A stretch of DNA of 64,000 nucleotides from Burkholderia metallica (GTDB lineage: Bacteria > Pseudomonadota > Gammaproteobacteria > Burkholderiales > Burkholderiaceae). Of the stretch, positions 1-64,000 are shown piece by piece. Numbering within the stretch: the first letter of the stretch is position 1; each line of letters begins with the position of its first letter. Below the pieces are notes generated by a model. That model was not told where the DNA came from and ran no database searches. It was given only the letters and a program-made list of their open reading frames with translations. Location: NCBI RefSeq assembly GCF_902832845.1, contig NZ_CADFDB010000015.1, positions 62,001 through 126,000 on the forward strand, read 5' to 3'. The position numbers were made by a program, and so were the translations under genes.

Positions 1-1299
1 AATAATCACCATGTATCCAAGCAGCGCCTGCTCGTCGAGCAACGTCTGGCCGAACTTCGCCGCCATCCCGAACGGGACGCCGGCCTGCAACGACATCGAG
101 CGCATCTCATGGCTGAGGTGAATCAGGGACAGCCCGTTGATTACCGCGAAGAGCACCGGCCAGATAGATACCCACGCCACCGTCTTCGCGTACATCGCAA
201 GGATTCGCTTGGCGCCGTCAGCGCCGCTGATCAGGCAGAGCACCAGAATGAGCGGGAAAACCGCATAGACGATCGCTTCGGCATAGTTGCGAACAGTCGG
301 CAGCGTGTTCTTCGCCAGAATCGCCATGGAGGCAAGCGAACCGTTCGTCGCCACTGCAGCCTGAGCCGAGCTCATCAACGCATTGACCTCGGCGACGCGC
401 GCCGGATCGCTCAGCATCGCGGGAAGCTCGGCGCCCGCCTGACGCCACACGTTGTTGAACATTGCCTGTCGCAGCGCCGATGACGCGTTCTGCGACGATT
501 GGAGGATGAAGCCGTACGAATCGCCGATCGCGTTGACAAATTCCGCCTTCGCCATGGACGGATCGGCGATCTCCGGATACATCTCGCTGCCATACATTTG
601 CTCGGCTGCTTGCTCCGCATCCTGTACGCGCAGCAGCAGCAAGGTTCCGGTCGCTGAGCAGGTGTCCGTCGTAGGATTCGCGGTGAGGGTGTTGGTTGTC
701 ACGTACCGTGCCGGGCTGGTCGACGTGAACACCGTATTGAACGGGTCCGTGCCGTTCATAATCGTCCGCGGATCAATCGCGCCGTCCTGGATGTCGTAGA
801 CCGTGCACTCCTTGAAGAACTGGATAAGGTCGGCGTGCAGCCCCGGATCGGTGATTTCAGCCTTGTTCACCTTCTGAAGCACTGAGATTCCGAAACCCAC
901 ATCGCCCTTTTTCAGGGTGAGCGTATCCGGCACCGAAAAAATCGTTTCGTACGACTGTGTCAGCACTCGAGAGATAAGCGTGAAGCTCTGGGCAACCGCG
1001 GCGAGATACACCGGGACGTGGTCCACCTCGCGAGTAGGCTGCACGTTGTTGACGTCGGTGATGAACACGTTTTCAACCGGCAGCAACAGCAGCTGCGTCA
1101 TCAGCATTGCGGCGGCGAACCAGCGGAAGATCTCATAGCCTTTCCGACCGAGCGCGACAATCGTCCAGATCACCACCCCGCACAACAGCGTGTAACGGAT
1201 GAGACCTGTCCAGGTGCCGCTGCCCATGAAAGACGCAATACCCTGCATGACGTAGTACAAGGTATCGACGTTTCCATAGGTGTCGATTTCCATGTTCAT
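1..1299 (-). CDS. traG: TraG, mating-pair stabilisation protein (N-terminal part, cut by window edge)
   Basis: Inner-membrane protein of F-type conjugation; in F its N-terminal domain is needed for pilus assembly and its C-terminal part for mating-pair stabilisation and entry exclusion. About 433 codons are present and the reading frame runs off base 1. Hydrophobic segments lie near residues 30-75 and 320-380, as in the TraG_N family. The start ATG overlaps the traH stop as ATGA, which selects 1299 over a second ATG at 1293. Its position after traH is the F order. The C-terminal domain cannot be judged. Confidence 0.9.
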   Translation of the reverse strand, partial: MNMEIDTYGNVDTLYYVMQGIASFMGSGTWTGLIRYTLLCGVVIWTIVALGRKGYEIFRWFAAAMLMTQLLLLPVENVFITDVNNVQPTREVDHVPVYLAAVAQSFTLISRVLTQSYETIFSVPDTLTLKKGDVGFGISVLQKVNKAEITDPGLHADLIQFFKECTVYDIQDGAIDPRTIMNGTDPFNTVFTSTSPARYVTTNTLTANPTTDTCSATGTLLLLRVQDAEQAAEQMYGSEMYPEIADPSMAKAEFVNAIGDSYGFILQSSQNASSALRQAMFNNVWRQAGAELPAMLSDPARVAEVNALMSSAQAAVATNGSLASMAILAKNTLPTVRNYAEAIVYAVFPLILVLCLISGADGAKRILAMYAKTVAWVSIWPVLFAVINGLSLIHLSHEMRSMSLQAGVPFGMAAKFGQTLLDEQALLGYMVII

Positions 1300-2741
1300 T
1301 GAGTGCTCCCGCCGTTCAACGTCTGGCCAAACGCCAACGAGTTTCGAAGCGACGACGACACATTCGCGTGTACCGCACGCTCGATCGATTGGAGCTGCTC
1401 AACCAGCTGCCACGCGTTCGACGTCTGGCTGAAGGCTTGCATGACGACACTGCGTGCTTCCGATTCGACCGTGTCGATGTTGGTGTTGAGCTTTGTGGCC
1501 TCGTCGAGCAGCGACGTGCTGGATTTCACCGTCCCGTATCGCGCGATTGCTCGTCGAAGATCTTCAGCGGATCCATGGATGTAGGCTTCGGCATACTTGG
1601 CTGCGATCAGCGACTGGTAGGTACTCAACAGTTGGTCGGCCAGAGACGAATTGTTCAGGCGCGTGCCGACCGCGATCATTTTGTAGACCGGCAGGTCGGT
1701 CATGCTCAAAAACCGAAACGTGTCCGCCGGATTCGGGATCGCGGAGCGCGAGGCGATCGCGTCCGTAATCACCTGCAGCTTCTGCTGTACGAGCGTACGG
1801 AAGGGGGTGTAGCCAATTTCCTGCACTGACGGATTCAAGCACTTCGTCGTTTCGTCGCACACGTACACTTGGATCGTGGTGCCGGAGTTCGCGGCAGGAT
1901 CGTTACCGACCAATTCCTGCACCGTGAGGCTGCCGATTCGCGGCAGGAAGACAGGATTCACCTCCGTGCCGCCCGAATCCGACGGGTCGGGAAAAATGAC
2001 CGTCCCCACCAGCGACATCAGGAATTCCCGATCCGACGTGCTCAGGTCCGGCAGCTGCTGCAGCGCCTGCCACGTCACGTTGCCGTACGGCTGCTTGGCC
2101 GCGAGATTGGAATCCGATGCGGTGGCCGTATTGATCGTCTGCGCCGCTTGCGCCGAGCTGTTTCCGGTATTTGTCCAGGCATCGGTCATATCCGAATACA
2201 GGTTCGTGAATGGCCCGAGCGTGTCGGCCAAGTTCGCCTGCTCTTTTTTCCATGCAACAGGCGTCACCGCATTGACGATGCCCTCAGCGGCCTGGCACGA
2301 GTCGATGTTCATCCGGTTGACGTCGCGGGCGATGGTCTGCAGCGACTGCATGACGTTGTCGCAGGTTGGGCAGAGGTTCTGGAGGGCAAGCTTGAATGCG
2401 TAGCCCAAGGCGTTCGAGCCGATGTTGCGCAGCAGCGCAACAAACTGCTCTTTATTGATAAAGCTGAACCCGCCGGCAAACAGGTCGATCCCGCCGCAAC
2501 CGGCGCCCCATTCCGGGGCGGTGACACTCGCGAGCTGGTAAGTCTTGTGTGGCGTACGCATGAACACGCTTCCGCCGCTGTACATATCCATCGTCTCGCC
2601 CTGCAACGCACGCGGGCTCGATACGTTGCCCATGGCGTTGATCGAGTCGAAGACCTGCTGCATCGACATCGCGCTCGAACAGACTGGGGCGATGGCAAAC
2701 ACTGCAGCCGTCAGTGCGGCAATCCAGCGTGTCGGTTTCAT
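1296..2741 (-). CDS. traH: TraH, F-type pilus assembly / outer-membrane complex protein
   Basis: Periplasmic or outer-membrane-associated conjugation protein needed for F pilus extension. It has 481 aa against 458 in F. A signal peptide occupies residues 1-24, followed by the conserved TraH start with SMQQVFDSINAMGNVS. A CGG pair near residue 83 and a CPTC motif near residue 124 are visible, fitting a protein that depends on the disulfide enzymes encoded in the same operon. Its start overlaps the traF stop as TGATG. Confidence 0.93.
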   Translation of the reverse strand: MKPTRWIAALTAAVFAIAPVCSSAMSMQQVFDSINAMGNVSSPRALQGETMDMYSGGSVFMRTPHKTYQLASVTAPEWGAGCGGIDLFAGGFSFINKEQFVALLRNIGSNALGYAFKLALQNLCPTCDNVMQSLQTIARDVNRMNIDSCQAAEGIVNAVTPVAWKKEQANLADTLGPFTNLYSDMTDAWTNTGNSSAQAAQTINTATASDSNLAAKQPYGNVTWQALQQLPDLSTSDREFLMSLVGTVIFPDPSDSGGTEVNPVFLPRIGSLTVQELVGNDPAANSGTTIQVYVCDETTKCLNPSVQEIGYTPFRTLVQQKLQVITDAIASRSAIPNPADTFRFLSMTDLPVYKMIAVGTRLNNSSLADQLLSTYQSLIAAKYAEAYIHGSAEDLRRAIARYGTVKSSTSLLDEATKLNTNIDTVESEARSVVMQAFSQTSNAWQLVEQLQSIERAVHANVSSSLRNSLAFGQTLNGGSTQ

Positions 2742-3550
2742 CAGAAGAGCTCCCCAGGCTGCGAGGCAGTGAGAACGAAGATACGATCGATGATGTCCTG
2801 GAGGGACATCGTTCCCGAGCCGATCATTGCGTGATCGCCCGTCTCTTTCGATGCGATGAAGAGGGCGGGCACCTGCTGGACGCCCCAGACCGACGCCTGC
2901 CCATGGTCAGGCGTCGGGTTCGGAAACTCACCAATGCCCCGACCGTCCAGCGAAACGGGCAACACGTCGATGCCATAGCGCTGCGCGAGCAGCACAATCG
3001 TCGGGGCCATCGCGTGGCAATACGGGCAGTCCGAGCGGAAGAAGAAAATCAGGCCATGCTTCTGCGCGAGCGCACGCAGCTGCCCGTCCTGGTCCGAATC
3101 CCGGGTCCGGTCGTAGGTATGGACAGCGACGTTGTTAGTCGGACGCTTGAGCGAGTAATCGAGACTCGGGTTCTGCCACACAACCCGGCGCCATTGGTCG
3201 GCAAAGACCGCGCTCTTTTGCTGGACGTACTCCCAGAGCTTGATGTACTCCTTGATGTGCTCGGGCGTCGGGTCCATGTTCGCGACGTCGAGTCGGTGCT
3301 TCAGTGCCTCGCGCATCTCATCGGCCGACTTGATCTGGTCGAAGTCGTCGGAATCGGCCGGTTTGGCCGCGCTCGCACCCGCCGGCGCCGCAGGCTTGTC
3401 GTCATCGCAGTACCAGTTGAATTTTTCCTGCCCGTCGCAGCTCCAGGCGGACTTGTAGTCCAACCCGTCAGCGTCCACGATCGGCGACGCCAGTAGCGCT
3501 GCGGGAAGCAGGATCGCTACCGCGAGCCGGAAGCCTCGGGATGCGCTCAT
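2741..3550 (-). CDS. traF: TraF, thioredoxin-like pilus assembly protein with CPYC
   Basis: Periplasmic thioredoxin-fold protein of the F-type system, 269 aa against 247 in F. A signal peptide is at residues 1-25. The C-terminal domain carries FFFRSDCPYC, an intact CXXC, so oxidoreductase activity is plausible (F TraF lacks this pair). The VPALF segment is the usual cis-proline region. The start at 3550 is set by an ATGA overlap with the preceding gene; a longer in-frame extension upstream lies over that gene and is not coding. Confidence 0.92.
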   Translation of the reverse strand: MSASRGFRLAVAILLPAALLASPIVDADGLDYKSAWSCDGQEKFNWYCDDDKPAAPAGASAAKPADSDDFDQIKSADEMREALKHRLDVANMDPTPEHIKEYIKLWEYVQQKSAVFADQWRRVVWQNPSLDYSLKRPTNNVAVHTYDRTRDSDQDGQLRALAQKHGLIFFFRSDCPYCHAMAPTIVLLAQRYGIDVLPVSLDGRGIGEFPNPTPDHGQASVWGVQQVPALFIASKETGDHAMIGSGTMSLQDIIDRIFVLTASQPGELF

Positions 3551-4512
3551 GGCTGGCTCCGCTGCGCGTCGACGTGATAGCCGGCGTCCATCAATTGCCC
3601 GAGTGCCTGCTCGAGTTGCACTTCCGCGAAACCCAAAGACTGCGCGGCTTTGACCTGTTCGGCTGCATCGGATTGACGCCGCCTCCCTCCGAGAATCCAA
3701 AGGAATTGACTTCGAACCCTGGGCTTGTGCAACACCGCCGCAGCGCCCATAAACGCACGACGTGCGTTCCGCCAGGCGAAAGCCGCGTCAACTACGTTCG
3801 AAATGCAATGTCGCTGATATGCAGCAAACTCGCGCAAGTCGTGGTCGTGCTGCACGTGACGCAGTTCGGCAGAAAATCGGCCATCTTGCTGCTGGCTCGG
3901 TTCTGTCGACGCCGGCGAGGGTGCCGTCGGGATATTGACGACACCGCTCGCGGGCCGAGCCGGCTTGTCCCACTTAGGGGTCGACCATGGCGCACCGGAG
4001 AAGTGATGCCTTTCGAAAGCTGCGAGAAGCGCGGCATGGTCGCCGCCGAGGGAACCTGCAATTTCCTTCAGCCGTTCGAGGTTGTCGCTTCCGTACCGAT
4101 ATACCCGGGAATCGTCCGAGTAACCGAAAAACCAGTCGTGCCGATCGAGCATGTCGTAAAACTGTTCGATCGTGGGTCGTTGGATTGGCACCCCCGAGCT
4201 GGGGGTCGTCCGATCAGACAAGTCGACCGTATCCGCGACCGCGTCGTCATCGAGCTCGATCGTCGTACCGGCCGCCGGCGCCGGTCCGTCGACAACTACG
4301 AAGCTGCCTTGCCCCGTCGCCTGATCGTAGTTCGTCACGCAAACATCTGCGATGGCGTCCTCGAGCAACACGGAAATGGCTTCGCGCGACGGTGCGGCGC
4401 CGCGCGTTACCCGGAAGGTCGCCCGGTCACTGCCGGCGCCAGCAAAAAGATGGCTCGGCAAGTCGGGCGCCGGCGCGGCGCTCATGCTGGTGATCGTGAT
4501 CTGCAGTCTCAC
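3547..4512 (-). CDS. Uncharacterised conjugation-operon protein (321 aa)
   Basis: I do not recognise a family. The 321-aa protein has no signal peptide or membrane span. Its middle (about residues 115-180) is rich in aromatic and acidic residues (YDMLDRHDWFFGYSDDSRVY), and the C-terminal 60 residues are probably helical. It overlaps both neighbours by ATGA, so it is co-translated with the secretion genes. A cytoplasmic or regulatory role is possible, but nothing in the sequence shows it. Confidence 0.75.
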   Translation of the reverse strand: MRLQITITSMSAAPAPDLPSHLFAGAGSDRATFRVTRGAAPSREAISVLLEDAIADVCVTNYDQATGQGSFVVVDGPAPAAGTTIELDDDAVADTVDLSDRTTPSSGVPIQRPTIEQFYDMLDRHDWFFGYSDDSRVYRYGSDNLERLKEIAGSLGGDHAALLAAFERHHFSGAPWSTPKWDKPARPASGVVNIPTAPSPASTEPSQQQDGRFSAELRHVQHDHDLREFAAYQRHCISNVVDAAFAWRNARRAFMGAAAVLHKPRVRSQFLWILGGRRRQSDAAEQVKAAQSLGFAEVQLEQALGQLMDAGYHVDAQRSQP

Positions 4513-5009
4513 TTCGCCTCTCCTTCGCGGCTTGCGTTGCTACGTTCGGCACGCTGCCGTCCGATCGAGTCGAGTTGTCTGCGCAGTGCGAGAGGCGAGG
4601 GCGCAGACCAGACGAGGTCCGCAGCAAGCGTAATGGCGGCAGCAACGAGCCAAGTGACGAACAAGCCGTGACCAACCTGAGGGGCAAGCGTCGCGATGGG
4701 CACGTCATCAGTGCGCCAGTGCATACAAATGGCGGCCGACGGCGCGTGGCGAGCGGCCGTATCGGTGCATGTCCGCAGTCGGATCGTGTCCGGATTCGTG
4801 CCGCTTCCAGCAGCCTGTTCGAGCACGGTCTTTGCCATACCAGTGAACGACCCGAGATTGAGCACTGCGAGCCCAGCAACTGGGAAGGCCGCCGGCACAA
4901 TGACGAAGGCCACGAAGAGGCGCCGCACGTAGCAGGGAAGGCTGTCCCGCAGCGCCTGGACCCAGTCCGAGCGGGAACGCGAAGGGGGAAACATGCTTTC
5001 GATGGACAT
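4509..5009 (-). CDS. Small inner-membrane protein of the tra operon
   Basis: A 166-aa protein with two clear hydrophobic segments, about residues 24-46 and 115-135, flanking a region with two cysteines (CTDT, AICMHW) probably on the periplasmic side. The start at MSIESMF is supported by AGGAG about eight bases upstream; an earlier in-frame ATG lacks this. It overlaps the next gene by ATGA. The place in the operon recalls the poorly conserved Trb membrane proteins of F, but I cannot assign one. Confidence 0.7.
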   Translation of the reverse strand: MSIESMFPPSRSRSDWVQALRDSLPCYVRRLFVAFVIVPAAFPVAGLAVLNLGSFTGMAKTVLEQAAGSGTNPDTIRLRTCTDTAARHAPSAAICMHWRTDDVPIATLAPQVGHGLFVTWLVAAAITLAADLVWSAPSPLALRRQLDSIGRQRAERSNASREGEAK

Positions 5010-5066
5010 TTCAACGCTCCTGCGTCGTGAGGGTTTTGAAATCTGCAACCAGTGGGCGGTGCTGCG

Positions 5067-5459
5067 TCACGGTGTATCTCCCGCGGGTTGCGACGGCGCC
5101 GCCGGCGTCAAGCCGATCGGCGGGATTCGATCGCGGCAGTAGTTCATCTTCACGTCCAGGCGCCCGCTGGTTTCGCCCGCCTCGGTCTGGACGCCGCGTA
5201 CGTCGAACAGAACGTCCAGACGCTTGCAGCCAGGCCGCGGCAAGTCGCCGACCGGGCGAGCCGTGACGTAGACCGGGCCGTTGGCGTGCAACTTGGTGAT
5301 GAGGGAACCCGCAACGGGTCCACGCAGCGCGCCAAACGCTGACCCGTGATCAATCGCATCGATGAGAACTGCACTGAAGTCGTCGTAGCTGCCGGCGAAA
5401 GCCGCGACCGGCAGCGCAAAAATCGCAGTAGCAAACGCTGCGGAGACAAGGCGCTTCAT
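5067..5459 (-). CDS. Exported hypothetical protein of the tra operon
   Basis: A 130-aa protein with a signal peptide ending at about AAFAG (residue 20) and two cysteines in the mature part (PGCKR and NYCRD), which could form one disulfide. The C-terminus is proline/alanine rich. The start is fixed by ATGA overlap with the second traN gene. No family recognised; periplasmic location is inferred. Confidence 0.7.
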   Translation of the reverse strand: MKRLVSAAFATAIFALPVAAFAGSYDDFSAVLIDAIDHGSAFGALRGPVAGSLITKLHANGPVYVTARPVGDLPRPGCKRLDVLFDVRGVQTEAGETSGRLDVKMNYCRDRIPPIGLTPAAPSQPAGDTP

Positions 5460-6736
5460 TGGGATACCCCTTTTCCGCTTCCGATCGATTGCCGCACGCG
5501 CTGCAGAATCGCATCCTCGTCGACGGCCTTGGACTGGATCGAATTGACGAACTCGGTAAAGTCGATATTCGAAAAGTCGATACGCTGGAGTTGGTCGGCC
5601 GTGAAGCCACCGCAACCGGCAAACGGGATGCCGAGTTGCGCCTTGCCTTGCTGGTTGACAAGCTTCGCGATCAGCGAGTTGAAACAGCAGTAGCTCTTCT
5701 TTTCCTCGACGCACACGCCGAGCACGCGCTTGGAGCAGCCCTGGTTGTACTGGACACAGAGATTCTGGCCACGCTTCAGACTGAGCACCTGCTCGTCGGG
5801 GGAACAGGCGAGCCACATCTGGATCAGCTGCGCAGCGATCTCGGCCGCGAATACGTACGGATTGAAGTCGGCCAGTTGAACGCCGTTGGTCAGGGAGAAC
5901 GAGAACTGGAAGCCGTAGGCACCAAAGGTGCCGGAGGTAGACAGCGCCCTATCGGCCCATGCACCCATCTGCAGGAGACCGGAGTTCACGATGGAGCTAT
6001 CGACCGTTTCGTACAGTTGGTCAAAGACATATTTCGAGCCTAACGCGATGCCTTGCTTGGCCGCTGTTCCGGCAACCGACAATCCAGCGCTAACTGCGGC
6101 GCTTCCAATCGCGTTGTTCGAGTAAGCTGCACCGCCGCCGTTGCTGGTGCAGCAGCTCTTGATTTCGAGGCCGCCCAGCACCTTGATCGAGCAGCTGCTG
6201 TCGTAGCCTTTGAAAATGTTCACGTTCCCGCCACCGACACCGTAGGCGCCGGCTTCGCGCCCGGTTTCCAGCCCTGCTACGACCTTGCCGAGCGCGCCGT
6301 CCGCACCACTACTCGACGAGAAGCATCCGGCACCCGGTGCGCACATCGTGTTCGTGCATTGGGTGACGGTCGTTGTGTGCGCCGGGGTATCGAGACACTG
6401 GTACGTGTACTGCATCGTGTCGCAGCTTCCCGGCACCGCGTCGTTGTACGACACACACTGCTGGTTCACTAGGCCGCAGCCTTGCTGCTGCAATGGCGTG
6501 CAGTCGTTAACGGTGGAAGCGGCTTGGCATTCGTAGGTATCCTGGTAATTCCAGCAATCCTGGTAGAGCGGAATCCCGTTGATGACACGTGTGCCGGCCG
6601 GCTCGATGCAGGTTGAACCTGTACGCTGGCAGGTTGGCGCGGCATACGCTACCGGCGCGGCGAGCAGGGTGGCCGTCATTACACTGCCGACGAAGCTGAA
6701 CGCACGCGTGGCGAACGTGAGAGCGCGGATCTTCAT
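5456..6736 (-). CDS. traN: TraN C-terminal half, encoded as a separate gene
   Basis: Matches the C-terminal half of F TraN, the outer-membrane mating-pair stabilisation adhesin. The 426-aa protein has its own signal peptide (cleavage near VAYAAP) and is very cysteine rich. Segments such as PLYQDCWNYQDTYEC, KKSYCCFNSLIAKLV and DQLQRIDFSNIDFTEF match F TraN residues from about 300 to the end. The N-terminal half of TraN is the gene immediately upstream, joined by ATGA. The start at 6736 is set by that overlap. Confidence 0.88.
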   Translation of the reverse strand: MKIRALTFATRAFSFVGSVMTATLLAAPVAYAAPTCQRTGSTCIEPAGTRVINGIPLYQDCWNYQDTYECQAASTVNDCTPLQQQGCGLVNQQCVSYNDAVPGSCDTMQYTYQCLDTPAHTTTVTQCTNTMCAPGAGCFSSSSGADGALGKVVAGLETGREAGAYGVGGGNVNIFKGYDSSCSIKVLGGLEIKSCCTSNGGGAAYSNNAIGSAAVSAGLSVAGTAAKQGIALGSKYVFDQLYETVDSSIVNSGLLQMGAWADRALSTSGTFGAYGFQFSFSLTNGVQLADFNPYVFAAEIAAQLIQMWLACSPDEQVLSLKRGQNLCVQYNQGCSKRVLGVCVEEKKSYCCFNSLIAKLVNQQGKAQLGIPFAGCGGFTADQLQRIDFSNIDFTEFVNSIQSKAVDEDAILQRVRQSIGSGKGVSQ

Positions 6737-8022
6737 TGTGCCGCCCGCTGTTCGAACGAGCTGCACTGGTTGATCCAGTTCGGCGTGCAAGTCGCGGTGC
6801 AGATCTGGTTCAGCGTCAGCTGAACTCGAGCCTGCCCACCGCCTTGGAAACCGTACCCACCTATCGCCGCTTGAATTTCGACGGTATTGACGCCCTCATG
6901 CAGATACGAGCGGATATCGGTGTTGGGCGCAATGGTCGAGGGGTTCCCCTCGTACTCGCTACCGAATGTGAAGAACGGTCGATACTCCGTGAGGCCGCCG
7001 TCTGCCGTGAACGCAGTTTTATCCGAGCACACGCTCCGAATGCCGTTGTAAACCAAATTGTGAGCGAAGGTCACACCAGGCGAAGCGGCGGCAAGATAGC
7101 CAGTAGTCTGCCGTCCATCAATCCCGCCGGCCGACGCCGGCAGCGTCGCCTCCCCACATTGGAGAATGCGACCGCCGTCCGGCGCATCGGTGTAGACCGT
7201 TACGCCGTTGATGTCGACGCTGCGCAGCGTATTGTTTGCCGTGATCTGGCTGATGACTGCGGTACCGATCTGACCAAGGTTCTGTACGCTGAAGCTCATC
7301 GAGCCGGACACGGTAAGTCCGTTGTAGCCCGAGTTGTCGTGATAACCCGTGTCCGCGCCGAAGTTCCAGAGAGCAGAGTTCGATGCCAGGCGCGAGGCAA
7401 ACCCGCCGTTGAAACTTCCCTCGACGACTCCGCCGGCAGCGCAGCCCTGGTAGGGTTCGGTGCAGACCGGATCGTTGATGCGGTTGCACGTATATGTTTG
7501 TGTACCCACCGCCTGCTCGCAGGTTTCCTTCCGGTAGGTTGCTGGCACGGTCGACGTCACGTTGTGGCAGTCCTGCGAACTAGTCGTAGAGCCGGGGTTA
7601 TTGATGGTCCCCTTGCTCCCGGTCACAATCGGATCGCTCGCGGTGATCGGCATGCGATTGGGCGGCTTCTTCGCGAGGTAATTCACGGCATCGCATTCCT
7701 GACGCCAGTAGGCGCTTGGATTGGCTGGCTGCGTCGAGCAATCCGCTTCCTTGCCGGATCCGGCGGGCCCGAGACTGCCCTGCCCACCGCCATACAGCGG
7801 CGTCAGCTCGCCGTCCTGGTTCGTGTAGTTCGGCACGTTCGAGCCACCGCCACTGATGCTTCCGTGAGCCGCGTTCATTCCTGACTTACCGAACGACTGG
7901 CCTTCAGTAAACGCAGACCCGGTAGATGGGGCGTCCGCAGCAGCGCACACGGCGACCGCAGCCAGGACGGCCGCGATGGCCAGTGGTGCGCTTCGGCGCA
8001 GGGTTGCCCGCATTCCGTTCAT
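6733..8022 (-). CDS. traN: TraN N-terminal half, encoded as a separate gene
   Basis: A 429-aa protein with a signal peptide ending near VCAAAD. It begins its mature part with the F TraN-like pattern GQSFGKS, then a Gly-rich linker and a cysteine-containing sandwich-like region (residues about 200-420). It stops where the conserved TraN C-terminal half begins. In F one 602-aa protein covers both halves. The start at 8022 is set by an ATGA overlap with trbC. Receptor recognition in conjugation lies in the variable N-terminal/central part of TraN, so this protein may determine recipient range (inference). Confidence 0.85.
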   Translation of the reverse strand: MNGMRATLRRSAPLAIAAVLAAVAVCAAADAPSTGSAFTEGQSFGKSGMNAAHGSISGGGSNVPNYTNQDGELTPLYGGGQGSLGPAGSGKEADCSTQPANPSAYWRQECDAVNYLAKKPPNRMPITASDPIVTGSKGTINNPGSTTSSQDCHNVTSTVPATYRKETCEQAVGTQTYTCNRINDPVCTEPYQGCAAGGVVEGSFNGGFASRLASNSALWNFGADTGYHDNSGYNGLTVSGSMSFSVQNLGQIGTAVISQITANNTLRSVDINGVTVYTDAPDGGRILQCGEATLPASAGGIDGRQTTGYLAAASPGVTFAHNLVYNGIRSVCSDKTAFTADGGLTEYRPFFTFGSEYEGNPSTIAPNTDIRSYLHEGVNTVEIQAAIGGYGFQGGGQARVQLTLNQICTATCTPNWINQCSSFEQRAAQ

Positions 8023-8807
8023 TCGACATCCCCCAGTGCACGGAGATATCGCTCGGCGATCCCCGCGTAGGTAGGGCTGTGATCGACGATCTGGCGGAGG
8101 GCGTACGCGGGCGTCACGTCGCCCGACAAGGAGACGTACGACGCCGGCAGCGCACATCCGCTGCTGTCGACCTGACTGTTGGCATCTCCACCGCGTGTGA
8201 CGACATAGGCGGGCACGCGGGCGATGCGATACTGCGTGAACGCCTTCGGGTTGACGACGATGCCGCCGGACGCAATCCCCAGCCGCTGCATCTCAGCGGC
8301 CGTCGCCTTCAGCGAGTCGTTCTTGAAGCCCCGGAACACCACAGTGCCGCCGGCCTGATTCATTGTCTTCACCAGGCGTACGAGCGAGGCAGCGGGCATG
8401 GAGAAGCTCGCAAACGCGACGAAGGTGTCCGTTACACGGCGCTGCGTACGGCTTTCATACCTTTTCGCAACGGCGAGAGGATCTGCACCGGCGGCGGCCG
8501 CCGCCGGCGTAGGCAGGTTCGGGAACGCGTTGCCATCGTGAGCCGCCTTTGCTGCCGCCTGATCCATTTGCCGTTCGCGATTGCCCTGGATACGGCGCAT
8601 CTCGGCGTCAATCGCATCCGACGATGGCATCGCGCCGCGATAGCGCGCGGTGCCGCTGGCTGCCGCATCGAAGGTCGCTCGGCGCGTCGTATCGATCTGT
8701 TGCTGCTCGCGCGCAAGCGCGTCGTTCGAGACGGTCTGGGCCGACACCGACATGGTAGCTAGCCCGATCGTGCCCGCGGCCGCCAAGGAGGGAAGGAGAC
8801 GTGTCAT
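8019..8807 (-). CDS. trbC: TrbC, F-type pilus assembly protein
   Basis: Periplasmic pilus assembly protein, 262 aa against 212 in F. A signal peptide (residues 1-23, ending VSAQ) is followed by a charged, probably coiled region (residues 30-85) and the conserved TrbC_Ftype domain with FVAFASFSMPAASL and the RVPAYVV segment. It belongs to the thioredoxin-fold TrbC/TraW group and has no CXXC. ATGA overlap with traU gives the start. Confidence 0.92.
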   Translation of the reverse strand: MTRLLPSLAAAGTIGLATMSVSAQTVSNDALAREQQQIDTTRRATFDAAASGTARYRGAMPSSDAIDAEMRRIQGNRERQMDQAAAKAAHDGNAFPNLPTPAAAAAGADPLAVAKRYESRTQRRVTDTFVAFASFSMPAASLVRLVKTMNQAGGTVVFRGFKNDSLKATAAEMQRLGIASGGIVVNPKAFTQYRIARVPAYVVTRGGDANSQVDSSGCALPASYVSLSGDVTPAYALRQIVDHSPTYAGIAERYLRALGDVE

Positions 8808-9835
8808 TGCGGGAGATCTCCCAGGTTGGCGCCCATGCAGCAGTTGCGCTTGCGGAAGATCTCGTACGCGAAGTCCTCTCCCGTGTACGGGATCATTTTT
8901 CCGGCACCCCAGAGCGCCGACGTGCGGCCATACGGCTGACAGCACTGACCATTTATCTGGTCGGTTTGCGCAACGGGGTAGAGCATCGTGTACTTGTATT
9001 GGGTCTTGTCCATCACGGGCTGCAGGTAGTAGCCACACATCGCGCCGTCACCTGTCGTGCCCCACATCAAGCCTTCGCGATGCAACTTTGCGGTCATCCG
9101 CTCGACCAGCAGCGACGACGCCTGGATGGCGGACACATGCGCCTGGACGTGACCGTTGAAGGGATAGATCGAGCCGTTGCAGCCCGCGCACCAGAAGAGT
9201 AGGTTGCTCCCGAAACCGAGGCTCGATAGCACACAGTCACCTGCGCACGCGGCCTGGGCAATCGGACTGCCGAACAGGTAAGTCTCCGGCTCGAGGAGCA
9301 TGGTGAGATCGTCGTCGCTCCAGGTCGGATCGACTTCGGTCATGTACGCCATGTCGAAACTGCCCGTCTCCATGCATGGATCGTCGAGCAGGATCTCGGT
9401 GTAGTACATGACCGGATCGGTGTACCAGTGGACCTGATAGAAGCTCTGTTTGGTATCGTCCTTCTGCTCGCGCACCTCGCCCTCCGGCGCGTGGATGCCT
9501 GGGTTCAGCGAGATCCCGCCGAGCGACACGAAGCAGTATGGCGAGCGCGTGACGTCGACGCGCCGGATCGGCTCCCAGAAGCTGAACTTGACGCCGAACG
9601 TGCCGTTGCAGAAGCAAAGGAATCCGCCCGGGTTCGGAGTGTCGTCCTGCCCCATATTGAGGAACGTGACGCTACCGATGGCCATCGGGAATGCGCATTC
9701 CCAGCAGATATCCGTGATCGGATTGGCGAATCGACCGACACACTGACCCGCATCGGCCGGCGCCGAGAACGAGACGCAGCTGGCAACCAGCGCGATCGCG
9801 AAAATCCAGCGGCGAGGGAGATGGCGTATGTTCAC
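8804..9835 (-). CDS. traU: TraU, conjugative DNA-transfer protein
   Basis: Periplasmic, cysteine-rich protein required for DNA transfer in F. It has 343 aa (F, 330 aa), with a signal peptide ending near PADAG and the family start CVGRFANPITDICWEC. More than a dozen cysteines imply several disulfides. The start is a GTG overlapping the upstream stop as GTGA; no ATG is available nearby. Confidence 0.94.
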   Translation of the reverse strand: MNIRHLPRRWIFAIALVASCVSFSAPADAGQCVGRFANPITDICWECAFPMAIGSVTFLNMGQDDTPNPGGFLCFCNGTFGVKFSFWEPIRRVDVTRSPYCFVSLGGISLNPGIHAPEGEVREQKDDTKQSFYQVHWYTDPVMYYTEILLDDPCMETGSFDMAYMTEVDPTWSDDDLTMLLEPETYLFGSPIAQAACAGDCVLSSLGFGSNLLFWCAGCNGSIYPFNGHVQAHVSAIQASSLLVERMTAKLHREGLMWGTTGDGAMCGYYLQPVMDKTQYKYTMLYPVAQTDQINGQCCQPYGRTSALWGAGKMIPYTGEDFAYEIFRKRNCCMGANLGDLPQ

Positions 9836-10524
9836 GAAAGCAGCTCCCGCAATGCCGGATACACATCGAAGGCAAAATCGACCAGGTGTGCGCCGACGTG
9901 ATGGCCAAGGCGGTAGACGATTGGCAGGAGGACCACCGCAACACCGCCGGTCGCAGCACCGGCTACGCCCCAAGCGATTACCCAGACCACGCGTGACGTC
10001 GCCGTGGCCAGGATGTCGAGCAACTTCGAACTGATCGAACGACGAGCCTGCTCGACGGTGCCAGAGAGGGGAACGGGCACATCCAGCTGGACGGCATGGG
10101 TCGGCACAACGCCGATACCGAGGGCCGCCTTCACACCCGTCTCGATGAGACCGATCAGCTCGACAGCTTCGACCTCGCTCAGATGGTCGGCGAGGACAGC
10201 AGGAGGACGATGTACATCGTCTACAGCACCCGCCACAACACGAAAGCTTTCCCCGCTGCTGTCTCCTACGATCTGGCGGACAGGTTGAATGGAAAGCCGA
10301 GCGACCCTGCTGTCGTAGGGGCTCGCGCGCCAGTAGTAAGTTGCGAGCACACCCTTTCCTGAAACCACGACCTGATCATTCGTGACGTCGACGACATACC
10401 GCGTCGGCTCGCCTGTCACAGTGAAGTGCTGAAGAGCAGCAGCGCGGTCGTCGGCCGAGTTTTTCTCAACGCCGTCGATAACGGCCGGGGCGACAGAGAA
10501 GTCCAGACGGTCATAGTTGTTCAT
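9832..10524 (-). CDS. Uncharacterised protein between traW and traU with a C-terminal membrane hairpin
   Basis: A 230-aa protein whose first 165 residues look soluble and whose residues 170-215 form one or two hydrophobic segments (VVWVIAWGVAGAATGG and VAVVLLPIVYRLG). F has no gene at this point. The start MNNYDRL is chosen because its stop is coupled to traU and the longer upstream frame overlaps traW. No family recognised. Confidence 0.7.
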   Translation of the reverse strand: MNNYDRLDFSVAPAVIDGVEKNSADDRAAALQHFTVTGEPTRYVVDVTNDQVVVSGKGVLATYYWRASPYDSRVARLSIQPVRQIVGDSSGESFRVVAGAVDDVHRPPAVLADHLSEVEAVELIGLIETGVKAALGIGVVPTHAVQLDVPVPLSGTVEQARRSISSKLLDILATATSRVVWVIAWGVAGAATGGVAVVLLPIVYRLGHHVGAHLVDFAFDVYPALRELLS

Positions 10525-10570
10525 CGCGATTCCGGTAGATTGGGAGGTAACAGGTGGTTTCGTCGAAGCG

Positions 10571-11275
10571 TCAACGCAGCTGAGCCGCGGGCTCTTCCTC
10601 AAGAAGTAGCTGGTTACCGCGCTGGCTGATCACGGCCGGCACGCGGGTGATCCCGAAACGCTGGCTAAGTCGCCCCTGCTGATCGAAATACACTTGCCGT
10701 TTCCACGACTTCGTCAGCTCAAGCCACGAGCCAGCGGTCAGGATCGGTTTGATTGAATCGCCGGAGCGGGCCGCGAGGGCCTGGACCGCCTTTACCTGCG
10801 ACGCATCACGGCCGTCGAAGAACACCAGGCGCTCGTGCAGCGTCACAATGTCAAGCGGATTGATACGCGTGCCGGCTGCGACGATCACGGCACCCTCATC
10901 ATTGGTGACGGGTTTTGCGTAGGTCACCGTCGGATCAATCAGCCGACTCGAGTACTCGCTAACGGTCGAAATTCCCGGCACTGGTGGCAGGGACGTGATG
11001 TCATGCAGCGCGCGCTGACGTGCGCGGCGCTCGATGGCCGCCAGCCCGCCATTGGCTTGCAGTTCAACCAGACGATGCTTCAGCATCGCAATCGCGTCGT
11101 GCTCTGCAATCGGATACGTCGGGCCAACGACACCCAAGTCCTCAGCGATAGCGGAAAGTGGACATACCGCCAGCAGCAATGCCGAGGTCCATGCGACTGC
11201 TGTGCGTCGCACACGCGGCCGTAGTTGCGGGCCGACACCAAGGGAGCCAGCTCGCCTTATCTCCGGGCCCAGCAT
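10571..11275 (-). CDS. traW: TraW, F-type pilus assembly protein
   Basis: Periplasmic partner of TrbC. The 234-aa product (F, 210 aa) has an N-terminal extension before a signal peptide ending near LSAIAED, then the family pattern LGVVGPTYPIAE. The C-terminal QRFGITRVPAVI corresponds to the thioredoxin-fold end of the family. The start at 11275 is the closest ATG; a 96-residue upstream extension overlaps the small membrane gene and is rejected. The ATG itself has only a weak ribosome site, so coupling to the small gene is likely. Confidence 0.88.
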   Translation of the reverse strand: MLGPEIRRAGSLGVGPQLRPRVRRTAVAWTSALLLAVCPLSAIAEDLGVVGPTYPIAEHDAIAMLKHRLVELQANGGLAAIERRARQRALHDITSLPPVPGISTVSEYSSRLIDPTVTYAKPVTNDEGAVIVAAGTRINPLDIVTLHERLVFFDGRDASQVKAVQALAARSGDSIKPILTAGSWLELTKSWKRQVYFDQQGRLSQRFGITRVPAVISQRGNQLLLEEEPAAQLR

Positions 11276-11412
11276 TTCGAAGACAAATACAAGAGGCGTT
11301 CCAACAACATGCCGATAAAGTAGGCCGCCAGGAGCCCCACTCCTAGAAAGAGCAGAGCCACGCTCATCCACACGGCCAATATCAACAAGCCGAACGCCAT
11401 CATCAGAACCAT
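11257..11412 (-). CDS. 51-aa membrane protein overlapping the start of traW
   Basis: A very small protein, MVLMMAFGLLILAVWMSV onward, almost entirely one long or two short membrane segments with a basic C-terminus (SSKCWARR). The ATG at 11412 has a strong GGAGG site five bases upstream. A longer TTG start at 11466 overlapping the peptidase stop (TTGA) is possible. Its stop lies 19 bases inside traW. Function unknown; the position suggests a small subunit or stabiliser of the secretion channel. Confidence 0.65.
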   Translation of the reverse strand: MVLMMAFGLLILAVWMSVALLFLGVGLLAAYFIGMLLERLLYLSSKCWARR

Positions 11413-11462
11413 CTGAGCCTCCAGTCGAAGCGCCGGCCGAGGTGCTGAGGACACGGCATTGG

Positions 11463-11972
11463 TCAAAAAATTTCATAGGCCTCCCCGACAATTGCGTACT
11501 GGGGAACGGTGCCGACGATCGAGTACCGCGAATCGAGGCTGTCAGGGCTCGGCGTGGCAACAAAGTAGTGTCTGGGTGGAATCACACCGTCCTCGGTCGG
11601 AAACAGCGCCATCCCTGCAAGTGAGAGTGGCTTCGCATAGCCGATATAGGTCTCATTGACCCAGACATTCCGGCCAATCACGCGCACGACATCGCCAGGC
11701 AGACCAGCCACGTGTTTGATGAAGGTCAGTCCTGCGGGGTAGGTCGCCCCCCCGTGCCATCGAAATGCGATGGTGTCGCCGAGGCGCGGCCGACAGGGGC
11801 CCTTGCGGATAAAGTAGAGCGTCCCCGGCAGACTGGTCGACATGTTGAACGTCAGCCCATACCAGGGCGTGAGGCCCCATGCGACGGCCGCCACGATCGT
11901 CAGGGCGACGACGGTACGAACAAACCGTCGATAGCGAGCCAGGCCGCTGGAGTAGGCGACGAGCGCGATCAC
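11463..11972 (-). CDS. TraF(RP4)-like S26 signal peptidase for pilin processing
   Basis: Membrane-anchored serine peptidase of family S26. The 169-aa protein has a membrane segment at residues 20-38, a catalytic serine motif MSTSLPGTLYF and a catalytic lysine in FIKHVAGLPGD, followed by the usual RVIGRNVWVNE strand. In RP4 the homologue trims and cyclises the pilin; F itself uses LepB. Here the likely substrate is TraA (inference). The start is GTG, overlapping the previous stop as GTGA. Confidence 0.9.
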   Translation of the reverse strand: MIALVAYSSGLARYRRFVRTVVALTIVAAVAWGLTPWYGLTFNMSTSLPGTLYFIRKGPCRPRLGDTIAFRWHGGATYPAGLTFIKHVAGLPGDVVRVIGRNVWVNETYIGYAKPLSLAGMALFPTEDGVIPPRHYFVATPSPDSLDSRYSIVGTVPQYAIVGEAYEIF

Positions 11973-12190
11973 TGTTCATCTCCGCGCAGGTCGGCCTTTG
12001 CAGCCATCCCGCACGCCGATCGGCAAAAGACGACATGCGTCGTTACGTTTGCAAGTACCGCCGCACCAGTACTGGTCGAGGCGGCCAGATAATCGCCAAC
12101 GTCGGTCGGCGCGAATCGCTCTCCCGCCGTTCCTATTCCACGCGTGCGCGCCGAAAGCCGGGGCGGCACCATCAACCGGAGACGAGTCAT
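11969..12190 (-). CDS. Small tra-operon protein (73 aa), unknown
   Basis: A 73-aa protein joined to both neighbours by overlaps (ATGA at its start, GTGA at its end), which is the main reason to call it real. It contains a central hydrophobic stretch (VGDYLAASTSTGAAVLANV) and two cysteines spaced CRSAC. No recognised family. Confidence 0.6.
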   Translation of the reverse strand: MTRLRLMVPPRLSARTRGIGTAGERFAPTDVGDYLAASTSTGAAVLANVTTHVVFCRSACGMAAKADLRGDEQ

Positions 12191-12561
12191 TTGGCGATCC
12201 TCTTGGCGATCAGGTCCGTGAGATCGGGCGCATCACCTGCGAGCACGGCAGCTTTGTTGATCACCACGCAGCCACACTGCGCACCGAGCTGGTCCAGTGC
12301 GGCCGACAGGCGCTTTGCGTAATCGCCGGCGTGTTGGGTCGCCTTGTTCTTCGCGTCGTCCGTCATATGGACGGGATCGCCGTTGTTGAAGGTTTTCAGC
12401 AACGCTTCTTGCTCATCGCTGATGAGCTTCTGCACGTCGACCACGACGACCGGCGCAACTTTTTCGCGTTGCGTCCAGAAGTAGACGAGCGGGGAGCCTA
12501 GCAACAACGAGGCGCCGATCGAGATAAGGCCGGTGAGTACGAGGTCGTGTCGCATGTTCAT
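12187..12561 (-). CDS. trbI: TrbI, F-type inner-membrane protein
   Basis: Bitopic inner-membrane protein implicated in pilus retraction in F. It has 124 aa (F, 128), with one membrane segment at residues 9-28 and a periplasmic domain with the pattern VVVVDVQKLISDEQEALLK. Position between traC and traW is the F order. The start overlaps the traC stop as ATGA. Confidence 0.9.
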   Translation of the reverse strand: MNMRHDLVLTGLISIGASLLLGSPLVYFWTQREKVAPVVVVDVQKLISDEQEALLKTFNNGDPVHMTDDAKNKATQHAGDYAKRLSAALDQLGAQCGCVVINKAAVLAGDAPDLTDLIAKRIAK

Positions 12562-15152
12562 TTCCGTTTGGCTTGGATCAGGGCGCGGATAGCGTCCTCG
12601 GTGGAGGTCCCGGTGGTACGCAACTGCTCCATGAATTCGTAGTCGGGCCCCTTGGTGGTTGCCATGGCCAACGTGAATTCGTCGGGGATATGGCGCAGCA
12701 GGTGCGTGCCCCCGTTCGGGTCGACAAGGACGAACTCGCTATAGCGACCCGGCACCGGACGCAGCGACTTCAACATGCGCTTCAACCCCGGTGAAAGATC
12801 CATCACATCACCCTTCTCGATCTTCTTGAGCGTGTCGTCGCTTTGCTTGAGGTGGAACTTCCATGCGGAGTTGTCGAAGGCGGCCTGCGTTGCCTTGTTC
12901 ATCCCTGCATCGGTGATCCCCTGCGTCGCGAAAAAGAAGCTGCCTTCGTACTTGCGCGCACGCCGATACCCTTCTTCCATGAAGTCGGCCGATTCTTGAT
13001 CGTCACCGACGATCTGCCAGCCCTCGTCCTGCAGGAACAGCTTCGGCCGCGACCGGTCAAAGCGGTACATTTCGTTGGTGACCTGATTGGTCAGGCCGAG
13101 CATGATCACCGTGCGCAGCTGGGGATCGCTGTTGAGGTGCTCGAGTTCAAGTCCGACCACTTCGTTGTCGAGTCGCACGTTGGTGCGCCCGTTGACGTAG
13201 TCGCCGTAGACACCCCCCTTGCAGAACGGTTCGAGACGCACGGCAAGCTCGTACGCGATGCGCTCGGGTTGCCCGTTCTGGTCCTTCAGGCTCAGCAGGG
13301 CGTCTCGCACTAACGTGGGACTACCTTCCTGGCCGTAGTCCTTCCATACGATGCGCACTGCGACATCGAGCAACGCGCCCTCGAACGGGGTGATAGGAGC
13401 GGTCGGCGATACCATGCGCGCGATAATCGGCCGGATGAATTTCACCTCGCTATCGAGGCCATTTTCGGTATCGATGCCAGCAGTGGAAAACGCATTGATG
13501 ACGATTCGCGACCCAGGCTTGAAGTCGATGTACTGCCCGTCACCCATGTCGATCTGCTTTTCATACGAGTAGCCCACGTCGCAGATCCGCACGATTCCAC
13601 CGACCGAGCGAAACGCTGCGATGATCTCGTTCAAGAGCACCGATTTACCGGCCCCAGAAGTACCATCAACGAAGCCGTTGTAATTCGTCCCGCTCGAATA
13701 GATGTCTACGAGCGCGGGCGTACCGCGGCGCCCAAAAAAGAGCAGGTTGGCTCGTCCATTGGTACCCGACCACTCGCCGAGCACTGGCGCCATATCGGTC
13801 GCGTTCACGGTGGTCTTGGTAGTGATCAACCGAAACTTCTTGAGGTCGTCCCGCATGTCGCTTGTCAGCATCATGGGCAGCGCCGACAGGAATGTTGTGA
13901 GCTGCTGGGTCAGCATCGGGAACAGCTTGAAGCGCTCCGAGCGCCAGATCCCCTTCGCGGCCGCCACACACTGCTCGATTTTCTTGCGCGGGGCGAAGAG
14001 CGTCAGCGTGTGATAGAGCTCACACATCGAGCCGCCTTGCGTGAGCTGCATCGAGACGGCCTTCCAGTCCCTGTTCTGCAGGGCAAGTTCCGGCTGCAGC
14101 TTCGCGATCTTAGACTCGGCGTTCTGTGTCGCGCGAGCGCTACGCAAAGCGGCCCGTGTCTCGACGGCAGTCTGATCGAGAAGAAGGACGCCGAGCGTGA
14201 TCAGGTACGGGCAGGGGTATTGATGGACATCGTTGAAGAGCGAGCCGACGATGTTGTTCATCTCCCACAGCTCTTTGCTACTCGGATACTGATGGACGCC
14301 GAAGCTGCGCACGGCGATGCGTGCGTCGGGCTCGTCGGCATCCTCGGGCGGCACTCCATAAAGCAAATGCTTCGCCTTCACACGCATGTGGTGACCGAAA
14401 GCCGTCAGTTGGTCACGTATGGGCTTGTCGTCGCTGTACGTCTGATCGATCGTTTCAGCCCCATCGCCAAAGAACGCACCGGGGTTGAGGATCGGCCAGA
14501 GAAAGCGCAGCAGATCGTTGGGCTCGGCGGTACGGCTTGCCAGGCTTGCGGAGCTCAACGTCGCAGCGACGACGTCCCGAACATTCTGGATTTCTTCGAT
14601 CAGCTTCAGATCGTCGAGCGAACCCTTGCGCACGATCGACAGCAACAGCCGCTTGTCCGTGATCGAGTAGTTTTGGCCAAGAAACAGCGGCTGGCCGAGT
14701 TTGCCGCGGATGAACGCGGCGCGGCGCTCCGCCTGTTCCAGATAGAACGACGGTGCACGTCCCGCTTCGGCGTACTCGCGCCGAAGATCGACGTAGGCGT
14801 TCAACGACTCCTCGATGATGGGGTCGCCCAGCAGCATCCATTGGAGCCCATAGCCAGCAGGAACTGAGTCATATAGGCCGTGGAGACTGCGGGTCAACTC
14901 CGCGTCGGCGCCGGTCTGCGGTGCAACCGCGAGCACGAAGCCAACCGAATCCGTGTTGTAGTAGAGCTCGGTGGCGGGGTCGTACTGGTCATACGGCAGC
15001 AGGTTATGAAGTCCGACGGTCTCGATGCGCCGCTGGTCCGCGGCAACGGGGGCGGGCGGTCCAAGATCATCCTCGGTGCCGAGAATTGCTTCGCTGATCG
15101 CTGTTCGCGCGAGCGATTTCGCGTCATCGATCCAGGCCTGCAAGGTGCTCAT
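12558..15152 (-). CDS. traC: TraC, VirB4-family secretion ATPase
   Basis: Cytoplasmic/peripheral membrane ATPase that powers pilus assembly. It has 864 aa against 875 in F. Walker A is DGTSGAGKSVLLNE near residue 500 and Walker B is KLFLQDEGW near residue 715, followed by FFFATQG, typical of VirB4 proteins. The N-terminal half matches the TraC/VirB4 N-terminal domain. It starts 14 bases after traV. Confidence 0.97.
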   Translation of the reverse strand: MSTLQAWIDDAKSLARTAISEAILGTEDDLGPPAPVAADQRRIETVGLHNLLPYDQYDPATELYYNTDSVGFVLAVAPQTGADAELTRSLHGLYDSVPAGYGLQWMLLGDPIIEESLNAYVDLRREYAEAGRAPSFYLEQAERRAAFIRGKLGQPLFLGQNYSITDKRLLLSIVRKGSLDDLKLIEEIQNVRDVVAATLSSASLASRTAEPNDLLRFLWPILNPGAFFGDGAETIDQTYSDDKPIRDQLTAFGHHMRVKAKHLLYGVPPEDADEPDARIAVRSFGVHQYPSSKELWEMNNIVGSLFNDVHQYPCPYLITLGVLLLDQTAVETRAALRSARATQNAESKIAKLQPELALQNRDWKAVSMQLTQGGSMCELYHTLTLFAPRKKIEQCVAAAKGIWRSERFKLFPMLTQQLTTFLSALPMMLTSDMRDDLKKFRLITTKTTVNATDMAPVLGEWSGTNGRANLLFFGRRGTPALVDIYSSGTNYNGFVDGTSGAGKSVLLNEIIAAFRSVGGIVRICDVGYSYEKQIDMGDGQYIDFKPGSRIVINAFSTAGIDTENGLDSEVKFIRPIIARMVSPTAPITPFEGALLDVAVRIVWKDYGQEGSPTLVRDALLSLKDQNGQPERIAYELAVRLEPFCKGGVYGDYVNGRTNVRLDNEVVGLELEHLNSDPQLRTVIMLGLTNQVTNEMYRFDRSRPKLFLQDEGWQIVGDDQESADFMEEGYRRARKYEGSFFFATQGITDAGMNKATQAAFDNSAWKFHLKQSDDTLKKIEKGDVMDLSPGLKRMLKSLRPVPGRYSEFVLVDPNGGTHLLRHIPDEFTLAMATTKGPDYEFMEQLRTTGTSTEDAIRALIQAKRK

Positions 15153-15166
15153 CGATGGCTCCCGAA

Positions 15167-15847
15167 TCAGTGGTCCGTCGCTGCAGGCATCGCAGCCGCT
15201 GCACGGTCGACTGCGCCGGCGGGCGTGAGAATTCCCTGCATGACCCGATCGGCACTCGAGATCGAACCCGACGTCGAATCGGTGTTGGAGCTAGGGATAG
15301 CTGCCTTGCTGCCGCTGCTGCCAACATCCGGCGCAGGTGTCGGCGGCATCACCGGCCGGAACGCGGCCTGGATGCGCTGCTGGTTGTGCGCGATAGACCA
15401 GTGGCCAGGATCGATGATCAGATAGACGTACTCCTGATCGTGCAAGTCGGAGTCCGCGTCTTGCCACGGCGCGAACCAGATGCGCATCTCGCGCGAAGCC
15501 GTGTGAACCGGAGCCCCGCTATCGAGCGCTTTCGGGAGAATCCCGGCGGCGCCAACGAAGGGGCGTGAACTGGCACTGACCGGAGCACCCGATGCGCTCG
15601 ATGTCGTGCCGGGATCTCCGGCATAGTTGCCGAGTGCGATATTCGTCGTCGCGCCGGCGCGTGTATGAACGCGCTGATCGGGCAGGTTATGCGCCATCGC
15701 ATTGGCATAGATGCCAGACATGCTGCTGCAAAGCACGCCTTCGGGCGCCTTGCAGGCGAATTGCGAACTCGCGTCGTATCCGCTGAAGCTGCAACCGGTC
15801 AGACCGAGAACCGCGTAAAGCGTGACGAGATTGATCTTGCTGTTCAT
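15167..15847 (-). CDS. traV: TraV, outer-membrane lipoprotein of the core complex
   Basis: Lipoprotein anchoring the secretion core complex to the outer membrane. The 226-aa protein (F, 171) has a lipobox LTGC at residue 19 and the TraV signature SFSGYDASSQFACKAPEGV with paired cysteines, then CSSMSGIYANA. The C-terminal third is a Ser/Ala/Pro-rich extension. The start at MNSKIN is preferred because the longer frame overlaps dsbC and the lipobox then sits at the usual distance. Confidence 0.9.
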   Translation of the reverse strand: MNSKINLVTLYAVLGLTGCSFSGYDASSQFACKAPEGVLCSSMSGIYANAMAHNLPDQRVHTRAGATTNIALGNYAGDPGTTSSASGAPVSASSRPFVGAAGILPKALDSGAPVHTASREMRIWFAPWQDADSDLHDQEYVYLIIDPGHWSIAHNQQRIQAAFRPVMPPTPAPDVGSSGSKAAIPSSNTDSTSGSISSADRVMQGILTPAGAVDRAAAAMPAATDH

Positions 15848-15849
15848 GG

Positions 15850-16749
15850 TCACTTCGCTCCGAGCCATTGATCGATTGCTTCGGCGCTGGCTGCGCCAGG
15901 CAGCACCCGCCCATCCTCGCTCACAAGTGCCGGCGTGCCAGAAATGCCCATGCTTGCGGCCAGCGCTTCGTTCGCGTCAATGGGATTTGCGCACGACACG
16001 AGCTTCGGCTCGACGCGCGGCGGTGCAGGTTTCTTGCCAGCGCCGCCAGTCGCAGCCGATCCCTGATCGCGCATCCAGCGCGACAATGCGAGGGGCATCC
16101 ACGCGTGCCAAGTGGCAAGCCTGTCCTCGGCGCACCAGATCGCTATGGAATGCGCGCGGGCCCGCGGATGGATCGATTCGAGCGGATACATGAATCGGTA
16201 GATCGTGACGTCCTTGAGCTTGGAGAGGTCGTCCTCCAAGGCGAGGCAGTAGGGACAATCAGGATCGTCGAAGATCGCGAGCTTGCGGCGGCCGGTACCA
16301 TGAACCTCGACGAACGCGTCCTGAAGCCGGTCGGCCGGGAACCGCACCTTCTGCAGTGCTTGCTCGAGCGGCACGGTCAGATCCTGTTGCGTCACCATGT
16401 CGAAGAGGTGGCCAAACAGGAAGTACCGCCCGGTGACGTCCGTGTAGGCAACCTTGTTACCCATCACGACCTCATAGATGCCGGCCGACGGCGTGGCGGC
16501 GACCTCGCGAAACTGGGTCGCCGGGTAGCGTGCATGGAGCGCTGCCTTGAGCGCAGCAACCCCCGGATCAACGTTCGGATCGGCCGGGTTTATCTGCGGC
16601 GTGGCACCTTGAGCGGCGGACGCCGTGACACCGACTTCAGAGCTTGGCCCGGCGACGTGCGCCGGCACGGTGGACGTACCTTGGGTGGTGCAACCCCACG
16701 CGATGCACGTCGTCATCAGAAGAGCGAAAGTGAATTTGGCCTGTTTCAT
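15850..16749 (-). CDS. dsbC: DsbC-family disulfide isomerase, probable lipoprotein
   Basis: Periplasmic disulfide isomerase, 299 aa. The N-terminus resembles a lipoprotein signal (lipobox AWGC near residue 19), then a linker rich in A/P, a DsbC dimerisation-like domain (residues 70-150) and a thioredoxin domain with FDDPDCPYC and a cis-proline loop GTPAL. It probably folds the cysteine-rich TraN, TraU and TraH. The start is uncertain: ATG at 16749 gives the best signal, but an ATG 15 bases upstream is possible and neither has a strong ribosome site. Confidence 0.9.
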   Translation of the reverse strand: MKQAKFTFALLMTTCIAWGCTTQGTSTVPAHVAGPSSEVGVTASAAQGATPQINPADPNVDPGVAALKAALHARYPATQFREVAATPSAGIYEVVMGNKVAYTDVTGRYFLFGHLFDMVTQQDLTVPLEQALQKVRFPADRLQDAFVEVHGTGRRKLAIFDDPDCPYCLALEDDLSKLKDVTIYRFMYPLESIHPRARAHSIAIWCAEDRLATWHAWMPLALSRWMRDQGSAATGGAGKKPAPPRVEPKLVSCANPIDANEALAASMGISGTPALVSEDGRVLPGAASAEAIDQWLGAK

Positions 16750-16858
16750 TGGATCGTTGAGCATGTTGAGGAAAAGGTGCCGCCGACGAACGTGGGTGCC
16801 GACGAGGGAAGAGGGGTCAACCACGTGCGGTCGCGACACTTGATCTTGCTGGACTCGG

Positions 16859-17212
16859 TCATCGCCGCACCATCATGCAAAGGTCGGCGCGGCGCTTGAT
16901 CTCATCCGCGTATACGGTCAAGTCGCCGGTCAACACAACATGCGTGCGCGGTGCGGCGGGCACGCCGACATACTTTTCAACAGGGGAATCCGGAGTCCGC
17001 CTATCTCCGGCAATGCAGACGTTGTAGCCCCGCGAATTCGGAACATGCGCGATTGACAGCGTGCCCTGCGCGACCATCGCCTCGAGCAACGGGCGGATTC
17101 GTGCCGCGCTCAGGTGGAACTCGCTTGCCAACGCGTAGGCTGCATAGGCGACACGTGGGCGCATCGCAGCAAGTACATCGTTGGCAGTCGGCATATATTT
17201 GGCGCGCGGCAT
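16859..17212 (-). CDS. Winged-helix-like small protein in the tra operon
   Basis: A 117-aa protein. Residues 8-65 (NDVLAAMRPRVAYAAYALAS, then an LSAARIRPLLEAMVAQG helix and a beta hairpin) have the shape of a winged-helix DNA-binding domain. The start ATG lies two bases before the stop of the Lar-like gene, so it is co-transcribed with the phage-like block. It may regulate this block or the operon (inference). Confidence 0.65.
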   Translation of the reverse strand: MPRAKYMPTANDVLAAMRPRVAYAAYALASEFHLSAARIRPLLEAMVAQGTLSIAHVPNSRGYNVCIAGDRRTPDSPVEKYVGVPAAPRTHVVLTGDLTVYADEIKRRADLCMMVRR

Positions 17213-17214
17213 GG

Positions 17215-17673
17215 TCAGTCCTCGGCGGGCTTGCGGCGTTGCACGAAGTCCCACAGCGCGGCCTGCAAGAACCGCGCGTCTGCACCTCGCTGGTCGAGCA
17301 TCATCGCTACGTTGCCAAGATCCACGGGATCGCCCTTCGCGACGAGCTCGATAAGCTCGCGCGCGAGCGTCATCGCTGAGACGGTCGCGGGGTCGCTCCA
17401 TCCGCCACGGCCTTCTTCGCGCTTCTTGGCGAGCTTGCGTTTCATCCGTGCAGCGAAGAGGTCGACGGCGACATCGTCCGGATGCACTGAGCCGGCGCGT
17501 CGGTTCCACGCGGCCGCAGCGGCAGCGGCGTCGTTAAAGAGCAGCACCATCTGATAGCCGAGGCACGCGAGGTCGACGCAGCTCCCACCGAACATTCCTT
17601 CCGACACGCGCATGGCGGCTTCGCGGTCGCAGAATGGACAAGGAATCAGTTGATATTGGCGTGGAGAGTTCAC
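17215..17673 (-). CDS. Lar-like zinc-ribbon protein fused to a phage accessory domain
   Basis: 152 aa. The N-terminus has the Lar/restriction-alleviation layout: PCPFC, a second cysteine pair SCVDLAC and the closing AAWNRR. Residues 85-135 hold a second module, EGRGGWSDPATVSAM then LVAKGDPVDLGNVAMML, of a kind common in phage accessory proteins; the gene two places upstream has the same module. Lar-type proteins protect incoming DNA from type I restriction, which would suit a conjugative element (family knowledge plus inference). The start is GTG with GTGA overlap. Confidence 0.7.
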   Translation of the reverse strand: MNSPRQYQLIPCPFCDREAAMRVSEGMFGGSCVDLACLGYQMVLLFNDAAAAAAAWNRRAGSVHPDDVAVDLFAARMKRKLAKKREEGRGGWSDPATVSAMTLARELIELVAKGDPVDLGNVAMMLDQRGADARFLQAALWDFVQRRKPAED

Positions 17674-18098
17674 TGACGTTCTCCGGAAGCCACCGCACGC
17701 GCGGCTACACGCTCGAAATAGAAGACGACGGGCGCCCCGGTTTCCTCGATCAACCCGTAGCACTTCGCCAGGCGATAGATCGGGTGATACGCATTGAGGG
17801 AGGCGACATGCTTCATGAGCGACTGGCGCCACTGCTCGAGCGACATCTGCCCCTTGCTGATGTTGCAAGGCGGACAGGACGGCATGTAATTCGACTCGAC
17901 GTCACGCTCCGGATGCCTGGACGGCCCGCTCACAAGCTTCCATTGGCCATCCGCGGTACGCTTGGTCTCGACCGCGCGCACGACCGGGTCTACATGGTCG
18001 CCATGCCACCGATCGGGCAATGGCATTCCGCAGTACGCGCAGCGTCCGTCGTATTTGCGCTGGAGCCGATCGCGCTGGGCTTTCGTCAGTCGGCTCAC
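17670..18098 (-). CDS. HNH endonuclease
   Basis: 142 aa with a zinc-binding HNH module: GRCAYCG, then WHGDHVDPV, and SNYMPSCPPCNISKG, giving two CXXC pairs and the HNH core. The N-terminus (RLTKAQRDRLQRKYDG) is basic. GTG start with GTGA overlap to the previous gene. Such nucleases occur in phages and mobile elements; its place between a Lar-like gene and a phage-like gene inside a tra operon is unusual. Confidence 0.85.
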   Translation of the reverse strand: MSRLTKAQRDRLQRKYDGRCAYCGMPLPDRWHGDHVDPVVRAVETKRTADGQWKLVSGPSRHPERDVESNYMPSCPPCNISKGQMSLEQWRQSLMKHVASLNAYHPIYRLAKCYGLIEETGAPVVFYFERVAARAVASGERQ

Positions 18099-18937
18099 GC
18101 TTTCTGCTCCAATGAAGGAGCGGCAGAATCGTGACAGACGGCCTCGCGATCCGCGCCTGCGCCCACCTTGACGGCTGCAGCGGGTCGCTCTGCTGCCGTG
18201 GAACGGATCACAATCTCCACCTGTTCCCAGAGCAAGGGCTTGCACTCGCGAGCAAGTTCGTTCGGAAAGCCGGTAATGCCAATGGCACCGGCCGATGTTC
18301 TGATGTCGAGTTGGCCACCCATGACCGGACTGCTGGAAATCTTCGTCAGCTCACCGGCGGCAACGATCTCGGGCGGCGCCGGGGCAGGCGCCACGGCCTC
18401 GCCTTTGTACCAGTGCATCATGGCGAGCAGGCCGATATCGATGGGGTCGCCCTTGTCGACGTGCGAGCGCAACATCGTCGACAGGTCATCCCGTTGCGCG
18501 CTCCACCAGCCGGCACGCCCCTGGGCTCTGCCCACCGCCATCTTTGCCTTCAACGCACTGTTGAACCCGTCGAGTGCCGCGTCGTCGAACGCTGCCGCAC
18601 ATGTCAGCGGATTCGCGTCGGTTACGGCTAACGAACCGAATTCGTTGCTGGAGAGGTCCAGCAGATCGGCAGCTTGCTTAAGAAATTCCAGGAAGCCCGA
18701 TTGAAACGCGGGATCACCTTGAAATCGATCGACAGCGATATCGGCGAATCCGCGCACGTGCTCGGCAATGAGCGAAGCCGCGCCGAGCCAACCGGCAAGC
18801 GCCCGACGCATTTCCGGTTGGTGGTAGTTGCCGTCTACATCCTGCGTGAACGACGCTTCGTGCTCCGCTTCGTCCGCACACCGCTGCATTGCGGCCTCGA
18901 ACGCTGCGACGGTCACGCTCTTCGTTTCATCAGTCAT
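18095..18937 (-). CDS. Phage-type hypothetical protein in the tra operon
   Basis: 280 aa, no signal peptide. The middle (about residues 135-180) contains GRAGWWSAQRDDLSTML and HVDKGDPIDIGLLAMM, the same module as the C-terminus of the Lar-like protein. The last 80 residues look like a separate small beta domain. MTDETK is the start closest to traB; the traB stop lies 8 bases inside this gene. Function unknown; phage origin is inferred. Confidence 0.7.
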   Translation of the reverse strand: MTDETKSVTVAAFEAAMQRCADEAEHEASFTQDVDGNYHQPEMRRALAGWLGAASLIAEHVRGFADIAVDRFQGDPAFQSGFLEFLKQAADLLDLSSNEFGSLAVTDANPLTCAAAFDDAALDGFNSALKAKMAVGRAQGRAGWWSAQRDDLSTMLRSHVDKGDPIDIGLLAMMHWYKGEAVAPAPAPPEIVAAGELTKISSSPVMGGQLDIRTSAGAIGITGFPNELARECKPLLWEQVEIVIRSTAAERPAAAVKVGAGADREAVCHDSAAPSLEQKA

Positions 18938-20252
18938 CGGTGTAGCCCCCATCGTTAGCACGGCCATCGTTGGCCAGGCCATCGTTGATGTTGCTGATAT
19001 CGGAGAGGGCGCCGTCGTATTCGGCTCCCTTTGTCACGGCGAACTCGACAATGCGACCACCGTCCGTTTCGATCACGGGGAAAAGCTTCTCAGCCGTGCG
19101 GATGTAGTACTGCTTAAGAGCGTCGGCGCCCCCAGAGACGCCACTGCCGATAGCAGCACGGCCGACCTGGCTCGGATTGATAATGGAGGTCGACCCAAGG
19201 GCGGTATTACTGAGGGTGTTGGCGGACTGATTGAACGCTTGCCCAATCCCGGACGAGATACCGGCGAACACCGACATGGCCAATGCCGATCCCGCCTTCG
19301 AGACGAGCCGACCTCGCACACCCTCCTTGCCGTCCTCGCCCATCACGTTGCCCTTGATCGGCATTTCCACGGTTCGGCCGTTCTTCAAGATGCAGTCGAG
19401 CGTTTCGCCCCGCATGTGAGTGCGCTCGCTAGACACATCGCCATATGCCTGCGTCAAAATCCGGCACTCCGTGATGTCGAGCTTGCGACTGTTCGGCAGA
19501 TTGGCCGCATCCAATACCTGGAGGAACACCGGAAGCGGATCGTGCTGGGCCTCGCCGCCCGTCGGAGCGTCTACGCCGTTCATCATGAATACGCGCACGA
19601 AGGAGGTCGCAGGGATGAAAGTGACTTTCTTCTTGCCGTTGGCCTTCAGGCAGTCCTGCTGTGCGCGTGTCGCCTGATCCAAAGGCAACGACGAGTAGCG
19701 GGGGTCGACGCAGTCGGCCCCTTTGCCGGTCGGTGTATTGAATTGAATGATGTCGAGTTTCGGAGGGCCTCCATCCATACCGACACCGAGCTTGCCGGGT
19801 TTGCCGAACGGCGGGTTCAGGAGCGCCCCCGTCTTGGCCGGGGCTCCGTTGAGGGGAATCGGCTTGTCCAGCGCCGCGCGGTCCGCCGTTGTTCCTGACG
19901 CGGTAGCCGGCGTGCTTGCTGGCGTGCTCTTCATCGCGTCGATTCGCTTTCCGAGCTCTTCCTGCGCTTTCGACAAGGCTTTCATCTGAGACACGGCATC
20001 GTCGGCGCGCGAATCGATACTCGACATCCTGCGAGTAAGCTCAGCGAGTTGTGCCTCCGAGTGAGCCCGCCAGGCGTTACGATCGTTCTGATCGCCGAGG
20101 CTCGTGAACGGAACCTTCGTGGTGAATTGACGATTGGCCGGCCCGCTCTGGGTAAAGAGCATGCCAACGGCAAAAAGGCCAGCCAGGACGGCGAAGCCGG
20201 CCACCGTCAGGATCCGCTGGCGGCGCTTGGTTGCTTGATTGACATCACTCAT
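18930..20252 (-). CDS. traB: TraB, core-complex inner-membrane protein (VirB10 family)
   Basis: Energy-sensing core-complex component spanning inner to outer membrane. The 440-aa protein (F, 475) has a membrane segment at residues 18-36, a coiled coil at about 60-115, a proline-rich linker, and the conserved VirB10-like beta-barrel domain with FIPATSFVRVFMMNGVDAPT. The extreme C-terminus is a short Asn/Asp/Gly run (NDGLANDGRANDGGY) from a small DNA repeat. MSDVNQ is the chosen start; it overlaps traK by 8 bases. Confidence 0.95.
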   Translation of the reverse strand: MSDVNQATKRRQRILTVAGFAVLAGLFAVGMLFTQSGPANRQFTTKVPFTSLGDQNDRNAWRAHSEAQLAELTRRMSSIDSRADDAVSQMKALSKAQEELGKRIDAMKSTPASTPATASGTTADRAALDKPIPLNGAPAKTGALLNPPFGKPGKLGVGMDGGPPKLDIIQFNTPTGKGADCVDPRYSSLPLDQATRAQQDCLKANGKKKVTFIPATSFVRVFMMNGVDAPTGGEAQHDPLPVFLQVLDAANLPNSRKLDITECRILTQAYGDVSSERTHMRGETLDCILKNGRTVEMPIKGNVMGEDGKEGVRGRLVSKAGSALAMSVFAGISSGIGQAFNQSANTLSNTALGSTSIINPSQVGRAAIGSGVSGGADALKQYYIRTAEKLFPVIETDGGRIVEFAVTKGAEYDGALSDISNINDGLANDGRANDGGYTDD

Positions 20253-20991
20253 GGTCGCCCCGCTCACGAACGACATAGACGATCGTGCTGGCGCCGGCCG
20301 GCAGGTTTGCGCTTTCGATTGCGATGGCGAGCACGCCCGGCGCGTAGAGTTCGCGCTCGTCGATGGCCATGTCGGTGTGCGAGGTATTCGAGAGCGTGTA
20401 GGTCTCGCCAATGAAATCGCCGTCGCTGTACTGACGGACCAGCGTCAACACAGCCTCCTTCCAGAGCGGCACGACAGTGTCGACCGACGTGTACGACAGC
20501 TGCGGTGCCCCCCGACCACCGGCCATCGCCAGCATCATGAGTTTCACCCGTCGTTGAAAGGCCGATGCGTGGAGCGCTTGGGTCGAGCGCGCTGCAGGCG
20601 GTTCGATACGGATATCTTCGGCCGGTCGCGGACCAGGTACGAGCAACAAACGGTAGGTGGTGCCCGCGTCATCGATCACGAATACCGTGATCGACTCGTT
20701 CAGCGCGGTGGGATTTGCGGGCATGAGCCACAGCTTCCCGCCGTCTTGCGTCCACGAGATCGAGTTAGGTACGGCAGGCACGATCTTCGAAAAGCCGCGC
20801 CCCCCGGACATTGACAGAACGTTGTATTCCGCCGCGGAGATCGAGACCTGCTGCGGCTGCCGATCCGCTCCCTTGACGACCTGGATCGCGTGCGCACTAG
20901 CGGTAGTCAGCAACATCACGGTGGCAAACACGAGACGCGGCCTGAAGGCCGTGCGCTTTTTCAGCGGCAGTCGATTGAAGGCAAATTTCAT
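20245..20991 (-). CDS. traK: TraK, outer-membrane core-complex protein (VirB9-like)
   Basis: Secretin-like periplasmic component that joins TraV and TraB. 248 aa (F, 242). A signal peptide ends near ASAHAIQ, followed by the N-terminal beta domain (LWLMPANPTALNESITVFV) and a C-terminal beta domain. ATGA overlap with traE sets the start. Confidence 0.93.
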   Translation of the reverse strand: MKFAFNRLPLKKRTAFRPRLVFATVMLLTTASAHAIQVVKGADRQPQQVSISAAEYNVLSMSGGRGFSKIVPAVPNSISWTQDGGKLWLMPANPTALNESITVFVIDDAGTTYRLLLVPGPRPAEDIRIEPPAARSTQALHASAFQRRVKLMMLAMAGGRGAPQLSYTSVDTVVPLWKEAVLTLVRQYSDGDFIGETYTLSNTSHTDMAIDERELYAPGVLAIAIESANLPAGASTIVYVVRERGDHE

Positions 20992-21599
20992 GATGCGGGG
21001 GTCTCCGTTGTGACCAGCGGCTCGACGCCTTGTTTGCCGCGCGTGGCTTCTCGGATGTCGAGGAGGACCAAGCGGCCGAAGACGGTGATTCCGAAATAGA
21101 CCTCATAGGTCTTTTGTTCCGAGCTCGTGCGTTTGCCGGAGATGTAGGTCGTCAAGGTGCCGGTGACCTTCACGGCCTTGTTGCGGAAGTCCACCTCACC
21201 AACCCCCATCGGCTCGAAGACGTTCGTCACGCCGTCGTGCTTGATCTGCAGCGCGTCGGCCTCCCATTCGGTCTTGAGCGCGGCGCGCCGATCGTCGTCG
21301 ACCATGGACAGGAGAATCCGTACGTTGTTGTCGACGGTGGTCGGCGTGACATTTTTGGAAAGAGAAAGCACGTACGCGGCCTGATCGGCGAGGTACTGGT
21401 CGTTCGCGTAGCGGGCCCCGATGACGTAGGTGCCGCGAACGGCTGGCGGCATGATGATGACGCGCTGCGTGACGACCAGCCATGCGCAGACGAGTGCGAT
21501 GACTACGCTGGTGGTACCGTTTCCGAGCAGTACTTTCTTCAGAAAGCGGTTCTCGGCCTGCAGCGCTTCGCGTGATTGGGCGGCTTTACCGGGGGTCAT
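20988..21599 (-). CDS. traE: TraE, VirB5/VirB8-like inner-membrane pilus assembly protein
   Basis: Bitopic inner-membrane protein, 203 aa (F, 188). One membrane segment (residues 30-48, VVIALVCAWLVVTQRV) follows a short cytoplasmic helix, then an NTF2-like periplasmic domain with KNVTPTTVDNNVRILL. The order traL-traE-traK is that of F. Confidence 0.94.
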   Translation of the reverse strand: MTPGKAAQSREALQAENRFLKKVLLGNGTTSVVIALVCAWLVVTQRVIIMPPAVRGTYVIGARYANDQYLADQAAYVLSLSKNVTPTTVDNNVRILLSMVDDDRRAALKTEWEADALQIKHDGVTNVFEPMGVGEVDFRNKAVKVTGTLTTYISGKRTSSEQKTYEVYFGITVFGRLVLLDIREATRGKQGVEPLVTTETPAS

Positions 21600-21603
21600 C
21601 GCG

Positions 21604-21891
21604 TCACCCGTTCAGTTCGCGAAGATCGGACGGCGGAAACTTCTTCGGCGCCGGCTGACCCAATACCCAGTACATGACGTGAGCCGACATACCGGGATGC
21701 TGGCCGGAGCTGAACTTCTGCCAAACCGCCGCGAGCGCAACGCCCACGACAAGGCCAAGCAAGGTGTGGTTGAGCAACACACCGCCGATCGTGCCAGTAA
21801 GGCCGATCGCTGCTACATCCTTGCGAAAGAACAGAAACTTCTCCGGGTCGTCAAGGCGACTGGGCACGTAGTGACTGAGATCATCCGACAT
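21604..21891 (-). CDS. traL: TraL, inner-membrane pilus assembly protein (VirB3-like)
   Basis: 95 aa (F, 91). It opens with the family pattern YVPSRLDDPEKFLFFRKDV and has hydrophobic segments at about residues 28-58. It lies between the pilin gene and traE as in F. Confidence 0.94.
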   Translation of the reverse strand: MSDDLSHYVPSRLDDPEKFLFFRKDVAAIGLTGTIGGVLLNHTLLGLVVGVALAAVWQKFSSGQHPGMSAHVMYWVLGQPAPKKFPPSDLRELNG

Positions 21892-21903
21892 CGCCGCCCC
21901 CGC

Positions 21904-22302
21904 TCAAATCGTCGCGGTGTAGCTTGCGTCGATGATGCCGACGATCACGCCGACCGCGATGCCGATACCGGACGGAATAACAAACGCACCGTAGTCCTTC
22001 ACGAACATCGCTCGAACGCTTCCCCACAACACGCCGGCAAGGGCACATGTCTTACCGGGGTTGCCTTTTGCCCAACCTTCTACAGTTGTCGACCCTTGCT
22101 GGAACTCTGCGCCGTCCGTTCCGAACGCGTAGCGTGCGACCATCATCAGCGTGACGGCGAGCATCACGCCAGCGATGAAGTTCAGCGTTTCACGCACTTC
22201 GGGGTTCTGCAGCAGCGCCTTCACGCGATCCTCGAATGCAACGAGGGCGCTCGCGGCTCGATATTCGAGCATCTCGAGCTGGTTGAATTGAGCGGTATTC
22301 AT
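21904..22302 (-). CDS. traA: TraA-like pilin precursor
   Basis: 132 aa (F prepilin, 121 aa). A long leader of about 60 residues with a hydrophobic segment (IAGVMLAVTLMMVARYAFG) precedes a mature region with FQQGSTTVEGWAKG and two further hydrophobic segments, matching prepilin layout. It is the first gene of the structural cluster before traL. Processing by the S26 peptidase encoded downstream is an inference. Preceded by a 180-base AT-rich gap that may hold its own promoter. Confidence 0.82.
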   Translation of the reverse strand: MNTAQFNQLEMLEYRAASALVAFEDRVKALLQNPEVRETLNFIAGVMLAVTLMMVARYAFGTDGAEFQQGSTTVEGWAKGNPGKTCALAGVLWGSVRAMFVKDYGAFVIPSGIGIAVGVIVGIIDASYTATI

Positions 22303-22481
22303 CTAGTCCTCATGTGGTGGGTAGCCAGCAGCGCGGGCCGGGTGTAGTGCTCGCGCCACTATGGGCAGCGCGAGCACGATTCAGGGAGAGAGTAGTTAAA
22401 CGGACAATCAATCATTTATTACGGACTACTTACTATCTAACATCCTCCTTGGTCGAGTGGTGAATCGGTCAGCTGCGCGGA
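22303..22481 (-). promoter_or_regulatory. AT-rich leader in front of traA
   Basis: The gap between the exported-protein gene and traA is strikingly AT rich at 22380-22445 in an otherwise GC-rich operon. Read on the minus strand it contains two TNGTCCGT repeats about 20 bases apart and TACTAT/TAATAA hexamers that could serve as -10 boxes. A traA promoter here would allow pilin to be made in excess; not shown by the sequence alone. Confidence 0.35.
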
Positions 22482-22871
22482 CTAACGGTCCGCTAAATTC
22501 TTCGGCACCGCGCCGACGGTGTCGCCAGCCGTGCAAAGCGTCCGATTCGCCACCTTCGCGACTCGGTGGACATGTCGGATTCGCGCGTGCCGGGATCGGT
22601 GGTGGGTGGCGATCGGCGTGGGAAGCGCTCGAATGGGCTGGTTTTCCGCCGCCAATGAAGGGAGCGATAGATTCTCTTGAACGACAGACGTCGGCGCCGC
22701 GCGGTGCTTGATCGTCGGTTCAGGGCACGTGTCGCCCGAACAGAACACGTAGCGGCCGGAGCCGGGTTCACCGATCTGCGTGACGTCGTAGTCCGGAAGA
22801 CGGGAAGACGCAAAGCAGGCCTGCGCAAGCGTCCCGACAATGAGGCCAAGAAGAGGGACAAGGCGCATCAT
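22482..22871 (-). CDS. Small exported protein next to the transglycosylase
   Basis: 129 aa. A signal peptide (MMRLVPLLGLIVGTLAQACF) is followed by RYVFCSGDTCPEPTIKH with two cysteines five residues apart, then a basic, low-complexity tail. The start overlaps the transglycosylase stop as ATGA. I do not recognise the family with confidence; an envelope role in the secretion apparatus is inferred from position. Confidence 0.65.
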   Translation of the reverse strand: MMRLVPLLGLIVGTLAQACFASSRLPDYDVTQIGEPGSGRYVFCSGDTCPEPTIKHRAAPTSVVQENLSLPSLAAENQPIRALPTPIATHHRSRHARIRHVHRVAKVANRTLCTAGDTVGAVPKNLADR

Positions 22872-23389
22872 CGCGTGCCCCCCGCGGAGACCTTGCCGAG
22901 CGTCGACTGGGCGCGGTAGCCGGCATAGGCATGCTGCACCAGCCGGACATAGCGCGCCTGAGCGGCGGTGTTCGTGGAACCTGGCCCGGTGTTGTAGCAA
23001 CCGACGGCGGCCCAAGTCGCGCCCTTGGCCTGAATGCAGTTGGCGAGCACCCATGCGCTGAGCTTGAGGTTCACACATGGATTCAGGAGGTCGCGTTGGG
23101 TAACGCCGTAGCTCACGAGCTCGGGAAGATGAACATCGTTGATTTGCGCTGCCCCCCAAGCCCTGTGGCCGTCGGGCAAGCGCGGCCCAACCGCGCCGGG
23201 CATGCCACGAGATTCGACCCAGGTTATCGCCCGCAGGAGATCGGGATCCAGGTGATAGAGGGCTGCGGCCTCATTGAAGATATTGCCCTTGCAAACGTCC
23301 GCGGTCGCCGACGGCGCGGCGAGCAGGGCAATCGCGGCGGCAAGCGCCCCGCAGAAGGTGCGCATCGCACGCAGTGGGCGGCGACGCAT
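22868..23389 (-). CDS. Lytic transglycosylase of the conjugation system
   Basis: Cuts peptidoglycan to let the secretion channel through. The 173-aa protein (F Orf169 is 169 aa) has a signal peptide to about residue 32 (SATADV) and an SLT domain: catalytic glutamate in ITWVESRG, then WGAAQIND, and GCYNTGPG near the end. First gene of the operon. MRRRPL is taken as start; MRTF eight codons later is an alternative. Confidence 0.92.
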   Translation of the reverse strand: MRRRPLRAMRTFCGALAAAIALLAAPSATADVCKGNIFNEAAALYHLDPDLLRAITWVESRGMPGAVGPRLPDGHRAWGAAQINDVHLPELVSYGVTQRDLLNPCVNLKLSAWVLANCIQAKGATWAAVGCYNTGPGSTNTAAQARYVRLVQHAYAGYRAQSTLGKVSAGGTR

Positions 23390-24087
23390 GGAATAAAAAA
23401 CGTAGCGAACCGGGTTGGCCCGAGACGCTACGAGACCGCCTGCAGTCGAGGCACTGAGAGAAGGAAGCGACAGGCGGGATACGAGCCAAGGCGACTCGTA
23501 CCGAAAGAGCAACATTGAGCAAAAGGCATGCGCTTCTGAATAGAAGCGTGGCACCGGACCCGCAGGGCGAAATACGTGGCTGCGAACGAAGTCTGAGCAT
23601 GCGCAGCGAAGGAAAGCCCTCTTCACCGGTGGCATTCCGGCGAGGGGTAAGAAGCGCATCGTCGTCCCAAGAAAAAGGGACGCATCGAACGCGTCAAGCC
23701 CGAAGGATTGACGTACAATATCTGTAGCCACGAGTGGTCTCTCTCAGCTTTCCCAGCTATTTGCTTGTGGTCAGGGCATATAGGGTGTTGGCGCACCCTG
23801 TATGTCCGTCTTAATTAACTACAACTGCACGACAGAGACATGAATGTTCGGATCATTTCCGAATTTGCGACGTAAGGAGATCCGCAACGCCGCACATCCT
23901 TTGTTGTCTACATCAAAACCCACGGCGGTCAATGACCAAGATCGCGTACTACAAAACGGCTAGTCATACGCGGGCAGCGCTAAGAACTCACTACGCTTCC
24001 GAACGAGTGACCCAGTGGCCGTGTCTGGCTCGTGTTGGTAAGACCGACGCCGAATACCCTTATCCCGATCCGTCTCGTTCGTACCGC
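23390..24087. other. Non-coding region upstream of the tra operon
   Basis: No convincing gene. A long minus-strand extension of the transglycosylase frame lacks coding character and is treated as leader. The tra promoter most likely lies here. Base composition drops from about 23,720 onward. Confidence 0.5.
23778..23803. promoter_or_regulatory. Inverted repeat, candidate tra operator
   Basis: AGGGTG-TTGGCG-CACCCT with further matching ATA/TAT flanks forms a dyad of about 26 bases some 390 bases upstream of the first tra gene. Spacing suits a dimeric repressor. Which regulator binds is unknown. Confidence 0.4.
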
Positions 24088-24408
24088 TCACCCCTTCGGA
24101 TTCCACTGCAGGGTGATCACATTTACGTTCAACTCGTGCTTCTCAAAGTACTTCATCATGCTATCCAGGCTTGCCCACGTCCTCGGTTCATTGCGGAACG
24201 TGTACAACGTGTGCAGCCCCTCCTTCCACGACAGTTCGACGACGAAGAGATAGCCTTTATCCGTGCGCAACACCGACGCGTGCTTGATAGCGTTGTTCTT
24301 CGCCGCATCCCGAAATTCGGCCTCAGTAATCTTGCTCAACCCACCCTCCAATGTGCTCAACTGGAGGATAGTAAAGCGATAGCTACCGATTCGGATGGTT
24401 CGGGTCAA
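24088..24408 (-). CDS. Hypothetical 106-aa protein
   Basis: A soluble, mixed alpha/beta protein with conserved-looking FRNEPRTWASLDSMMKYF near residue 72. Small proteins with an EPRTWASLD-like segment occur on proteobacterial plasmids near partition or regulatory genes (recollection, not tested). The only in-frame start is TTG, close behind GGTGG. GC content is low, like the two genes to its right. Confidence 0.6.
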   Translation of the reverse strand: MTRTIRIGSYRFTILQLSTLEGGLSKITEAEFRDAAKNNAIKHASVLRTDKGYLFVVELSWKEGLHTLYTFRNEPRTWASLDSMMKYFEKHELNVNVITLQWNPKG

Positions 24409-24427
24409 TTTCCACCAACATTCGCTT

Positions 24428-24597
24428 TATTGCATTGCATTAGAACATGACTTGCATTGCAAAACAACATATTTTGCAAGGCGCATTGGGAGGCCTTTGA
24501 TCTTGTCCTCCTACCGAGACCCGCGCCGATCAGTCGACCAGCAAATGACGTTACGAACTGTAACAGGATGTTGAAAATTTTCAACTCCTTCGTTGAA
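24428..24597. promoter_or_regulatory. Operator-rich promoter region of the XRE regulator
   Basis: Contains a perfect 16-base palindrome GTTGAAAATTTTCAAC (24570-24585), a further GTTGAA half site at 24592, the dyad GTTAC-GAACT-GTAAC (24550-24564) and two TTGCATTGCA repeats (24430 and 24452). It sits between two divergent genes, directly before the regulator, which suggests autoregulation. Confidence 0.5.
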
Positions 24598-24622
24598 CAA
24601 AAAATAGGGTCGGGTATAGCGC

Positions 24623-25231
24623 GTGAAGAAAAAGGAAGAACTTACAAGCTTAGCGGCCACTTTTGTGGCAACCGTCAAGCACCTGCAGCAGGAGGCCGGA
24701 GTCAACGACTCGGAACTGTCGCGTGCGATCGAACTTGACCGGGGGACCCTAAGCCGCCTTTTATCTGGTGAAACTATCGATCCGCGACTGAGCACGATCT
24801 CGGCGATCGCCAGGTTTTTCGCCGTTCCGATGTCGTCCCTCTTCGGCGAGGAGAGCAGGGGGTTCGTGCCCGTCTATGAGCAGCGGAGTCTACGCGACGC
24901 TCGAAAAGCATCCGCAGCCCCCCGCCACGATCAGCTCTGGATCAAGGTATCGAACGCAAATTCGAGCCGGTTTGCGATTGCACTCGCCCCCAAGAGCCGC
25001 ACTGAACCGCTGCCGCCCAACGCCACCCTTGTTATAGGAGATTACGCTTCTCTAGATTCCGGCGACTTGGCACTTGTTGAAGTGGATGAACAAACTTATA
25101 CCTTCGTCAAATTGACAGATGGCGAAAGGCTCATCGGATACGACATTGAATCGACGTCTAAGCGCCGCCCGATATTGATAAATGAGCAAGCGATCATCGG
25201 AAAGGTTCTGGAGATTATAATGGGCCGCTAG
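24623..25231 (+). CDS. XRE-family regulator with S24-like C-terminal domain lacking the serine motif
   Basis: 202 aa. Residues 15-72 are a helix-turn-helix of the phage repressor type (SELSRAIELDRGTLSRLLSG). Residues 100-200 resemble the LexA/CI S24 fold, including DYASLDSGDLALVEVDEQTY and a YTFVKL lysine, but the usual Ser-Met catalytic motif is not evident, so self-cleavage is doubtful. Starts at GTG. It is the only candidate transcription regulator of the transfer region seen here. Stop overlaps the converging transporter stop within one CTAG. Confidence 0.75.
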   Translation: MKKKEELTSLAATFVATVKHLQQEAGVNDSELSRAIELDRGTLSRLLSGETIDPRLSTISAIARFFAVPMSSLFGEESRGFVPVYEQRSLRDARKASAAPRHDQLWIKVSNANSSRFAIALAPKSRTEPLPPNATLVIGDYASLDSGDLALVEVDEQTYTFVKLTDGERLIGYDIESTSKRRPILINEQAIIGKVLEIIMGR

Positions 25232-26130
25232 CCGCGAGCGAAATTGATTTTATAGTCATAGTAATCGACACCGTCACGCGACTTTATCCAGAGCACGATC
25301 CTTGAAAACAAGACAGAGAACGCCATTTCGTACAGCATCTTTATCGTAATTTGAGCAAGCACTATCTTGAGTAGCACAATCAGCGGCACTACACCGTAAA
25401 ACAAGAGTGTTCCAAACAAAACGCTATCGACAACTGCTCCGACGGCGTTCGCAGCAAGGAACCGAAGGATCAAGGCGCGACCTTTTAGTGCGATCTTCAA
25501 CCGAGATACAACCAGGGAATTAGACAATTCGCCCGCGAAGTATCCAACTGCCGACGCGCCAAGCGCTCGCATCATTTGATGGGACACCCCAAGAACGCTG
25601 CCGCCTAGCCATCCGGCCTTCTCAAGCGAGAGAATAATCAAAATGACCGGTATGTTCACTAAAAACGCACCCCAGATCACGTGCCTGCTTACGACGAAGC
25701 CATACGTTTCCGTGATGCAGGCCCCAAAACAATATGTCAACGGAAAAACGACAAGCGCCGTAGGAAAAAGAACGCTGTACCCGTGGAGGAAAGGTAGGTT
25801 GATGGTGGTAATACTATCCCCGATTAAATTGGTGGTGACCAACATGACGCTGAAAAGCGCCGTAAGATAAACAATCCCGTATGGAAAGTGTGGCACTCGC
25901 TCGGTGATGTTCTGGATATTGACATCGCTAGCATTTACGGTAGCGAGCAATGCGACATCATTGGCAGAGAATTTGCCGATCCAGTCTGCCTCTAGAAGTT
26001 TCCCAACGGGGAGTTTCATTGAAATGCCCGTATCATTCACTCGCACTCTTGCGACCGAAAATCGCTTTTCGCCATCCTTCGGGAGAATCGCCTCAACTTG
26101 GCATCTCGGGATACTATTTGCCATTACCAT
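25228..26130 (-). CDS. VUT/YhhQ-family queuosine-precursor transporter with N-terminal extension
   Basis: 300 aa; typical YhhQ proteins are about 220. Residues 1-75 form an extra soluble domain, then six or so membrane segments from about residue 80, including PLTYCFGACITETYGF and YFAGELSNSLVVSRLK, hallmarks of the VUT family that imports 7-deazaguanine precursors of queuosine. The start MVMANS has AAAGG seven bases upstream. Lower GC than the surrounding element and no queuosine synthesis genes nearby; probably acquired cargo. Confidence 0.85.
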   Translation of the reverse strand: MVMANSIPRCQVEAILPKDGEKRFSVARVRVNDTGISMKLPVGKLLEADWIGKFSANDVALLATVNASDVNIQNITERVPHFPYGIVYLTALFSVMLVTTNLIGDSITTINLPFLHGYSVLFPTALVVFPLTYCFGACITETYGFVVSRHVIWGAFLVNIPVILIILSLEKAGWLGGSVLGVSHQMMRALGASAVGYFAGELSNSLVVSRLKIALKGRALILRFLAANAVGAVVDSVLFGTLLFYGVVPLIVLLKIVLAQITIKMLYEMAFSVLFSRIVLWIKSRDGVDYYDYKINFARG

Positions 26131-26205
26131 AACTAAGCCTTTCCAAATCGATCCGCCAAACAAACGAAAGAACCGCCGGCCGCGCTCGAAACACGAGCGC
26201 TCGCG

Positions 26206-26730
26206 TCACTTTGGGAGGTTCTGGTACGCCATCTTCAAGATAATATCTCGATATTTCGGATATTTTTCCAGCAACTCGGCCTGAGTAAGAATTCTATAGT
26301 CAGCATCATCAAAGCCCGGCACAACAGCGCAACTGACGAGGGTGTAATCACCTGAATCAACCGACGCCCCGAAAATCCATCCTCCATGCATTACAGTCGA
26401 GAGTACCTCGCCATGTTCGACGTTAGGGCCGAGACGAACTGTCCCATATGCACCCTTCTCATCGATGAAGTGCATCGTCAGCGGATCGCCAGCGTGGTAG
26501 TACCAAATTTCATCGGATACCATTTGGTGAAAGTGTGACGGGCTGTCATGCGTCACCATGAAATATATTCCGCTGTAATTTTTCCTCTCAGTACCACTTG
26601 CCGTTTTTCGAAAAATATCCGAGCCAAAAACGTATCGAAAATACCCCCCTTCGGGGTGAGGTTCGAGACCCAGCTTCTCCTTCCAGAATTCGCTAGACTG
26701 CTGATTGCTGATGCTTTTCGTCTTCGACAT
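26206..26730 (-). CDS. DUF985 cupin-family protein
   Basis: 174 aa cupin of the Cupin_5/DUF985 type: LEPHPEGGYFRYVFGS, SGIYFMVTHDSPSHFHQM, DEIWYYHAGDPL and the C-terminal VVPGFDDADYRIL are family features. No enzymatic role is established for the family. Start at 26730 has GCAGGAAA upstream; a longer form starting about 37 codons earlier would add a hydrophobic leader. Low GC, same strand as the transporter and probably co-transcribed. Confidence 0.88.
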   Translation of the reverse strand: MSKTKSISNQQSSEFWKEKLGLEPHPEGGYFRYVFGSDIFRKTASGTERKNYSGIYFMVTHDSPSHFHQMVSDEIWYYHAGDPLTMHFIDEKGAYGTVRLGPNVEHGEVLSTVMHGGWIFGASVDSGDYTLVSCAVVPGFDDADYRILTQAELLEKYPKYRDIILKMAYQNLPK

Positions 26731-27141
26731 TACGTTTCCTGCAGGTATCATGAAGCAAGTTACAAAAACCGAAACGACAGTGACTCGTGCGACCACTGCC
26801 ACCGACCCTCTACTAATAAATTTATTCTTTTTTGCAAACATACGATGTGGTGTTAGTTGAAATTTATACAACATCGTGAGACCGCGGGCGCCAGGGCCAT
26901 AGTACCGCTGCTGATCCTACACGATGATATCGGCCTCGATTTTGGATCCTTTACCGCTTGGTCTTTCGACGATCTCTGCATCGATCAGCCGTCAGCAGAT
27001 CGAAAGGGGTATTGGAGACTCCCACTGCGTTCTTTCGATTCGATTTATTGCGGTTTGAGAACTAGCCGGCGACTGATCGGCGTCTCTCGACCTGGTTCAG
27101 CCCAGCAAAGTAACCGGGTTCCTGCAGGGCGCGCTGCAACG
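26731..27141. other. Gap between cupin gene and traI
   Basis: No supported gene. Composition changes back to high GC between about 26,950 and 27,120, marking the right edge of the low-GC cargo. Confidence 0.5.
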
Positions 27142-30036
27142 TCAGTCCGGCTCGATCTGTATCTGCTGGGCAGCTTGCTGGCGTCGCTGGCGCTGCGGCC
27201 GGTCATTCGTCTGCTCTGCCAACTCATGCTCACGCAGCGTTTCGATGGCGCTCGACTTATCTTGGTGGCGTGATACGGCCGCCCGAGCAAGAATTGCGTC
27301 GGTCGTAAAAATCTGGAGGTCGTCAACGGCCCGCGTGAGGCCGACATAGAAGCTGCGGTCACCGAAAATACGACGCACCGTCATCGCGACGTCAGACTGG
27401 CGCCGAGCATCTTCCGGATCACGCTCCATTTTGTGTGCGGGGATATGCAGCATGGCTTGCTCGCGGGTCGCGCCCTGGCCCGCGTGGACCGTCGCCGCAT
27501 AGGCATGATCCCAATGGCGCTGCGCGTCTAGATCCCAGGGAATTTCCTTGCCATCCGCCAGCCGTAGGACCGCCTGGTTCTCGTGGACAGAAACGACGGT
27601 CGCCTCGTGGCCATTCTTGACGAGCTCGTCGCCGCGGGTAAAGCGAATGACGTCACGCGCGGCAAGACTCCTCGTTTCCGAGAGATACACCTCCACCCGG
27701 TTGTACTTCTTCGGCTCCCACTCCATTAGAGAGCCGTCGGACTTCCGGAGAACGACGATACCCTCGTCGGGTCGAGTACCCTCAACGCGCATGTATTCGC
27801 CGCGGGACGCGAGAATTTTCTGATAGTCCCGACCAAACCGGACGGTCATATCCCTGGTGTAATACTGCGCCTCCTTCTGCTTCGCCCGGGTCATGTCTCC
27901 GTCGGACCGGAGGATGGTGTGCTCCGAGTCGTTGACATCCAGCTCGCCGTGCGCTTGCAGTTCAGCCCGAACCGCATTGTTGATCTCGACGCGATCCTCG
28001 TTAAACGGTGTGATGATGATGGTTTGATTTCTTCGCGGTCCCCGGTCGACGTACTGGCGCGCCATCAGGTCGATCAGGTCTTGCGGATTGTCGTGTTCTG
28101 TCACGCGCCCAGCTTGCTCGAGGAAGTCAAAGGCGCGAGCGTTGCGAGCGAGGTTCAGGTCGGTGAGGGGCTCATCTACCGCAAGGTCGGCTGTGCCCAC
28201 GGTGATCGCGACTGCCTGCTGCAGCTCGGGATTCTTCTGGCGCTGGATCTGGGTCATCTGAGCGGTGGCCACGCCCTCGTCCTGCAGGATCTCAAACGGT
28301 TTACCTGCTTCGATGGCCTGCAGCTGGAGGCGGTCTCCGAGGAGAATGACCTTCGCATCTGCTCGTTCCGCCATCTTAAATAGGCGCGCCATTTGCCGTT
28401 GGGCGAGGAATGACGACTCGTCGACAAGCCAGAGCTCGCGCTCCCGCGACAAGTCCGGTACATACTCGCGCAGCAGCTTCAGATCATCCTGGCGCCGCTG
28501 CTCATGGATCTCGAACATCGTCACCGTATCGGCCTTGATACCCGAATCGTTCTCGAGCTGCTTGGCAGCCTGGCCGGTAGCCGCCATCCCTCGGACGAGC
28601 CAGCCCTGCTCGTGCGCAACCTGGACGGTTCCCTTGACCATCGTGGTTTTTCCCACGCCGGCGAGACCCTGAACCGTGACGATCCGGTCTTTGCTAGTCA
28701 GTGCATGCTCGATCGCACCTCGCTGGCCGGGGGTGTAGTCGAAGGTGGGATCGTTCCGCTCCACGCGCGCGGCGGCGATGGCCTGTTCGATCCTGGACCG
28801 GACCAGTTCGGCTGGCGCTATCGCCGGCGTCGCGTCTCGCTGCGCGAGCGCATTTTCGACCGTCCAGCGCTCCGTGTTGAGCATCTTCTCGGTGGTGATG
28901 TTGCCGTCCGGAAGGTCGACAATCTTGCCCTGATCGACCAGCTTCTTGTACGCATCGAGAATCTGATTTGGAGACGTTCGCCCGACCGCGTGCTCCAGCG
29001 CGGTTTTGACCAGGTCATATTGGTTCAGCACGATTTCGCGCTCACCAAGGTGAGACGCTGCAAACCGCAAGGCCTCGATACCGGACAACTTGACGACCCG
29101 TGCATCCGTTCCCGCTTCCCGCGCCTCGCGTGCTTTCTGCTGGATGACGCTGTAGTCGAGGTCGACTGTCTGTGCGCGCTCACGCCATTGAACTGACAAG
29201 GCGTCATGGTCGACACCAACCTTCCGTTCACGGGTGGCCAACACCGCGCGCTCCTTCTCCGCCGGCGTCGCGCTCGTCGGATCGATCCCATTTGCACGCA
29301 GCCATCGGTCGCGCGCGGCCGAACGCTGGCTGAAGTGCTCGATCTGCTCTCGGGTGATGCCGACCAACTCAAAGTTTCCGTTCTTGTCCGGCGCAGTAAT
29401 GGCATAGCCACGCTTCTGCAATCCGCGTGCGAGCGAAGAAGTATAGACGGCGCCGATCACCTTCTGCTGCACGTACAGCTCGTCATTGGTCAGCGATCGC
29501 CATTCGCCGTCTGAGCGCTGGGTGGCGTTCATGACCAGCGCATGAGTATGGGTGTCGGGGTCGAGGTCGCGGCTCGTATTGTGGCGAAAGAGGGCGGCTA
29601 CAACGTTGCCGGTCGGTTCGACAAGCGTCTCGCCATCGACCGTTTTGCGGGCCTGCGCGACATACGCCTCGACGTACTCGAGCGCCTCCTTGACGGCTTC
29701 TTCATGGGCGAGGCGGACGTCGCGATCTTCGAAAACTTCGGCAGCGATACTGACGCTCTTCGGTGCCGAAAAGGTCAAGTCGATCCCAGGCCGATGTACA
29801 ACCTCGGGCTCGCCATTCTCGTCCAGGACGACTCGACCAAGCTGCTGGTCTCCGACCTGTCCAGACAGCAGCTTGAAAAACACATTGCGATCGACTTGCC
29901 CGTTCAGACCGAGGGTGGCCGCACCCTTGCCGAACCAAGCGGAATGCTCGAGCCCCTGATCGGTGGTGTAGTAGTTATCCTTCGAAAAATAGTGGAGTGC
30001 CTGGCCGGCGCTGCCGACATTGTGCATGCTCATCAT
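27142..30036 (-). CDS. traI: TraI, MobF-family relaxase-helicase (TrwC-sized)
   Basis: Nicks oriT, stays bound to the 5' end and unwinds the strand during transfer. 964 aa, close to R388 TrwC (966) and far shorter than F TraI (1756). N-terminal tyrosines are Y16 and Y22-Y23, the metal-binding histidines lie in DPDTHTHALV near residue 160, Walker A is GLAGVGKTTM near 466, and the SF1 helicase end is FYVGLTRAVDDLQIF. The C-terminal tail is Gln/Arg rich. It follows traD by six bases. Confidence 0.96.
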   Translation of the reverse strand: MMSMHNVGSAGQALHYFSKDNYYTTDQGLEHSAWFGKGAATLGLNGQVDRNVFFKLLSGQVGDQQLGRVVLDENGEPEVVHRPGIDLTFSAPKSVSIAAEVFEDRDVRLAHEEAVKEALEYVEAYVAQARKTVDGETLVEPTGNVVAALFRHNTSRDLDPDTHTHALVMNATQRSDGEWRSLTNDELYVQQKVIGAVYTSSLARGLQKRGYAITAPDKNGNFELVGITREQIEHFSQRSAARDRWLRANGIDPTSATPAEKERAVLATRERKVGVDHDALSVQWRERAQTVDLDYSVIQQKAREAREAGTDARVVKLSGIEALRFAASHLGEREIVLNQYDLVKTALEHAVGRTSPNQILDAYKKLVDQGKIVDLPDGNITTEKMLNTERWTVENALAQRDATPAIAPAELVRSRIEQAIAAARVERNDPTFDYTPGQRGAIEHALTSKDRIVTVQGLAGVGKTTMVKGTVQVAHEQGWLVRGMAATGQAAKQLENDSGIKADTVTMFEIHEQRRQDDLKLLREYVPDLSRERELWLVDESSFLAQRQMARLFKMAERADAKVILLGDRLQLQAIEAGKPFEILQDEGVATAQMTQIQRQKNPELQQAVAITVGTADLAVDEPLTDLNLARNARAFDFLEQAGRVTEHDNPQDLIDLMARQYVDRGPRRNQTIIITPFNEDRVEINNAVRAELQAHGELDVNDSEHTILRSDGDMTRAKQKEAQYYTRDMTVRFGRDYQKILASRGEYMRVEGTRPDEGIVVLRKSDGSLMEWEPKKYNRVEVYLSETRSLAARDVIRFTRGDELVKNGHEATVVSVHENQAVLRLADGKEIPWDLDAQRHWDHAYAATVHAGQGATREQAMLHIPAHKMERDPEDARRQSDVAMTVRRIFGDRSFYVGLTRAVDDLQIFTTDAILARAAVSRHQDKSSAIETLREHELAEQTNDRPQRQRRQQAAQQIQIEPD

Positions 30037-30042
30037 CGCGCG

Positions 30043-32160
30043 TCACCCCAACAAGTCACCGAGACCGGCGCGGCCGGTCGGCCGTTGGCCGGCACCTGGT
30101 TCGCGGGGAGTCGACGCACCGTGAACCTCGCCGGTGTCGCCGTCCACGACTTCACCCGTCGCCAGCACAACCAGATTCGAAGTGGCCGGGTCCGATTCAG
30201 CGCCGGTCGGCGTGGCCGCAACGTCATCCGCACGGGACGCCGCAGCTGCCGGCATTTTGTTCGCGGCAGACGAGCCTGCGGATGGCACCGATTGCTCCGC
30301 GGACGAAGACGTCGCAGTCGCGTCGGTTGGCGCGGGTGACGGCGATGGTGCAGTTTCTGCCGGCGCCGCGGAACCGGGTGCGGGCGGCGACAGCGCCGCG
30401 TGGCCACCGGGTGCGGCGTGTGCAGTAAGCCACGTGTCAAAAGTCCGACGGGGAATGAACGGTGTGGCAATTTCGGGCCGATGCGTATATTTGTATCTCA
30501 CCCGTGCGACGGGGTAATCGCTGGGTGTGACCAGATAGCCCTCCATGTCGGGCAGACGTAAGATCTCGGAAGAGAGGACAAGATCCCGAAGGTTACGGCG
30601 CGCGAAAACACTCATACCGTCGCGACGCTCATCGATCCCGAGATTGAGACTTTCCTCTTTCTCGTCCAGATCAGCCTGCCCGATCGCGTTGGCCAACGCC
30701 TTGGCGGCGTCACCGTCGGTCACGCGCAACAGGAGCTTGGTCTGACATCCGGAGATGATCGTGCGCGCAAGGTGCTCGCCATAGATCAAGAAGAGTAGCG
30801 AGAAATCCTGGATGCCGATCACAAAGCAACCGCCAAACTTGCGAATGTTCGTCACGGCGAGCTTCATGATCTCCAGTTTCTGCAGCGTAGGGAGCTCGTC
30901 GTAGAAATACCAGAGGCGTTCGCGATGAATCGGCTTGAGCGCAAGAAGCGAGCGGATTGCGATGTCACACCAGAGGCTGATTAGCGGAAGCAGGGCGGTT
31001 TTCTGCTCTTCGTTGACGGTAATGAACAGCCAGGAATCGTCGTCTTCGTCCTCATTCTGGATCCACTCGCGGATCGAAAACGGTTCACCTTCGTCATGCA
31101 GGTAGCGGAAGCAATCAAGCTGGTTCTGCACGGTCATCTTGAGGCTCATGCCCGTACGCTCAGTGATCGGATCAACGTAAGTGGCAGCAGACTCGTTCGC
31201 GAGGATGGCGTGTAATTCGTCCAGATTGCTGTGAGCGATGGCCTTGTACAGCGCGGCGTTGGTTCGCTTATTGTCGTCACCGAGCGCACGGACCGCGCCC
31301 TTGAAGACCATGCGCCCGGCGATGGCGAAGAACGGATCCGGAACGTTCGGCGGAATCGGGATAAGCCCCTCTGCCAGCCCATCGTAATGGATTTCACCCT
31401 GGATTTCGCGCCACACGTTCCAGTTGGGACTGCGCGCATCGAGCGGATTCAGGATGATGTCCTTGCCTTCCCGAAAAAAGGTAGCCGTGAACTCGCCGGA
31501 CGGGTCATAGACGATCGCTCGCTTTTTGTTGGCGCGGACCTGCTCCATCAGCGCGAAAAACTGCTGAGACTTGCCGCTACCCTGGGCACCGGCGAAGAGC
31601 GTACCGAGCACTTCGGCCTTCTTGCGCATCGGCACGCCGGCGATGCGATACGGGCTGGCGTCGTCTCGGCTTTCCAGTTCCTTGACCAGTGCTTTCGGTT
31701 TAACGAGCCTTGCACCGCGAACCTGCTTCTCGGCGAGTTTTCCGCGACCGTACTCCATCCAGAACAGGACTGAAAGAAACGTCACGGCTATAGCGGTAAG
31801 AACAGCGTACAGGGCGGCATTTCGCGCATAGACGAAAAACTCTTCGGCGGCATCGTCGGTAAATGACAGCGCGGCGGCTGGCGGCAATTCCGTGTCGTTG
31901 CTGCCGAAGTGGAATGAGACGTTCGGGTTGGCCATGGGCACGACGGTGAGGATTTCGGCCTCGACGTGCTTGGCCGCCAAATAGCGTGTTTCGGTCGACG
32001 TGACGAAATACAGGTATGCGCCGCCGGCCAGCGCGCCGACGAGAATGCCCGCGATGACCACCGCCACGACCGCGCTGGTGAGGAGTTTTGCCTGCTGCCA
32101 CCAGAGGGCGGTTCCCCGAGAAAAAGTCGCAAGACCGTTGGGCGAGCGTTGATCAGCCAT
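30043..32160 (-). CDS. traD: TraD, type IV coupling protein
   Basis: Inner-membrane ATPase linking the relaxosome to the secretion channel. 705 aa (F, 717). Membrane segments at about residues 28-53 and 110-132; Walker A FAGAQGSGKSQQ near 190; Walker B RLWYFYDELPTLQKL near 420. Residues from about 585 form a long Ala/Pro/Ser-rich tail, the usual place for relaxosome contacts. Its start overlaps the ribbon-helix-helix gene by 8 bases. Confidence 0.96.
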   Translation of the reverse strand: MADQRSPNGLATFSRGTALWWQQAKLLTSAVVAVVIAGILVGALAGGAYLYFVTSTETRYLAAKHVEAEILTVVPMANPNVSFHFGSNDTELPPAAALSFTDDAAEEFFVYARNAALYAVLTAIAVTFLSVLFWMEYGRGKLAEKQVRGARLVKPKALVKELESRDDASPYRIAGVPMRKKAEVLGTLFAGAQGSGKSQQFFALMEQVRANKKRAIVYDPSGEFTATFFREGKDIILNPLDARSPNWNVWREIQGEIHYDGLAEGLIPIPPNVPDPFFAIAGRMVFKGAVRALGDDNKRTNAALYKAIAHSNLDELHAILANESAATYVDPITERTGMSLKMTVQNQLDCFRYLHDEGEPFSIREWIQNEDEDDDSWLFITVNEEQKTALLPLISLWCDIAIRSLLALKPIHRERLWYFYDELPTLQKLEIMKLAVTNIRKFGGCFVIGIQDFSLLFLIYGEHLARTIISGCQTKLLLRVTDGDAAKALANAIGQADLDEKEESLNLGIDERRDGMSVFARRNLRDLVLSSEILRLPDMEGYLVTPSDYPVARVRYKYTHRPEIATPFIPRRTFDTWLTAHAAPGGHAALSPPAPGSAAPAETAPSPSPAPTDATATSSSAEQSVPSAGSSAANKMPAAAASRADDVAATPTGAESDPATSNLVVLATGEVVDGDTGEVHGASTPREPGAGQRPTGRAGLGDLLG

Positions 32161-32554
32161 TGCTCTCTCCCAGCAGTTTCTTGGTGGCGGCCTCGGCGCG
32201 ATCCTGTGCTTGGTGGAAGAACTGGATGTTCCTGTCGCTGATGATGCTGGTCAGGACTTCGCGGCTGAAGAACACCGCTTGAACCAGTTCGGACGGTAGC
32301 GCCTGGACGGATTTTCGGGGCCCGTCATCGGACGGCGTGTGCCCACTCAGTTGCTGAATGAGCGCCTTGAGACGCTGGTCAATGAGCGAGACATTTTCGG
32401 TGACGACGCCGAGCGCAAGTTGCTTGCGAATGTAGTCGGACAGCGAAACACCGTTCTCTTGAGCCTTGCGTCGATAGAAGCGCTCCGACTCGGGATCGAG
32501 TTTGAAGGAGATGGGTTTGGACGCACCTTTTCCCGGCGTTTTGAGACGCGGCAT
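32153..32554 (-). CDS. Ribbon-helix-helix relaxosome accessory protein
   Basis: 133 aa. Residues 13-48 (KPISFKLDPESERFYRRKA, then VSLSDYIRKQLALG) form a ribbon-helix-helix DNA-binding domain, followed by a helical region. First gene of the traD-traI operon and next to the oriT-like region, the position of TrwA/TraM-like proteins that bind oriT and repress the operon. Confidence 0.78.
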   Translation of the reverse strand: MPRLKTPGKGASKPISFKLDPESERFYRRKAQENGVSLSDYIRKQLALGVVTENVSLIDQRLKALIQQLSGHTPSDDGPRKSVQALPSELVQAVFFSREVLTSIISDRNIQFFHQAQDRAEAATKKLLGESNG

Positions 32555-32801
32555 GAAGACCTCGTTGCGAGAGATCCTTACCTTTTTGTGGCCGTGGTTA
32601 TGTGCGGATTGCGCTGCAGATACGCGCTTCCGTCGTGTGAAGATGTTAGCACATGGTTACGCTTTTTCGTCATACGGCTACGAGTTTTTCCGATACTAGC
32701 GACGATCTCTGCTGCTCGCGTTGTTTTCTCCATCAGCAGCTGCCTCGCGTCTTTAAATAACTGATTTAATTGTCGTTTTCTGGACAGACTGATCTCCATT
32801 G

Positions 32802-33133
32802 AATTTAGGTGTACTACCGTGACGCCAATGGCGTATTACGCCTATATCTGTTGTCAGGGTGGCTTCCGATCGACGTTCGAACGGTAACAAAAGGGTTTTA
32901 CGGGCGTCATACCGGCATACGCTCTATCAGGCTTCGAGTTTTGGCTCTCGATTAGCGATAGCTCTAATTTAGGCGTCCTACCGCTTAAAGGCTTGCGCAG
33001 CAAGGCTTTAAGCACCCGCAACGGAGTTGAGTGGTGTGTGACCGTCTGGTCGGGGGGTGGGGCTTGCCCCACGGGTCGCCCCCCGGACGGACGGTATCTG
33101 GATGGTGATGCCCGGACGGGTCCGGGTATCACC
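32802..33133. other. Candidate oriT region with direct and inverted repeats
   Basis: Holds two 18-base direct repeats differing at two positions (AATTTAGGTGTACTACCG at 32802, and at 32966), overlapping dyads ACGCC-AAT-GGCGT-ATT-ACGCC (32822-32842), a 14-base-arm inverted repeat (32983-33013), a GTGGGGC-TT-GCCCCAC hairpin (33057-33072) and a 14-base-arm dyad at 33104-33133 followed by GGTTTTT. Such density just upstream of relaxosome genes is typical of oriT. A nic site cannot be assigned with confidence; GAGTGGTGTGTGACC at 33029 is the best guess. Confidence 0.45.
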
Positions 33134-33386
33134 GGTTTTTCAGCAGGCGTAGCGATCGGCATCGCAGCCAGCAAGAGCGAGGATTTCGTTCCTTTGAGGC
33201 GTTCGCCTGGGTGGAGGACAGTGAAAATTTCGGAGAAAGCGGGAGATTGAAGTATCGACACGAAAGAGAGAAAAGCGAGGCGAGCGTCGATCCGTTCCTC
33301 ACAGGGAAAAAACGGAAAAGGGAGGTCGAACGGAGGCGGGGAGCGGACAGGGAGAAATTCGGAGCGACGAGGGTGGTTATGCCACG

Positions 33387-33531
33387 CAGGTTTTCCACAT
33401 ATCCACGGGTCCGGACCGACGTCGCGATGCATCAACATCGCAAGAGCGTCGGCCGCGCGCCGTTTTCCACAACGGTGTTGGTTGTGGGAAACGGGAGAAG
33501 CGCGGGGACCGGTGGATATGTGGGAAACCTG
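33387..33531. other. Nested palindrome with DnaA-box-like sequences, possible replication origin
   Basis: An outer inverted repeat (33387-33412 and 33506-33531, 26-base arms with two mismatches) encloses an inner one (33460-33473 and 33481-33494, 14-base arms with one mismatch). All four arms hold TTTTCCACA or TTTCCCACA; the TTTTCCACA copies at 33391 and 33463 fit the relaxed DnaA box TTWTNCACA exactly. The mirror arrangement suggests an oriV or single-strand initiation site. No Rep gene is in the window. Confidence 0.45.
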
Positions 33532-33656
33532 CCGGCGTGCGCGGATTTAGGTCGTGGATCGATGGGGTGTCGAGCAACAGCCAGAGAGAAAACGCTGTGA
33601 TCACGTTCGGTTTGGCGGTATTCGGCGGGCGCGACTTGGCGGCCGCCGATCACGGT

Positions 33657-34030
33657 CTGCGCAATTCAGGATTGCGCACTGGATGGGTGGTCCGCGCGGG
33701 GCGGCGGCTGCGCAGCGGCGCGGGCGACGCCCGGCGCGGCGACAGCAGGAAAAACACGGGAGCGCCGGCACGGTGCACGGTCCTTCGGGCCGGCGGCCGC
33801 GACGGTGGCGGCCGCCGTGCTGGAGCTGCGCAATGCGAGCATTGCGCTCTGGCTAGGTGGTCCGCGCGGGGCGGCGGCCGCGCAAAACCGCGGGTGACGC
33901 CCCGCGCGGCGACAGCAGGAAAAATGCGGGGGCGCCGGATCAGCGCTCGGAGCGGTTGCGTCGGCCGCCGCGACGGTGCCGGCCGCTGCGCGCGAATTGC
34001 GCACCGAGCAATTGCGCCGCGACGGATGAT
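33657..34030. repeat. 170-base tandem repeat with GCGCAAT...ATTGCGC dyads
   Basis: Two near-full copies and a partial third, spaced about 170 bases. Each begins with a dyad: GCGCAAT-N5-ATTGCGC at 33659, GCGCAAT-N6-ATTGCGC at 33828, and a related AATTGCGC pair at 33995-34017. Both full copies share GGTGGTCCGCGCGGGGCGGC and GCGGCGACAGCAGGAAAAA. A centromere-like partition site or operator array is plausible given the large parB; no open frame here looks coding. Confidence 0.6.
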
Positions 34031-34144
34031 GCGCGGGGCAGCGGTGCGATAGCGGGGTATCAGGTCTCAGTGCTTTACGTTGCGCGGCCGAATTCCGTTA
34101 CACTTCGCGGCAAGGGGGAGGGGCAAGATGGAGTGATAGAGGCC

Positions 34145-34456
34145 ATGACGGCAGATGCAGGGAAGACAGCGCGCAAGCCGCGATCGATCGAAGACGAGAT
34201 CGCGAGGGCGGCGGCGAAGCTGAAAAAGCTGCAGGACCAACAGCGCGAGATGATCCGCAAGGATCGCGAGCGGAATCATAAGGCGGTGCTCGAGCTGCTG
34301 CGCGCGGAAGGGCTGGACGAGATCCCGGCGGAACAGTGGAAAGAGCGGCTCGAGGCGGTAAAAGTCGCACTCGCGAAACCGGGCGAGACCCCGGTGCCGG
34401 CGAAACCCGCCCAGGGCGTGCCGCCCGCCGCTGTCACCGACGGCGCGTCGGTGTGA
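34145..34456 (+). CDS. Small coiled-coil conjugal accessory protein (TraC/TraD-like of Ti/IncP type)
   Basis: 103 aa, basic and helical; residues 10-45 (RSIEDEIARAAAKLKKLQDQ) form a coiled coil. It resembles the short TraC/TraD accessory proteins found next to oriT in Ti and IncP plasmids by general pattern, not by a tested alignment. Plus strand, directly after the tandem repeat region, which may be its control region. GAGG lies shortly before the ATG; a GTG four codons earlier is possible. Confidence 0.6.
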   Translation: MTADAGKTARKPRSIEDEIARAAAKLKKLQDQQREMIRKDRERNHKAVLELLRAEGLDEIPAEQWKERLEAVKVALAKPGETPVPAKPAQGVPPAAVTDGASV

Positions 34457-34546
34457 TCGTTGGGGCAATCCGGCGACGCACGAAGTGTGCGCGGAGCGGG
34501 ATTGCCCCGATTCGTTTGCGCAGCGCGCAAACTGGCTAACGCATTG

Positions 34547-34601
34547 GTCGCGGGCTGGCGGGTGGTCGCGGCGTAGCGGCGAGCGCCCGCCAGCCCGCGA
34601 C
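34547..34601. terminator. Strong hairpin between converging genes
   Basis: Perfect 16-base arms, GTCGCGGGCTGGCGGG and its complement at 34586-34601, with a 23-base loop. It lies between the ends of the coiled-coil gene and the antitoxin gene. There is no clear T run, only CAAAAA downstream (useful for the minus strand as TTTTT). A second hairpin (GGGGCAATCC...GGATTGCCCC) lies at 34461-34508. Confidence 0.5.
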
Positions 34602-34620
34602 GCCGCGCAAAAATCCCGGC

Positions 34621-34920
34621 TCAGGCGTGCTCGTGTACAGGCGTCGTCACCGTCAAAGTGAGGCCGAGCGCGCGCACCACACGCAGGATCGTCGCGAATT
34701 CCGGGTTGCCGTGCTCGTCCAGCGCCTTGTAGAGGCTTTCGCGGCCAACGCCCGCGTCGCGCGCAATCTGCGTCATGCCGCGCGCACGCGCCACAGTGCC
34801 GATGGCTTCCTGAATGTCGGCAGAATCGCCAGTCTCGAACGAAACCCGCAGATATTCGGCCTGCGCCTCGGGCGTGTCGAGGTATTCGGCCGCGTCAAAC
34901 GGCGTTGTCTTGATACCCAT
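34621..34920 (-). CDS. Antitoxin, HigA-like addiction-module protein
   Basis: 99 aa. Residues 45-95 (GMTQIARDAGVGRESLYKAL then GNPEFATILRVVRALGL) are a helix-turn-helix of the addiction-module antidote type. GGGAG six bases before the ATG. One base after the toxin gene; toxin-first order as in HigBA-like systems. It should neutralise the toxin and repress the promoter. Confidence 0.9.
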   Translation of the reverse strand: MGIKTTPFDAAEYLDTPEAQAEYLRVSFETGDSADIQEAIGTVARARGMTQIARDAGVGRESLYKALDEHGNPEFATILRVVRALGLTLTVTTPVHEHA

Positions 34921-34921
34921 G

Positions 34922-35215
34922 TCAATCTCCCAATTGCGCCGAAAGCGCGATAGCGCGCTCAATGTCGCGCTGCTGCGTTGACTTGTCGCCACCGCATAGC
35001 AGGATGACGAGCGTTGAGCCTCGTTGGACAAAGTAGACGCGATAGCCGGGGCCGACGTGCACGCGCATTTCGCTCACCCCGTCACCCACCGACTTCACGT
35101 CCCCGTACTGGCCGCGCGCGAGCCGTTGAATCCGCTTGGCGATCTGCGCGCGCGCGATGTGGTCACGTAGGCCGCGCAGCCATTTCGCGAAGTCGTCTGT
35201 CTGCTCGATTCTCAT
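34922..35215 (-). CDS. Toxin, RelE/HigB-like (Gp49 family)
   Basis: 97 aa. FAKWLRGLRDHIARAQIAKR, then VSEMRVHVGPGYRVYFVQRG and VILLCGGDKSTQQRDIERA, are diagnostic of the addiction-module killer proteins of the RelE superfamily, which act as ribosome-dependent mRNA endonucleases. Immediately precedes its antitoxin. Confidence 0.92.
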   Translation of the reverse strand: MRIEQTDDFAKWLRGLRDHIARAQIAKRIQRLARGQYGDVKSVGDGVSEMRVHVGPGYRVYFVQRGSTLVILLCGGDKSTQQRDIERAIALSAQLGD

Positions 35216-35225
35216 AGCCTATATA

Positions 35226-35241
35226 GTATCCCATAGGATAC
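35226..35241. promoter_or_regulatory. Operator palindrome of the toxin-antitoxin pair
   Basis: GTATCC-CATA-GGATAC, 11 bases upstream of the toxin start and next to a TATATAG stretch that could be the -10 region. Likely bound by the antitoxin. Confidence 0.55.
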
Positions 35242-35318
35242 AAAAGTTCAAGGTGCATTCTGGCTACCGGCCGGACGGCCGGCGACGCGATCAGTGCGCG
35301 TCGAAGCGGGCGCGGTTT

Positions 35319-35462
35319 TCACGCGACGCGCTCGACCTCTACAAACTGCGAGCCAAAGAGCGATTCCGCACGGGTCCAAGCCTCTTCGTAACTGCATGCG
35401 TCGATGATCTCGACGTCGAATCCAGTCGCTGTCTTGTAGGTGATCGCCCACTGAGCGCGCAT
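35319..35462 (-). CDS. 47-aa hypothetical protein
   Basis: Begins MRAQWAITYKTATGFDVEI and ends SQFVEVERVA. The ATG at 35462 has a textbook AAGGAG seven bases upstream, and the same gene style (short acidic cytoplasmic protein with strong ribosome site) repeats in the next three genes. Function unknown. Confidence 0.6.
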   Translation of the reverse strand: MRAQWAITYKTATGFDVEIIDACSYEEAWTRAESLFGSQFVEVERVA

Positions 35463-35519
35463 GTCAAATCTCCTTCGTGAAGTCCCGCTATAACGGACGC
35501 GGGTTGCGTCGATGACGCG

Positions 35520-35741
35520 TTATTGCGAAAACGCGCCGTCGAACACGGCGCGTTGCGTGTCGGACAGGTGCGTCGCGTCGATCTGTGTAGCGCCGTTCAC
35601 GATCATCAGCGCGTAGGGTTCGGCAAGAATCCGCGCTTCGCGACACAGGATCGGATCGCCTTCGACGCTCGGTTTGCGGGCGCGCCAAATGTTGATCGCG
35701 CGCTGGATCTGCTCGATATGCAAAACAGTGGTGATGTTCAT
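35520..35741 (-). CDS. DUF3717 protein
   Basis: 73 aa: VLHIEQIQRAINIWRARKPS, then LCREARILAEPYALMI, is the DUF3717 pattern common in Burkholderia and relatives. Role unknown. GGAG lies eight bases before the ATG at 35741; longer in-frame starts lack this. Confidence 0.8.
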   Translation of the reverse strand: MNITTVLHIEQIQRAINIWRARKPSVEGDPILCREARILAEPYALMIVNGATQIDATHLSDTQRAVFDGAFSQ

Positions 35742-35785
35742 CGCTTTCGCTCCGTGACGTGCGCCGTGTTCGCGACGCACGCAGG

Positions 35786-36265
35786 TTAGTCGATGCATTC
35801 GTCGAAGTGCCAGCGCGATTCCATTTCCTTGGCGGCACCGATTGCCTCCTGAAGTGTCGCGCGCGGATGGCCGGCGTTCGGCTCGCAATCGCCGCCCCGA
35901 TGAGAGACTTCGAGGGCAGGGACATAGCCGTCCCGGGTAAGGCTTACGCTCGGGCGCGTTTCGTTCAACCCGTCCATGTCGTTGAGCCATTCCCCGAACC
36001 AAACGACTCGACCGCGTTCCTCGGCTTCGAAACCGTCATCCCAATGCGGAATCAGACTGGGCTCGCCCGCCAGCAAGAGCGACATGTCGGCCCCTTCGAG
36101 GCATGCACGTGCTCCGCTCGCGCGGGCGCAGATTTCAGCATCCCAGAGGTATTGCTCGGCCTTATCTTCGTTGCCGGCAGTTGCAGCGATGCGAAACAGC
36201 GTAAGTTGCGCGCGCGCTTCGAGGGCAAAATCGAAACTGTCGACGGGAGTGCGATCAAATTTCAC
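35786..36265 (-). CDS. Hypothetical 159-aa protein
   Basis: Acidic cytoplasmic protein with an N-terminal helical part (residues 5-60) resembling a short repeat-like helical pair, and a C-terminal half rich in Trp and Gly. GTG start with GGAG six bases upstream. The ATG alternatives lie well upstream in a region without coding character. No family recognised. Confidence 0.6.
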   Translation of the reverse strand: MKFDRTPVDSFDFALEARAQLTLFRIAATAGNEDKAEQYLWDAEICARASGARACLEGADMSLLLAGEPSLIPHWDDGFEAEERGRVVWFGEWLNDMDGLNETRPSVSLTRDGYVPALEVSHRGGDCEPNAGHPRATLQEAIGAAKEMESRWHFDECID

Positions 36266-36311
36266 GGTTCGCTCCGATCGGCGCGCCAGCGTCGGCGCGC
36301 CCGCAAAATGG

Positions 36312-36578
36312 TCAATGGAAGATGCCGAGTGCTTCACGGATGACGCGTTGAGCGCTCGCAGCGCCGTAGCGCTCGCCCCGTGCGTACGCCTTTTCGTAGA
36401 CCTTGATCGCGACATTGATTTGCCACGCGGTCCAGTCGATCGTGGGCAGCGAAAATGCCAGTTCGCCGTCGTCGCCATGATGTACCGCGATGGAGGGCGC
36501 AGCACTTTCGCAGCGCGCAATCGCGAAAAAACCTTCCGTGATACCTTCGATCATCAGTTCGTCAGTCTCGTAGCTCAT
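36312..36578 (-). CDS. Hypothetical 88-aa protein
   Basis: Residues 40-86 (DWTAWQINVAIKVYEKAYAR then ASAQRVIREALGI) look helical. CGGAG seven bases before the ATG at 36578. Part of a run of small minus-strand genes. Function unknown. Confidence 0.62.
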   Translation of the reverse strand: MSYETDELMIEGITEGFFAIARCESAAPSIAVHHGDDGELAFSLPTIDWTAWQINVAIKVYEKAYARGERYGAASAQRVIREALGIFH

Positions 36579-36592
36579 CGTGAATCTCCGGG

Positions 36593-36883
36593 TCATTGCC
36601 AAACCGGCGACCACGCGCCGGACGAAAGGCGAAACAGGGTGATGCGCCGAGCGCGACCGTCGATGCTCGTTTCGAGCCGCACGGCGCGCGCGTCGTCATC
36701 AGGGCGGGTCCAGCGGTACAAAACTCGAAACGGGGCATCAACCGGGCAGCCGAGCCAGTGCGCGGCGGTCACGCGCAGGCGATTTTTCGTGTGTCGAATG
36801 CCTGCCTGGCGGTGAGCCTCGGGGGGTGCGGGGGGAACGCCCGCGCGTGTGTGCGTGATTCGGTCGGGGGTGGTTGTGCTCAC
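36593..36883 (-). CDS. Hypothetical 96-aa protein with the AGVPPAPPEAHR N-terminal segment
   Basis: GTG start with AAAGGA upstream. Residues 14-25 are AGVPPAPPEAHR, encoded by 35 bases identical to a stretch near the start of parB. The rest (TAAHWLGCPVDAPFRVLYRW) is a small basic domain of unknown role. The leader upstream is hairpin copy 1. Ends 15 bases before the next gene's start. Confidence 0.6.
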   Translation of the reverse strand: MSTTTPDRITHTRAGVPPAPPEAHRQAGIRHTKNRLRVTAAHWLGCPVDAPFRVLYRWTRPDDDARAVRLETSIDGRARRITLFRLSSGAWSPVWQ

Positions 36884-36908
36884 GATTTCGTCCTTTTGTG
36901 TCGGGTTG

Positions 36909-37117
36909 TGGATCTGCCATTGGGAGCCGCCTCGACGCGGGTTTAGCGCGGGCAGGCACGGGTGCAAGGGCGCGCCCGGAGGCCGCATGCGGAGCGCAGG
37001 CGTAGCCGAGCACCGAACGGGTGAGGACGTGGGCGGAGCGAAGCGCAGCCTTTACCCTTGCGCCCGTGCCTGCCCGCGCTATGCGTCGAAAAGGGGCGGC
37101 TCCCAATGGCAGATCCA
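36909..37117 (-). repeat. Structured GC-rich leader element, copy 1
   Basis: A long inverted repeat: 23 perfectly paired bases outside (36909-36931 with 37095-37117), TCGACGC/GCGTCGA next, and 26 pairs with one G-T inside (36945-36970 with 37055-37080). The loop holds GCACC-type hairpin CACC-GAACG-GGTG shared with copies 3 and 4. It ends 26 bases before a start codon, so the hairpin would lie in the mRNA leader of the 96-aa gene. Confidence 0.6.
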
Positions 37118-37315
37118 CGCGCTTAACCCGGCGCAAAAGGATGGAGCGCAACCACGCGGTTTCCCCGGCCGGATCGCGCACACGGCGCGGGGCAGCCGGT
37201 CCCGCGCCCCCTCGGCCGGCGTAGCCGGCCGCTAGACCTGCTGTCCGCCCGCGAGTAGCGGGCACGTACTCCACGAGCAAGCGAAGCGCGCAGCGCCGGC
37301 ACGGCGCGCAGACGT

Positions 37316-37410
37316 CAGGGATTGAAGCCCGTAGGGGCGAGACTCGCGCAGCGAGGCTCGACGCGCAGCGCGAAAGCCCGGCCCGGAGCGAAGCGGAGGG
37401 AGACGCCCGA
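37316..37410. repeat. 95-base GC-rich element, copy A
   Basis: From CAGGGATTGAAGCCCG through GCGAGACTCGCGCAGCGAGG to GGAGCGAAGCGGAGGGAG. A nearly identical copy lies at 46538-46635. Many short complementary arms (AGCCCG/CGGGCT-like) suggest a folded RNA. The rest of the gap between the 96-aa gene and parB shows no coding frame. Confidence 0.55.
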
Positions 37411-37620
37411 GCAGCAAGTCAGGGAAGTGCCGCCAGCGCATGCGCCACAGCGACGGGCGCGCATGCGCAGCATCGGAAAGGTGATCCTTTACGGGAGCGG
37501 CAGAGAATCGGAAAGTGAGAACTTTCGGGAGTAGATCATCATGCTGCGGACGGCCCGCCGAAGAACACTGACCGGCACACCGCACCAGCGGGCGCGGCGC
37601 ACCCGCTGGCGTCGATTAGG

Positions 37621-39750
37621 TCAATCACGCGGCGGCATGCCTTCACCTTCCGCTACGACCGTGCCGTCGCTCACGTCGTCGGCCGACGCAACCAACGCAG
37701 GCTCGTCGGCCTCCGCTTCCTCGGCGCTTTCGTCGGCATGCGACGCCTTCGCCGGAACGTCCCACAGCTTCATCCGCACGACTTCGGTCTTCGCGAAATG
37801 CTCTGGCAACCAACCGCGCCCCGCGATCAGCCGTTCGGCCTCGGTCGCCGCGTCCCCCTTCTTGAGCTTCGCCACGCGCATCGCATCGGAACGTGACGCG
37901 GCCGCGCTCACGACGTCCACGATCCGATCTTTCGAAACGTGGTCGAAGTAGCCCGCCTTCGTCGGTTGCCACGCATCCGCGAGATTCAGCCCGAGCGCCG
38001 GGATCAGTGCGTTGATCGCGTGCGGCCGCTCATCCGGGCGCACGCTGTCCACGCTCGCCGCGACGTACTGCGCGAGGATCAGCAGCAGGCGCTCGTCGGT
38101 CTGCTCGATCAGCCAGCGCAGCAGCGCGTCACTGTCATTCGGGATGACGCCTCCCCAAACCCGGCGTTGCTCTCGCCGCATCGTGAACGCAAGGTCGTCG
38201 TCCAGTTCCGGCGCATGCTTCGTCAGGTTGTGGGAGTGGTCACGGAACGTCACGTCCAGCGCGCTCCCTTCGGTACTGTGGCCGTACTCGCCCGCCAGCA
38301 GCCGGTGCACGAGCGCGGCGAGCGCGACGTGCGGCTGCTGCTCGAGGGCGGCGGCAACGGCCGCCGTGCGATGCGCGTTCAGGCGCAGCGTCAGCCGTTC
38401 GGAGTGCGGCCCCTTCGCGGGCTTCACAGCCGACGCGCCGACGCGCGCGGGCTGACCATCTGACGAGTCGTCGTCATCGTCGTCACCATTCTCGCCACTT
38501 TCGGTCGTCGCGGCTGCAACCGGCTCACGCGCAACGAGTCCGCGCTCGATCACGGGCTCGCCGTTCGCATCGAGCGAGAGAAGCGCGCCAGCCTGCGCCA
38601 TGTCGTCGGGATGGTAGACGAGCAGTGACTCTTCGATTTCGTCGCGACGCACGGTCAGCGCTTCTTCTTCCGCCTCGACGCGCTCGGCGACATCGTCGTC
38701 TCTCTCGTCGGCATCCCAAAATTGAGCAAGTTCGGCCAGCCGCTGATCGATCGCCGCCAGTTCTTTCGCAACCTCGTCTGTCGGTTCCGTTCGACGCGGC
38801 AGCACCGGGCGAAATTGCGACCGCGCGGCATGGTCCCGTTCCGGCATGGCTTTCACCCATGCCCAGCCTTCGGCCAGCACCGACGCGCCGAGTGCTTCCA
38901 GTTGCTCGGTCGCGAGGCGCAGCATCAGCGCATGATCGCGATACCACGCATCCTCGGCTGCGGAGAACAGGTCGCGTCGCACTGCACCGCCAGCCGCTTC
39001 GAACGCCTCGACGCCAACGAATTTCGCGACGCGGTTGCTCACGAACGACTGTTCGTCGCGCACGAAGCGGCGGCGGATCGCGTGCGCGTCGCGGTTGTAC
39101 GGCTCGGCGTCGAACCACGCGGCCTCTTGCTCGTCGTGACTGTCCGACAGCGCAACCGCCTGCATTTGGTCGAGCTTGATCTCTCCGGTGCGGAACAGGT
39201 CGACCAGCTTCGGAGACACTCGCGCGAGCTTGAGGCGGCGCTGCACGGTTTTCGGGTGCACGCCGTACAGGTCGGCGATTTCCTCGATCGACCGGCCAGC
39301 TTCAACCTGAATCCGGTATGCCTCGCACGCGTCGGCGGGGTGCATCGGCTCGCGCATTTCGTTCTCGGTCGCGGACAGCAGCACGGCATCCTCGACCGGC
39401 ACCACTTTGCAGCGCACCGGGTGGTCGGCGGGGATGTAGTCGTGTTCGAGCAGGTAGACGAGCGCGAGGCGACGGCGGCCGCCAGCAGCGACGCCAAACG
39501 TCTGCGCCTTCCTCGCCCCGACCTTCATCGGGTGCACGATCAGGTTTTGAAGCAGGCCGACTTTCCAGATATTGAGCGCGAGTTCCTTGATGCCGGTCGG
39601 GGGCACGCGCCGCACGTTGTAGGGGGACGCGACCAGCCGTTTAAGCGGAATGTCGCGCAGGTCGTCTGCCGTTCGGTGAGCCTCGGGGGGTGCGGGGGGA
39701 ACGCCCGCGTCGTGGGCGAGGGCCGGGATCTCGGTGGTCACTGCGTTCAT
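37621..39750 (-). CDS. parB: Large ParB/Spo0J-family partition protein
   Basis: 709 aa, about twice chromosomal ParB. The N-terminal ParB domain (residues 30-130, IPLKRLVASPYNVRR and GVAAGGRRRLALVYLL) leads to a helix-turn-helix (IEEIADLYGVHPKTVQRRLK). Residues 400-500 are very acidic with a run of seven aspartates, and the C-terminal third is an extra helical domain. AAAGGAGG five bases before the ATG at 39750 fixes the start. No parA is adjacent. It may act as a general plasmid regulator rather than only in partition. Confidence 0.9.
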   Translation of the reverse strand: MNAVTTEIPALAHDAGVPPAPPEAHRTADDLRDIPLKRLVASPYNVRRVPPTGIKELALNIWKVGLLQNLIVHPMKVGARKAQTFGVAAGGRRRLALVYLLEHDYIPADHPVRCKVVPVEDAVLLSATENEMREPMHPADACEAYRIQVEAGRSIEEIADLYGVHPKTVQRRLKLARVSPKLVDLFRTGEIKLDQMQAVALSDSHDEQEAAWFDAEPYNRDAHAIRRRFVRDEQSFVSNRVAKFVGVEAFEAAGGAVRRDLFSAAEDAWYRDHALMLRLATEQLEALGASVLAEGWAWVKAMPERDHAARSQFRPVLPRRTEPTDEVAKELAAIDQRLAELAQFWDADERDDDVAERVEAEEEALTVRRDEIEESLLVYHPDDMAQAGALLSLDANGEPVIERGLVAREPVAAATTESGENGDDDDDDSSDGQPARVGASAVKPAKGPHSERLTLRLNAHRTAAVAAALEQQPHVALAALVHRLLAGEYGHSTEGSALDVTFRDHSHNLTKHAPELDDDLAFTMRREQRRVWGGVIPNDSDALLRWLIEQTDERLLLILAQYVAASVDSVRPDERPHAINALIPALGLNLADAWQPTKAGYFDHVSKDRIVDVVSAAASRSDAMRVAKLKKGDAATEAERLIAGRGWLPEHFAKTEVVRMKLWDVPAKASHADESAEEAEADEPALVASADDVSDGTVVAEGEGMPPRD

Positions 39751-39779
39751 ACAAGCCTCCTTTACGTCGGGGTGGAAAA

Positions 39780-39964
39780 AGCTGCCATTCGGAGCCGCCT
39801 CGACGCATGGGGAGTGCGGACGCGCAGGCACTGCAAGGGCGCGAGCAAGGCCGCAGCGCCTCGGCCGCCAGGCCGGGCGACCGGGCGCCGCGCGCGGCAA
39901 CGCGAACCCTTGCGGTGACGGCGGGCCGCACTATGCGTCGGGATGAGGCGGCCCGATGGCAGCT
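39780..39964 (-). repeat. Structured GC-rich leader element, copy 2 (before parB)
   Basis: Outer arms AGCTGCCAT/ATGGCAGCT, then GCCGCCTCGACGCAT paired with ATGCGTCG-(bulge)-AGGCGGC, AGTGCGG/CCGCACT, and the core GCAAGGG/CCCTTGC (39833 and 39907). Same outline and partly the same outer-arm sequence as copy 1. It ends 30 bases before the parB start. Confidence 0.6.
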
Positions 39965-40451
39965 GATTCGCCGACGGTGGAAGACTGGAACGCGGGGACG
40001 GCTGCCGAAGCCCGGACGTCGCCGGCGCCGGGCCGCACGCGCGGCCCGAGCGCGAACTCCGCGCGGCTCGCCGCGCGGCTGGCGGGGCGGCCAGCGCCGG
40101 GGCCGGACGCCAGCGGCGGCCGAGCCCCAGGAGCGGACAGCCCGTATCTCTGGCGCGCGGGTGCGTGCGGCTTGCGTGCCTGGCGAAGCCGGGCGCGCAA
40201 GGTGCCGCGCGCCGGCTGGATAATCGGAACGGCGCGGATCCGCCGCGGCCAGCTGGGGCGAGCGGTCCCCCGCCCGCGCCGGCCGCTCGATGCGGACGGG
40301 GTGGGCCGCCCCGTATCAGTGGAACATTTCGCGGTACGGAAACGGCCTTCCGCGTTCCAGTCGCCGGCCGGGCCCGCGGGTTCAGGCCGGAGGTGGAACA
40401 TGATCGATTGGAGATCGCCGCCGGCACCAGGCGCGCGCCGGCGGCCGCACG
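39965..40451. other. GC-rich gap upstream of the parB leader
   Basis: No supported gene; long frames on both strands are low-complexity Arg/Ala/Pro products of the base composition. The parB promoter may be here. Confidence 0.45.
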
Positions 40452-40640
40452 TCAGGTCGCAGCATTACCGCGGCCGTGAACAACACCGGCGTCGAATGCC
40501 GCCGCGAGCGCGTCGCGGATGCACCAGACCGCGCAATCGTGAAAGTCCAGCCGGTCGCTGTGGCGCGTTTCGAGTGTGTCGATGCGCAGATGCATGCGTG
40601 CGATCGCGAAAAGCAACATTTCGATTTCGTTTTTCGTCAT
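40452..40640 (-). CDS. 62-aa hypothetical protein
   Basis: MTKNEIEMLLFAIARMHLRI begins a helical protein with HDCAVWCIRDALAAAF near the end. GAGG five bases upstream of the ATG. Lies 58 bases after another very small gene of the same orientation. Function unknown. Confidence 0.55.
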   Translation of the reverse strand: MTKNEIEMLLFAIARMHLRIDTLETRHSDRLDFHDCAVWCIRDALAAAFDAGVVHGRGNAAT

Positions 40641-40698
40641 GGGAGCCTCGCAAACGGCCGGCTGCCGGCAACGCCGGCGCCGGCGTCGGCGGATGAAT

Positions 40699-40866
40699 TT
40701 ATCGCCGGGCGCACTGGCCGGCCTGGAACGCTTCCAGCATCGCGTAACGCAACGACGCCGGCAGCACTTCAATTTCCGTGTTGGATTCCCACACGTCCGA
40801 GATCTCCGGGCCGAAGGCGTTTGCTGCGATCGCGGCCAAAATCGCGTCAATCAAATAACGGGGCAT
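40699..40866 (-). CDS. 55-aa hypothetical protein
   Basis: MPRYLIDAILAAIAANAFGP to GQCARR; acidic middle, mostly helical. AGGAG six bases upstream of the ATG at 40866 is the strongest argument for a gene. Function unknown. Confidence 0.55.
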   Translation of the reverse strand: MPRYLIDAILAAIAANAFGPEISDVWESNTEIEVLPASLRYAMLEAFQAGQCARR

Positions 40867-40915
40867 GCTGTTCTCCTGGTGTGCCGGCCGCGGCGAGCGG
40901 CCGGCGCTCGTGTGG

Positions 40916-41422
40916 TCAAGAAAGCTGCACTGCGCCGCAGTTTTCGGCTAGGCAGAATGCGAAATACCAGTTGCGGTACAGCTCGGCGAACAGGTGATCA
41001 ACGTCAGCGTCGATCGCTCCGATGAACCGGCTGAAATCGTCGGCCAGCTTCGCGGAAGTCCGCGACCCGATCGTTCCCGACGTGATCGAGAAATCGATCA
41101 GTTCCTTAAACGGGCCGTCCTTTGCTGCGATAGCGCCGTTCGTATGGCAGATTCGCGTGGCGCCGATCGAGATCGCCGGGTAATCGGCGAGCTCGGCCAG
41201 GCGCTCGCGGAAAATGTCGTGCATAACGTAGGTGCCGGCGCTGAATTCGAAGGAATTGCGATACCGGTAGATACGCGCCATGTCCAGGTCGCTGGCGCGG
41301 TGTGGGAACCGCGCCGCGGCGTCGAGGCGAACACAAAACACGTCCACGGGGTCGCCGTTCTCGTTCGTGCGGGGATGGTCGAGCTGCTCGAGACCGGAAT
41401 AGGCTGAAACGATCAGTCGCAT
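40916..41422 (-). CDS. Hypothetical 168-aa protein
   Basis: Soluble protein with mixed charge; patterns include SAYSGLEQLDHPRTNENGDP and RICHTNGAIAAKDGPF. AGAGGA seven bases before the ATG. It follows the DNA methyltransferase by 23 bases and is probably co-transcribed with it. No family recognised. Confidence 0.65.
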   Translation of the reverse strand: MRLIVSAYSGLEQLDHPRTNENGDPVDVFCVRLDAAARFPHRASDLDMARIYRYRNSFEFSAGTYVMHDIFRERLAELADYPAISIGATRICHTNGAIAAKDGPFKELIDFSITSGTIGSRTSAKLADDFSRFIGAIDADVDHLFAELYRNWYFAFCLAENCGAVQLS

Positions 41423-41445
41423 GGTGAAAGTCCTCTGTTCGGGTC

Positions 41446-42099
41446 TTAGGCGGCGGCCAAAGCGGCGCCGGCAACAGGCGCCGTCAGGCGCGCCTTGGCG
41501 GCCGCAAAGTAGGTCGCGTCCAGTTCGATGCCGATATACCGGCGCCCGAGCTCGCGGGCGGCAACGCACGTCGAGCCGGAGCCGGCGAACGGATCCAGTA
41601 CGACGTCGCCGGGCTGCGTAAAAGCGGAAATGAGTGTGCGCAGCGCGGCGACCGGCTTTTCGGTCGGATGGTGGCGGTTGCCGCTGTACGGAAACGGCAT
41701 GACGTCGGCGATCGGCGCGGCCGGCGCCGCGGGCCGCCCCTTGGCGAGCAGGTAGGCCGATTCGTGCTGGTACTTCACCAGGCCGGCCTTGGACGCGTAG
41801 GACTTCGTGAAGACGAAGTGGCCGGCCACGCGAAAGCCGGCCGCCTTCCAGGCATCGAAAAACAGGTCGACCTTGTTCCAGCCGTAGAACGAAATGCACA
41901 CGGCGTCGCGCTTCAACACACGGAACATTTCGGCGAACGCCGGCGCCAGCCAGTCGCCGTTTACGTCGTTCGCGATCGAGCGGCCGCTCCGGTCGCGGAA
42001 ATTGACGAGGTAGGGCGGGTCCGTGACGATACAGTCGACGGATTCAGGGGCGAGTTTGGGCATGGCGACCAGGCAGTCGCCGTTGTACAAATAGCTCAC
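41446..42099 (-). CDS. DNA methyltransferase, adenine-N6 or cytosine-N4 (beta class)
   Basis: Modifies DNA with AdoMet. Catalytic motif DPPY (VDCIVTDPPYLVNF) lies near residue 30 and the AdoMet motif DPFAGSGST near residue 180, the order of beta-class enzymes, with HHPTEKPVAALR between them. The GTG start at 42099 has GGAG six bases upstream; an ATG four codons earlier (42111) has no ribosome site. No partner restriction enzyme, so probably an orphan enzyme shielding the element from host restriction. Confidence 0.9.
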   Translation of the reverse strand: MSYLYNGDCLVAMPKLAPESVDCIVTDPPYLVNFRDRSGRSIANDVNGDWLAPAFAEMFRVLKRDAVCISFYGWNKVDLFFDAWKAAGFRVAGHFVFTKSYASKAGLVKYQHESAYLLAKGRPAAPAAPIADVMPFPYSGNRHHPTEKPVAALRTLISAFTQPGDVVLDPFAGSGSTCVAARELGRRYIGIELDATYFAAAKARLTAPVAGAALAAA

Positions 42100-42129
42100 G
42101 GTCAGCTCCATAGAGTTGAGATAAGGGCA

Positions 42130-42425
42130 GCCGGAGCGATGCGGCTCGCAAACCGTGCTACCCGGAGCTGGCGAGCGCCCGCGGGAGAATGGCGGGCAAG
42201 GGGACCGTGGAATACCGGAGTGCGCGAAGCGCGCGAGGATATGCCGCGAAAGCCCCTTGCAGGAGCAGGGCGCCGTGCGACACTCGTCGCGCGCGGCGCA
42301 ATGGTCCGGCCGCCAGGCTACGGCGGGCGAACGTGGGCTCCGGGTTCAAAGGTCGACTGCGGAAGGAATGCGAGGCGCTTGGCTAGCGCGTAGGCGCCGG
42401 GCGCGGGAGTGGTGTTGCGTCACGG
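42130..42425 (-). repeat. Structured GC-rich leader element, copy 5 (before the DNA methyltransferase)
   Basis: Core stem GCAAGGGG (42196) with CCCCTTGC (42253) and inner GCGCGAAGCGCGC, matching the core of the other copies, in an otherwise non-coding stretch just upstream of the methyltransferase start. Outer arms differ from copies 1-4. The remaining bases to 42563 show no gene. Confidence 0.45.
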
Positions 42426-42563
42426 ACATGAGCGCGACGGCGGACGCAGATCGCCGAGCGCGATCGCGATTTCCGTGTCGCGGCCGCGAAGCGGCCGCCG
42501 CGCAAAATTGGGATCGTGGAAATGGGAGAACCGAGTTGGTTGATCACCAATCAGCGTCAGCTA

Positions 42564-44363
42564 CTACGCCTCGAGCTCGAACGCCAAGGAAGTCTGTGCA
42601 CCATCCGTCGTGGCCTTATGCGCCCAAGCCCGCCGCGCTTCCTCGGGAAGTTCGCTAAAGCGCACACCGTAGGCAAGGAGCTGCTCGACGTCGTGCCCGA
42701 GGTTCAGTCCGAGCCGATCCTTGAAGTCGGTGCGACGGGCCACTTCATCGTGCTTCAGTTGCTGCTTATGGGAGAGGGTGAGCGCGCCGTAGTTCAGGTA
42801 CCACCGATAGCCGGTCGTGATCCCGCCGGGATGAAAGCCGCGGTCGTGCATAGCCGCGAGGCGATCCGCTTCGAACTCCAGGATCATCTCGGCCGACTCG
42901 AGGTCGACGTCGAAGCGATCGCCGGTGCGGACGCGCCAAGTGCTCTTTCCATCACCCAGGTCCAACACTGTCGGCGCGCACGGCGAGCGCTCCGTCAAAG
43001 CCTCCATCAGCGGATCTCGAAACCCGGTCCACTGATCCGCCGTATCGTCCCACTCGGTGCCGACCTTCAGAAAAAGCGGCTCGGGCAACGGTGCCGGCGC
43101 GGCCGGTGCGATTTCCGGTACGGGATTACTCACGCCACGCTCGCAGATGTCCCGGTAGTCGGCCCAGATCGCGAAGGGGGCCGCGAGTCCCTGCAGCGAC
43201 TGCATTGCGTCAACGGCAATCATCATCGGCAGGGGCAAGGTCTGGAATTTCGGTTGCGTTCCAGCGCGTCGAGCGCGGATCCTCTCGTCACGATCGATTG
43301 TCAGCATATACCGGACGAGCTCCCGTACGGTAGCCGCACCAAACGTATCCGGTTCGAGGCAGATGTACCCTGCACGGATTGTGCGACCGACCCAATTTCG
43401 ACGCGACCAGTCGTAACGGATCGCGCGGATGAAGCGGTTCAGCTGCTGCAGGCCGCGCGCGTAGGCGTACCGATCTCCATCGAAGCGGATCATCTCGGCG
43501 AGCGAACGATCATCGGCTTGCTGGCAGGTCCAGCAGCCGGTGCGCGCATCGCAGTTTCCGCGTCGCACACGCTTGCCGGCGGACGCCTCCTCGAACGTGA
43601 GATCGGACACGATCGCGCAGCTGCTGTTGCCGGCATGCGCGTAGATCCGCTTCGTCTCTTCGAAGTCCGTGTAGGTCAGGCGCAGCCCGGACGAGACTTC
43701 GCCGATAAACTCCCAGACATCTTCAGTCGACCAGTCGGCGATGGGGCAGAGGGTGAGTTCGCCGTCGCTGTTGCGGACCGGCGTATCGGCGCGATCGCCA
43801 CGGGCGGTCATCTTCGCCTTGCGGCGCTCACTTTCGTTGAAGCGGGTGCCGAGCAGGACCACGGGTTCTGCATAGCCGGCCTTCCGTGCCTCGCGATATA
43901 ACTGATTGCGACCGACGCGGCTGGGCTCGATCTTCAACGAGACTGAGCAGTCCGAATTCGTGCCGGCGTAGCTCGGCAGGGCCCGGCCCGTGAGGACCGA
44001 CAGTTGCCAGGACGTCGCGAGTGACGGTGCAACAACCAGCACGCGTACCTCGAATCCGTGCGACCGGCCATAGGCCTCCATCTTCCCCAGCTCCCGACGC
44101 GCGTGCTCAACCATCTCGGGCGACTCGACCAGGGTGTCGGCCGTAATCACGCAGACAAGCGGCTGGCCACCGCCGGCAACATGCTGGCGTGCTGCGTCCA
44201 GCGCGAGGCTCGTTACGACTCCACTATCCTTGCCCGCGCTGAACTGGCAAATCACCATCCGATTCGCGGAAAACAGCGCCCCGAGCGCCTCGAGCGCGCG
44301 TTCGACGCGCTGATCGACGGTGGGGCGCAGTTCCGCCTGCAGGAACATTTCGACCGTTTCCAT
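42564..44363 (-). CDS. DndC-like PAPS-reductase-family protein
   Basis: 599 aa. The N-type PP-loop FSAGKDSGVVTSLAL is near residue 42; cysteine sites CSVSL, SSCAIVSD and GNCDARTGCWTC recall the iron-sulfur cluster region of DndC (which has GCWxC). DndC joins sulfur to DNA in phosphorothioation, but dndB, D and E are absent. Residues from about 400 form an extra domain. Mobile elements often carry such stand-alone genes of unproven function. It follows the LPD29 gene by 18 bases. Confidence 0.8.
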   Translation of the reverse strand: METVEMFLQAELRPTVDQRVERALEALGALFSANRMVICQFSAGKDSGVVTSLALDAARQHVAGGGQPLVCVITADTLVESPEMVEHARRELGKMEAYGRSHGFEVRVLVVAPSLATSWQLSVLTGRALPSYAGTNSDCSVSLKIEPSRVGRNQLYREARKAGYAEPVVLLGTRFNESERRKAKMTARGDRADTPVRNSDGELTLCPIADWSTEDVWEFIGEVSSGLRLTYTDFEETKRIYAHAGNSSCAIVSDLTFEEASAGKRVRRGNCDARTGCWTCQQADDRSLAEMIRFDGDRYAYARGLQQLNRFIRAIRYDWSRRNWVGRTIRAGYICLEPDTFGAATVRELVRYMLTIDRDERIRARRAGTQPKFQTLPLPMMIAVDAMQSLQGLAAPFAIWADYRDICERGVSNPVPEIAPAAPAPLPEPLFLKVGTEWDDTADQWTGFRDPLMEALTERSPCAPTVLDLGDGKSTWRVRTGDRFDVDLESAEMILEFEADRLAAMHDRGFHPGGITTGYRWYLNYGALTLSHKQQLKHDEVARRTDFKDRLGLNLGHDVEQLLAYGVRFSELPEEARRAWAHKATTDGAQTSLAFELEA

Positions 44364-44381
44364 AGCGCTCGGCTTCCGTGG

Positions 44382-45047
44382 TCAGTGGGTGTCGCGCCGC
44401 ACAAACAGCCGTGCGCCCGTGACCGACCGGGGAAACCCGTGCGCGTCTGTGGTTTCCGCAAGCATCGCGTCGACGTCCATCTGTACGTTGGCTCCCGATC
44501 GACGGCTGCCGGCCCGGTGCACGCCGACGATCTCGAGCAGCTGCAGCCGGCCCGCGCGATAATCCTCAACCGTCATAGCCGCCCGGACGTCGGGTGCCAA
44601 AAAGTCTGCGTAGCGCACCGCGAGGCGCTCGATTGCATGTGCAATTGCGTGATCGCTGAACTGTCTCGACAGGATGATGCGGTCCGCAGCCAAGTGAACC
44701 GTCAACCGGCCGGCCGACGTCAGCATGAAGTGCTCGACCCGCTTGACCTTCCCCCCGTCGACCACGCGTGTGGCTTGCAGCGGCAACACGAGCCGAGCCA
44801 CCTGCAGGTCACGCGGGCCGTCGGTCCAATCGACGGTCAGGTGCGAGCCGATCGCTTTCTTCGTGACGGCGATCGCAAACGACGTCGTGGGAAATGCCTC
44901 CCCAAGAATCGTCTGTACCAGCTGAGCCGTTTCGATGAGGTTGAGCGTATCGGCGATGACCTTCGGCGGCGTCGCGTCGCCAAAGCTGGTGCGGGCACGC
45001 ACCGATTCGGTAGAGCGGGAGAGGTTGTTTCCGGTGGCAAGCATCAT
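44382..45047 (-). CDS. LPD29-domain protein
   Basis: 221 aa. AQLVQTILGEAFPTTSFAI and SHLTVDWTDGPRDLQVA match the large-polyvalent-protein-associated domain LPD29 found in mobile-element proteins. The C-terminal half is a second, unrecognised domain. GAGG six bases before the double ATG. Same operon as the DndC-like and DUF932 genes. Confidence 0.7.
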   Translation of the reverse strand: MMLATGNNLSRSTESVRARTSFGDATPPKVIADTLNLIETAQLVQTILGEAFPTTSFAIAVTKKAIGSHLTVDWTDGPRDLQVARLVLPLQATRVVDGGKVKRVEHFMLTSAGRLTVHLAADRIILSRQFSDHAIAHAIERLAVRYADFLAPDVRAAMTVEDYRAGRLQLLEIVGVHRAGSRRSGANVQMDVDAMLAETTDAHGFPRSVTGARLFVRRDTH

Positions 45048-45119
45048 GATCGACCTCGATAGAAATGGAACACGACAACGTTCGGAGAGGCGCCGACGGA
45101 AATCGCCGGCGCGTGGGGC

Positions 45120-45947
45120 TTAGCTCTTACGGGTGCGCAGCGCGTCGGCGAGAACCCAAAGCGCACGGTTCAACTTGACGTCCTGGTCGATGCCGGTGAC
45201 CGCCCGCGTGCGAGTGCGGCGGCCAGTCGCGGTCCGGCCGGGTTGCCCACCTCGAATCAAGGATTCCTGCACGCGGTTGAAGGTCGTCCACAAGTCGTTA
45301 CCGGCATCCGCGGTACGGCGCGGACGGAGTACCTGTTCTTCCGTGATCGGCGCCGGCGCAATCGTGGTGTCGTAGCGGTAGGCGAGGGCGGCTCGGGCAA
45401 AAGCGTGCTGCTCGTGCTCATCGAGCTGCACTTCAGTCATCCCTTCCTTGACCTCGCGGATCAAGTCGAAGCCGTCGAGTACGTCGTAAGCGCCCGCGAC
45501 GACGTCGTCGACTACGTTGCCCTTGTGCGGGACGCGCACGTCGTGCGTCGTGTCGCCGAGCACGAGGCCGTTTTCGCAGACGAAGCGAAAGTACCCACCC
45601 AGCATTTGATAGCTGCTCGAACCATCGTGAGAATTGAGGAGAATGATTTCCGGTGAGTCGGCTTGCGTGACCTGCGTGGCATGACGCAGGCGGAGCATGT
45701 GCTTCGCGTGCTCGCGCTTGCCGCTGTCGCGCACGCGCGTTTGGCAGACCATGAAGGGCTGAAACCCTTCCTCACGCAGCTTCGTCAGGATCTCGATAGT
45801 CGGGATGTACGTGTAACGCTCCGACCGGGAGTCGTGCTTGTCGGCCGCGAAGATCGATGGTGCGACCTGCCGGATTTGATCGTCATCCAGCGGCGTGTTC
45901 GAACGAAGGACTGGGGCAGTGCGGCTGAACGTCGTTGCGAGTTTCAT
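45120..45947 (-). CDS. DUF932 protein
   Basis: 275 aa with DUF932 signatures: YTYIPTIEILTKLREEGFQP, HMLRLRH, LLNSHDGSSSYQMLGGYFRF and CENGLVLG. Found on plasmids, phages and ICEs; biochemical role unknown. GGAG six bases before the ATG. Confidence 0.92.
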   Translation of the reverse strand: MKLATTFSRTAPVLRSNTPLDDDQIRQVAPSIFAADKHDSRSERYTYIPTIEILTKLREEGFQPFMVCQTRVRDSGKREHAKHMLRLRHATQVTQADSPEIILLNSHDGSSSYQMLGGYFRFVCENGLVLGDTTHDVRVPHKGNVVDDVVAGAYDVLDGFDLIREVKEGMTEVQLDEHEQHAFARAALAYRYDTTIAPAPITEEQVLRPRRTADAGNDLWTTFNRVQESLIRGGQPGRTATGRRTRTRAVTGIDQDVKLNRALWVLADALRTRKS

Positions 45948-46165
45948 GGCTTTCTCCGTTGAAAATTCAGATGCGAGGCAGATGGAAATCGACGGTGTCC
46001 GTCAACACCAGACGACGTGGCGGTAGTCGACCGTGCGTCGGTAGTAGTTGCGTCCATCCCATGGCGTGTACGTGTATTCCATGTACGCACACTGCAGGAC
46101 TACTATCCAATGGTGCAGTCGGTTCGCTTCCATCGTGACCTCCGACATCTGTTGGGTTGCATTTC

Positions 46166-46500
46166 AGGCCGACCGGGACCCAAGATTCCGAGTCCCCACG
46201 TAGGGGTTGTGCCGGTGCTGCCTGGACTTCGGCAGAACTGCTGCCGCCAGTCCCCTGAGTTCGTCGTCCCGCGACTGAAGGAGCCTGCCGGCGGGCGCGT
46301 TCAAGGGCGGTCGCAAAGCCGCATGCGGAGCGCAGCCCGAGGGGCGAGCACCGAACGGGTGCCGCGGCCGGCGAAGCGCACCCTTGAATGCGAACGACGG
46401 TGGGCTACGGTCGCGTTTGGGACGGCGAGCGCAGGGGACTGGCGGTATGCGGAAAGTTGAGACAGCACCGGCTCGCCGCGCGGCGAGCGCCCAATCGGGG
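46166..46500 (-). repeat. Structured GC-rich element, copy 3
   Basis: Closely similar over about 300 bases to copy 4 at 50055. Core stem TTCAAGGG (46300) with CCCTTGAA (46381), enclosing GCCGCATGCGG, GCCC-GAG-GGGC and GCACC-GAACG-GGTGC hairpins. Upstream of the DUF932 gene by 219 bases. No open frame here is conserved between the copies. Confidence 0.6.
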
Positions 46501-46537
46501 CGGAGCCCCGGCTGTATAGGGGGTGTCGCGTTTGCGT

Positions 46538-46635
46538 CAGGGATTGAAGCCCGAAGGGGGCGAGACTCGCGCAGCGAGGCTCGACGCGCAGCGCGAAAGC
46601 CCGGCCCGTAGCGAAGCGAAGGGAGGCGCCCAGGG
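46538..46635. repeat. 95-base GC-rich element, copy B
   Basis: Second copy of the element at 37316, differing at only a few positions. It follows copy 3 directly; the pairing of this module with a structured element is the same as near copy 1. Confidence 0.55.
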
Positions 46636-46795
46636 TCGGCCGCAAATCCCACACGAACGTGTGGAACGGAGGAGCACAGCGGCCGAAGGCATGTGGATAC
46701 GCGAAGCAGGGCGGGCTCATCAGCGGCAAGCGCCCCTCTCGCGGTCTCAAGGCCGCGTGACTGGAATAGCACATCCTTCGCCCGGCTAACGCCCG

Positions 46796-47119
46796 TCACG
46801 ACCCAACATGATCGAACCCGACTGCCATCGTGTGTCGCACCAGCGGCGTGGGCCCGGCTGCCACTTCGTGACAGCCGAGCTCGCGCGGGCCGGCAAGGCG
46901 TGCGCGATACCGCGCACCAGGCACCCGGATGTGCAGGTTTTGCTTCACACACTCGAACGCCTGGTCGGCCGTGCGGGCGCGAGCGTAATAGGTATGTCGA
47001 TACGCCGGGCGCCGTTCGCGCCCGGCCGCGATGTCGACCGCCCAGACCTTGACTTCCTTGTTCGACCACCATGCGACCGCTTCGACTTCGTCTCGGGACA
47101 GAATGCAGTGCTGTTTCAT
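46796..47119 (-). CDS. Hypothetical 107-aa protein
   Basis: Begins MKQHCILSRDEVEAVAWWSN; later AYRHTYYARARTADQAFECV. Basic, cytoplasmic. GAGG seven bases before the ATG at 47119. Directly downstream of the cytosine methyltransferase on the same strand. No family recognised. Confidence 0.65.
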   Translation of the reverse strand: MKQHCILSRDEVEAVAWWSNKEVKVWAVDIAAGRERRPAYRHTYYARARTADQAFECVKQNLHIRVPGARYRARLAGPRELGCHEVAAGPTPLVRHTMAVGFDHVGS

Positions 47120-47176
47120 CTCGAATCCTCGGAGAATGCGGCCCGCCGCGGCGGGCCGCTCGTAGGTCACAGGCCG

Positions 47177-49153
47177 CTACAGACTGCCGGGCAGGGTCAG
47201 CGCGATCGCAACCGGACGCACCCAAACCGGCGTCGACGACAGCTGGAACGTCTCGCCGGATTCGGCGAGCAGCAGTGTGGTGCCCATCACCTCGGCGATC
47301 GCTTCCGCGGCATCAGGCGGCACCGCGTTGCCGATACGCTCGCGCCATGCCTGATCGCTGTCGCCATCCAGCTTGAAGTGGCCAGCGAACACATTGCCGG
47401 TCGCCGCAATCTGCTTGCGGTGCCAGTCGCGTTCTTCGGCATCGATCCAGGTCTGCTCGGGATCAACTAGGGACTGCAGTACCGCCAGCTCGAGGGTGGT
47501 GAACGGGCGGTGCCACGTGCCATCAAGTGCGCGGATCACCGCGACGGTCTTCTCGGTCGCCGCTGGCATACGAGGATCGGCGACGGACCAGCGGCCGTTG
47601 TCGTGGCCGGCGGCGGCCGATACGGCTCCGCTGTGCTGATCCCAGCCGACCACGCCGTAGTGGCCGCCGGTGAGGTAGGCGTCGCCCCGCTCGCGGCGCA
47701 TGCCCGGTCGTGGGTCAGCTACGGCGAACGCCCCTTGTCCGCTGTCGCTGCGCGCGATGACCGTGCCGGCCGGCTCGTCGAAGGCTGTCACCTTGTACTT
47801 GCCGGCGCCTTCGAAGCCGGTGCTCGAGCGCGGGTCGGCAACCGCATACGCGCCCTGATCGTCGCCACCGATAACAGTGCCGGCGTGGCCGGTCCATTCG
47901 GTCACCTTGTACTTGCTGAACAGGGGGCCGGCCGGTGGCCGAGGATCTTGAACGCACTGGCCGGTACCGTGTGCGCTGGTGACCGCGCCGGCGGCTTCTC
48001 TCCAGGGCACGATTCGGAATTCGTTGTTGTGCTTCGCCGGGCCCTGGTGGCGCGGGTCCGCGACGCTGAAAGTGCCTTGCCCGGGCGACTTCTGACCGGT
48101 GATCGTGCCGGCGTGGTCGTTCCAGTCGAGCACGCCGTACTGCTGGTATTGCGCGGCGTCGGCCGGCCCGCGCGGGTCGGCGACCGAAAAGCTCCCGTTG
48201 CCCGGACGGCTCGCGCCGGCCACGACGCCGCACGGTTCTTCCCAGCGGTTCACGCCGAGCACGCCGTTGTGCATGTCCGGCACGATCAAGTAGTCGCGCA
48301 GCTGACCGTTCTCGACCGCGAGCTTGTTCAGGCTGCGCCAGTCGCTGCCGGCTTCGACGAAGGCGAGGCGCACCCATGTTTTCCACTGCAGCGAGGGCAC
48401 GCGATGCATCGGGCCGGCGGCCTCGACGTCGCCCGGCAGCGGCATGCGGCCGAGCAACGTACCGACGCCCTGAAGGCGATTCTGGGGCGGCTCGTACAGG
48501 AACGCCGGTACCTTTTCGGTATGCCGCGCGACGAGCAGGAAGCGCTTCCGGCTCTGCGCCATCCCGCGCTTCGCGATGCGGCCGCAGTCGTGACTCGTCT
48601 CGTTCTTCGCATAGCCGAAGTGCTGCAGAATCTGCCCGATCTGATCCAGCAAGTGGCGGCCGCGCGTTGCGAGCCGGGGGACGTTTTCGAACACGATGAG
48701 TTCGACCGGGTCGTCCTTCCACGCTTCACACATCAGCCAAACGCAGCGCAGCGTGAGTTCGTTGAGCGCCTGGTATTTCGGCGTGCGGCTGAGCGTTTCC
48801 GACAACAGGCCGGACGCGCCCTTGCACGGCGACGAAATGAACACGCAGTGCGGATGCTGGTAGCCGGCCGCGCGGCGCACGTCTTCGGGCGTGGCCTCGC
48901 GCCAGCCGGCAGGCGGCTCGACGCCGTGGAACGCGGTGTACTGCTCGCGCGTGAAGAGGTCCATGAGCGTGCACGGGACGCCGGCAATCGTACGAAAGTC
49001 GCGACATGCAGCGGGATCGTTGTCGATGCCGCCGATACAGCGCCAATTCGCGATCAGCTCCCCCACTCGAGACTGGGCTTTTTGGAAGCCCTTGGCTCCA
49101 CCGCCCAAGCCACTGCACATCGTCAATACGTTGTAGGTTCGGGTCATATCCAT
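47177..49153 (-). CDS. 5-methylcytosine DNA methyltransferase with six internal repeats
   Basis: 658 aa (typical enzymes 350-450). Motif I CSGLGGGAKGF, catalytic motif IV SSPCKGAS, motif VI FENVPRL, motif VIII QSRKRFLLVARH, motif IX FTTLELAVLQSLVDPE and motif X GNAVPPDAAEAIAEVM are all present, so it should be active. Residues about 280-530 hold six repeats of roughly 35-40 residues built on YxVxxWxxxAGTV...FAVADPR. GGAG seven bases before the ATG at 49153. Probably an orphan enzyme protecting transferred DNA. Confidence 0.92.
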   Translation of the reverse strand: MDMTRTYNVLTMCSGLGGGAKGFQKAQSRVGELIANWRCIGGIDNDPAACRDFRTIAGVPCTLMDLFTREQYTAFHGVEPPAGWREATPEDVRRAAGYQHPHCVFISSPCKGASGLLSETLSRTPKYQALNELTLRCVWLMCEAWKDDPVELIVFENVPRLATRGRHLLDQIGQILQHFGYAKNETSHDCGRIAKRGMAQSRKRFLLVARHTEKVPAFLYEPPQNRLQGVGTLLGRMPLPGDVEAAGPMHRVPSLQWKTWVRLAFVEAGSDWRSLNKLAVENGQLRDYLIVPDMHNGVLGVNRWEEPCGVVAGASRPGNGSFSVADPRGPADAAQYQQYGVLDWNDHAGTITGQKSPGQGTFSVADPRHQGPAKHNNEFRIVPWREAAGAVTSAHGTGQCVQDPRPPAGPLFSKYKVTEWTGHAGTVIGGDDQGAYAVADPRSSTGFEGAGKYKVTAFDEPAGTVIARSDSGQGAFAVADPRPGMRRERGDAYLTGGHYGVVGWDQHSGAVSAAAGHDNGRWSVADPRMPAATEKTVAVIRALDGTWHRPFTTLELAVLQSLVDPEQTWIDAEERDWHRKQIAATGNVFAGHFKLDGDSDQAWRERIGNAVPPDAAEAIAEVMGTTLLLAESGETFQLSSTPVWVRPVAIALTLPGSL

Positions 49154-49200
49154 GGTTTTTCTCCGGATAGCGTGGCCCGCTCGCGCGGGCCGAGCGTGGG

Positions 49201-50001
49201 TTAGCAAGCAGCGAGAAGTTGATCGATCTGCGGGCGCAGCCAAGCCGCCGTGCTGATCGCAGCCGGGGTCAGCTTGCGAACGTATGCCGACGTACCATTG
49301 GGAGATCTGGTGGGGCTGAACAGGAACGCGTTGCGGCGCAGGAGCTCGCGGACGTTCTTCGCCGGCTTCGCGTCGAAGATGAATGCGGCGCGGTTGTCTT
49401 CGATATCCTCGCGGTACACATAGCCTTCGCCCTGATGCTCGACCGAGGGGCACGCGGCGATTTTCTCGAGCTGGGCGATCCGATCACGAATGCGGCGGAT
49501 GTTCGCGCTGCTATTCGTGATCTCGTACGACGCGAAGCCAACACGACCGGCGAAATCCGGCGTAAAGAGCTTGTCGATGGCGTCGGGCTGGTATCCCATG
49601 CGTGCAAGACCGGCGCGGTCATCGCGACGCACCAGTTGGTTCGTGCGCTTCATGCGATCGTGCCGATCCTCCAGTGCGACCAGCTGCGCACGCAGCTTTG
49701 CCACCGCGTCCGGGTCATCGCTGGAGACCCCGCCTTTGCCCACTGCAGCCGCCCGACGTTCCAGCTCATCAGCGCGGTCGTCGAGCGCGAACGACTTCCC
49801 GAACGTCTTGTGGATGCGGTCGCGGTAGTTCCTGTCTCGCGATTCGGAGTAGTGGCCGGCCAGAACGGGCTGGCCTGCCGGAATGACCGAGGCCATCTCT
49901 TTGGCAGCGGTATAGGCGATCCGGGACGCGGAGCGTGCCTTGTTGGCGCGCGCCTCGAGACGCGTGCGACTGTCGTGCTGGCGTTGCTGGAACTTGTTCA
50001 C
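49201..50001 (-). CDS. DUF3560 protein
   Basis: 266 aa with the family start ASVIPAGQPVLAGHYSESRDRNYRDRI followed in order by coiled-coil helices and a C-terminal domain (AAFIFDAKPAKNVRELLRRN). Family common on ICEs and plasmids, function unknown. GTG start with AGGAG seven bases upstream. Confidence 0.9.
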   Translation of the reverse strand: MNKFQQRQHDSRTRLEARANKARSASRIAYTAAKEMASVIPAGQPVLAGHYSESRDRNYRDRIHKTFGKSFALDDRADELERRAAAVGKGGVSSDDPDAVAKLRAQLVALEDRHDRMKRTNQLVRRDDRAGLARMGYQPDAIDKLFTPDFAGRVGFASYEITNSSANIRRIRDRIAQLEKIAACPSVEHQGEGYVYREDIEDNRAAFIFDAKPAKNVRELLRRNAFLFSPTRSPNGTSAYVRKLTPAAISTAAWLRPQIDQLLAAC

Positions 50002-50054
50002 GAGCTTTCTCCTATAAGGGTTGACGCGGCTGGAACGGGTTGGCTGTCAGGCTG

Positions 50055-50400
50055 ACCGGGCCCCAAGATTCCCTGTCCCCGCGTAGGGGTTCGGGCTTTG
50101 GTGCCTGGACGTCGGCAGAACTGCTGCCGCCAGTCCCCTGAGTTCGCCGTCCCGCGACAAAAGGAGCCCGAAGCCGGGCACGTTCAAGGACGGACGCAAA
50201 GCCGCACGCGGAGCGCAGCCCGAAGGGCGAGCACCGAACGGGTGCCGCGGCCGGCGAAGCGGATCCTTGAAAGGGAACGGGGAAGGGCTACGGTCGCGTT
50301 TGGGACGACGAGCTCAGGGGGCTGGAGGTATGCGGATACGCGAGGCAGCACGAGCTCGCCGCGCGGCGAGCGCCCCTTCTCGCGGCCCCAAGGCCGCGAG
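50055..50400 (-). repeat. Structured GC-rich element, copy 4
   Basis: Partner of copy 3. Core stem TTCAAGGA (50183) with TCCTTGAA (50264): compared with copy 3 the terminal G-C pair is an A-T pair, a compensatory change. Ends 54 bases before the DUF3560 start. Contains the GCACC-GAACG-GGTGC hairpin and GCGGCCCCAAGGCCGC near its far end. Confidence 0.6.
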
Positions 50401-50491
50401 ACTGGATAGGCAGGTCCGCGTGTCGCGGCATCAACGCGACACGCGGTTGCGCTATGCTTTGGCGTGATCGTGTGAAATCAGAGACGAGTCG

Positions 50492-50956
50492 ATGCTCATT
50501 CGAGAACAGGGACGCCTCATCAAGGTACTGCGCGTCGCGCCTCCCACACAGCCCCCGACCAGGGGGCGTCGGCGCGAACACGTGCTCGGCACGTTTCGCG
50601 CCGACGGGCCGATACCGGCCCAGCTGCTCGATGCGCTGAGCCGCGACGAGCGCAAAGCGCTCGCGCGCTGGCTCGAGGTCTACCGAGAGGGCCAGCGGCG
50701 CACGGATGCGCGCACGACACTGGCCGCCGCGCCTGCGCACCTCGAGTCACTCGTCGGCGCACTCGAGCTGGCGGCCGATACTTTGTCGGCTGCCGAGGCG
50801 GACCATCTGTGGGCGCAGCTGCAGGCGATCGCGCGAACGTTGAGGCGCGCCGGCCACCCACGGCCGCGCGCAGCACGGCGGCCGCCGGCGCCGATACCCG
50901 GGCAGCAAGACTTCTTCGACGACCTAGACGAGCTCGAGCAGCTGGCTGAACAGTGA
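50492..50956 (+). CDS. Hypothetical 154-aa protein
   Basis: Plus-strand gene opposite to the preceding operon. Helical, Arg/Ala rich, with an acidic C-terminus (QQDFFDDLDELEQLAEQ). Contains LSRDERKALARWLEVYREGQ. Ribosome site weak (GACGAG). No family recognised. Confidence 0.65.
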   Translation: MLIREQGRLIKVLRVAPPTQPPTRGRRREHVLGTFRADGPIPAQLLDALSRDERKALARWLEVYREGQRRTDARTTLAAAPAHLESLVGALELAADTLSAAEADHLWAQLQAIARTLRRAGHPRPRAARRPPAPIPGQQDFFDDLDELEQLAEQ

Positions 50957-51150
50957 GCTCGCTCCCCTCCAGGAAAACCACCATGCATCCACACCGTATC
51001 GTCGAAGACAAAGGCCGCACGCAGATCCCGACTCGGCATCTCAACGATCAGGAGGGCCAGCGCTCGGCGTGGCTCCGCTGGTGTCTACGCGCGCTCCGTG
51101 TCTTCGGAGCAGCCCCCAAGGCCCATTGAGAGGCTTGACGAGAGATCGCC

Positions 51151-51642
51151 ATGTCGAATCGACGCGCACCTTCATCACGACGACACCAGCCGTCCGCACA
51201 TGCGAAACTCGCCCGTACCTTGTTGCTGCCGATGCCTCGGCAGAAAGCAGAGGAACTCGCATTGCAGTATCACGCGGCATTCCAGGCGCTGCGCATGGGC
51301 CGCGGCTCGGCGCACGGACTGGCTGTCCTACTGCAGCTGGTTGTGCTTTCGGGCTTCGTCGACGAAGCCCGAAAGCACGAGTTGCGCATGGAGGTCCTGG
51401 TTGCCACCGAACGCGGTATCAACGCCGCGCTCAAGCAGGGCAAAACTTGCGGCGTGTGGACACTGGATCCGCAGACGGATGAGCTCGTCGCGGCATTGAT
51501 TGGGTGGCACGATGATCAACTGCGCGCGGCGCCGCTGGCGGTGTTCGCCGAGGCGCTCGAGCGGCTTGAACGGATGCGTGACGGTCGGTCCTACGACCGT
51601 CCACCGGCGCGCCGCAGTGGTACAGAATCCCGAATCCGTTGA
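51151..51642 (+). CDS. Hypothetical 163-aa helical protein
   Basis: Residues 24-140 are helical: LPMPRQKAEELALQYHAAFQ, RMGRGSAHGLAVLLQLVVL and a C-terminal helix. Similar proteins in Burkholderia phages and islands are often labelled Fis-family regulators, a label I cannot confirm. The codons for LSGFVDEARKH contain a perfect 36-base palindrome (separate entry). Confidence 0.65.
   Translation: MSNRRAPSSRRHQPSAHAKLARTLLLPMPRQKAEELALQYHAAFQALRMGRGSAHGLAVLLQLVVLSGFVDEARKHELRMEVLVATERGINAALKQGKTCGVWTLDPQTDELVAALIGWHDDQLRAAPLAVFAEALERLERMRDGRSYDRPPARRSGTESRIR
51343..51378. repeat. Perfect 36-base palindrome inside a coding region
   Basis: GTGCTTTCGGGCTTCGTC is followed at once by its exact reverse complement, centre GTCGAC, with no spacer. 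It could extrude as a cruciform or be a symmetric protein-binding site. Confidence 0.85.
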
Positions 51643-51746
51643 ATTGGATCGCCGCACCGGTGGCCGAATATTGCGAACCGTCCGCACCCCTGATATATAT
51701 ACAGTGCCTACGGCAATATCAGCCGCAATGCGGCGCGGAGACCAGA

Positions 51747-51863
51747 ATGGATTATCTGATTCGAGTGGCCGGCTTTCGCGATCGCGAAGCTTTGACGCGG
51801 CCGACGTACCGGCTTGCCGGCAAGCACGCTGACCTGGTCCGGGCACCGCGGAGCCAAGCATGA
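51747..51863 (+). CDS. 38-aa protein coupled to the next gene
   Basis: MDYLIRVAGFRDREALTRPT to APRSQA. GGAG six bases before the ATG and an ATGA overlap with the following gene argue that it is translated, perhaps as a leader peptide. Confidence 0.45.
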   Translation: MDYLIRVAGFRDREALTRPTYRLAGKHADLVRAPRSQA

Positions 51864-52132
51864 TCGCCGCGCCGATGCTCGAGCAGCGCGACACGATGGT
51901 TGCGCTCGGATGGACTGTGGTGAGCGACTACGGGTATTCGCATGCCAGCGGCTGGACGATCGGTGTCTGCCGCGTACACGACAAGTGGGTCGTCGAGCTA
52001 TGGGATGGAAGATCTCTCCATGCCACCGTCGACTCACCGGTCGCGGCCGCTCGGCTTCATCGGGAAATCATCGCTGGAGCGAACTCGAACACTCGCGACG
52101 ACGTCGACGATCAGCACGCGATTTCTAGCTGA
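51860..52132 (+). CDS. Hypothetical 90-aa protein
   Basis: Compact soluble protein with several tryptophans: ALGWTVVSDYGYSHASGWTI and DKWVVELWDGRSLHATVDSP. Start overlaps the 38-aa gene stop as ATGA. Last gene that looks like part of the mobile element. Function unknown. Confidence 0.62.
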   Translation: MIAAPMLEQRDTMVALGWTVVSDYGYSHASGWTIGVCRVHDKWVVELWDGRSLHATVDSPVAAARLHREIIAGANSNTRDDVDDQHAISS

Positions 52133-52844
52133 TGAGGTCGAGTGCCCGGCAGCGGCCGGGCGCAGCACGAAATTTTCTGCGGCGTTATTCGGGGTGCTCT
52201 TGATTTCCACGCTTTTTTCCGGTCAGCTGCCTTTCGGCCCAATAAGGCTTTGCCTTGCGCCCCCCAATAAATATCTATATAGATCAAGACGATACTGTCT
52301 GCCCGTCGCTTGATGGTCGCCAGTCATCTTCCGCAGGTTGTGTCGACCCGAAATTCTACGACCTCCAGCTCGACAGGCCTCCTTGTCAGAGCCGTGAACA
52401 AGGTTCGTATTTATGCTCCGCAGCGCATAATCACGAACCTTGCTCATCTCCCAACTAAAGTTTCGCCTGCCGCCGTTAGCAGGCCGGTCGAGGCCATGGC
52501 GGGCGCTTGCCGGAAAACCGAACGGGCGACGCCGATGCTGCGTGACTGATGCGGCAACCCCACCAGCATGTCGTCGAACGCGGTCGCCCGCGAATCGTGG
52601 AGCAGATGGTCGATGATCTTCGGGGTCGGCGACGCTGGTCGGCAGTGCGCCGAAGAAAGACTGCTTAGGCGCGGTTCTCGGCGTCAATCAACCTGCCTCC
52701 TCCGACCCGATGCTGATTGTCCGCAGCGCGCTCCTCGCCATCGACATCCACCCGGGTCATCGCGGGCTTGATGTGCCCCCATCGGTTTTTTACAATGCGG
52801 AAAACGCGCCAACACGTGCGCCCAATCCACACCCAAGGGCCTTA
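52133..52844. other. Junction region between mobile element and resident genes
   Basis: No supported gene. AT-rich stretch at 52200-52300 and an imperfect 44-base palindrome at 52399-52442 (10-base arms CAAGGTTCGT/ACGAACCTTG, then TTATGC/GCATAA). A minus-strand frame at 52500-52690 (KIIDHLLHDSRATAFDDMLV) may be a decayed gene. No attachment repeat seen. Confidence 0.45.
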
Positions 52845-54323
52845 ATGCAATCCAAGTCGACTGCTCCCTATACTGTCGTCGTTATTGGTATCGTGATCGC
52901 CTGCGCGTTGATGGGTCTGTGCGTGCTGCAGTTGTTGCAGAGCCGCGATGATGCGCTCGACCGCGCCCGCGAAACCTCGCGTAATCTGGGCCTGATGGCC
53001 GAACGCGACATCGAGCGCAACGTCGAACTCTACGACCTGTCGCTGCAAGCGGTACTTCACGGCCTGCAGCGCGCGGACGTGATGAGTTCATCCGCGAGCC
53101 TGCGCCGCGCCGTGCTGTTCGATCACGCGATGACGGCTCAATTTATCGGCTCGATGCTGGTGCTCGACGCGGGTGGGAACATCATCCTGGATTCCACCAA
53201 CGACGTGCCGCGGCAGGGCAATTTTTCTGATCGCAAGTACTTCACGGTCCATCGCGACAGTCCTGACGTAGGGCTTTACGTCAGCGATCCATTCACGTCG
53301 CGGTTGCGCGGCGGATCGCTCAGCATGGTGCTGTCGCGGCGGGTTTCGACGCCCGATGGCTCGTTTGGCGGCATCGCACTGATTGCGATCAACCTGGAGT
53401 ATTTCCGTCAGCTGTTTGCCGGGCTATCGCTCGGGCAGCACGGTTCGATGTCGCTGATCGGCAATGACGGCATCATGGTGATGCGTTACCCGTACGACGT
53501 GCGCATTATCGGTCGCGACATTAGCAAAGCCGTGACCTTCCGGCGCTTCGAGGCGGCACCGGAGGGTTCTTTTTCGGAAACGGCGTCTATCGACGGGGTG
53601 CGCCGTCTCTACTACTTTAAGCACCTGCCTAAGCTGCCACTGATCATCATGGTCGCGGAGGCGGAACAAGATATCTATGCACGCTGGCGGCACCGCGCGG
53701 TGACGATTGGCGTACTGGTGGCCACGTTCGGCGCCGCATTTATCGTCGGGTCGGTCATGCTCAGCATGCAACTGCGGCGTCGCATGCGGGCCGAGTCCGA
53801 GCTGGTTCTCTTGGCACGCACGGACGGGCTCACCGGCCTGAACAATCGGCGCAGCTTCGGAGAGGTGTTGGACCAAGAATGGCGCCGCGCGCGCCGGGCT
53901 CAATCCGTTTTCTCTCTGCTGTTTGTCGACGTCGACCGCTTCAAAGCGTACAACGACACCTACGGCCACCAGGCGGGCGACGACGCATTGGCGGCTGTCG
54001 CTCGCTGCATCGGCGAGAACATCCGCCGGCCGACCGATACCGCGGCCCGCTACGGTGGCGAGGAATTCGTCGTGCTCCTGCCCGATACACCGCAGACGGG
54101 CGCAGCGCAGATCGCCGAGCGCATTCGTGTGGCCATCGATGAGTTGGCGCTCGAGCACGCCGGTAGCGAATTCGGGCGCGTCACCGCCAGCATTGGCCTG
54201 GCAAGCTGGACGCCGGAGCAGGAGGGGGAGGTCGGCGCCGTGATCAAGGCAGCGGACGAGGCGCTGTACCACGCGAAGGCAACCGGACGGAACAAGGTCG
54301 CTGCCTTCCATTCCCCAACTTGA
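52845..54323 (+). CDS. Membrane diguanylate cyclase with periplasmic sensor domain
   Basis: Makes cyclic di-GMP. 492 aa: membrane segments at about residues 10-30 and 285-310 flank a Cache-like sensor domain with FSDRKYFTVHRDSPDVGLYV; the GGDEF domain follows with active site RYGGEEF and an intact inhibitory site RPTD five residues before it. AAGGG five bases upstream of the ATG. Confidence 0.93.
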   Translation: MQSKSTAPYTVVVIGIVIACALMGLCVLQLLQSRDDALDRARETSRNLGLMAERDIERNVELYDLSLQAVLHGLQRADVMSSSASLRRAVLFDHAMTAQFIGSMLVLDAGGNIILDSTNDVPRQGNFSDRKYFTVHRDSPDVGLYVSDPFTSRLRGGSLSMVLSRRVSTPDGSFGGIALIAINLEYFRQLFAGLSLGQHGSMSLIGNDGIMVMRYPYDVRIIGRDISKAVTFRRFEAAPEGSFSETASIDGVRRLYYFKHLPKLPLIIMVAEAEQDIYARWRHRAVTIGVLVATFGAAFIVGSVMLSMQLRRRMRAESELVLLARTDGLTGLNNRRSFGEVLDQEWRRARRAQSVFSLLFVDVDRFKAYNDTYGHQAGDDALAAVARCIGENIRRPTDTAARYGGEEFVVLLPDTPQTGAAQIAERIRVAIDELALEHAGSEFGRVTASIGLASWTPEQEGEVGAVIKAADEALYHAKATGRNKVAAFHSPT

Positions 54324-54394
54324 TTGGCATCGTACCTTTGCGTGGCGCGGCCGCGGACCGCTTTGCACCATCAAAACGAATTGACGGGGTATGC

Positions 54395-54634
54395 ATGGAC
54401 GATCGCTACGTAGCGCTTGAAAAAGAATTGGCGCATGTAAAGAATGCGATTCAAACGCTCCAGGCCAACCGCAAGGACTTCCCCTACGGGACCACTGTCG
54501 GGGATCCAGCGTATTGGCGCGCGAGGCTTCAGTCGATTCGCCGTATGGCCGAACGCTACAACCACTTGAAGCTCCGAGATCGTGCCGATGAACTGCTCAT
54601 CGAGGTTTCGAAGCTGCAGTACTGGTCTCCATGA
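54395..54634 (+). CDS. Hypothetical 79-aa protein
   Basis: MDDRYVALEKELAHVKNAIQ begins a short coiled coil; later PAYWRARLQSIRRMAERYN. GGGG five bases before the ATG. Follows the cyclase gene by 71 bases on the same strand. Function unknown. Confidence 0.55.
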   Translation: MDDRYVALEKELAHVKNAIQTLQANRKDFPYGTTVGDPAYWRARLQSIRRMAERYNHLKLRDRADELLIEVSKLQYWSP

Positions 54635-55169
54635 TGTCGCTTCGACTGCTGCTAGGTTCCTAACGCGGCCCGGTGCGTATGTTCTACCTCTCGAAGATGT
54701 TGTCTTGACCGCTCCGCTGGCCCGAGTTTTGAATCGTAACCGTTCCAGCTTGGAACAAAGAATTTTATCTCGCTGATGCCAGTTGCCCGATGATTGCGAG
54801 CGGTAGCCTGTCGGATTGACGCCGTGAAAGTGGGTAGTAGACAGTGGGAATCGCGGAGGCAGACGCCCGTGAAAACTTGATTGGGATGCGCCTAAGGTTC
54901 GTCACAACGCATTCGATAACCCTCTTGGACCCGCCTCCTGCCAGAGGTTTCGGTTTCCTTCCACACTCTTCGTATTCCTCTGACGGTGTGTCTTCTGCAC
55001 GCGGGGCCAGTCCATCTAGGCAGCGTGACTGACGCCCTGATTCCGATATTGATCAGCAATATTGAAAACGTCTCGGGTGTGGACCATTGGACGGGCACAA
55101 TATGATATTTTCCGCATTGCGCGCCGGGGGATCGTCTTCAGCTATCTAAAGTTCCGGACCACTATCGAT
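54635..55169. other. No gene seen
   Basis: Frames on both strands are short and lack ribosome sites. Confidence 0.5.
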
Positions 55170-55339
55170 ACTGGGGGCGAAAGCGTCAATTCGCGAAGAA
55201 ACATTCCACATGCCGTCATCGGGGCGGTGTTGCCCGGTGCCCCATCAGCGCACCCGCGTTCGTGACAGACGGAATAGGTGCAATGGTCGGTGGCGGAGCC
55301 GGTGCAGGCATGATAGCAGTTGCTGCTGATCTGATTTAA
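55170..55339 (+). pseudogene. Decayed glycine-zipper protein (C-terminal remnant)
   Basis: One frame reads NIPHAVIGAVLPG and then stops at 55265; a second frame continues APAFVTDGIGAMVGGGAGAG to a stop at 55337-55339. Together they resemble the glycine-zipper part of small envelope proteins interrupted by a frameshift. No intact N-terminus found. Confidence 0.35.
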
Positions 55340-55665
55340 GCATACAAGATTACGACGTCGTTCCGCGCATATCGATCACAGTTGCTATAGGTCTTGCAGC
55401 TCGGCGCCGGCTGCGCAGAAAGCTCATCCATACGCTCCGGCTTGTATGTTGCAGAAACGAAATTCACAATGCATTGCACGGCGAAAGGATCCGCGTCCAG
55501 ATCGTGGCGCGCGTGACGGAGACGAATGTGATCGCACCGGACGCCGATACGCATTTTCAGGACATTCTCGGCAATCTGGACTAGTTCCCAGGCCACCACG
55601 TGGTCGTGGCAATATCGGGCTGGATCGAACGCGTGTTCGGCATCAATTTGACATGGAGGTTTCGA

Positions 55666-55920
55666 ATGAAGCTGAGCGTTGAACTTGCCGTGCTGCGTAG
55701 ACGACTCGCGGTCACGTTGCATCTCGATCAATGGAAGGAGGCGTGGGAGGGTAGTCGGGACGACGATCCGAACGACGATCGTGAGTGGGTCATCGTCTAC
55801 CAGACAGCGAACGGATTTTGCTGTATTCACCACGGAAAACCGATCGAGTTCGGCGAGTTTTCCGACGTGCAGTTCTGGTCTGTTGAAATGGACGTCCGGA
55901 CCTATTTCATGGGCTTGTGA
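55666..55920 (+). CDS. Hypothetical 84-aa protein
   Basis: MKLSVELAVLRRRLAVTLHL, then an acidic loop and WVIVYQTANGFCCIHHGKPI. GGAGG six bases before the ATG. The overlapping minus-strand frame has no ribosome site. Function unknown. Confidence 0.55.
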   Translation: MKLSVELAVLRRRLAVTLHLDQWKEAWEGSRDDDPNDDREWVIVYQTANGFCCIHHGKPIEFGEFSDVQFWSVEMDVRTYFMGL

Positions 55921-55993
55921 TCGCGGTGTCGACGACGATTCGTTCCGGCCCGAGATGCACATAGCGGGGGCAAGCCCCCGCTATGCTTGTACT

Positions 55994-56497
55994 TCATCGA
56001 TAGACGATATCCGCGCGACGATTCTGCGCCCACGATGCCTCGTCATGGCCCAGTGCAACCGGCTTCTCCTTGCCAAAACTGACCGCTTCGATCTGTGAGT
56101 CAGGTACCCCGAGCGTTTCCAGCGTACGAAGCACGGCCTGCGACCGGCGTTCGCCCAAAGCAAGGTTGTACTCGCTGGTGCCGCGTTCGTCCGTATTCCC
56201 TTGAATCAGAACGTGTCGGCCTGGATGGAGGCGTAGATAGTCGGCATGTGCCTGCAGCAGTGACTGGTATTCAGGCTTTACTTCATAGTTGTCGAAATCG
56301 AAATAGATGCTTCGTTTCGCGAGCGGGCTGTTGGGGTTGTTCAATTCGTCGGTCATGATCGACGGCGTGCCGATCGCCTGACCACTTGCAGCGTTCTGAT
56401 TCATCATGCCGGTGGTGCTGGACGTTTTTGTTGCAGAATGACATCCGCCGAGCAGCAACAGCATCAATACCGCCGCATAGCGCATCGAGCCTTTCAT
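55994..56497 (-). CDS. Pal-like peptidoglycan-associated lipoprotein (OmpA C-terminal domain)
   Basis: 167 aa. Lipobox LGGC near residue 19; OmpA-like domain from about residue 60 with RSIYFDFDNYEV, HVLIQGNTDERGTSEYNLAL and NRRADIVYR, the Pal arrangement. No tol genes adjoin, so it may be a second copy. GGAG seven bases before the ATG at 56497. Confidence 0.92.
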   Translation of the reverse strand: MKGSMRYAAVLMLLLLGGCHSATKTSSTTGMMNQNAASGQAIGTPSIMTDELNNPNSPLAKRSIYFDFDNYEVKPEYQSLLQAHADYLRLHPGRHVLIQGNTDERGTSEYNLALGERRSQAVLRTLETLGVPDSQIEAVSFGKEKPVALGHDEASWAQNRRADIVYR

Positions 56498-57690
56498 CAC
56501 GGGTCTCCAGAAGAGGGCGTTAGATCGAACGGAATGAGTCGCAGGTCATCGAAACAGGTGACAAAACGCCTGCTGGAAGTTGCTGCGATCTTCGGTGTTC
56601 ATGTTTTGATGTACGACGGGTTCTTGTAAATCAATCGCAGGATGATTCGAAAGGTCTGAGCGGTCACATGGCCACTAGAAGAGATCACATTAATTAGAGT
56701 AGGAGAAATGTCACATCATGACTAGCCAGGACAGTGCGGCGCGGAAATGTGAATTCAGATGGGCTACTTCAACTCGCTGAACTCGATATCAATTCGCCCC
56801 GATACGAAAGGCCGCGGCGAGCCTGAGCGATCGGGATGTCATTCGAAATTGTAGAAGGCTGGCGAGTGACCACGGGGATACCGATGATTTGCATTCCCTC
56901 GCTCGCAGATCGATGTGCGATGCAGTGTGCAACGTCGGTGGCTTCACTATGGCGTGTTCTGGCCGAGTGCAGTGGCCGTGGGCATCATGGAGGGGCGCTA
57001 CGCAAAACTGATCGATCTCGGCTACGCGGTGCGTCCAGGCTGCGCCGCACGGAACGCGTGACCGCTGCTGACCGTGACGCCTATCATTGGTGCACTGACG
57101 GTCTGGCTGACGCGGCGATTCGTCAATGGTGTGGAGGGGGCATTCCGCAGGTGATTGCCATGTTTCACGCACCGGGCAACGCGGGGGTACGGTTGCGCAA
57201 CATTCGGGTCCTGAACAGGAAGATTATGTCTTGTTCCCGCCATTCTTAGCGGTTTCAAGATCGATCGAGAAGGTGCGACGATCCATGTCGGTACCGCGCC
57301 CATGTTCAACCTCCGGAAGTCTTACGCGCAGTGGTTTCGTACGGTCCGGCCCGTCGTGCTTGAGCACCGGCTGGGGTCCCTACCGATGCAGCTACGAAAC
57401 ATTGGGCTGCTTTCAATGCGCCGCTTGCGGGCGTCGCGTATCTTGCTGTAGTCACGCAAAGGCCGTTCACCGCCTTCGTGATCGTCATCGAGTTCATCAA
57501 TGGCTATGCGCTTGAGACTTCGCCGAAGGCGACCGCCCTGATCGCCAGCCGAGTATCACGGCTTCACATCACCGCTGTACGAGGCACTGTCGACCCGGTA
57601 TCACGCCGAACGCAACAGGTTGATCCTGTCGCTTGCTCCGACATGCTTTGGTCGCCAGCGCGCACCGTTTCGGTCGGGCATCCGGAGTTG
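56498..57690. other. 1.2-kb region without an intact gene
   Basis: Plus-strand fragments with protein-like character in different frames (IMEGRYAKLIDLGYAV near 56985, PLLTVTPIIGALTVWL near 57064, GATIHVGTAPMFNLRKSYAQ near 57278) are separated by stops, suggesting a decayed gene of unknown kind. AT-rich stretch at 56620-56770 may hold the pal promoter. Confidence 0.45.
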
Positions 57691-58317
57691 CTATGCCATC
57701 CCAAGTTCGTCCTGGCCGATCAGCAGTTCCGTCGGCGACAGGAACATGTAACGCGGTACGTCGAGGTTTTGCGGTGCCGGCTTGTCGCGAAATACCCGTC
57801 CGGCGAGATCGTACGTTGATCCATGGCATGGGCACAGGAAGCCGCCTGGCCAGTTATCGGGCAGGTTTGGCTGAGGCCCCGGCTGAAAGCGGGGTGCCGG
57901 CGTACAACCGAGGTGCGTGCAAACGCCAACCACGACAAGAATGTTCCGATGGTCCGCCCGCGAGCGGAAGGTGTTTTTGCAATAGTTCGGTAACGGCATC
58001 GAGAAAACGTGGAGCGAGTCGGGATCCGCGACAAGCGGAGTCGCCTTGATGACGCTTTCGAGCATGTCCGGCGAGCGATCCACCACGAACACCGGCATCC
58101 CGCGCCATGCAACCGTCAACATCTCCCCTTCAGACAACTGGCCGATGTCGGCCTTGACCGGCGCGCCTGCGGCGAGCGCACTGGCGGGTGGCATCAGCGA
58201 GTCCGCGAAAGGAATTGCCGCTGCAATTCCGCCGAGTCCGGTCGCAACGGATGTCACGATGAGCCAACGACGGCGATTGACGTCGGGTCCTGTCGATTCA
58301 ATCGGCTTCTCGTCCAT
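57691..58317 (-). CDS. Rieske iron-sulfur protein (ubiquinol-cytochrome c reductase type)
   Basis: 208 aa. Twin-arginine-type N-terminus (NRRRWLIVTSVATG), one membrane anchor (about residues 18-40) and the 2Fe-2S ligands CTHLGC and CPCHGS, each at the expected spacing. Genes for cytochromes b and c1 are not next to it, unlike a normal petABC operon. AAGGAG five bases before the ATG. Confidence 0.92.
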   Translation of the reverse strand: MDEKPIESTGPDVNRRRWLIVTSVATGLGGIAAAIPFADSLMPPASALAAGAPVKADIGQLSEGEMLTVAWRGMPVFVVDRSPDMLESVIKATPLVADPDSLHVFSMPLPNYCKNTFRSRADHRNILVVVGVCTHLGCTPAPRFQPGPQPNLPDNWPGGFLCPCHGSTYDLAGRVFRDKPAPQNLDVPRYMFLSPTELLIGQDELGMA

Positions 58318-58410
58318 GTCAACTCCTTCGAGCCACGGATCCTGTTTTGCGAGCCGCTGCCGCACTTGAAACCGCGCTTGAACAGATCGGCCCGGCTTCC
58401 GGATGCAGCG

Positions 58411-58845
58411 TCACTTCGTCCAGACGAACACCGTGCGGGAATGCGAAGACGCATGTACGTCGACGTTGCGCCGCATGACTTGTCCGCGATACGTGGCCGC
58501 AACGGTATAGCGTCCGTCTGGTATCGATATGAGCAGGAACGGCCCGGCAGTTACCGTCGAGAGGACAGTCTTGCCACGCGCATCGGTTATTCGGACGGGG
58601 ATATCTGCCAGATACTCGTTCCCGTTGCTCGTGTGTCCGGCAAACTCGAGCACGAGCGAATATTTGTCCATCTCCCGTTTGATTGCAGCCGATTGATCGC
58701 TGCCGATTCCGCCAGACAGGTAGGTGACCGCGCCCGAATGTTCGGGTAGCGGCAGTGACGCCTGCTCGGCGGACAACGCGCTTTGGGTGAAGATGGCAAT
58801 CGTCGCTGTCGCGACTCCAATCGCCATTCTGGACGAGTACTTCAT
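58411..58845 (-). CDS. Secreted carboxypeptidase-regulatory-like domain protein
   Basis: 144 aa with a signal peptide (cleavage near ALSAEQ) and a beta-sandwich-like body: ADIPVRITDARGKTVLSTV, PDGRYTVAATYRGQ. Such proteins are periplasmic and of unknown role. Lies between the Rieske gene and the DegP-like gene on the same strand. Confidence 0.75.
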   Translation of the reverse strand: MKYSSRMAIGVATATIAIFTQSALSAEQASLPLPEHSGAVTYLSGGIGSDQSAAIKREMDKYSLVLEFAGHTSNGNEYLADIPVRITDARGKTVLSTVTAGPFLLISIPDGRYTVAATYRGQVMRRNVDVHASSHSRTVFVWTK

Positions 58846-58896
58846 GATTAACTCCTCAGGTGTGCTCCATGTCGACGCGCCTGTATCGAAGCGAGT

Positions 58897-60330
58897 TCAG
58901 CGTACGTCCATCGTGACGAACATTCGCATACCGGTCCGATCGACAAGGAGGTCTACGTTGTGAGCAGGGCGTGCGATCGTTTTATATAATTTAGCAGTAC
59001 TTGTCACTGGCATGTTGTCCATTTTCAAGATGATGTCGTCTGACTCAATCCCGACAAATACTGCCGGTCCGCTGCTTTGCTCGACACGTACGCCGCAGTG
59101 GATTCTGGCTGTCCGCGCCTCGTCGCGAGTAAGATTGCGTGCGCCCAGTCCATACGCGCTGGGAGACAAGTTGTTGGTGCCCATCGCCGACGAGACCAGC
59201 GTCGCGTGGCGTATGGAGAGATCTCGCCAGTAGGCAAGATCGATCGCGGTGCCGTGGCTCAAATTGGCTACTGTCGTTGGAAAATGTGTTGAATCCGGAA
59301 CGCCATTACCGTTGATACGAACGACAATGTCGCCAGCCCATATTCCAGCTTTTGCAGCGGGACTACCCGAGTCGACCGATGTGACGAGTGCGCCTTTCGG
59401 CCGCGTCAATTCGAACGATCTGGCAAGCGGGTCCGCCACCTCTTGCACCGCGACACCTAGCCCGCGATGGACTGCCTTGTCGTGCAACTTCAACTGGCGC
59501 TCGACTTTCATGGCTTCGCCGATCGGCATCGCAAACGCGAGGCCTAGGTACGGGTTGCCGTCGTCTGGAAGTGGCGTTTCGATACCGATGACGTCACCCT
59601 TGAAGCTCAAGAGCGAACTACCATCGACGCCAGTGTTCTCCATAAGATTCGTCTGAATCAATGGAACGTACAATTGATCGGGAAGCAGGCGGGAGGTATT
59701 GCTTGCGATACATCTGACGATCGAGTTCCCCAGTCCAAACGGGGAACCGATCGAGATGACCCACTCGCCGGCCTTTACTGAGGAAACCAATCCGATCCTG
59801 GCGATCGGCAACCCCTTCTCACGAATTCGGATCAGCGCGATGCCGCTTGCCCGATCGGTACCGATCAACTTTGCCCTGTATATTCGCTCGTCAGCCACGG
59901 TGACGGAGATTCTCGAGCCGCCTGCAATGTCCCCAGCATCGGTGAGGATGTCGCCGTCGGGTGAGACGATGAAACCGCTGGCGTGCCGATGCTCAGAGGT
60001 GATGCCGGGCGCACGAGGGAACGCCCTGACGAAGCGCAGGAACAGATTGTTTGCGACGCCTGGCGGTGGCCACAATTGCCGCACGCTCGATGTTTTGTCG
60101 ATCGGAAACACGATAATGGCAGCGACTGCGGGGATGTCCAGCCGCGCTTTGTTCTCGAAGTCGGAAACGATGCCCGGGTAGGTCGGCATATCCGGCGTTG
60201 CGGGGAGAACGCCTTGCGAGGCCCGCATCGTCAGTGTCGGCGCCAGCAATTCCTTCGACATGCAACTCGACGACAAGGTCGCAATTGCCAGACTAGCGAG
60301 CTCGATACGCTTGAATTCGATGCTTGCCAT
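58897..60330 (-). CDS. DegP/HtrA-family protein with all catalytic residues replaced
   Basis: 477 aa with the trypsin-like domain (residues 105-290) and two PDZ domains of DegP. Alignment by eye: DegP NNHVV is ILTDAGDI (His to Gly), SDIALI is SGIALIRI (Asp to Gly), GNSGG is GVDGSS (Ser to Asp). The fold landmarks (IGSPFGLG, GLAFAMPIGEAM, AAKAGIWAGDIV) are kept. A non-proteolytic periplasmic chaperone or scaffold is inferred. ATG at 60330 has GGGAG upstream. Confidence 0.85.
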   Translation of the reverse strand: MASIEFKRIELASLAIATLSSSCMSKELLAPTLTMRASQGVLPATPDMPTYPGIVSDFENKARLDIPAVAAIIVFPIDKTSSVRQLWPPPGVANNLFLRFVRAFPRAPGITSEHRHASGFIVSPDGDILTDAGDIAGGSRISVTVADERIYRAKLIGTDRASGIALIRIREKGLPIARIGLVSSVKAGEWVISIGSPFGLGNSIVRCIASNTSRLLPDQLYVPLIQTNLMENTGVDGSSLLSFKGDVIGIETPLPDDGNPYLGLAFAMPIGEAMKVERQLKLHDKAVHRGLGVAVQEVADPLARSFELTRPKGALVTSVDSGSPAAKAGIWAGDIVVRINGNGVPDSTHFPTTVANLSHGTAIDLAYWRDLSIRHATLVSSAMGTNNLSPSAYGLGARNLTRDEARTARIHCGVRVEQSSGPAVFVGIESDDIILKMDNMPVTSTAKLYKTIARPAHNVDLLVDRTGMRMFVTMDVR

Positions 60331-60793
60331 GACTACGCTCCCGTCGCAAAGCGCTGAACGTGTTTCACGAAAAGATTGGTATGACATGTTTCATGCCGCG
60401 ACTATTCCAACGTAGGTGGCCAGAATTAAATGATGCTTAAGAAGTCGAGGGCGGCCTGACCAGTTGTTCTAGGGCGAGATGAACTCGGAATCGATGCTAG
60501 GGGAGACTGCGTTTGGGCGCCGATCGAGGTGTAGGTTATGCGCTTCGCCGCGGAAGATAATCCGGGTATCAAGAACGTCGAAGACCAAACCGGCGCATCG
60601 GATTCGAATGCTAAGAATGGGACGTGGGCGAATAGCGGGGCACGCATGCTTGACGTTACAGAACCGGTAGGCCCGGTCGTTCGACCGTCCACGGGCTAGA
60701 GGGCCGCCAGCGTGCGGTTTGTATGGGTGTCGATCGCGCGGCTGCGACTACGCCGTCGGATTACCCCGGTCGAGGGGAGCTCCATCGTAGGCA
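60331..60793. other. No intact gene seen
   Basis: Short frames only; the region probably holds the promoter of the DegP-like gene. Confidence 0.5.
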
Positions 60794-61360
60794 TCAGCCG
60801 ATGTCCTCCGTTCGAACCTCATTTTGACTGGTACGCGTGGGCCAAGGCAGGATGCGCAGCAAGATGTTTTCTGTTCCGATCACTCGATGCGCCAGTGTAC
60901 CCAGCACGTGGAAGCCGACCAACGCGGCAAGCCCGTAGGCCGTCAGTGCATGCAGTTCTCCCAGCCAATGCGACAGCACACGGTTTTTCGGAACCAGAGT
61001 CGGCAACGAAAAGAATCCGAAGCAGGTGGCCGTGTGTCCCGCGGCGTTCGTCTTCATCCAACCAAGCAGCGGGATGGCGAACATCAGCACATAGAGCAGG
61101 CTGTGGACTATACGTTCGGCGAGGCGGGCCGTCGTGCCGACCGGATTGACCGAAGGCGGCAGTTCGCGCCGCATGCGGACCCGATTCGCAAGACGAATCA
61201 GTACAAACCCGAGAACGACGATACCGATCGACTTGTGCAGGCCGACGAGGTCTTCGTTGTCGTCCAGCATTAGGCCGACGATCAAATTGCCGATCAGCGC
61301 GAAGGCCAGCAGCCAGTGCAGCAGGCTGATCGAGAGCGGGTAGCGGGTGACGATTTTCAT
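60794..61360 (-). CDS. Cytochrome b561 (YodB/CybB family)
   Basis: 188 aa with four membrane helices. Heme-ligand histidines are seen in SISLLHWLLAF, GLHKSIGI, SHWLGELHALTAYGL and VGFHVLGTLAHR. Inner-membrane electron carrier from quinol to periplasmic acceptors. Directly upstream of, and in line with, the cytochrome b562 gene order. Confidence 0.93.
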   Translation of the reverse strand: MKIVTRYPLSISLLHWLLAFALIGNLIVGLMLDDNEDLVGLHKSIGIVVLGFVLIRLANRVRMRRELPPSVNPVGTTARLAERIVHSLLYVLMFAIPLLGWMKTNAAGHTATCFGFFSLPTLVPKNRVLSHWLGELHALTAYGLAALVGFHVLGTLAHRVIGTENILLRILPWPTRTSQNEVRTEDIG

Positions 61361-61384
61361 GATGGTGCTGTTTTCCCGGGTCGG

Positions 61385-61759
61385 TTACCCGAGAAGGTCG
61401 TGATAGCGCTTTCTCGTGCCGTTGATCCGGCGTAGTGCCTGCTTGGCAGCTGCCAGATCGTTGGCCTGGATGGCCCGATCGACTTCGGTCAATTCGTCTC
61501 GCAATATGCGCATGCCCTCATCGTAAGTGGGTTGATCATCGCGATACGACTGGTGGCTGGCTTGCTGCGCGTCGCTTTCGAGCCGGGTCACGTATCCGCT
61601 TAGTTCGGGAATCGTCCGGCTGGACATCGCCCCCTGCATCGCGTGCTTCATATCTCTCATCAGGATCTTAATCTCGCCGGCGTGAACCGGCGGCGCAGCC
61701 AGCGCCAGCAGAACGCTGAACGTTGCGCATAAACGGAGTCGAAACGGAAGCCTGTTCAT
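61385..61759 (-). CDS. Cytochrome b562
   Basis: 124 aa. Signal peptide ends near PVHAGE; four-helix bundle follows. Heme ligands by family pattern are a methionine in ILMRDMKHAM and the histidine of TRKRYHDLLG. Small periplasmic electron carrier; starts the two-gene cluster with cytochrome b561 (24 bases apart). Confidence 0.88.
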   Translation of the reverse strand: MNRLPFRLRLCATFSVLLALAAPPVHAGEIKILMRDMKHAMQGAMSSRTIPELSGYVTRLESDAQQASHQSYRDDQPTYDEGMRILRDELTEVDRAIQANDLAAAKQALRRINGTRKRYHDLLG

Positions 61760-61923
61760 GGTGAGCGATTCGTTGTCGGGTGTCGGTGACCGCGACCTTA
61801 TGGCGTCGACGTTAACGAATTCTTAAGGACTGGATTTTTCCGATACTCGCTTGATGCCTGCCCGTGCCTGCGGTTATCGTGCCGCAATGGACGCTATGTC
61901 TGGACAAACGGGAATGCGACACC

Positions 61924-62586
61924 ATGCGGGTACTACTCGTGGAAGACGACAAGCTGATCGGCAGCGGAGTGGAAGACGGCCTGATCGAGGCCGGCATGAC
62001 AGTCGACTGGGCGCATGACGGCAGGCATGCGCAGCTGGCGCTCGAAACCACGCCATATGATCTCGTCGTGCTCGACCTCGGCCTGCCCCGCTTGTCTGGA
62101 ATCGAGCTGCTGGAGTGGGTTCGCAAGCGCCGTAACCATACCCCCGTAATGGTGATGACGGCGCGTGATACGGTGGCAGACCGCGTGAGCGGCTTGACTG
62201 CAGGCGCCGACGACTATCTTGGCAAGCCGTTCGATTTGACCGAGCTGATCGCGCGCTGCCGGGCGCTGGTGCGGCGCTCGCAGGGGCGCAGCACCGATAC
62301 GATCGAGCATGGCGACATGTCGATCGATCCTGCTCTGCTGACGGTGACACGCGGAATCGAGCGCATCGTGCTGACTTCGCGCGAATGTGCTCTATTAGTC
62401 GAGTTGCTTGCGAATCAGGGCCGTCCACTCTCTCGCGCGCGTCTCCAGGACAGTCTCTACGGCTGGAACGAGGAAATAGAGAGCAACGCGATCGAAGTGC
62501 ACGTTTCGAATCTGCGCAAGAAACTCGGTGCTGATCTGATCCGCACGATTCGTGGCGTCGGGTATGTAGTGGAGAAGGCATCGTGA
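61924..62586 (+). CDS. OmpR-family response regulator (QseB-like)
   Basis: 220 aa. Receiver domain with phospho-acceptor aspartate in VVLDLGLPRLSG and lysine in DDYLGKPFDLTEL; winged-helix output domain ending NLRKKLGADLIRTIRGVGYV. Stop overlaps the kinase start. Divergent from the cytochrome genes, which it may control (inference). Confidence 0.93.
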   Translation: MRVLLVEDDKLIGSGVEDGLIEAGMTVDWAHDGRHAQLALETTPYDLVVLDLGLPRLSGIELLEWVRKRRNHTPVMVMTARDTVADRVSGLTAGADDYLGKPFDLTELIARCRALVRRSQGRSTDTIEHGDMSIDPALLTVTRGIERIVLTSRECALLVELLANQGRPLSRARLQDSLYGWNEEIESNAIEVHVSNLRKKLGADLIRTIRGVGYVVEKAS

Positions 62587-63935
62587 TGCGATCGATTCGG
62601 CAACGGCTTACCTTGCTGGTGCTGTCGGGGGTCGTCGCTGTCTGGGCATACTCGCTGGTTTCAAGCTATCGCCAGGCAATTCACGAAGCCGAGGAATGGG
62701 ACGAAACACGCATCGAGCAAATCGCCCGGGCGTTTGCCGCGCTAGACGCGACCGATCTCCCGGTCTTTGCGGGAATCGTCATCGGTGCAGGCGAAGACGA
62801 CGATGGCGACAACGACGCGTCCCCACGGATGCTGTACGAAGTGAGCGCAACAGACGGACGCATTCTGGCTGCCAGTCAGGGGTTGGACACACTCGATCTG
62901 CCGACGTTGCCTTCGGCAGCATCCTTCCCGATCCGGTCCGGAAATCCGAAATGGCACGCCTACGTGCTAACCGATGCTGCGCGCGGCCGGACTGTGCGCA
63001 TCTTCGAACAACGTACGCACCGCTCGGATCTGTCCGCCGAGGTTGCACGTCGCGTTGCGCGGCCGCTCGCATTCGCGCTGCCCGTGATGGCCGTATTGAT
63101 CTGGCTGGCGATCGGTCGCAGCCTGACGCCATTGCGAACGCTGTCCGAGGCGATCGTGGCACGTTCACCTGACAGGCTCGATGCCATTGGCACAAAGGGC
63201 ATTCCGGACGAGGTGCGGCCGCTGGTCGCCGCGCTTAACACATTGTTGGAACGTCTGCGCGGCTCGCTCGATCGTGAGCGAGCATTTACGAGCGACGCAG
63301 CACATGAGCTCAAGACCCCGCTTGCAGCACTCAAGGTCCAGGCGCAGGTGGCGCTCACGGCGCGTGATCCGGAGCGCCAGAGGCGCGCAATGGAACGGGT
63401 TGTGGAGGGTGTCGACCGGAGCACCCATCTGGCGGACCAGTTGCTCGCACTGGCGCGACTAGACGAAACCATCCCGTTGCCCGGCGAGCCCGTTGATCTC
63501 GCACGCTTGGTGCAGACATGCGTGAATGACCATCAGGCGCGCGCGGATCGAAAACGGATGTCGCTGACGACACGCACTGACGAGGGCACTATCGTCCATG
63601 CGCCGCCGACGTTGGTTCGCGTCTTGCTCGACAATCTCGTCGATAACGCGATCAAGTATGGTCGGGAGCAAGGGAATGTTGAAATCGCGACGTGGCGAGA
63701 TCCCGGCATGATTCGTATTGAGGTACGGGACGACGGCCCCGGTGTCTCGGACGGTAATCTGTCCAGACTGCACGACCGCTTCTTTCGCGGCGCGGATCAT
63801 GACGAAAGCGGCAGCGGACTGGGGCTGTCAATCGTCGCACGCATCGTGACCAAACTCGGCGGGAGTTTCGCGTACGTCATCGGGTTGAACGGAACGGGGT
63901 TCGGCGTGCGTGTCGTCTTGCCTGTGTCGAACTGA
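62586..63935 (+). CDS. Sensor histidine kinase (QseC-like)
   Basis: 449 aa. Membrane segments at about residues 8-27 and 155-175 flank a periplasmic sensor; H-box DAAHELKTPLAALKVQ, N-box DNLVDNAIKYG, and G-box SGSGLGLSIV are all intact. ATG overlaps the regulator stop as TGATG; GTG one codon earlier is possible. Confidence 0.93.
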   Translation: MRSIRQRLTLLVLSGVVAVWAYSLVSSYRQAIHEAEEWDETRIEQIARAFAALDATDLPVFAGIVIGAGEDDDGDNDASPRMLYEVSATDGRILAASQGLDTLDLPTLPSAASFPIRSGNPKWHAYVLTDAARGRTVRIFEQRTHRSDLSAEVARRVARPLAFALPVMAVLIWLAIGRSLTPLRTLSEAIVARSPDRLDAIGTKGIPDEVRPLVAALNTLLERLRGSLDRERAFTSDAAHELKTPLAALKVQAQVALTARDPERQRRAMERVVEGVDRSTHLADQLLALARLDETIPLPGEPVDLARLVQTCVNDHQARADRKRMSLTTRTDEGTIVHAPPTLVRVLLDNLVDNAIKYGREQGNVEIATWRDPGMIRIEVRDDGPGVSDGNLSRLHDRFFRGADHDESGSGLGLSIVARIVTKLGGSFAYVIGLNGTGFGVRVVLPVSN

Positions 63936-64000
63936 TGCGGTATCAACGGCATGACGATGGCTCTCTCCACCGAACAAGGCCGGCGATGCGTGGCATGGCC

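Follow-up and report, generated by a model that had tools for sequence, protein, structure and literature searches.

RNA-polymerase-dependent single-strand origins, such as those of rolling-circle plasmids, sso1 of ICEBs1 and the complementary-strand origin of M13, prime replication. Frpo of F and ssi2/ssi3 of ColIb-P9 have been described as single-stranded DNA promoters (PMC7736820, PMC11541004, PMC8708921). An A+T-rich UP element upstream of the -35 box is a criterion for seeking new Frpo candidates (PMC11541004). Frpo promoters are given for only seven H-NS plasmids, R388 not being named in the part of that article available to us (PMC12826799). Another set of repeated control sequences ahead of establishment genes, comparable in this respect to those described here, is EGeRS1/2 of pLS20; a single-stranded DNA promoter role was judged highly unlikely by the authors, partly because the transferred strand is the non-template strand there (PMC8708921).

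The window, that is the whole 64-kb stretch of Burkholderia metallica DNA that was analysed, contains an F-type conjugation system and a TrwC-class relaxase. It also contains five related hairpins. Hairpins of this family were sorted by their apex into three types, I, II and III. The features used below are the following.

27142-30036, minus strand: TrwC-class (MOBF) relaxase with helicase (Pfam TrwC, E 6.9e-82).
30043-32554, minus strand: TrwB/TraD coupling protein and NikA-like accessory protein, adjoining oriT (Pfam TrwB_AAD_bind, E 7.9e-122).
33007-33069, plus strand: predicted oriT nic region, a small hairpin and then GAGTGGTGTGT|GACC.
34621-50328, minus strand: leading-region genes, nearly all pointing toward oriT.
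36908-37118, plus strand: copy 1, Type II hairpin, before the 96-aa gene (36593-36883, minus strand); -35-like TTGCGC (37058-37063), 16 nt, -10-like TATGCG (37080-37085), plus strand.
37334-37408, minus strand: second repeat family, upstream of copy 1 (96% identity to 46557-46631).
39780-39963, plus strand: copy 2, hairpin with a divergent apex, before the ParB-like gene (37621-39750, minus strand); TTGCGG (39910-39915), 16 nt, TATGCG (39932-39937), plus strand.
41446-42111, minus strand: N6/N4 DNA methylase (99.5% identity over 206 aa to a pBCJ2315 gene).
42160-42345, plus strand: copy 3, Type I hairpin, before the DNA methylase gene; TTGCAG (42257-42262), 16 nt, weak -10-like GACACT (42279-42284), plus strand.
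46244-46445, plus strand: copy 4, Type II hairpin, before a short ORF and the DUF932 gene (45120-45947, minus strand); TTGAAT (46384-46389), 16 nt, TACGGT (46406-46411), plus strand.
46557-46631, minus strand: second repeat family, upstream of copy 4 (96% identity to 37334-37408).
50127-50328, plus strand: copy 5, Type II hairpin, before the DUF3560 gene (49201-50001, minus strand); TTGAAA (50267-50272), 16 nt, TACGGT (50289-50294), plus strand.

Alignment with F places nic at 33039|33040 (oriT at ~33,039). The nic-like block, aligned with F and R388, is similar in the window and in five relatives and more divergent in three others. From this position we infer that the plus strand is the transferred strand and that the leading region lies to the right of nic. 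The nic regions of F and R388, used as positive controls, were recovered by the hairpin scan on the predicted strand. An initial oriT candidate at 32828-32855 was unique to the window and was dropped for the conserved nic-like block. The NikA-like match beside the coupling protein (E 4e-5) is under the profile's own cut-off. The hairpins sit 4-17 kb into the leading region, ahead of establishment genes (ParB-like, methylase, DUF932, DUF3560). The same layout, with the hairpins in a leading region whose genes mostly point toward oriT, is also found in R388, pOLGA2, pBMUL01, pBCJ2315 and others, F-type relatives among them. The pBCJ2315 gene matched by the methylase is taken to be M.BceJIII, of which the window gene is likely an orthologue; M.BceJIII is described as having single-strand specificity (PMC7736820). 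The second repeat family counts 14 distinct copies among the fetched loci, two of them in F.

As reported in the first-pass annotation, the five hairpins are intergenic, lie upstream of one or more minus-strand genes (the 96-aa gene and the ParB-like, N6/N4 DNA methylase, DUF932 and DUF3560 genes) and have a CAAGG...CCTTG stem in common. The cores lie at 36965-37060, 39834-39912, 42194-42259, 46302-46386 and 50185-50269. An ORF of 43-48 aa stands between copy 4 and the DUF932 gene. When the plus strand was folded as DNA and compared with dinucleotide shuffles, z values of -12.7, -8.0, -4.9, -6.4 and -3.1 were obtained for copies 1 to 5; for copy 5, one shuffle in 200 gave as good a fold, and for copies 1-4 none did. 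Other details of the annotation had to be adjusted. Its starts for copies 4 and 5 include smaller flanking structure, the main hairpins beginning at ~46244 and ~50127. Three copies do contain the CACC-GAACG-GGTG hairpin, but these are copies 1, 4 and 5, not 1, 3 and 4. The compensatory change at the end of the stem is real, though the pair concerned is copies 4 and 5 (at 46 and 50 kb), not 3 and 4; it converts G-C to A-T in 3/26 aligned sequences, and in that alignment 3/21 predicted pairs show changes on both sides. The distance from hairpin end to start codon is ~24 nt for copy 1 and ~30 nt for copy 2. Over 300 nt, copies 4 and 5 share 87% identity, and they are therefore regarded as one duplication.

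On the predicted transferred strand, the shared stem carries a -35-like TTG. Of 22 distinct spacers, 17 place a TA exactly 16 nt after TTGnnn and two more place it at 15 nt; no other offset among the 50 counted has a TA in more than two spacers, and on the opposite arm the highest count at one offset is 5/36. The folded strand therefore has -35 and -10 boxes at promoter spacing, as in Frpo/ssi, in window copies 1, 2, 4 and 5 and weakly in copy 3. No clear -10 is present at 16 nt in copy 3, Denitratisoma, pPNP1 or the Type I copies of Aeromonas, Serratia and F. Scoring of 105 non-redundant Type I elements with sigma-70 -35/-10 matrices gave a -35 peak at a single offset on each arm. The 59 high-GC and the 46 low-GC elements had their -10 peak at one and the same position of the non-template arm; a weaker -10 rise was also observed on the coding arm at offsets 52-57. 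Inspection by eye found no A+T-rich UP element upstream of the -35 box, the apices being GC-rich.

What can be read directly from the sequence is how the hairpins are built, the spacing of their boxes, the strand preference of the fold, where they lie and which way they face with respect to the inferred oriT, and one natural apex swap. Taken together, these features make it very probable that each hairpin is a promoter of the Frpo/ssi kind, active only while the plasmid is single-stranded. Recognition by polymerase, activity restricted to single-stranded DNA, priming and the role of the apex are what we infer in the following scheme. During conjugation, the plus strand would be nicked at ~33,039 and enter the recipient 5′ end first. 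Folded in this strand, a hairpin would provide a duplex mimicking a sigma-70 promoter; the non-template strand would be the 3′ arm, with TTGnnn, 16 nt and TAnnnn, and the template would be the 5′ arm. RNA polymerase would start near the hairpin base and then transcribe the adjoining single strand, with the establishment operon located 5′ of the hairpin. The -10 box tends to sit in an internal loop and would therefore be partly open already. Just upstream of the -35 box, at the place of an UP element, the apex, whether of Type I, II or III, would probably recruit the polymerase. Synthesis of the complementary strand would then abolish the hairpin and switch expression off; the same RNA may prime this synthesis as well.

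Types I and II interchange at one site: the outer stem at the copy-1 site is the same, but where the window has a Type II apex, B. cepacia LK29 and pBCJ2315 have one of Type I; the 16-nt spacing is retained. Type I (TTTCGCGGCATATCC..GGTATTCCACG) was found in Actinobacteria, Firmicutes, Proteobacteria and phage contigs, with at least 118 stretches in the GTDB scan, many of the records being MAGs; rows lying <90 or 120 nt from a contig end were omitted. Because GTDB and IMG/VR were searched with an exact string, the exactness of Type I in these two sets is by construction. Twelve loci found by BLAST (L004-L008, L206-L212) carry Type I exactly, in 13 copies, BLAST too favouring exact copies, and a relaxed scan of all fetched loci gave only two variants, one of them in F. 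A strict regular expression for Type II had no match. A looser one gave 36 matches, from which seven judged false by eye and one near-duplicate were removed, leaving 28 (20 at 85% dereplication). The Type II pattern occurred in 5 of 300 genomes of the host's order, the host's own genome included. Gene orientation was first scored on longest ORFs (41 sense, 44 antisense); this test was dropped, since 67/105 elements fell inside spurious ORFs, and was redone with a codon-trained caller, 15/105 Type I elements still within a called gene being left out. Downstream genes were then in the sense direction in 37/41 cases of the high-GC set but in only 18/46 of the low-GC set, and upstream genes in the high-GC set were also mostly sense (25/37); the latter two counts weigh against the promoter reading. 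In the MOBP elements L007, L204 and L210, the hairpin adjoins relaxase or coupling-protein genes and points away from the relaxase.

Like Frpo and ssi, the window elements are inverted repeats of the leading region that precede establishment genes and have -35 and -10 boxes in the folded strand. The template of these genes is likewise the transferred strand, as judged from the nic site inferred by alignment and from gene direction. The window elements differ in that Type I extends over several phyla and phage contigs. By eye, a CCCCTTGC core is also present in F Frpo, the apex of which has A/T tracts whereas the window elements have GC-rich conserved apices. BLAST of two F Frpo regions against the window gave a best E of 5.6, outside the cut-off of E <= 1e-6 used in published surveys. 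In F itself, the DNA methylase gene is preceded by a Type I copy with two mismatches, and the antirestriction gene by a Type II-like copy (L158:6524-6663). The latter and two R388 elements have a common CAAGGGTACGCTTCGCCGC core (E 2e-4) and the architecture of window copies 1, 4 and 5, but their spacing is 15 nt as compared to 16 nt, and the apex is longer in F. R388 thus has two Type II copies, and an H-NS-family gene is annotated on the same plasmid. The R388 metallopeptidase gene behind one of these copies is taken to be ardC, reported to be required in the recipient and not in the donor (PMC7213743).

Contigs resembling filamentous phages and contigs with a Rep also carry Types I and II, and a 2.6-kb RepL/MOBV plasmid with one annotated gene carries Type I. 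Among IMG/VR loci with Rep (17) or Zot only (5), the element, of Type I or II, runs against that gene in 22/22. This orientation suits folding in the displaced or viral strand and is not that of an RNA leader of Rep or Zot. Zot is opposite to the element in 7/8 loci, the exception being L146, where Zot runs with the element and Rep does not. Only at L136 and L137 does the PHROGs annotation mention rolling-circle replication, the other Reps including phrog_3584 and phrog_453. The microvirus PQ006669 is a contrary case: its exact copy of the Type I motif is codirectional with the genes. The orientation on phage-like contigs and the presence in so small a plasmid would suit elements acting mainly as single-strand initiation sites (sso/ssi) that prime the complementary strand, gene expression being a side effect or absent. 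Compared by description, the RNA-polymerase-dependent single-strand origins are folded single-stranded DNA on the displaced or viral strand, as the present elements may be, their role being replication priming. We consider this explanation possible though rather unlikely: leading-region copies are many, and in pOLGA2 all eight detected hairpins are intergenic and 136-174 nt ahead of the next CDS, beyond the needs of priming alone. Moreover, promoter boxes at fixed spacing suit RNA polymerase, and priming and promoter roles can coexist.

The first-pass annotation had proposed a structured RNA leader or a coordinated control element. The second term is supported by the recurrence of one architecture ahead of several leading-region operons. 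A riboswitch-like or protein-binding leader in the 5′ UTR of each operon is very improbable, although start codons are near and some compensatory changes exist. With DNA parameters for both strands, the fold of the transferred strand is superior to that of the coding strand in 98/105 Type I and 18/20 Type II homologues, as compared to 59/105 and 9/20, hence no bias, in random windows; the better fold is thus that of the complement of the mRNA, which does not support the coding-strand RNA as the conserved fold. A wobble-pair test allowing for base composition gave p 0.067 and 0.037 for the transferred strand, and depletion on the coding strand (p 0.0005 and 0.056); the result favours the transferred strand but is only suggestive. 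The -10 box peak is on the non-coding arm only, and the elements oppose Rep or Zot genes in the IMG/VR loci. Finally, the hairpins had no Rfam match at gathering score, and five sub-threshold matches (up to E 10) were all far under their gathering scores.

The same boxes, present on the TTGnnn-N16-TAnnnn strand in duplex DNA, could belong to ordinary double-stranded promoters firing away from the downstream gene. This is equally hard to credit: since leading-region genes are mostly codirectional, the transcripts would be antisense through the preceding operon, and the complementary second arm would be left unexplained. Least probable of all is that the hairpins bind a plasmid protein, for instance in the manner of parS, and have spread by duplication, as the ParB-like gene and the copy 4/5 duplication might suggest, against which stands the occurrence of Type I across plasmids of several phyla and phage contigs, including the 2.6-kb plasmid with one annotated gene.

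Promoters active on the single-stranded plasmid are thus the preferred reading, and a broader one can be drawn from it. The Type I apex could be an RNA-polymerase landing module for single-stranded DNA, working in most bacterial phyla and forming a common solution for conjugative and mobilizable plasmids, rolling-circle replicons and filamentous phages, swapped with Type II at one site and perhaps with Type III; we hold the chances for and against this proposal to be even. If it is true, single-stranded DNA promoters would be far commoner than surveys based on known Frpo report, including on plasmids with H-NS genes such as R388. The motif is near letter-for-letter across phyla, as found with an exact search pattern, which makes the nature of its reader a testable question. 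The signature (TTG, 16 nt, TA box, defined apices) is searchable and finds candidates missed by the two F Frpo queries; it predicts, for elements of Burkholderia, Actinobacteria and Firmicutes, which operons would be expressed as the DNA enters. The first genes to be switched on in the recipient, and the mechanism that does so, are central to plasmid establishment and to escape from host defences.

Five hairpins are present between 36.9 and 50.4 kb, as the first-pass annotation had described, and a CAAGG...CCTTG stem is indeed common to all of them. Their cores lie at the following positions:

36965-37060, copy 1, Type II apex
39834-39912, copy 2
42194-42259, copy 3, Type I apex
46302-46386, copy 4, Type II apex
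50185-50269, copy 5, Type II apex

Folded as DNA, their + strand is more stable than dinucleotide-shuffled versions, with z values between -12.7 and -3.1. Copies 4 and 5, 87% identical across 300 nt, are one duplication. The compensatory change and the CACC hairpin in three copies that the annotation reported do exist, with copy numbers shifted: the former concerns copies 4 and 5, not 3 and 4, and the right set for the latter is copies 1, 4 and 5. A search against Rfam returned nothing at threshold. Covariation within the conserved Type II core was seen in 3 of 21 pairs, a slight signal, the remaining pairs being mostly invariant.

Our favoured reading is that each hairpin is probably a promoter working only on single-stranded transferred DNA, with TTGnnn as the -35-like and TAnnnn as the -10-like box. 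Read outward from the apex, the 3′ arm of the transferred strand carries CCTTGnnn, a spacer and usually TAnnnn. Altogether 36 hairpins, among which 22 spacers are distinct, came from the window plus 11 annotated plasmid stretches. A paired-arm scan (threshold 44) supplied 33 of them; it found no hairpin in R388 or in one further locus (L205), and window copy 3 and two R388 copies were added by motif. Block-shuffled versions of the same 12 stretches yielded no hairpin in 36 runs. TA stood exactly 16 nt past TTGnnn in 17 of the 22 distinct spacers, and at 15 nt in the F element and R388; each remaining offset of the 50 counted had at most two TA, and on the opposite arm no single offset exceeded 5/36. 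All 17 hexamers at the 16-nt spacing (TACGGT, TACTGT, TACGAT, TATGCG and others) agree with TATAAT at three or more of six positions. In copies 1 and 2 the arms differ at the -10, which therefore sits in an internal loop. Pairing predominates at the -35 among homologues and is less frequent at the -10 region or its partner.

The Type I elements were then scored with promoter matrices, using 105 non-redundant elements obtained from 157 by dereplication at 75%. The sigma-70 -35 matrix gave a one-offset peak on each arm, +0.34 (mean -3.45, sd 0.76) and +0.58 (mean -3.07, sd 0.67). The -10 matrix peaked on the transferred-strand 3′ arm, reaching +2.44 in scan window 24-28 as compared to -1.72 (sd 1.17), at the same place in the GC-rich (59) and GC-poor (46) subsets taken separately. 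The coding arm showed no -10 peak at 24-28; its scores rose more weakly at 52-57 (-0.03 as compared to -1.34, sd 0.53). The commonest best-matching hexamers from offsets 22-29 were TACGAT (16) and TATCCT (15); the implied -35/-10 spacing is about 13-17 nt, many members having no clear box.

Folding with DNA parameters favoured the transferred over the coding strand in 98/105 Type I elements (mean -5.2 kcal/mol) and in 18/20 Type II elements (-8.1 kcal/mol); random windows of the same loci showed no strand bias (59/105 and 9/20). Raw wobble counts, taken from elements with an arm score of at least 30 (48 Type I, 12 Type II), also favour the transferred strand, 109 versus 32 for Type I and 26 versus 3 for Type II. 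Much of this excess is accounted for by composition (permutation p 0.067 and 0.037); wobble depletion on the coding strand gave p values of 0.0005 and 0.056, respectively. Own-arm complementarity of Type I elements was 32.4 as compared to 16.2 for the arms of other elements, with 80/105 above the 95th percentile. For Type II the values were 42.4 and 21.1, with 9/20 above that percentile, a weaker result because many copies are related.

The window is part of a 157-kb contig. An F-type transfer system with a TrwC-class relaxase occupies its - strand, followed there by genes for a coupling protein and a NikA-like protein. Just beyond the NikA-like gene, a small hairpin is followed by GTGGTGTGTGACC or a near variant, a block common to five related plasmids, with a more divergent form in three further relatives. 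In a MAFFT alignment of segments hand-chosen from BLAST and hairpin matches, this block coincides with the nic regions of F and R388, and these positive controls were recovered by the same scan on the predicted strand. Because of this alignment, we infer that nic lies near 33,039 and that the + strand is transferred. An inverted repeat at 33390-33528 (TTTTCCACA...TGTGGGAAA), similar in several relatives, is perhaps an origin or a protein-binding site. Between oriT and a toxin-antitoxin pair, 33668-33950 holds a 113-nt direct repeat (83% identical) and large inverted repeats.

After the toxin-antitoxin pair, the genes are almost all directed back toward oriT: a 96-aa gene, ParB-like, DNA methylase, DndC-like PAPS reductase, LPD29, DUF932, cytosine methylase and DUF3560. 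Similarly, the leading region of F has its own DNA methylase, ParB, DUF932, SSB and PsiB genes, all in one direction. The PAPS-reductase/DndC-like protein (42564-44363, - strand; PADLOC DndC, E 3e-28) could possibly have a DNA-modification or anti-defence role. Across 206 aa, the window DNA methylase shares 99.5% identity with the product of a pBCJ2315 gene, which we take to be M.BceJIII. According to PMC7736820, M.BceJIII acts on single strands, and an Frpo/ssi, a known type of single-stranded DNA promoter, sits upstream of ecoGIXM, a related E. coli gene.

Type II apices read CACCCGTTCGGTGCTCG..TGCGCTCCGC and occur in Burkholderiales plasmids, R388, Salmonella, Vibrio and phage-like contigs. 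Type I, TTTCGCGGCATATCC..GGTATTCCACG, was found in at least 118 stretches of GTDB contigs and 27 of IMG/VR; by record title, the matches listed include Actinomycetota, Bacillota (Lachnospiraceae, Bacillales, others), alpha-, beta- and gammaproteobacteria, one Desulfovibrio MAG and one Bacteroidia MAG. A third form (CAAGGCGCGCGGGGCCGTGTC...) makes up 6/8 hairpins in pOLGA2 and 4/6 in pBMUL01. At the copy-1 site, the window, B. cepacia LK29 and pBCJ2315 have the outer stem and a TATGCG box in common; the apex is Type II in the window and Type I in the other two, and the spacer sequence is exchanged with the 16-nt spacing kept. Sequence comparison thus shows that modules have been swapped naturally at this site. 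In plasmids of Aeromonas and Serratia, as in the window, Type I stands immediately before a DNA methyltransferase. F has it, with two mismatches and overlapped by a small annotated ORF, some 110 nt ahead of its own DNA methylase, and the 271-bp F stretch carrying this copy matches at least 5000 plasmids. Some small or mobilizable replicons hold two oppositely oriented elements, either one of Type I and one of Type II (L006:1117-1302, L008:10001-10169) or a pair of Type II (L163:1473-2941); such pairs perhaps serve both strands.

Phage-like loci were sampled by a PHROGs scan of 20 proteins from eight IMG/VR loci, with these assignments:

L136, L137: rolling-circle Rep
L129, L130, L132: other replication initiators
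L131, L155: filamentous-phage gene labelled Zot-like
L132, L144: tailed-phage genes

Of 30 IMG/VR loci, 22 encode a protein homologous to one of these Reps or Zots: 17 have a Rep, and the other 5 have a Zot alone. The element is opposed to Rep, or to Zot where Rep is lacking, in 22/22, including phrog_3584 and phrog_453 loci whose replication mode is not established; several loci are closely related, and the independent cases are therefore fewer than 22. By Zot alone, it is opposed in 7/8 loci, the exception being L146. With this orientation, the strand that folds would be the viral one in a filamentous phage and the displaced one in a rolling-circle replicon. Contrary to the IMG/VR rule, the microvirus PQ006669 (Microviridae, L206:4000-4110) has an exact Type I motif in the gene direction.

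For neighbouring genes, 15 of 105 Type I elements that a codon-trained caller placed inside a gene were dropped. The next gene within 800 nt was in the sense direction for 37/41 GC-rich elements (preceding gene sense in 25/37) and for just 18/46 GC-poor ones. Among the sense neighbours, 55 over the two sets, Pfam recognized ParB_N (4), glutaredoxin (4), N6/N4 methylase (3), ArdC (3), DUF932 (2), SSB, Mob_Pre and RepL (1 each) and several transposases. Four large opposite-strand neighbours from Lachnospiraceae and relatives, once translated, resembled a single transposase family by eye; in L013, L025, L027 and L029, of the same groups, a transposase-like gene of about 485 aa has Type I at its 3′ end. 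On MOBP plasmids (L007:3713-4136, L210:1220-1653, L204:13742-14290), the element adjoins mobC/relaxase or precedes the coupling-protein gene, and in L007 and L210 it is directed away from the relaxase. Another repeat, about 95 nt long and with GGGCTTCAATCCCTGACG as its end, lies at 37334-37425 and 46557-46650 (both - strand). It has 14 distinct copies among the fetched loci, and 13 of these are followed, 112-335 nt downstream, by a promoter-core pattern, the two F Frpo sites being among those patterns.

The M13 origin belongs to the single-strand background, to which Masai and Arai reportedly contributed in 1997. Established examples of single-stranded promoters come from F and ColIb-P9 (PMC7736820, PMC11541004, PMC8708921). 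For its survey of leading regions, PMC11541004 queried with five known sequences and with candidates drawn from four islands, and "Burkholderia" is absent from its main text; PMC12826799 used 18 such sequences with BLAST at 1e-6. A literature search for the motif letters, covering main texts of mostly open papers, found no description of these elements among the papers listed, nor did the titles and abstract openings of those listed for Frpo from 2023 on; an earlier description may therefore exist. In the motif-letter search, the two papers nearest in topic contain a primer for sequencing and a CRISPR spacer, respectively, and the rest were unrelated by title.

Judged from sequence, the hairpins very probably work like Frpo-type single-stranded promoters, our confidence being slightly reduced because replication mode is unproven in many IMG/VR loci. 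Two F Frpo regions, used as BLAST queries, gave no match to the window at a useful E. The window hairpins are not close sequence relatives of these regions and have no A+T-rich apex, and for these reasons we did not file them as Frpo members. What is surprising is the breadth, with a near-invariant apex in conjugative plasmids, small mobilizable plasmids and phage contigs across several phyla.
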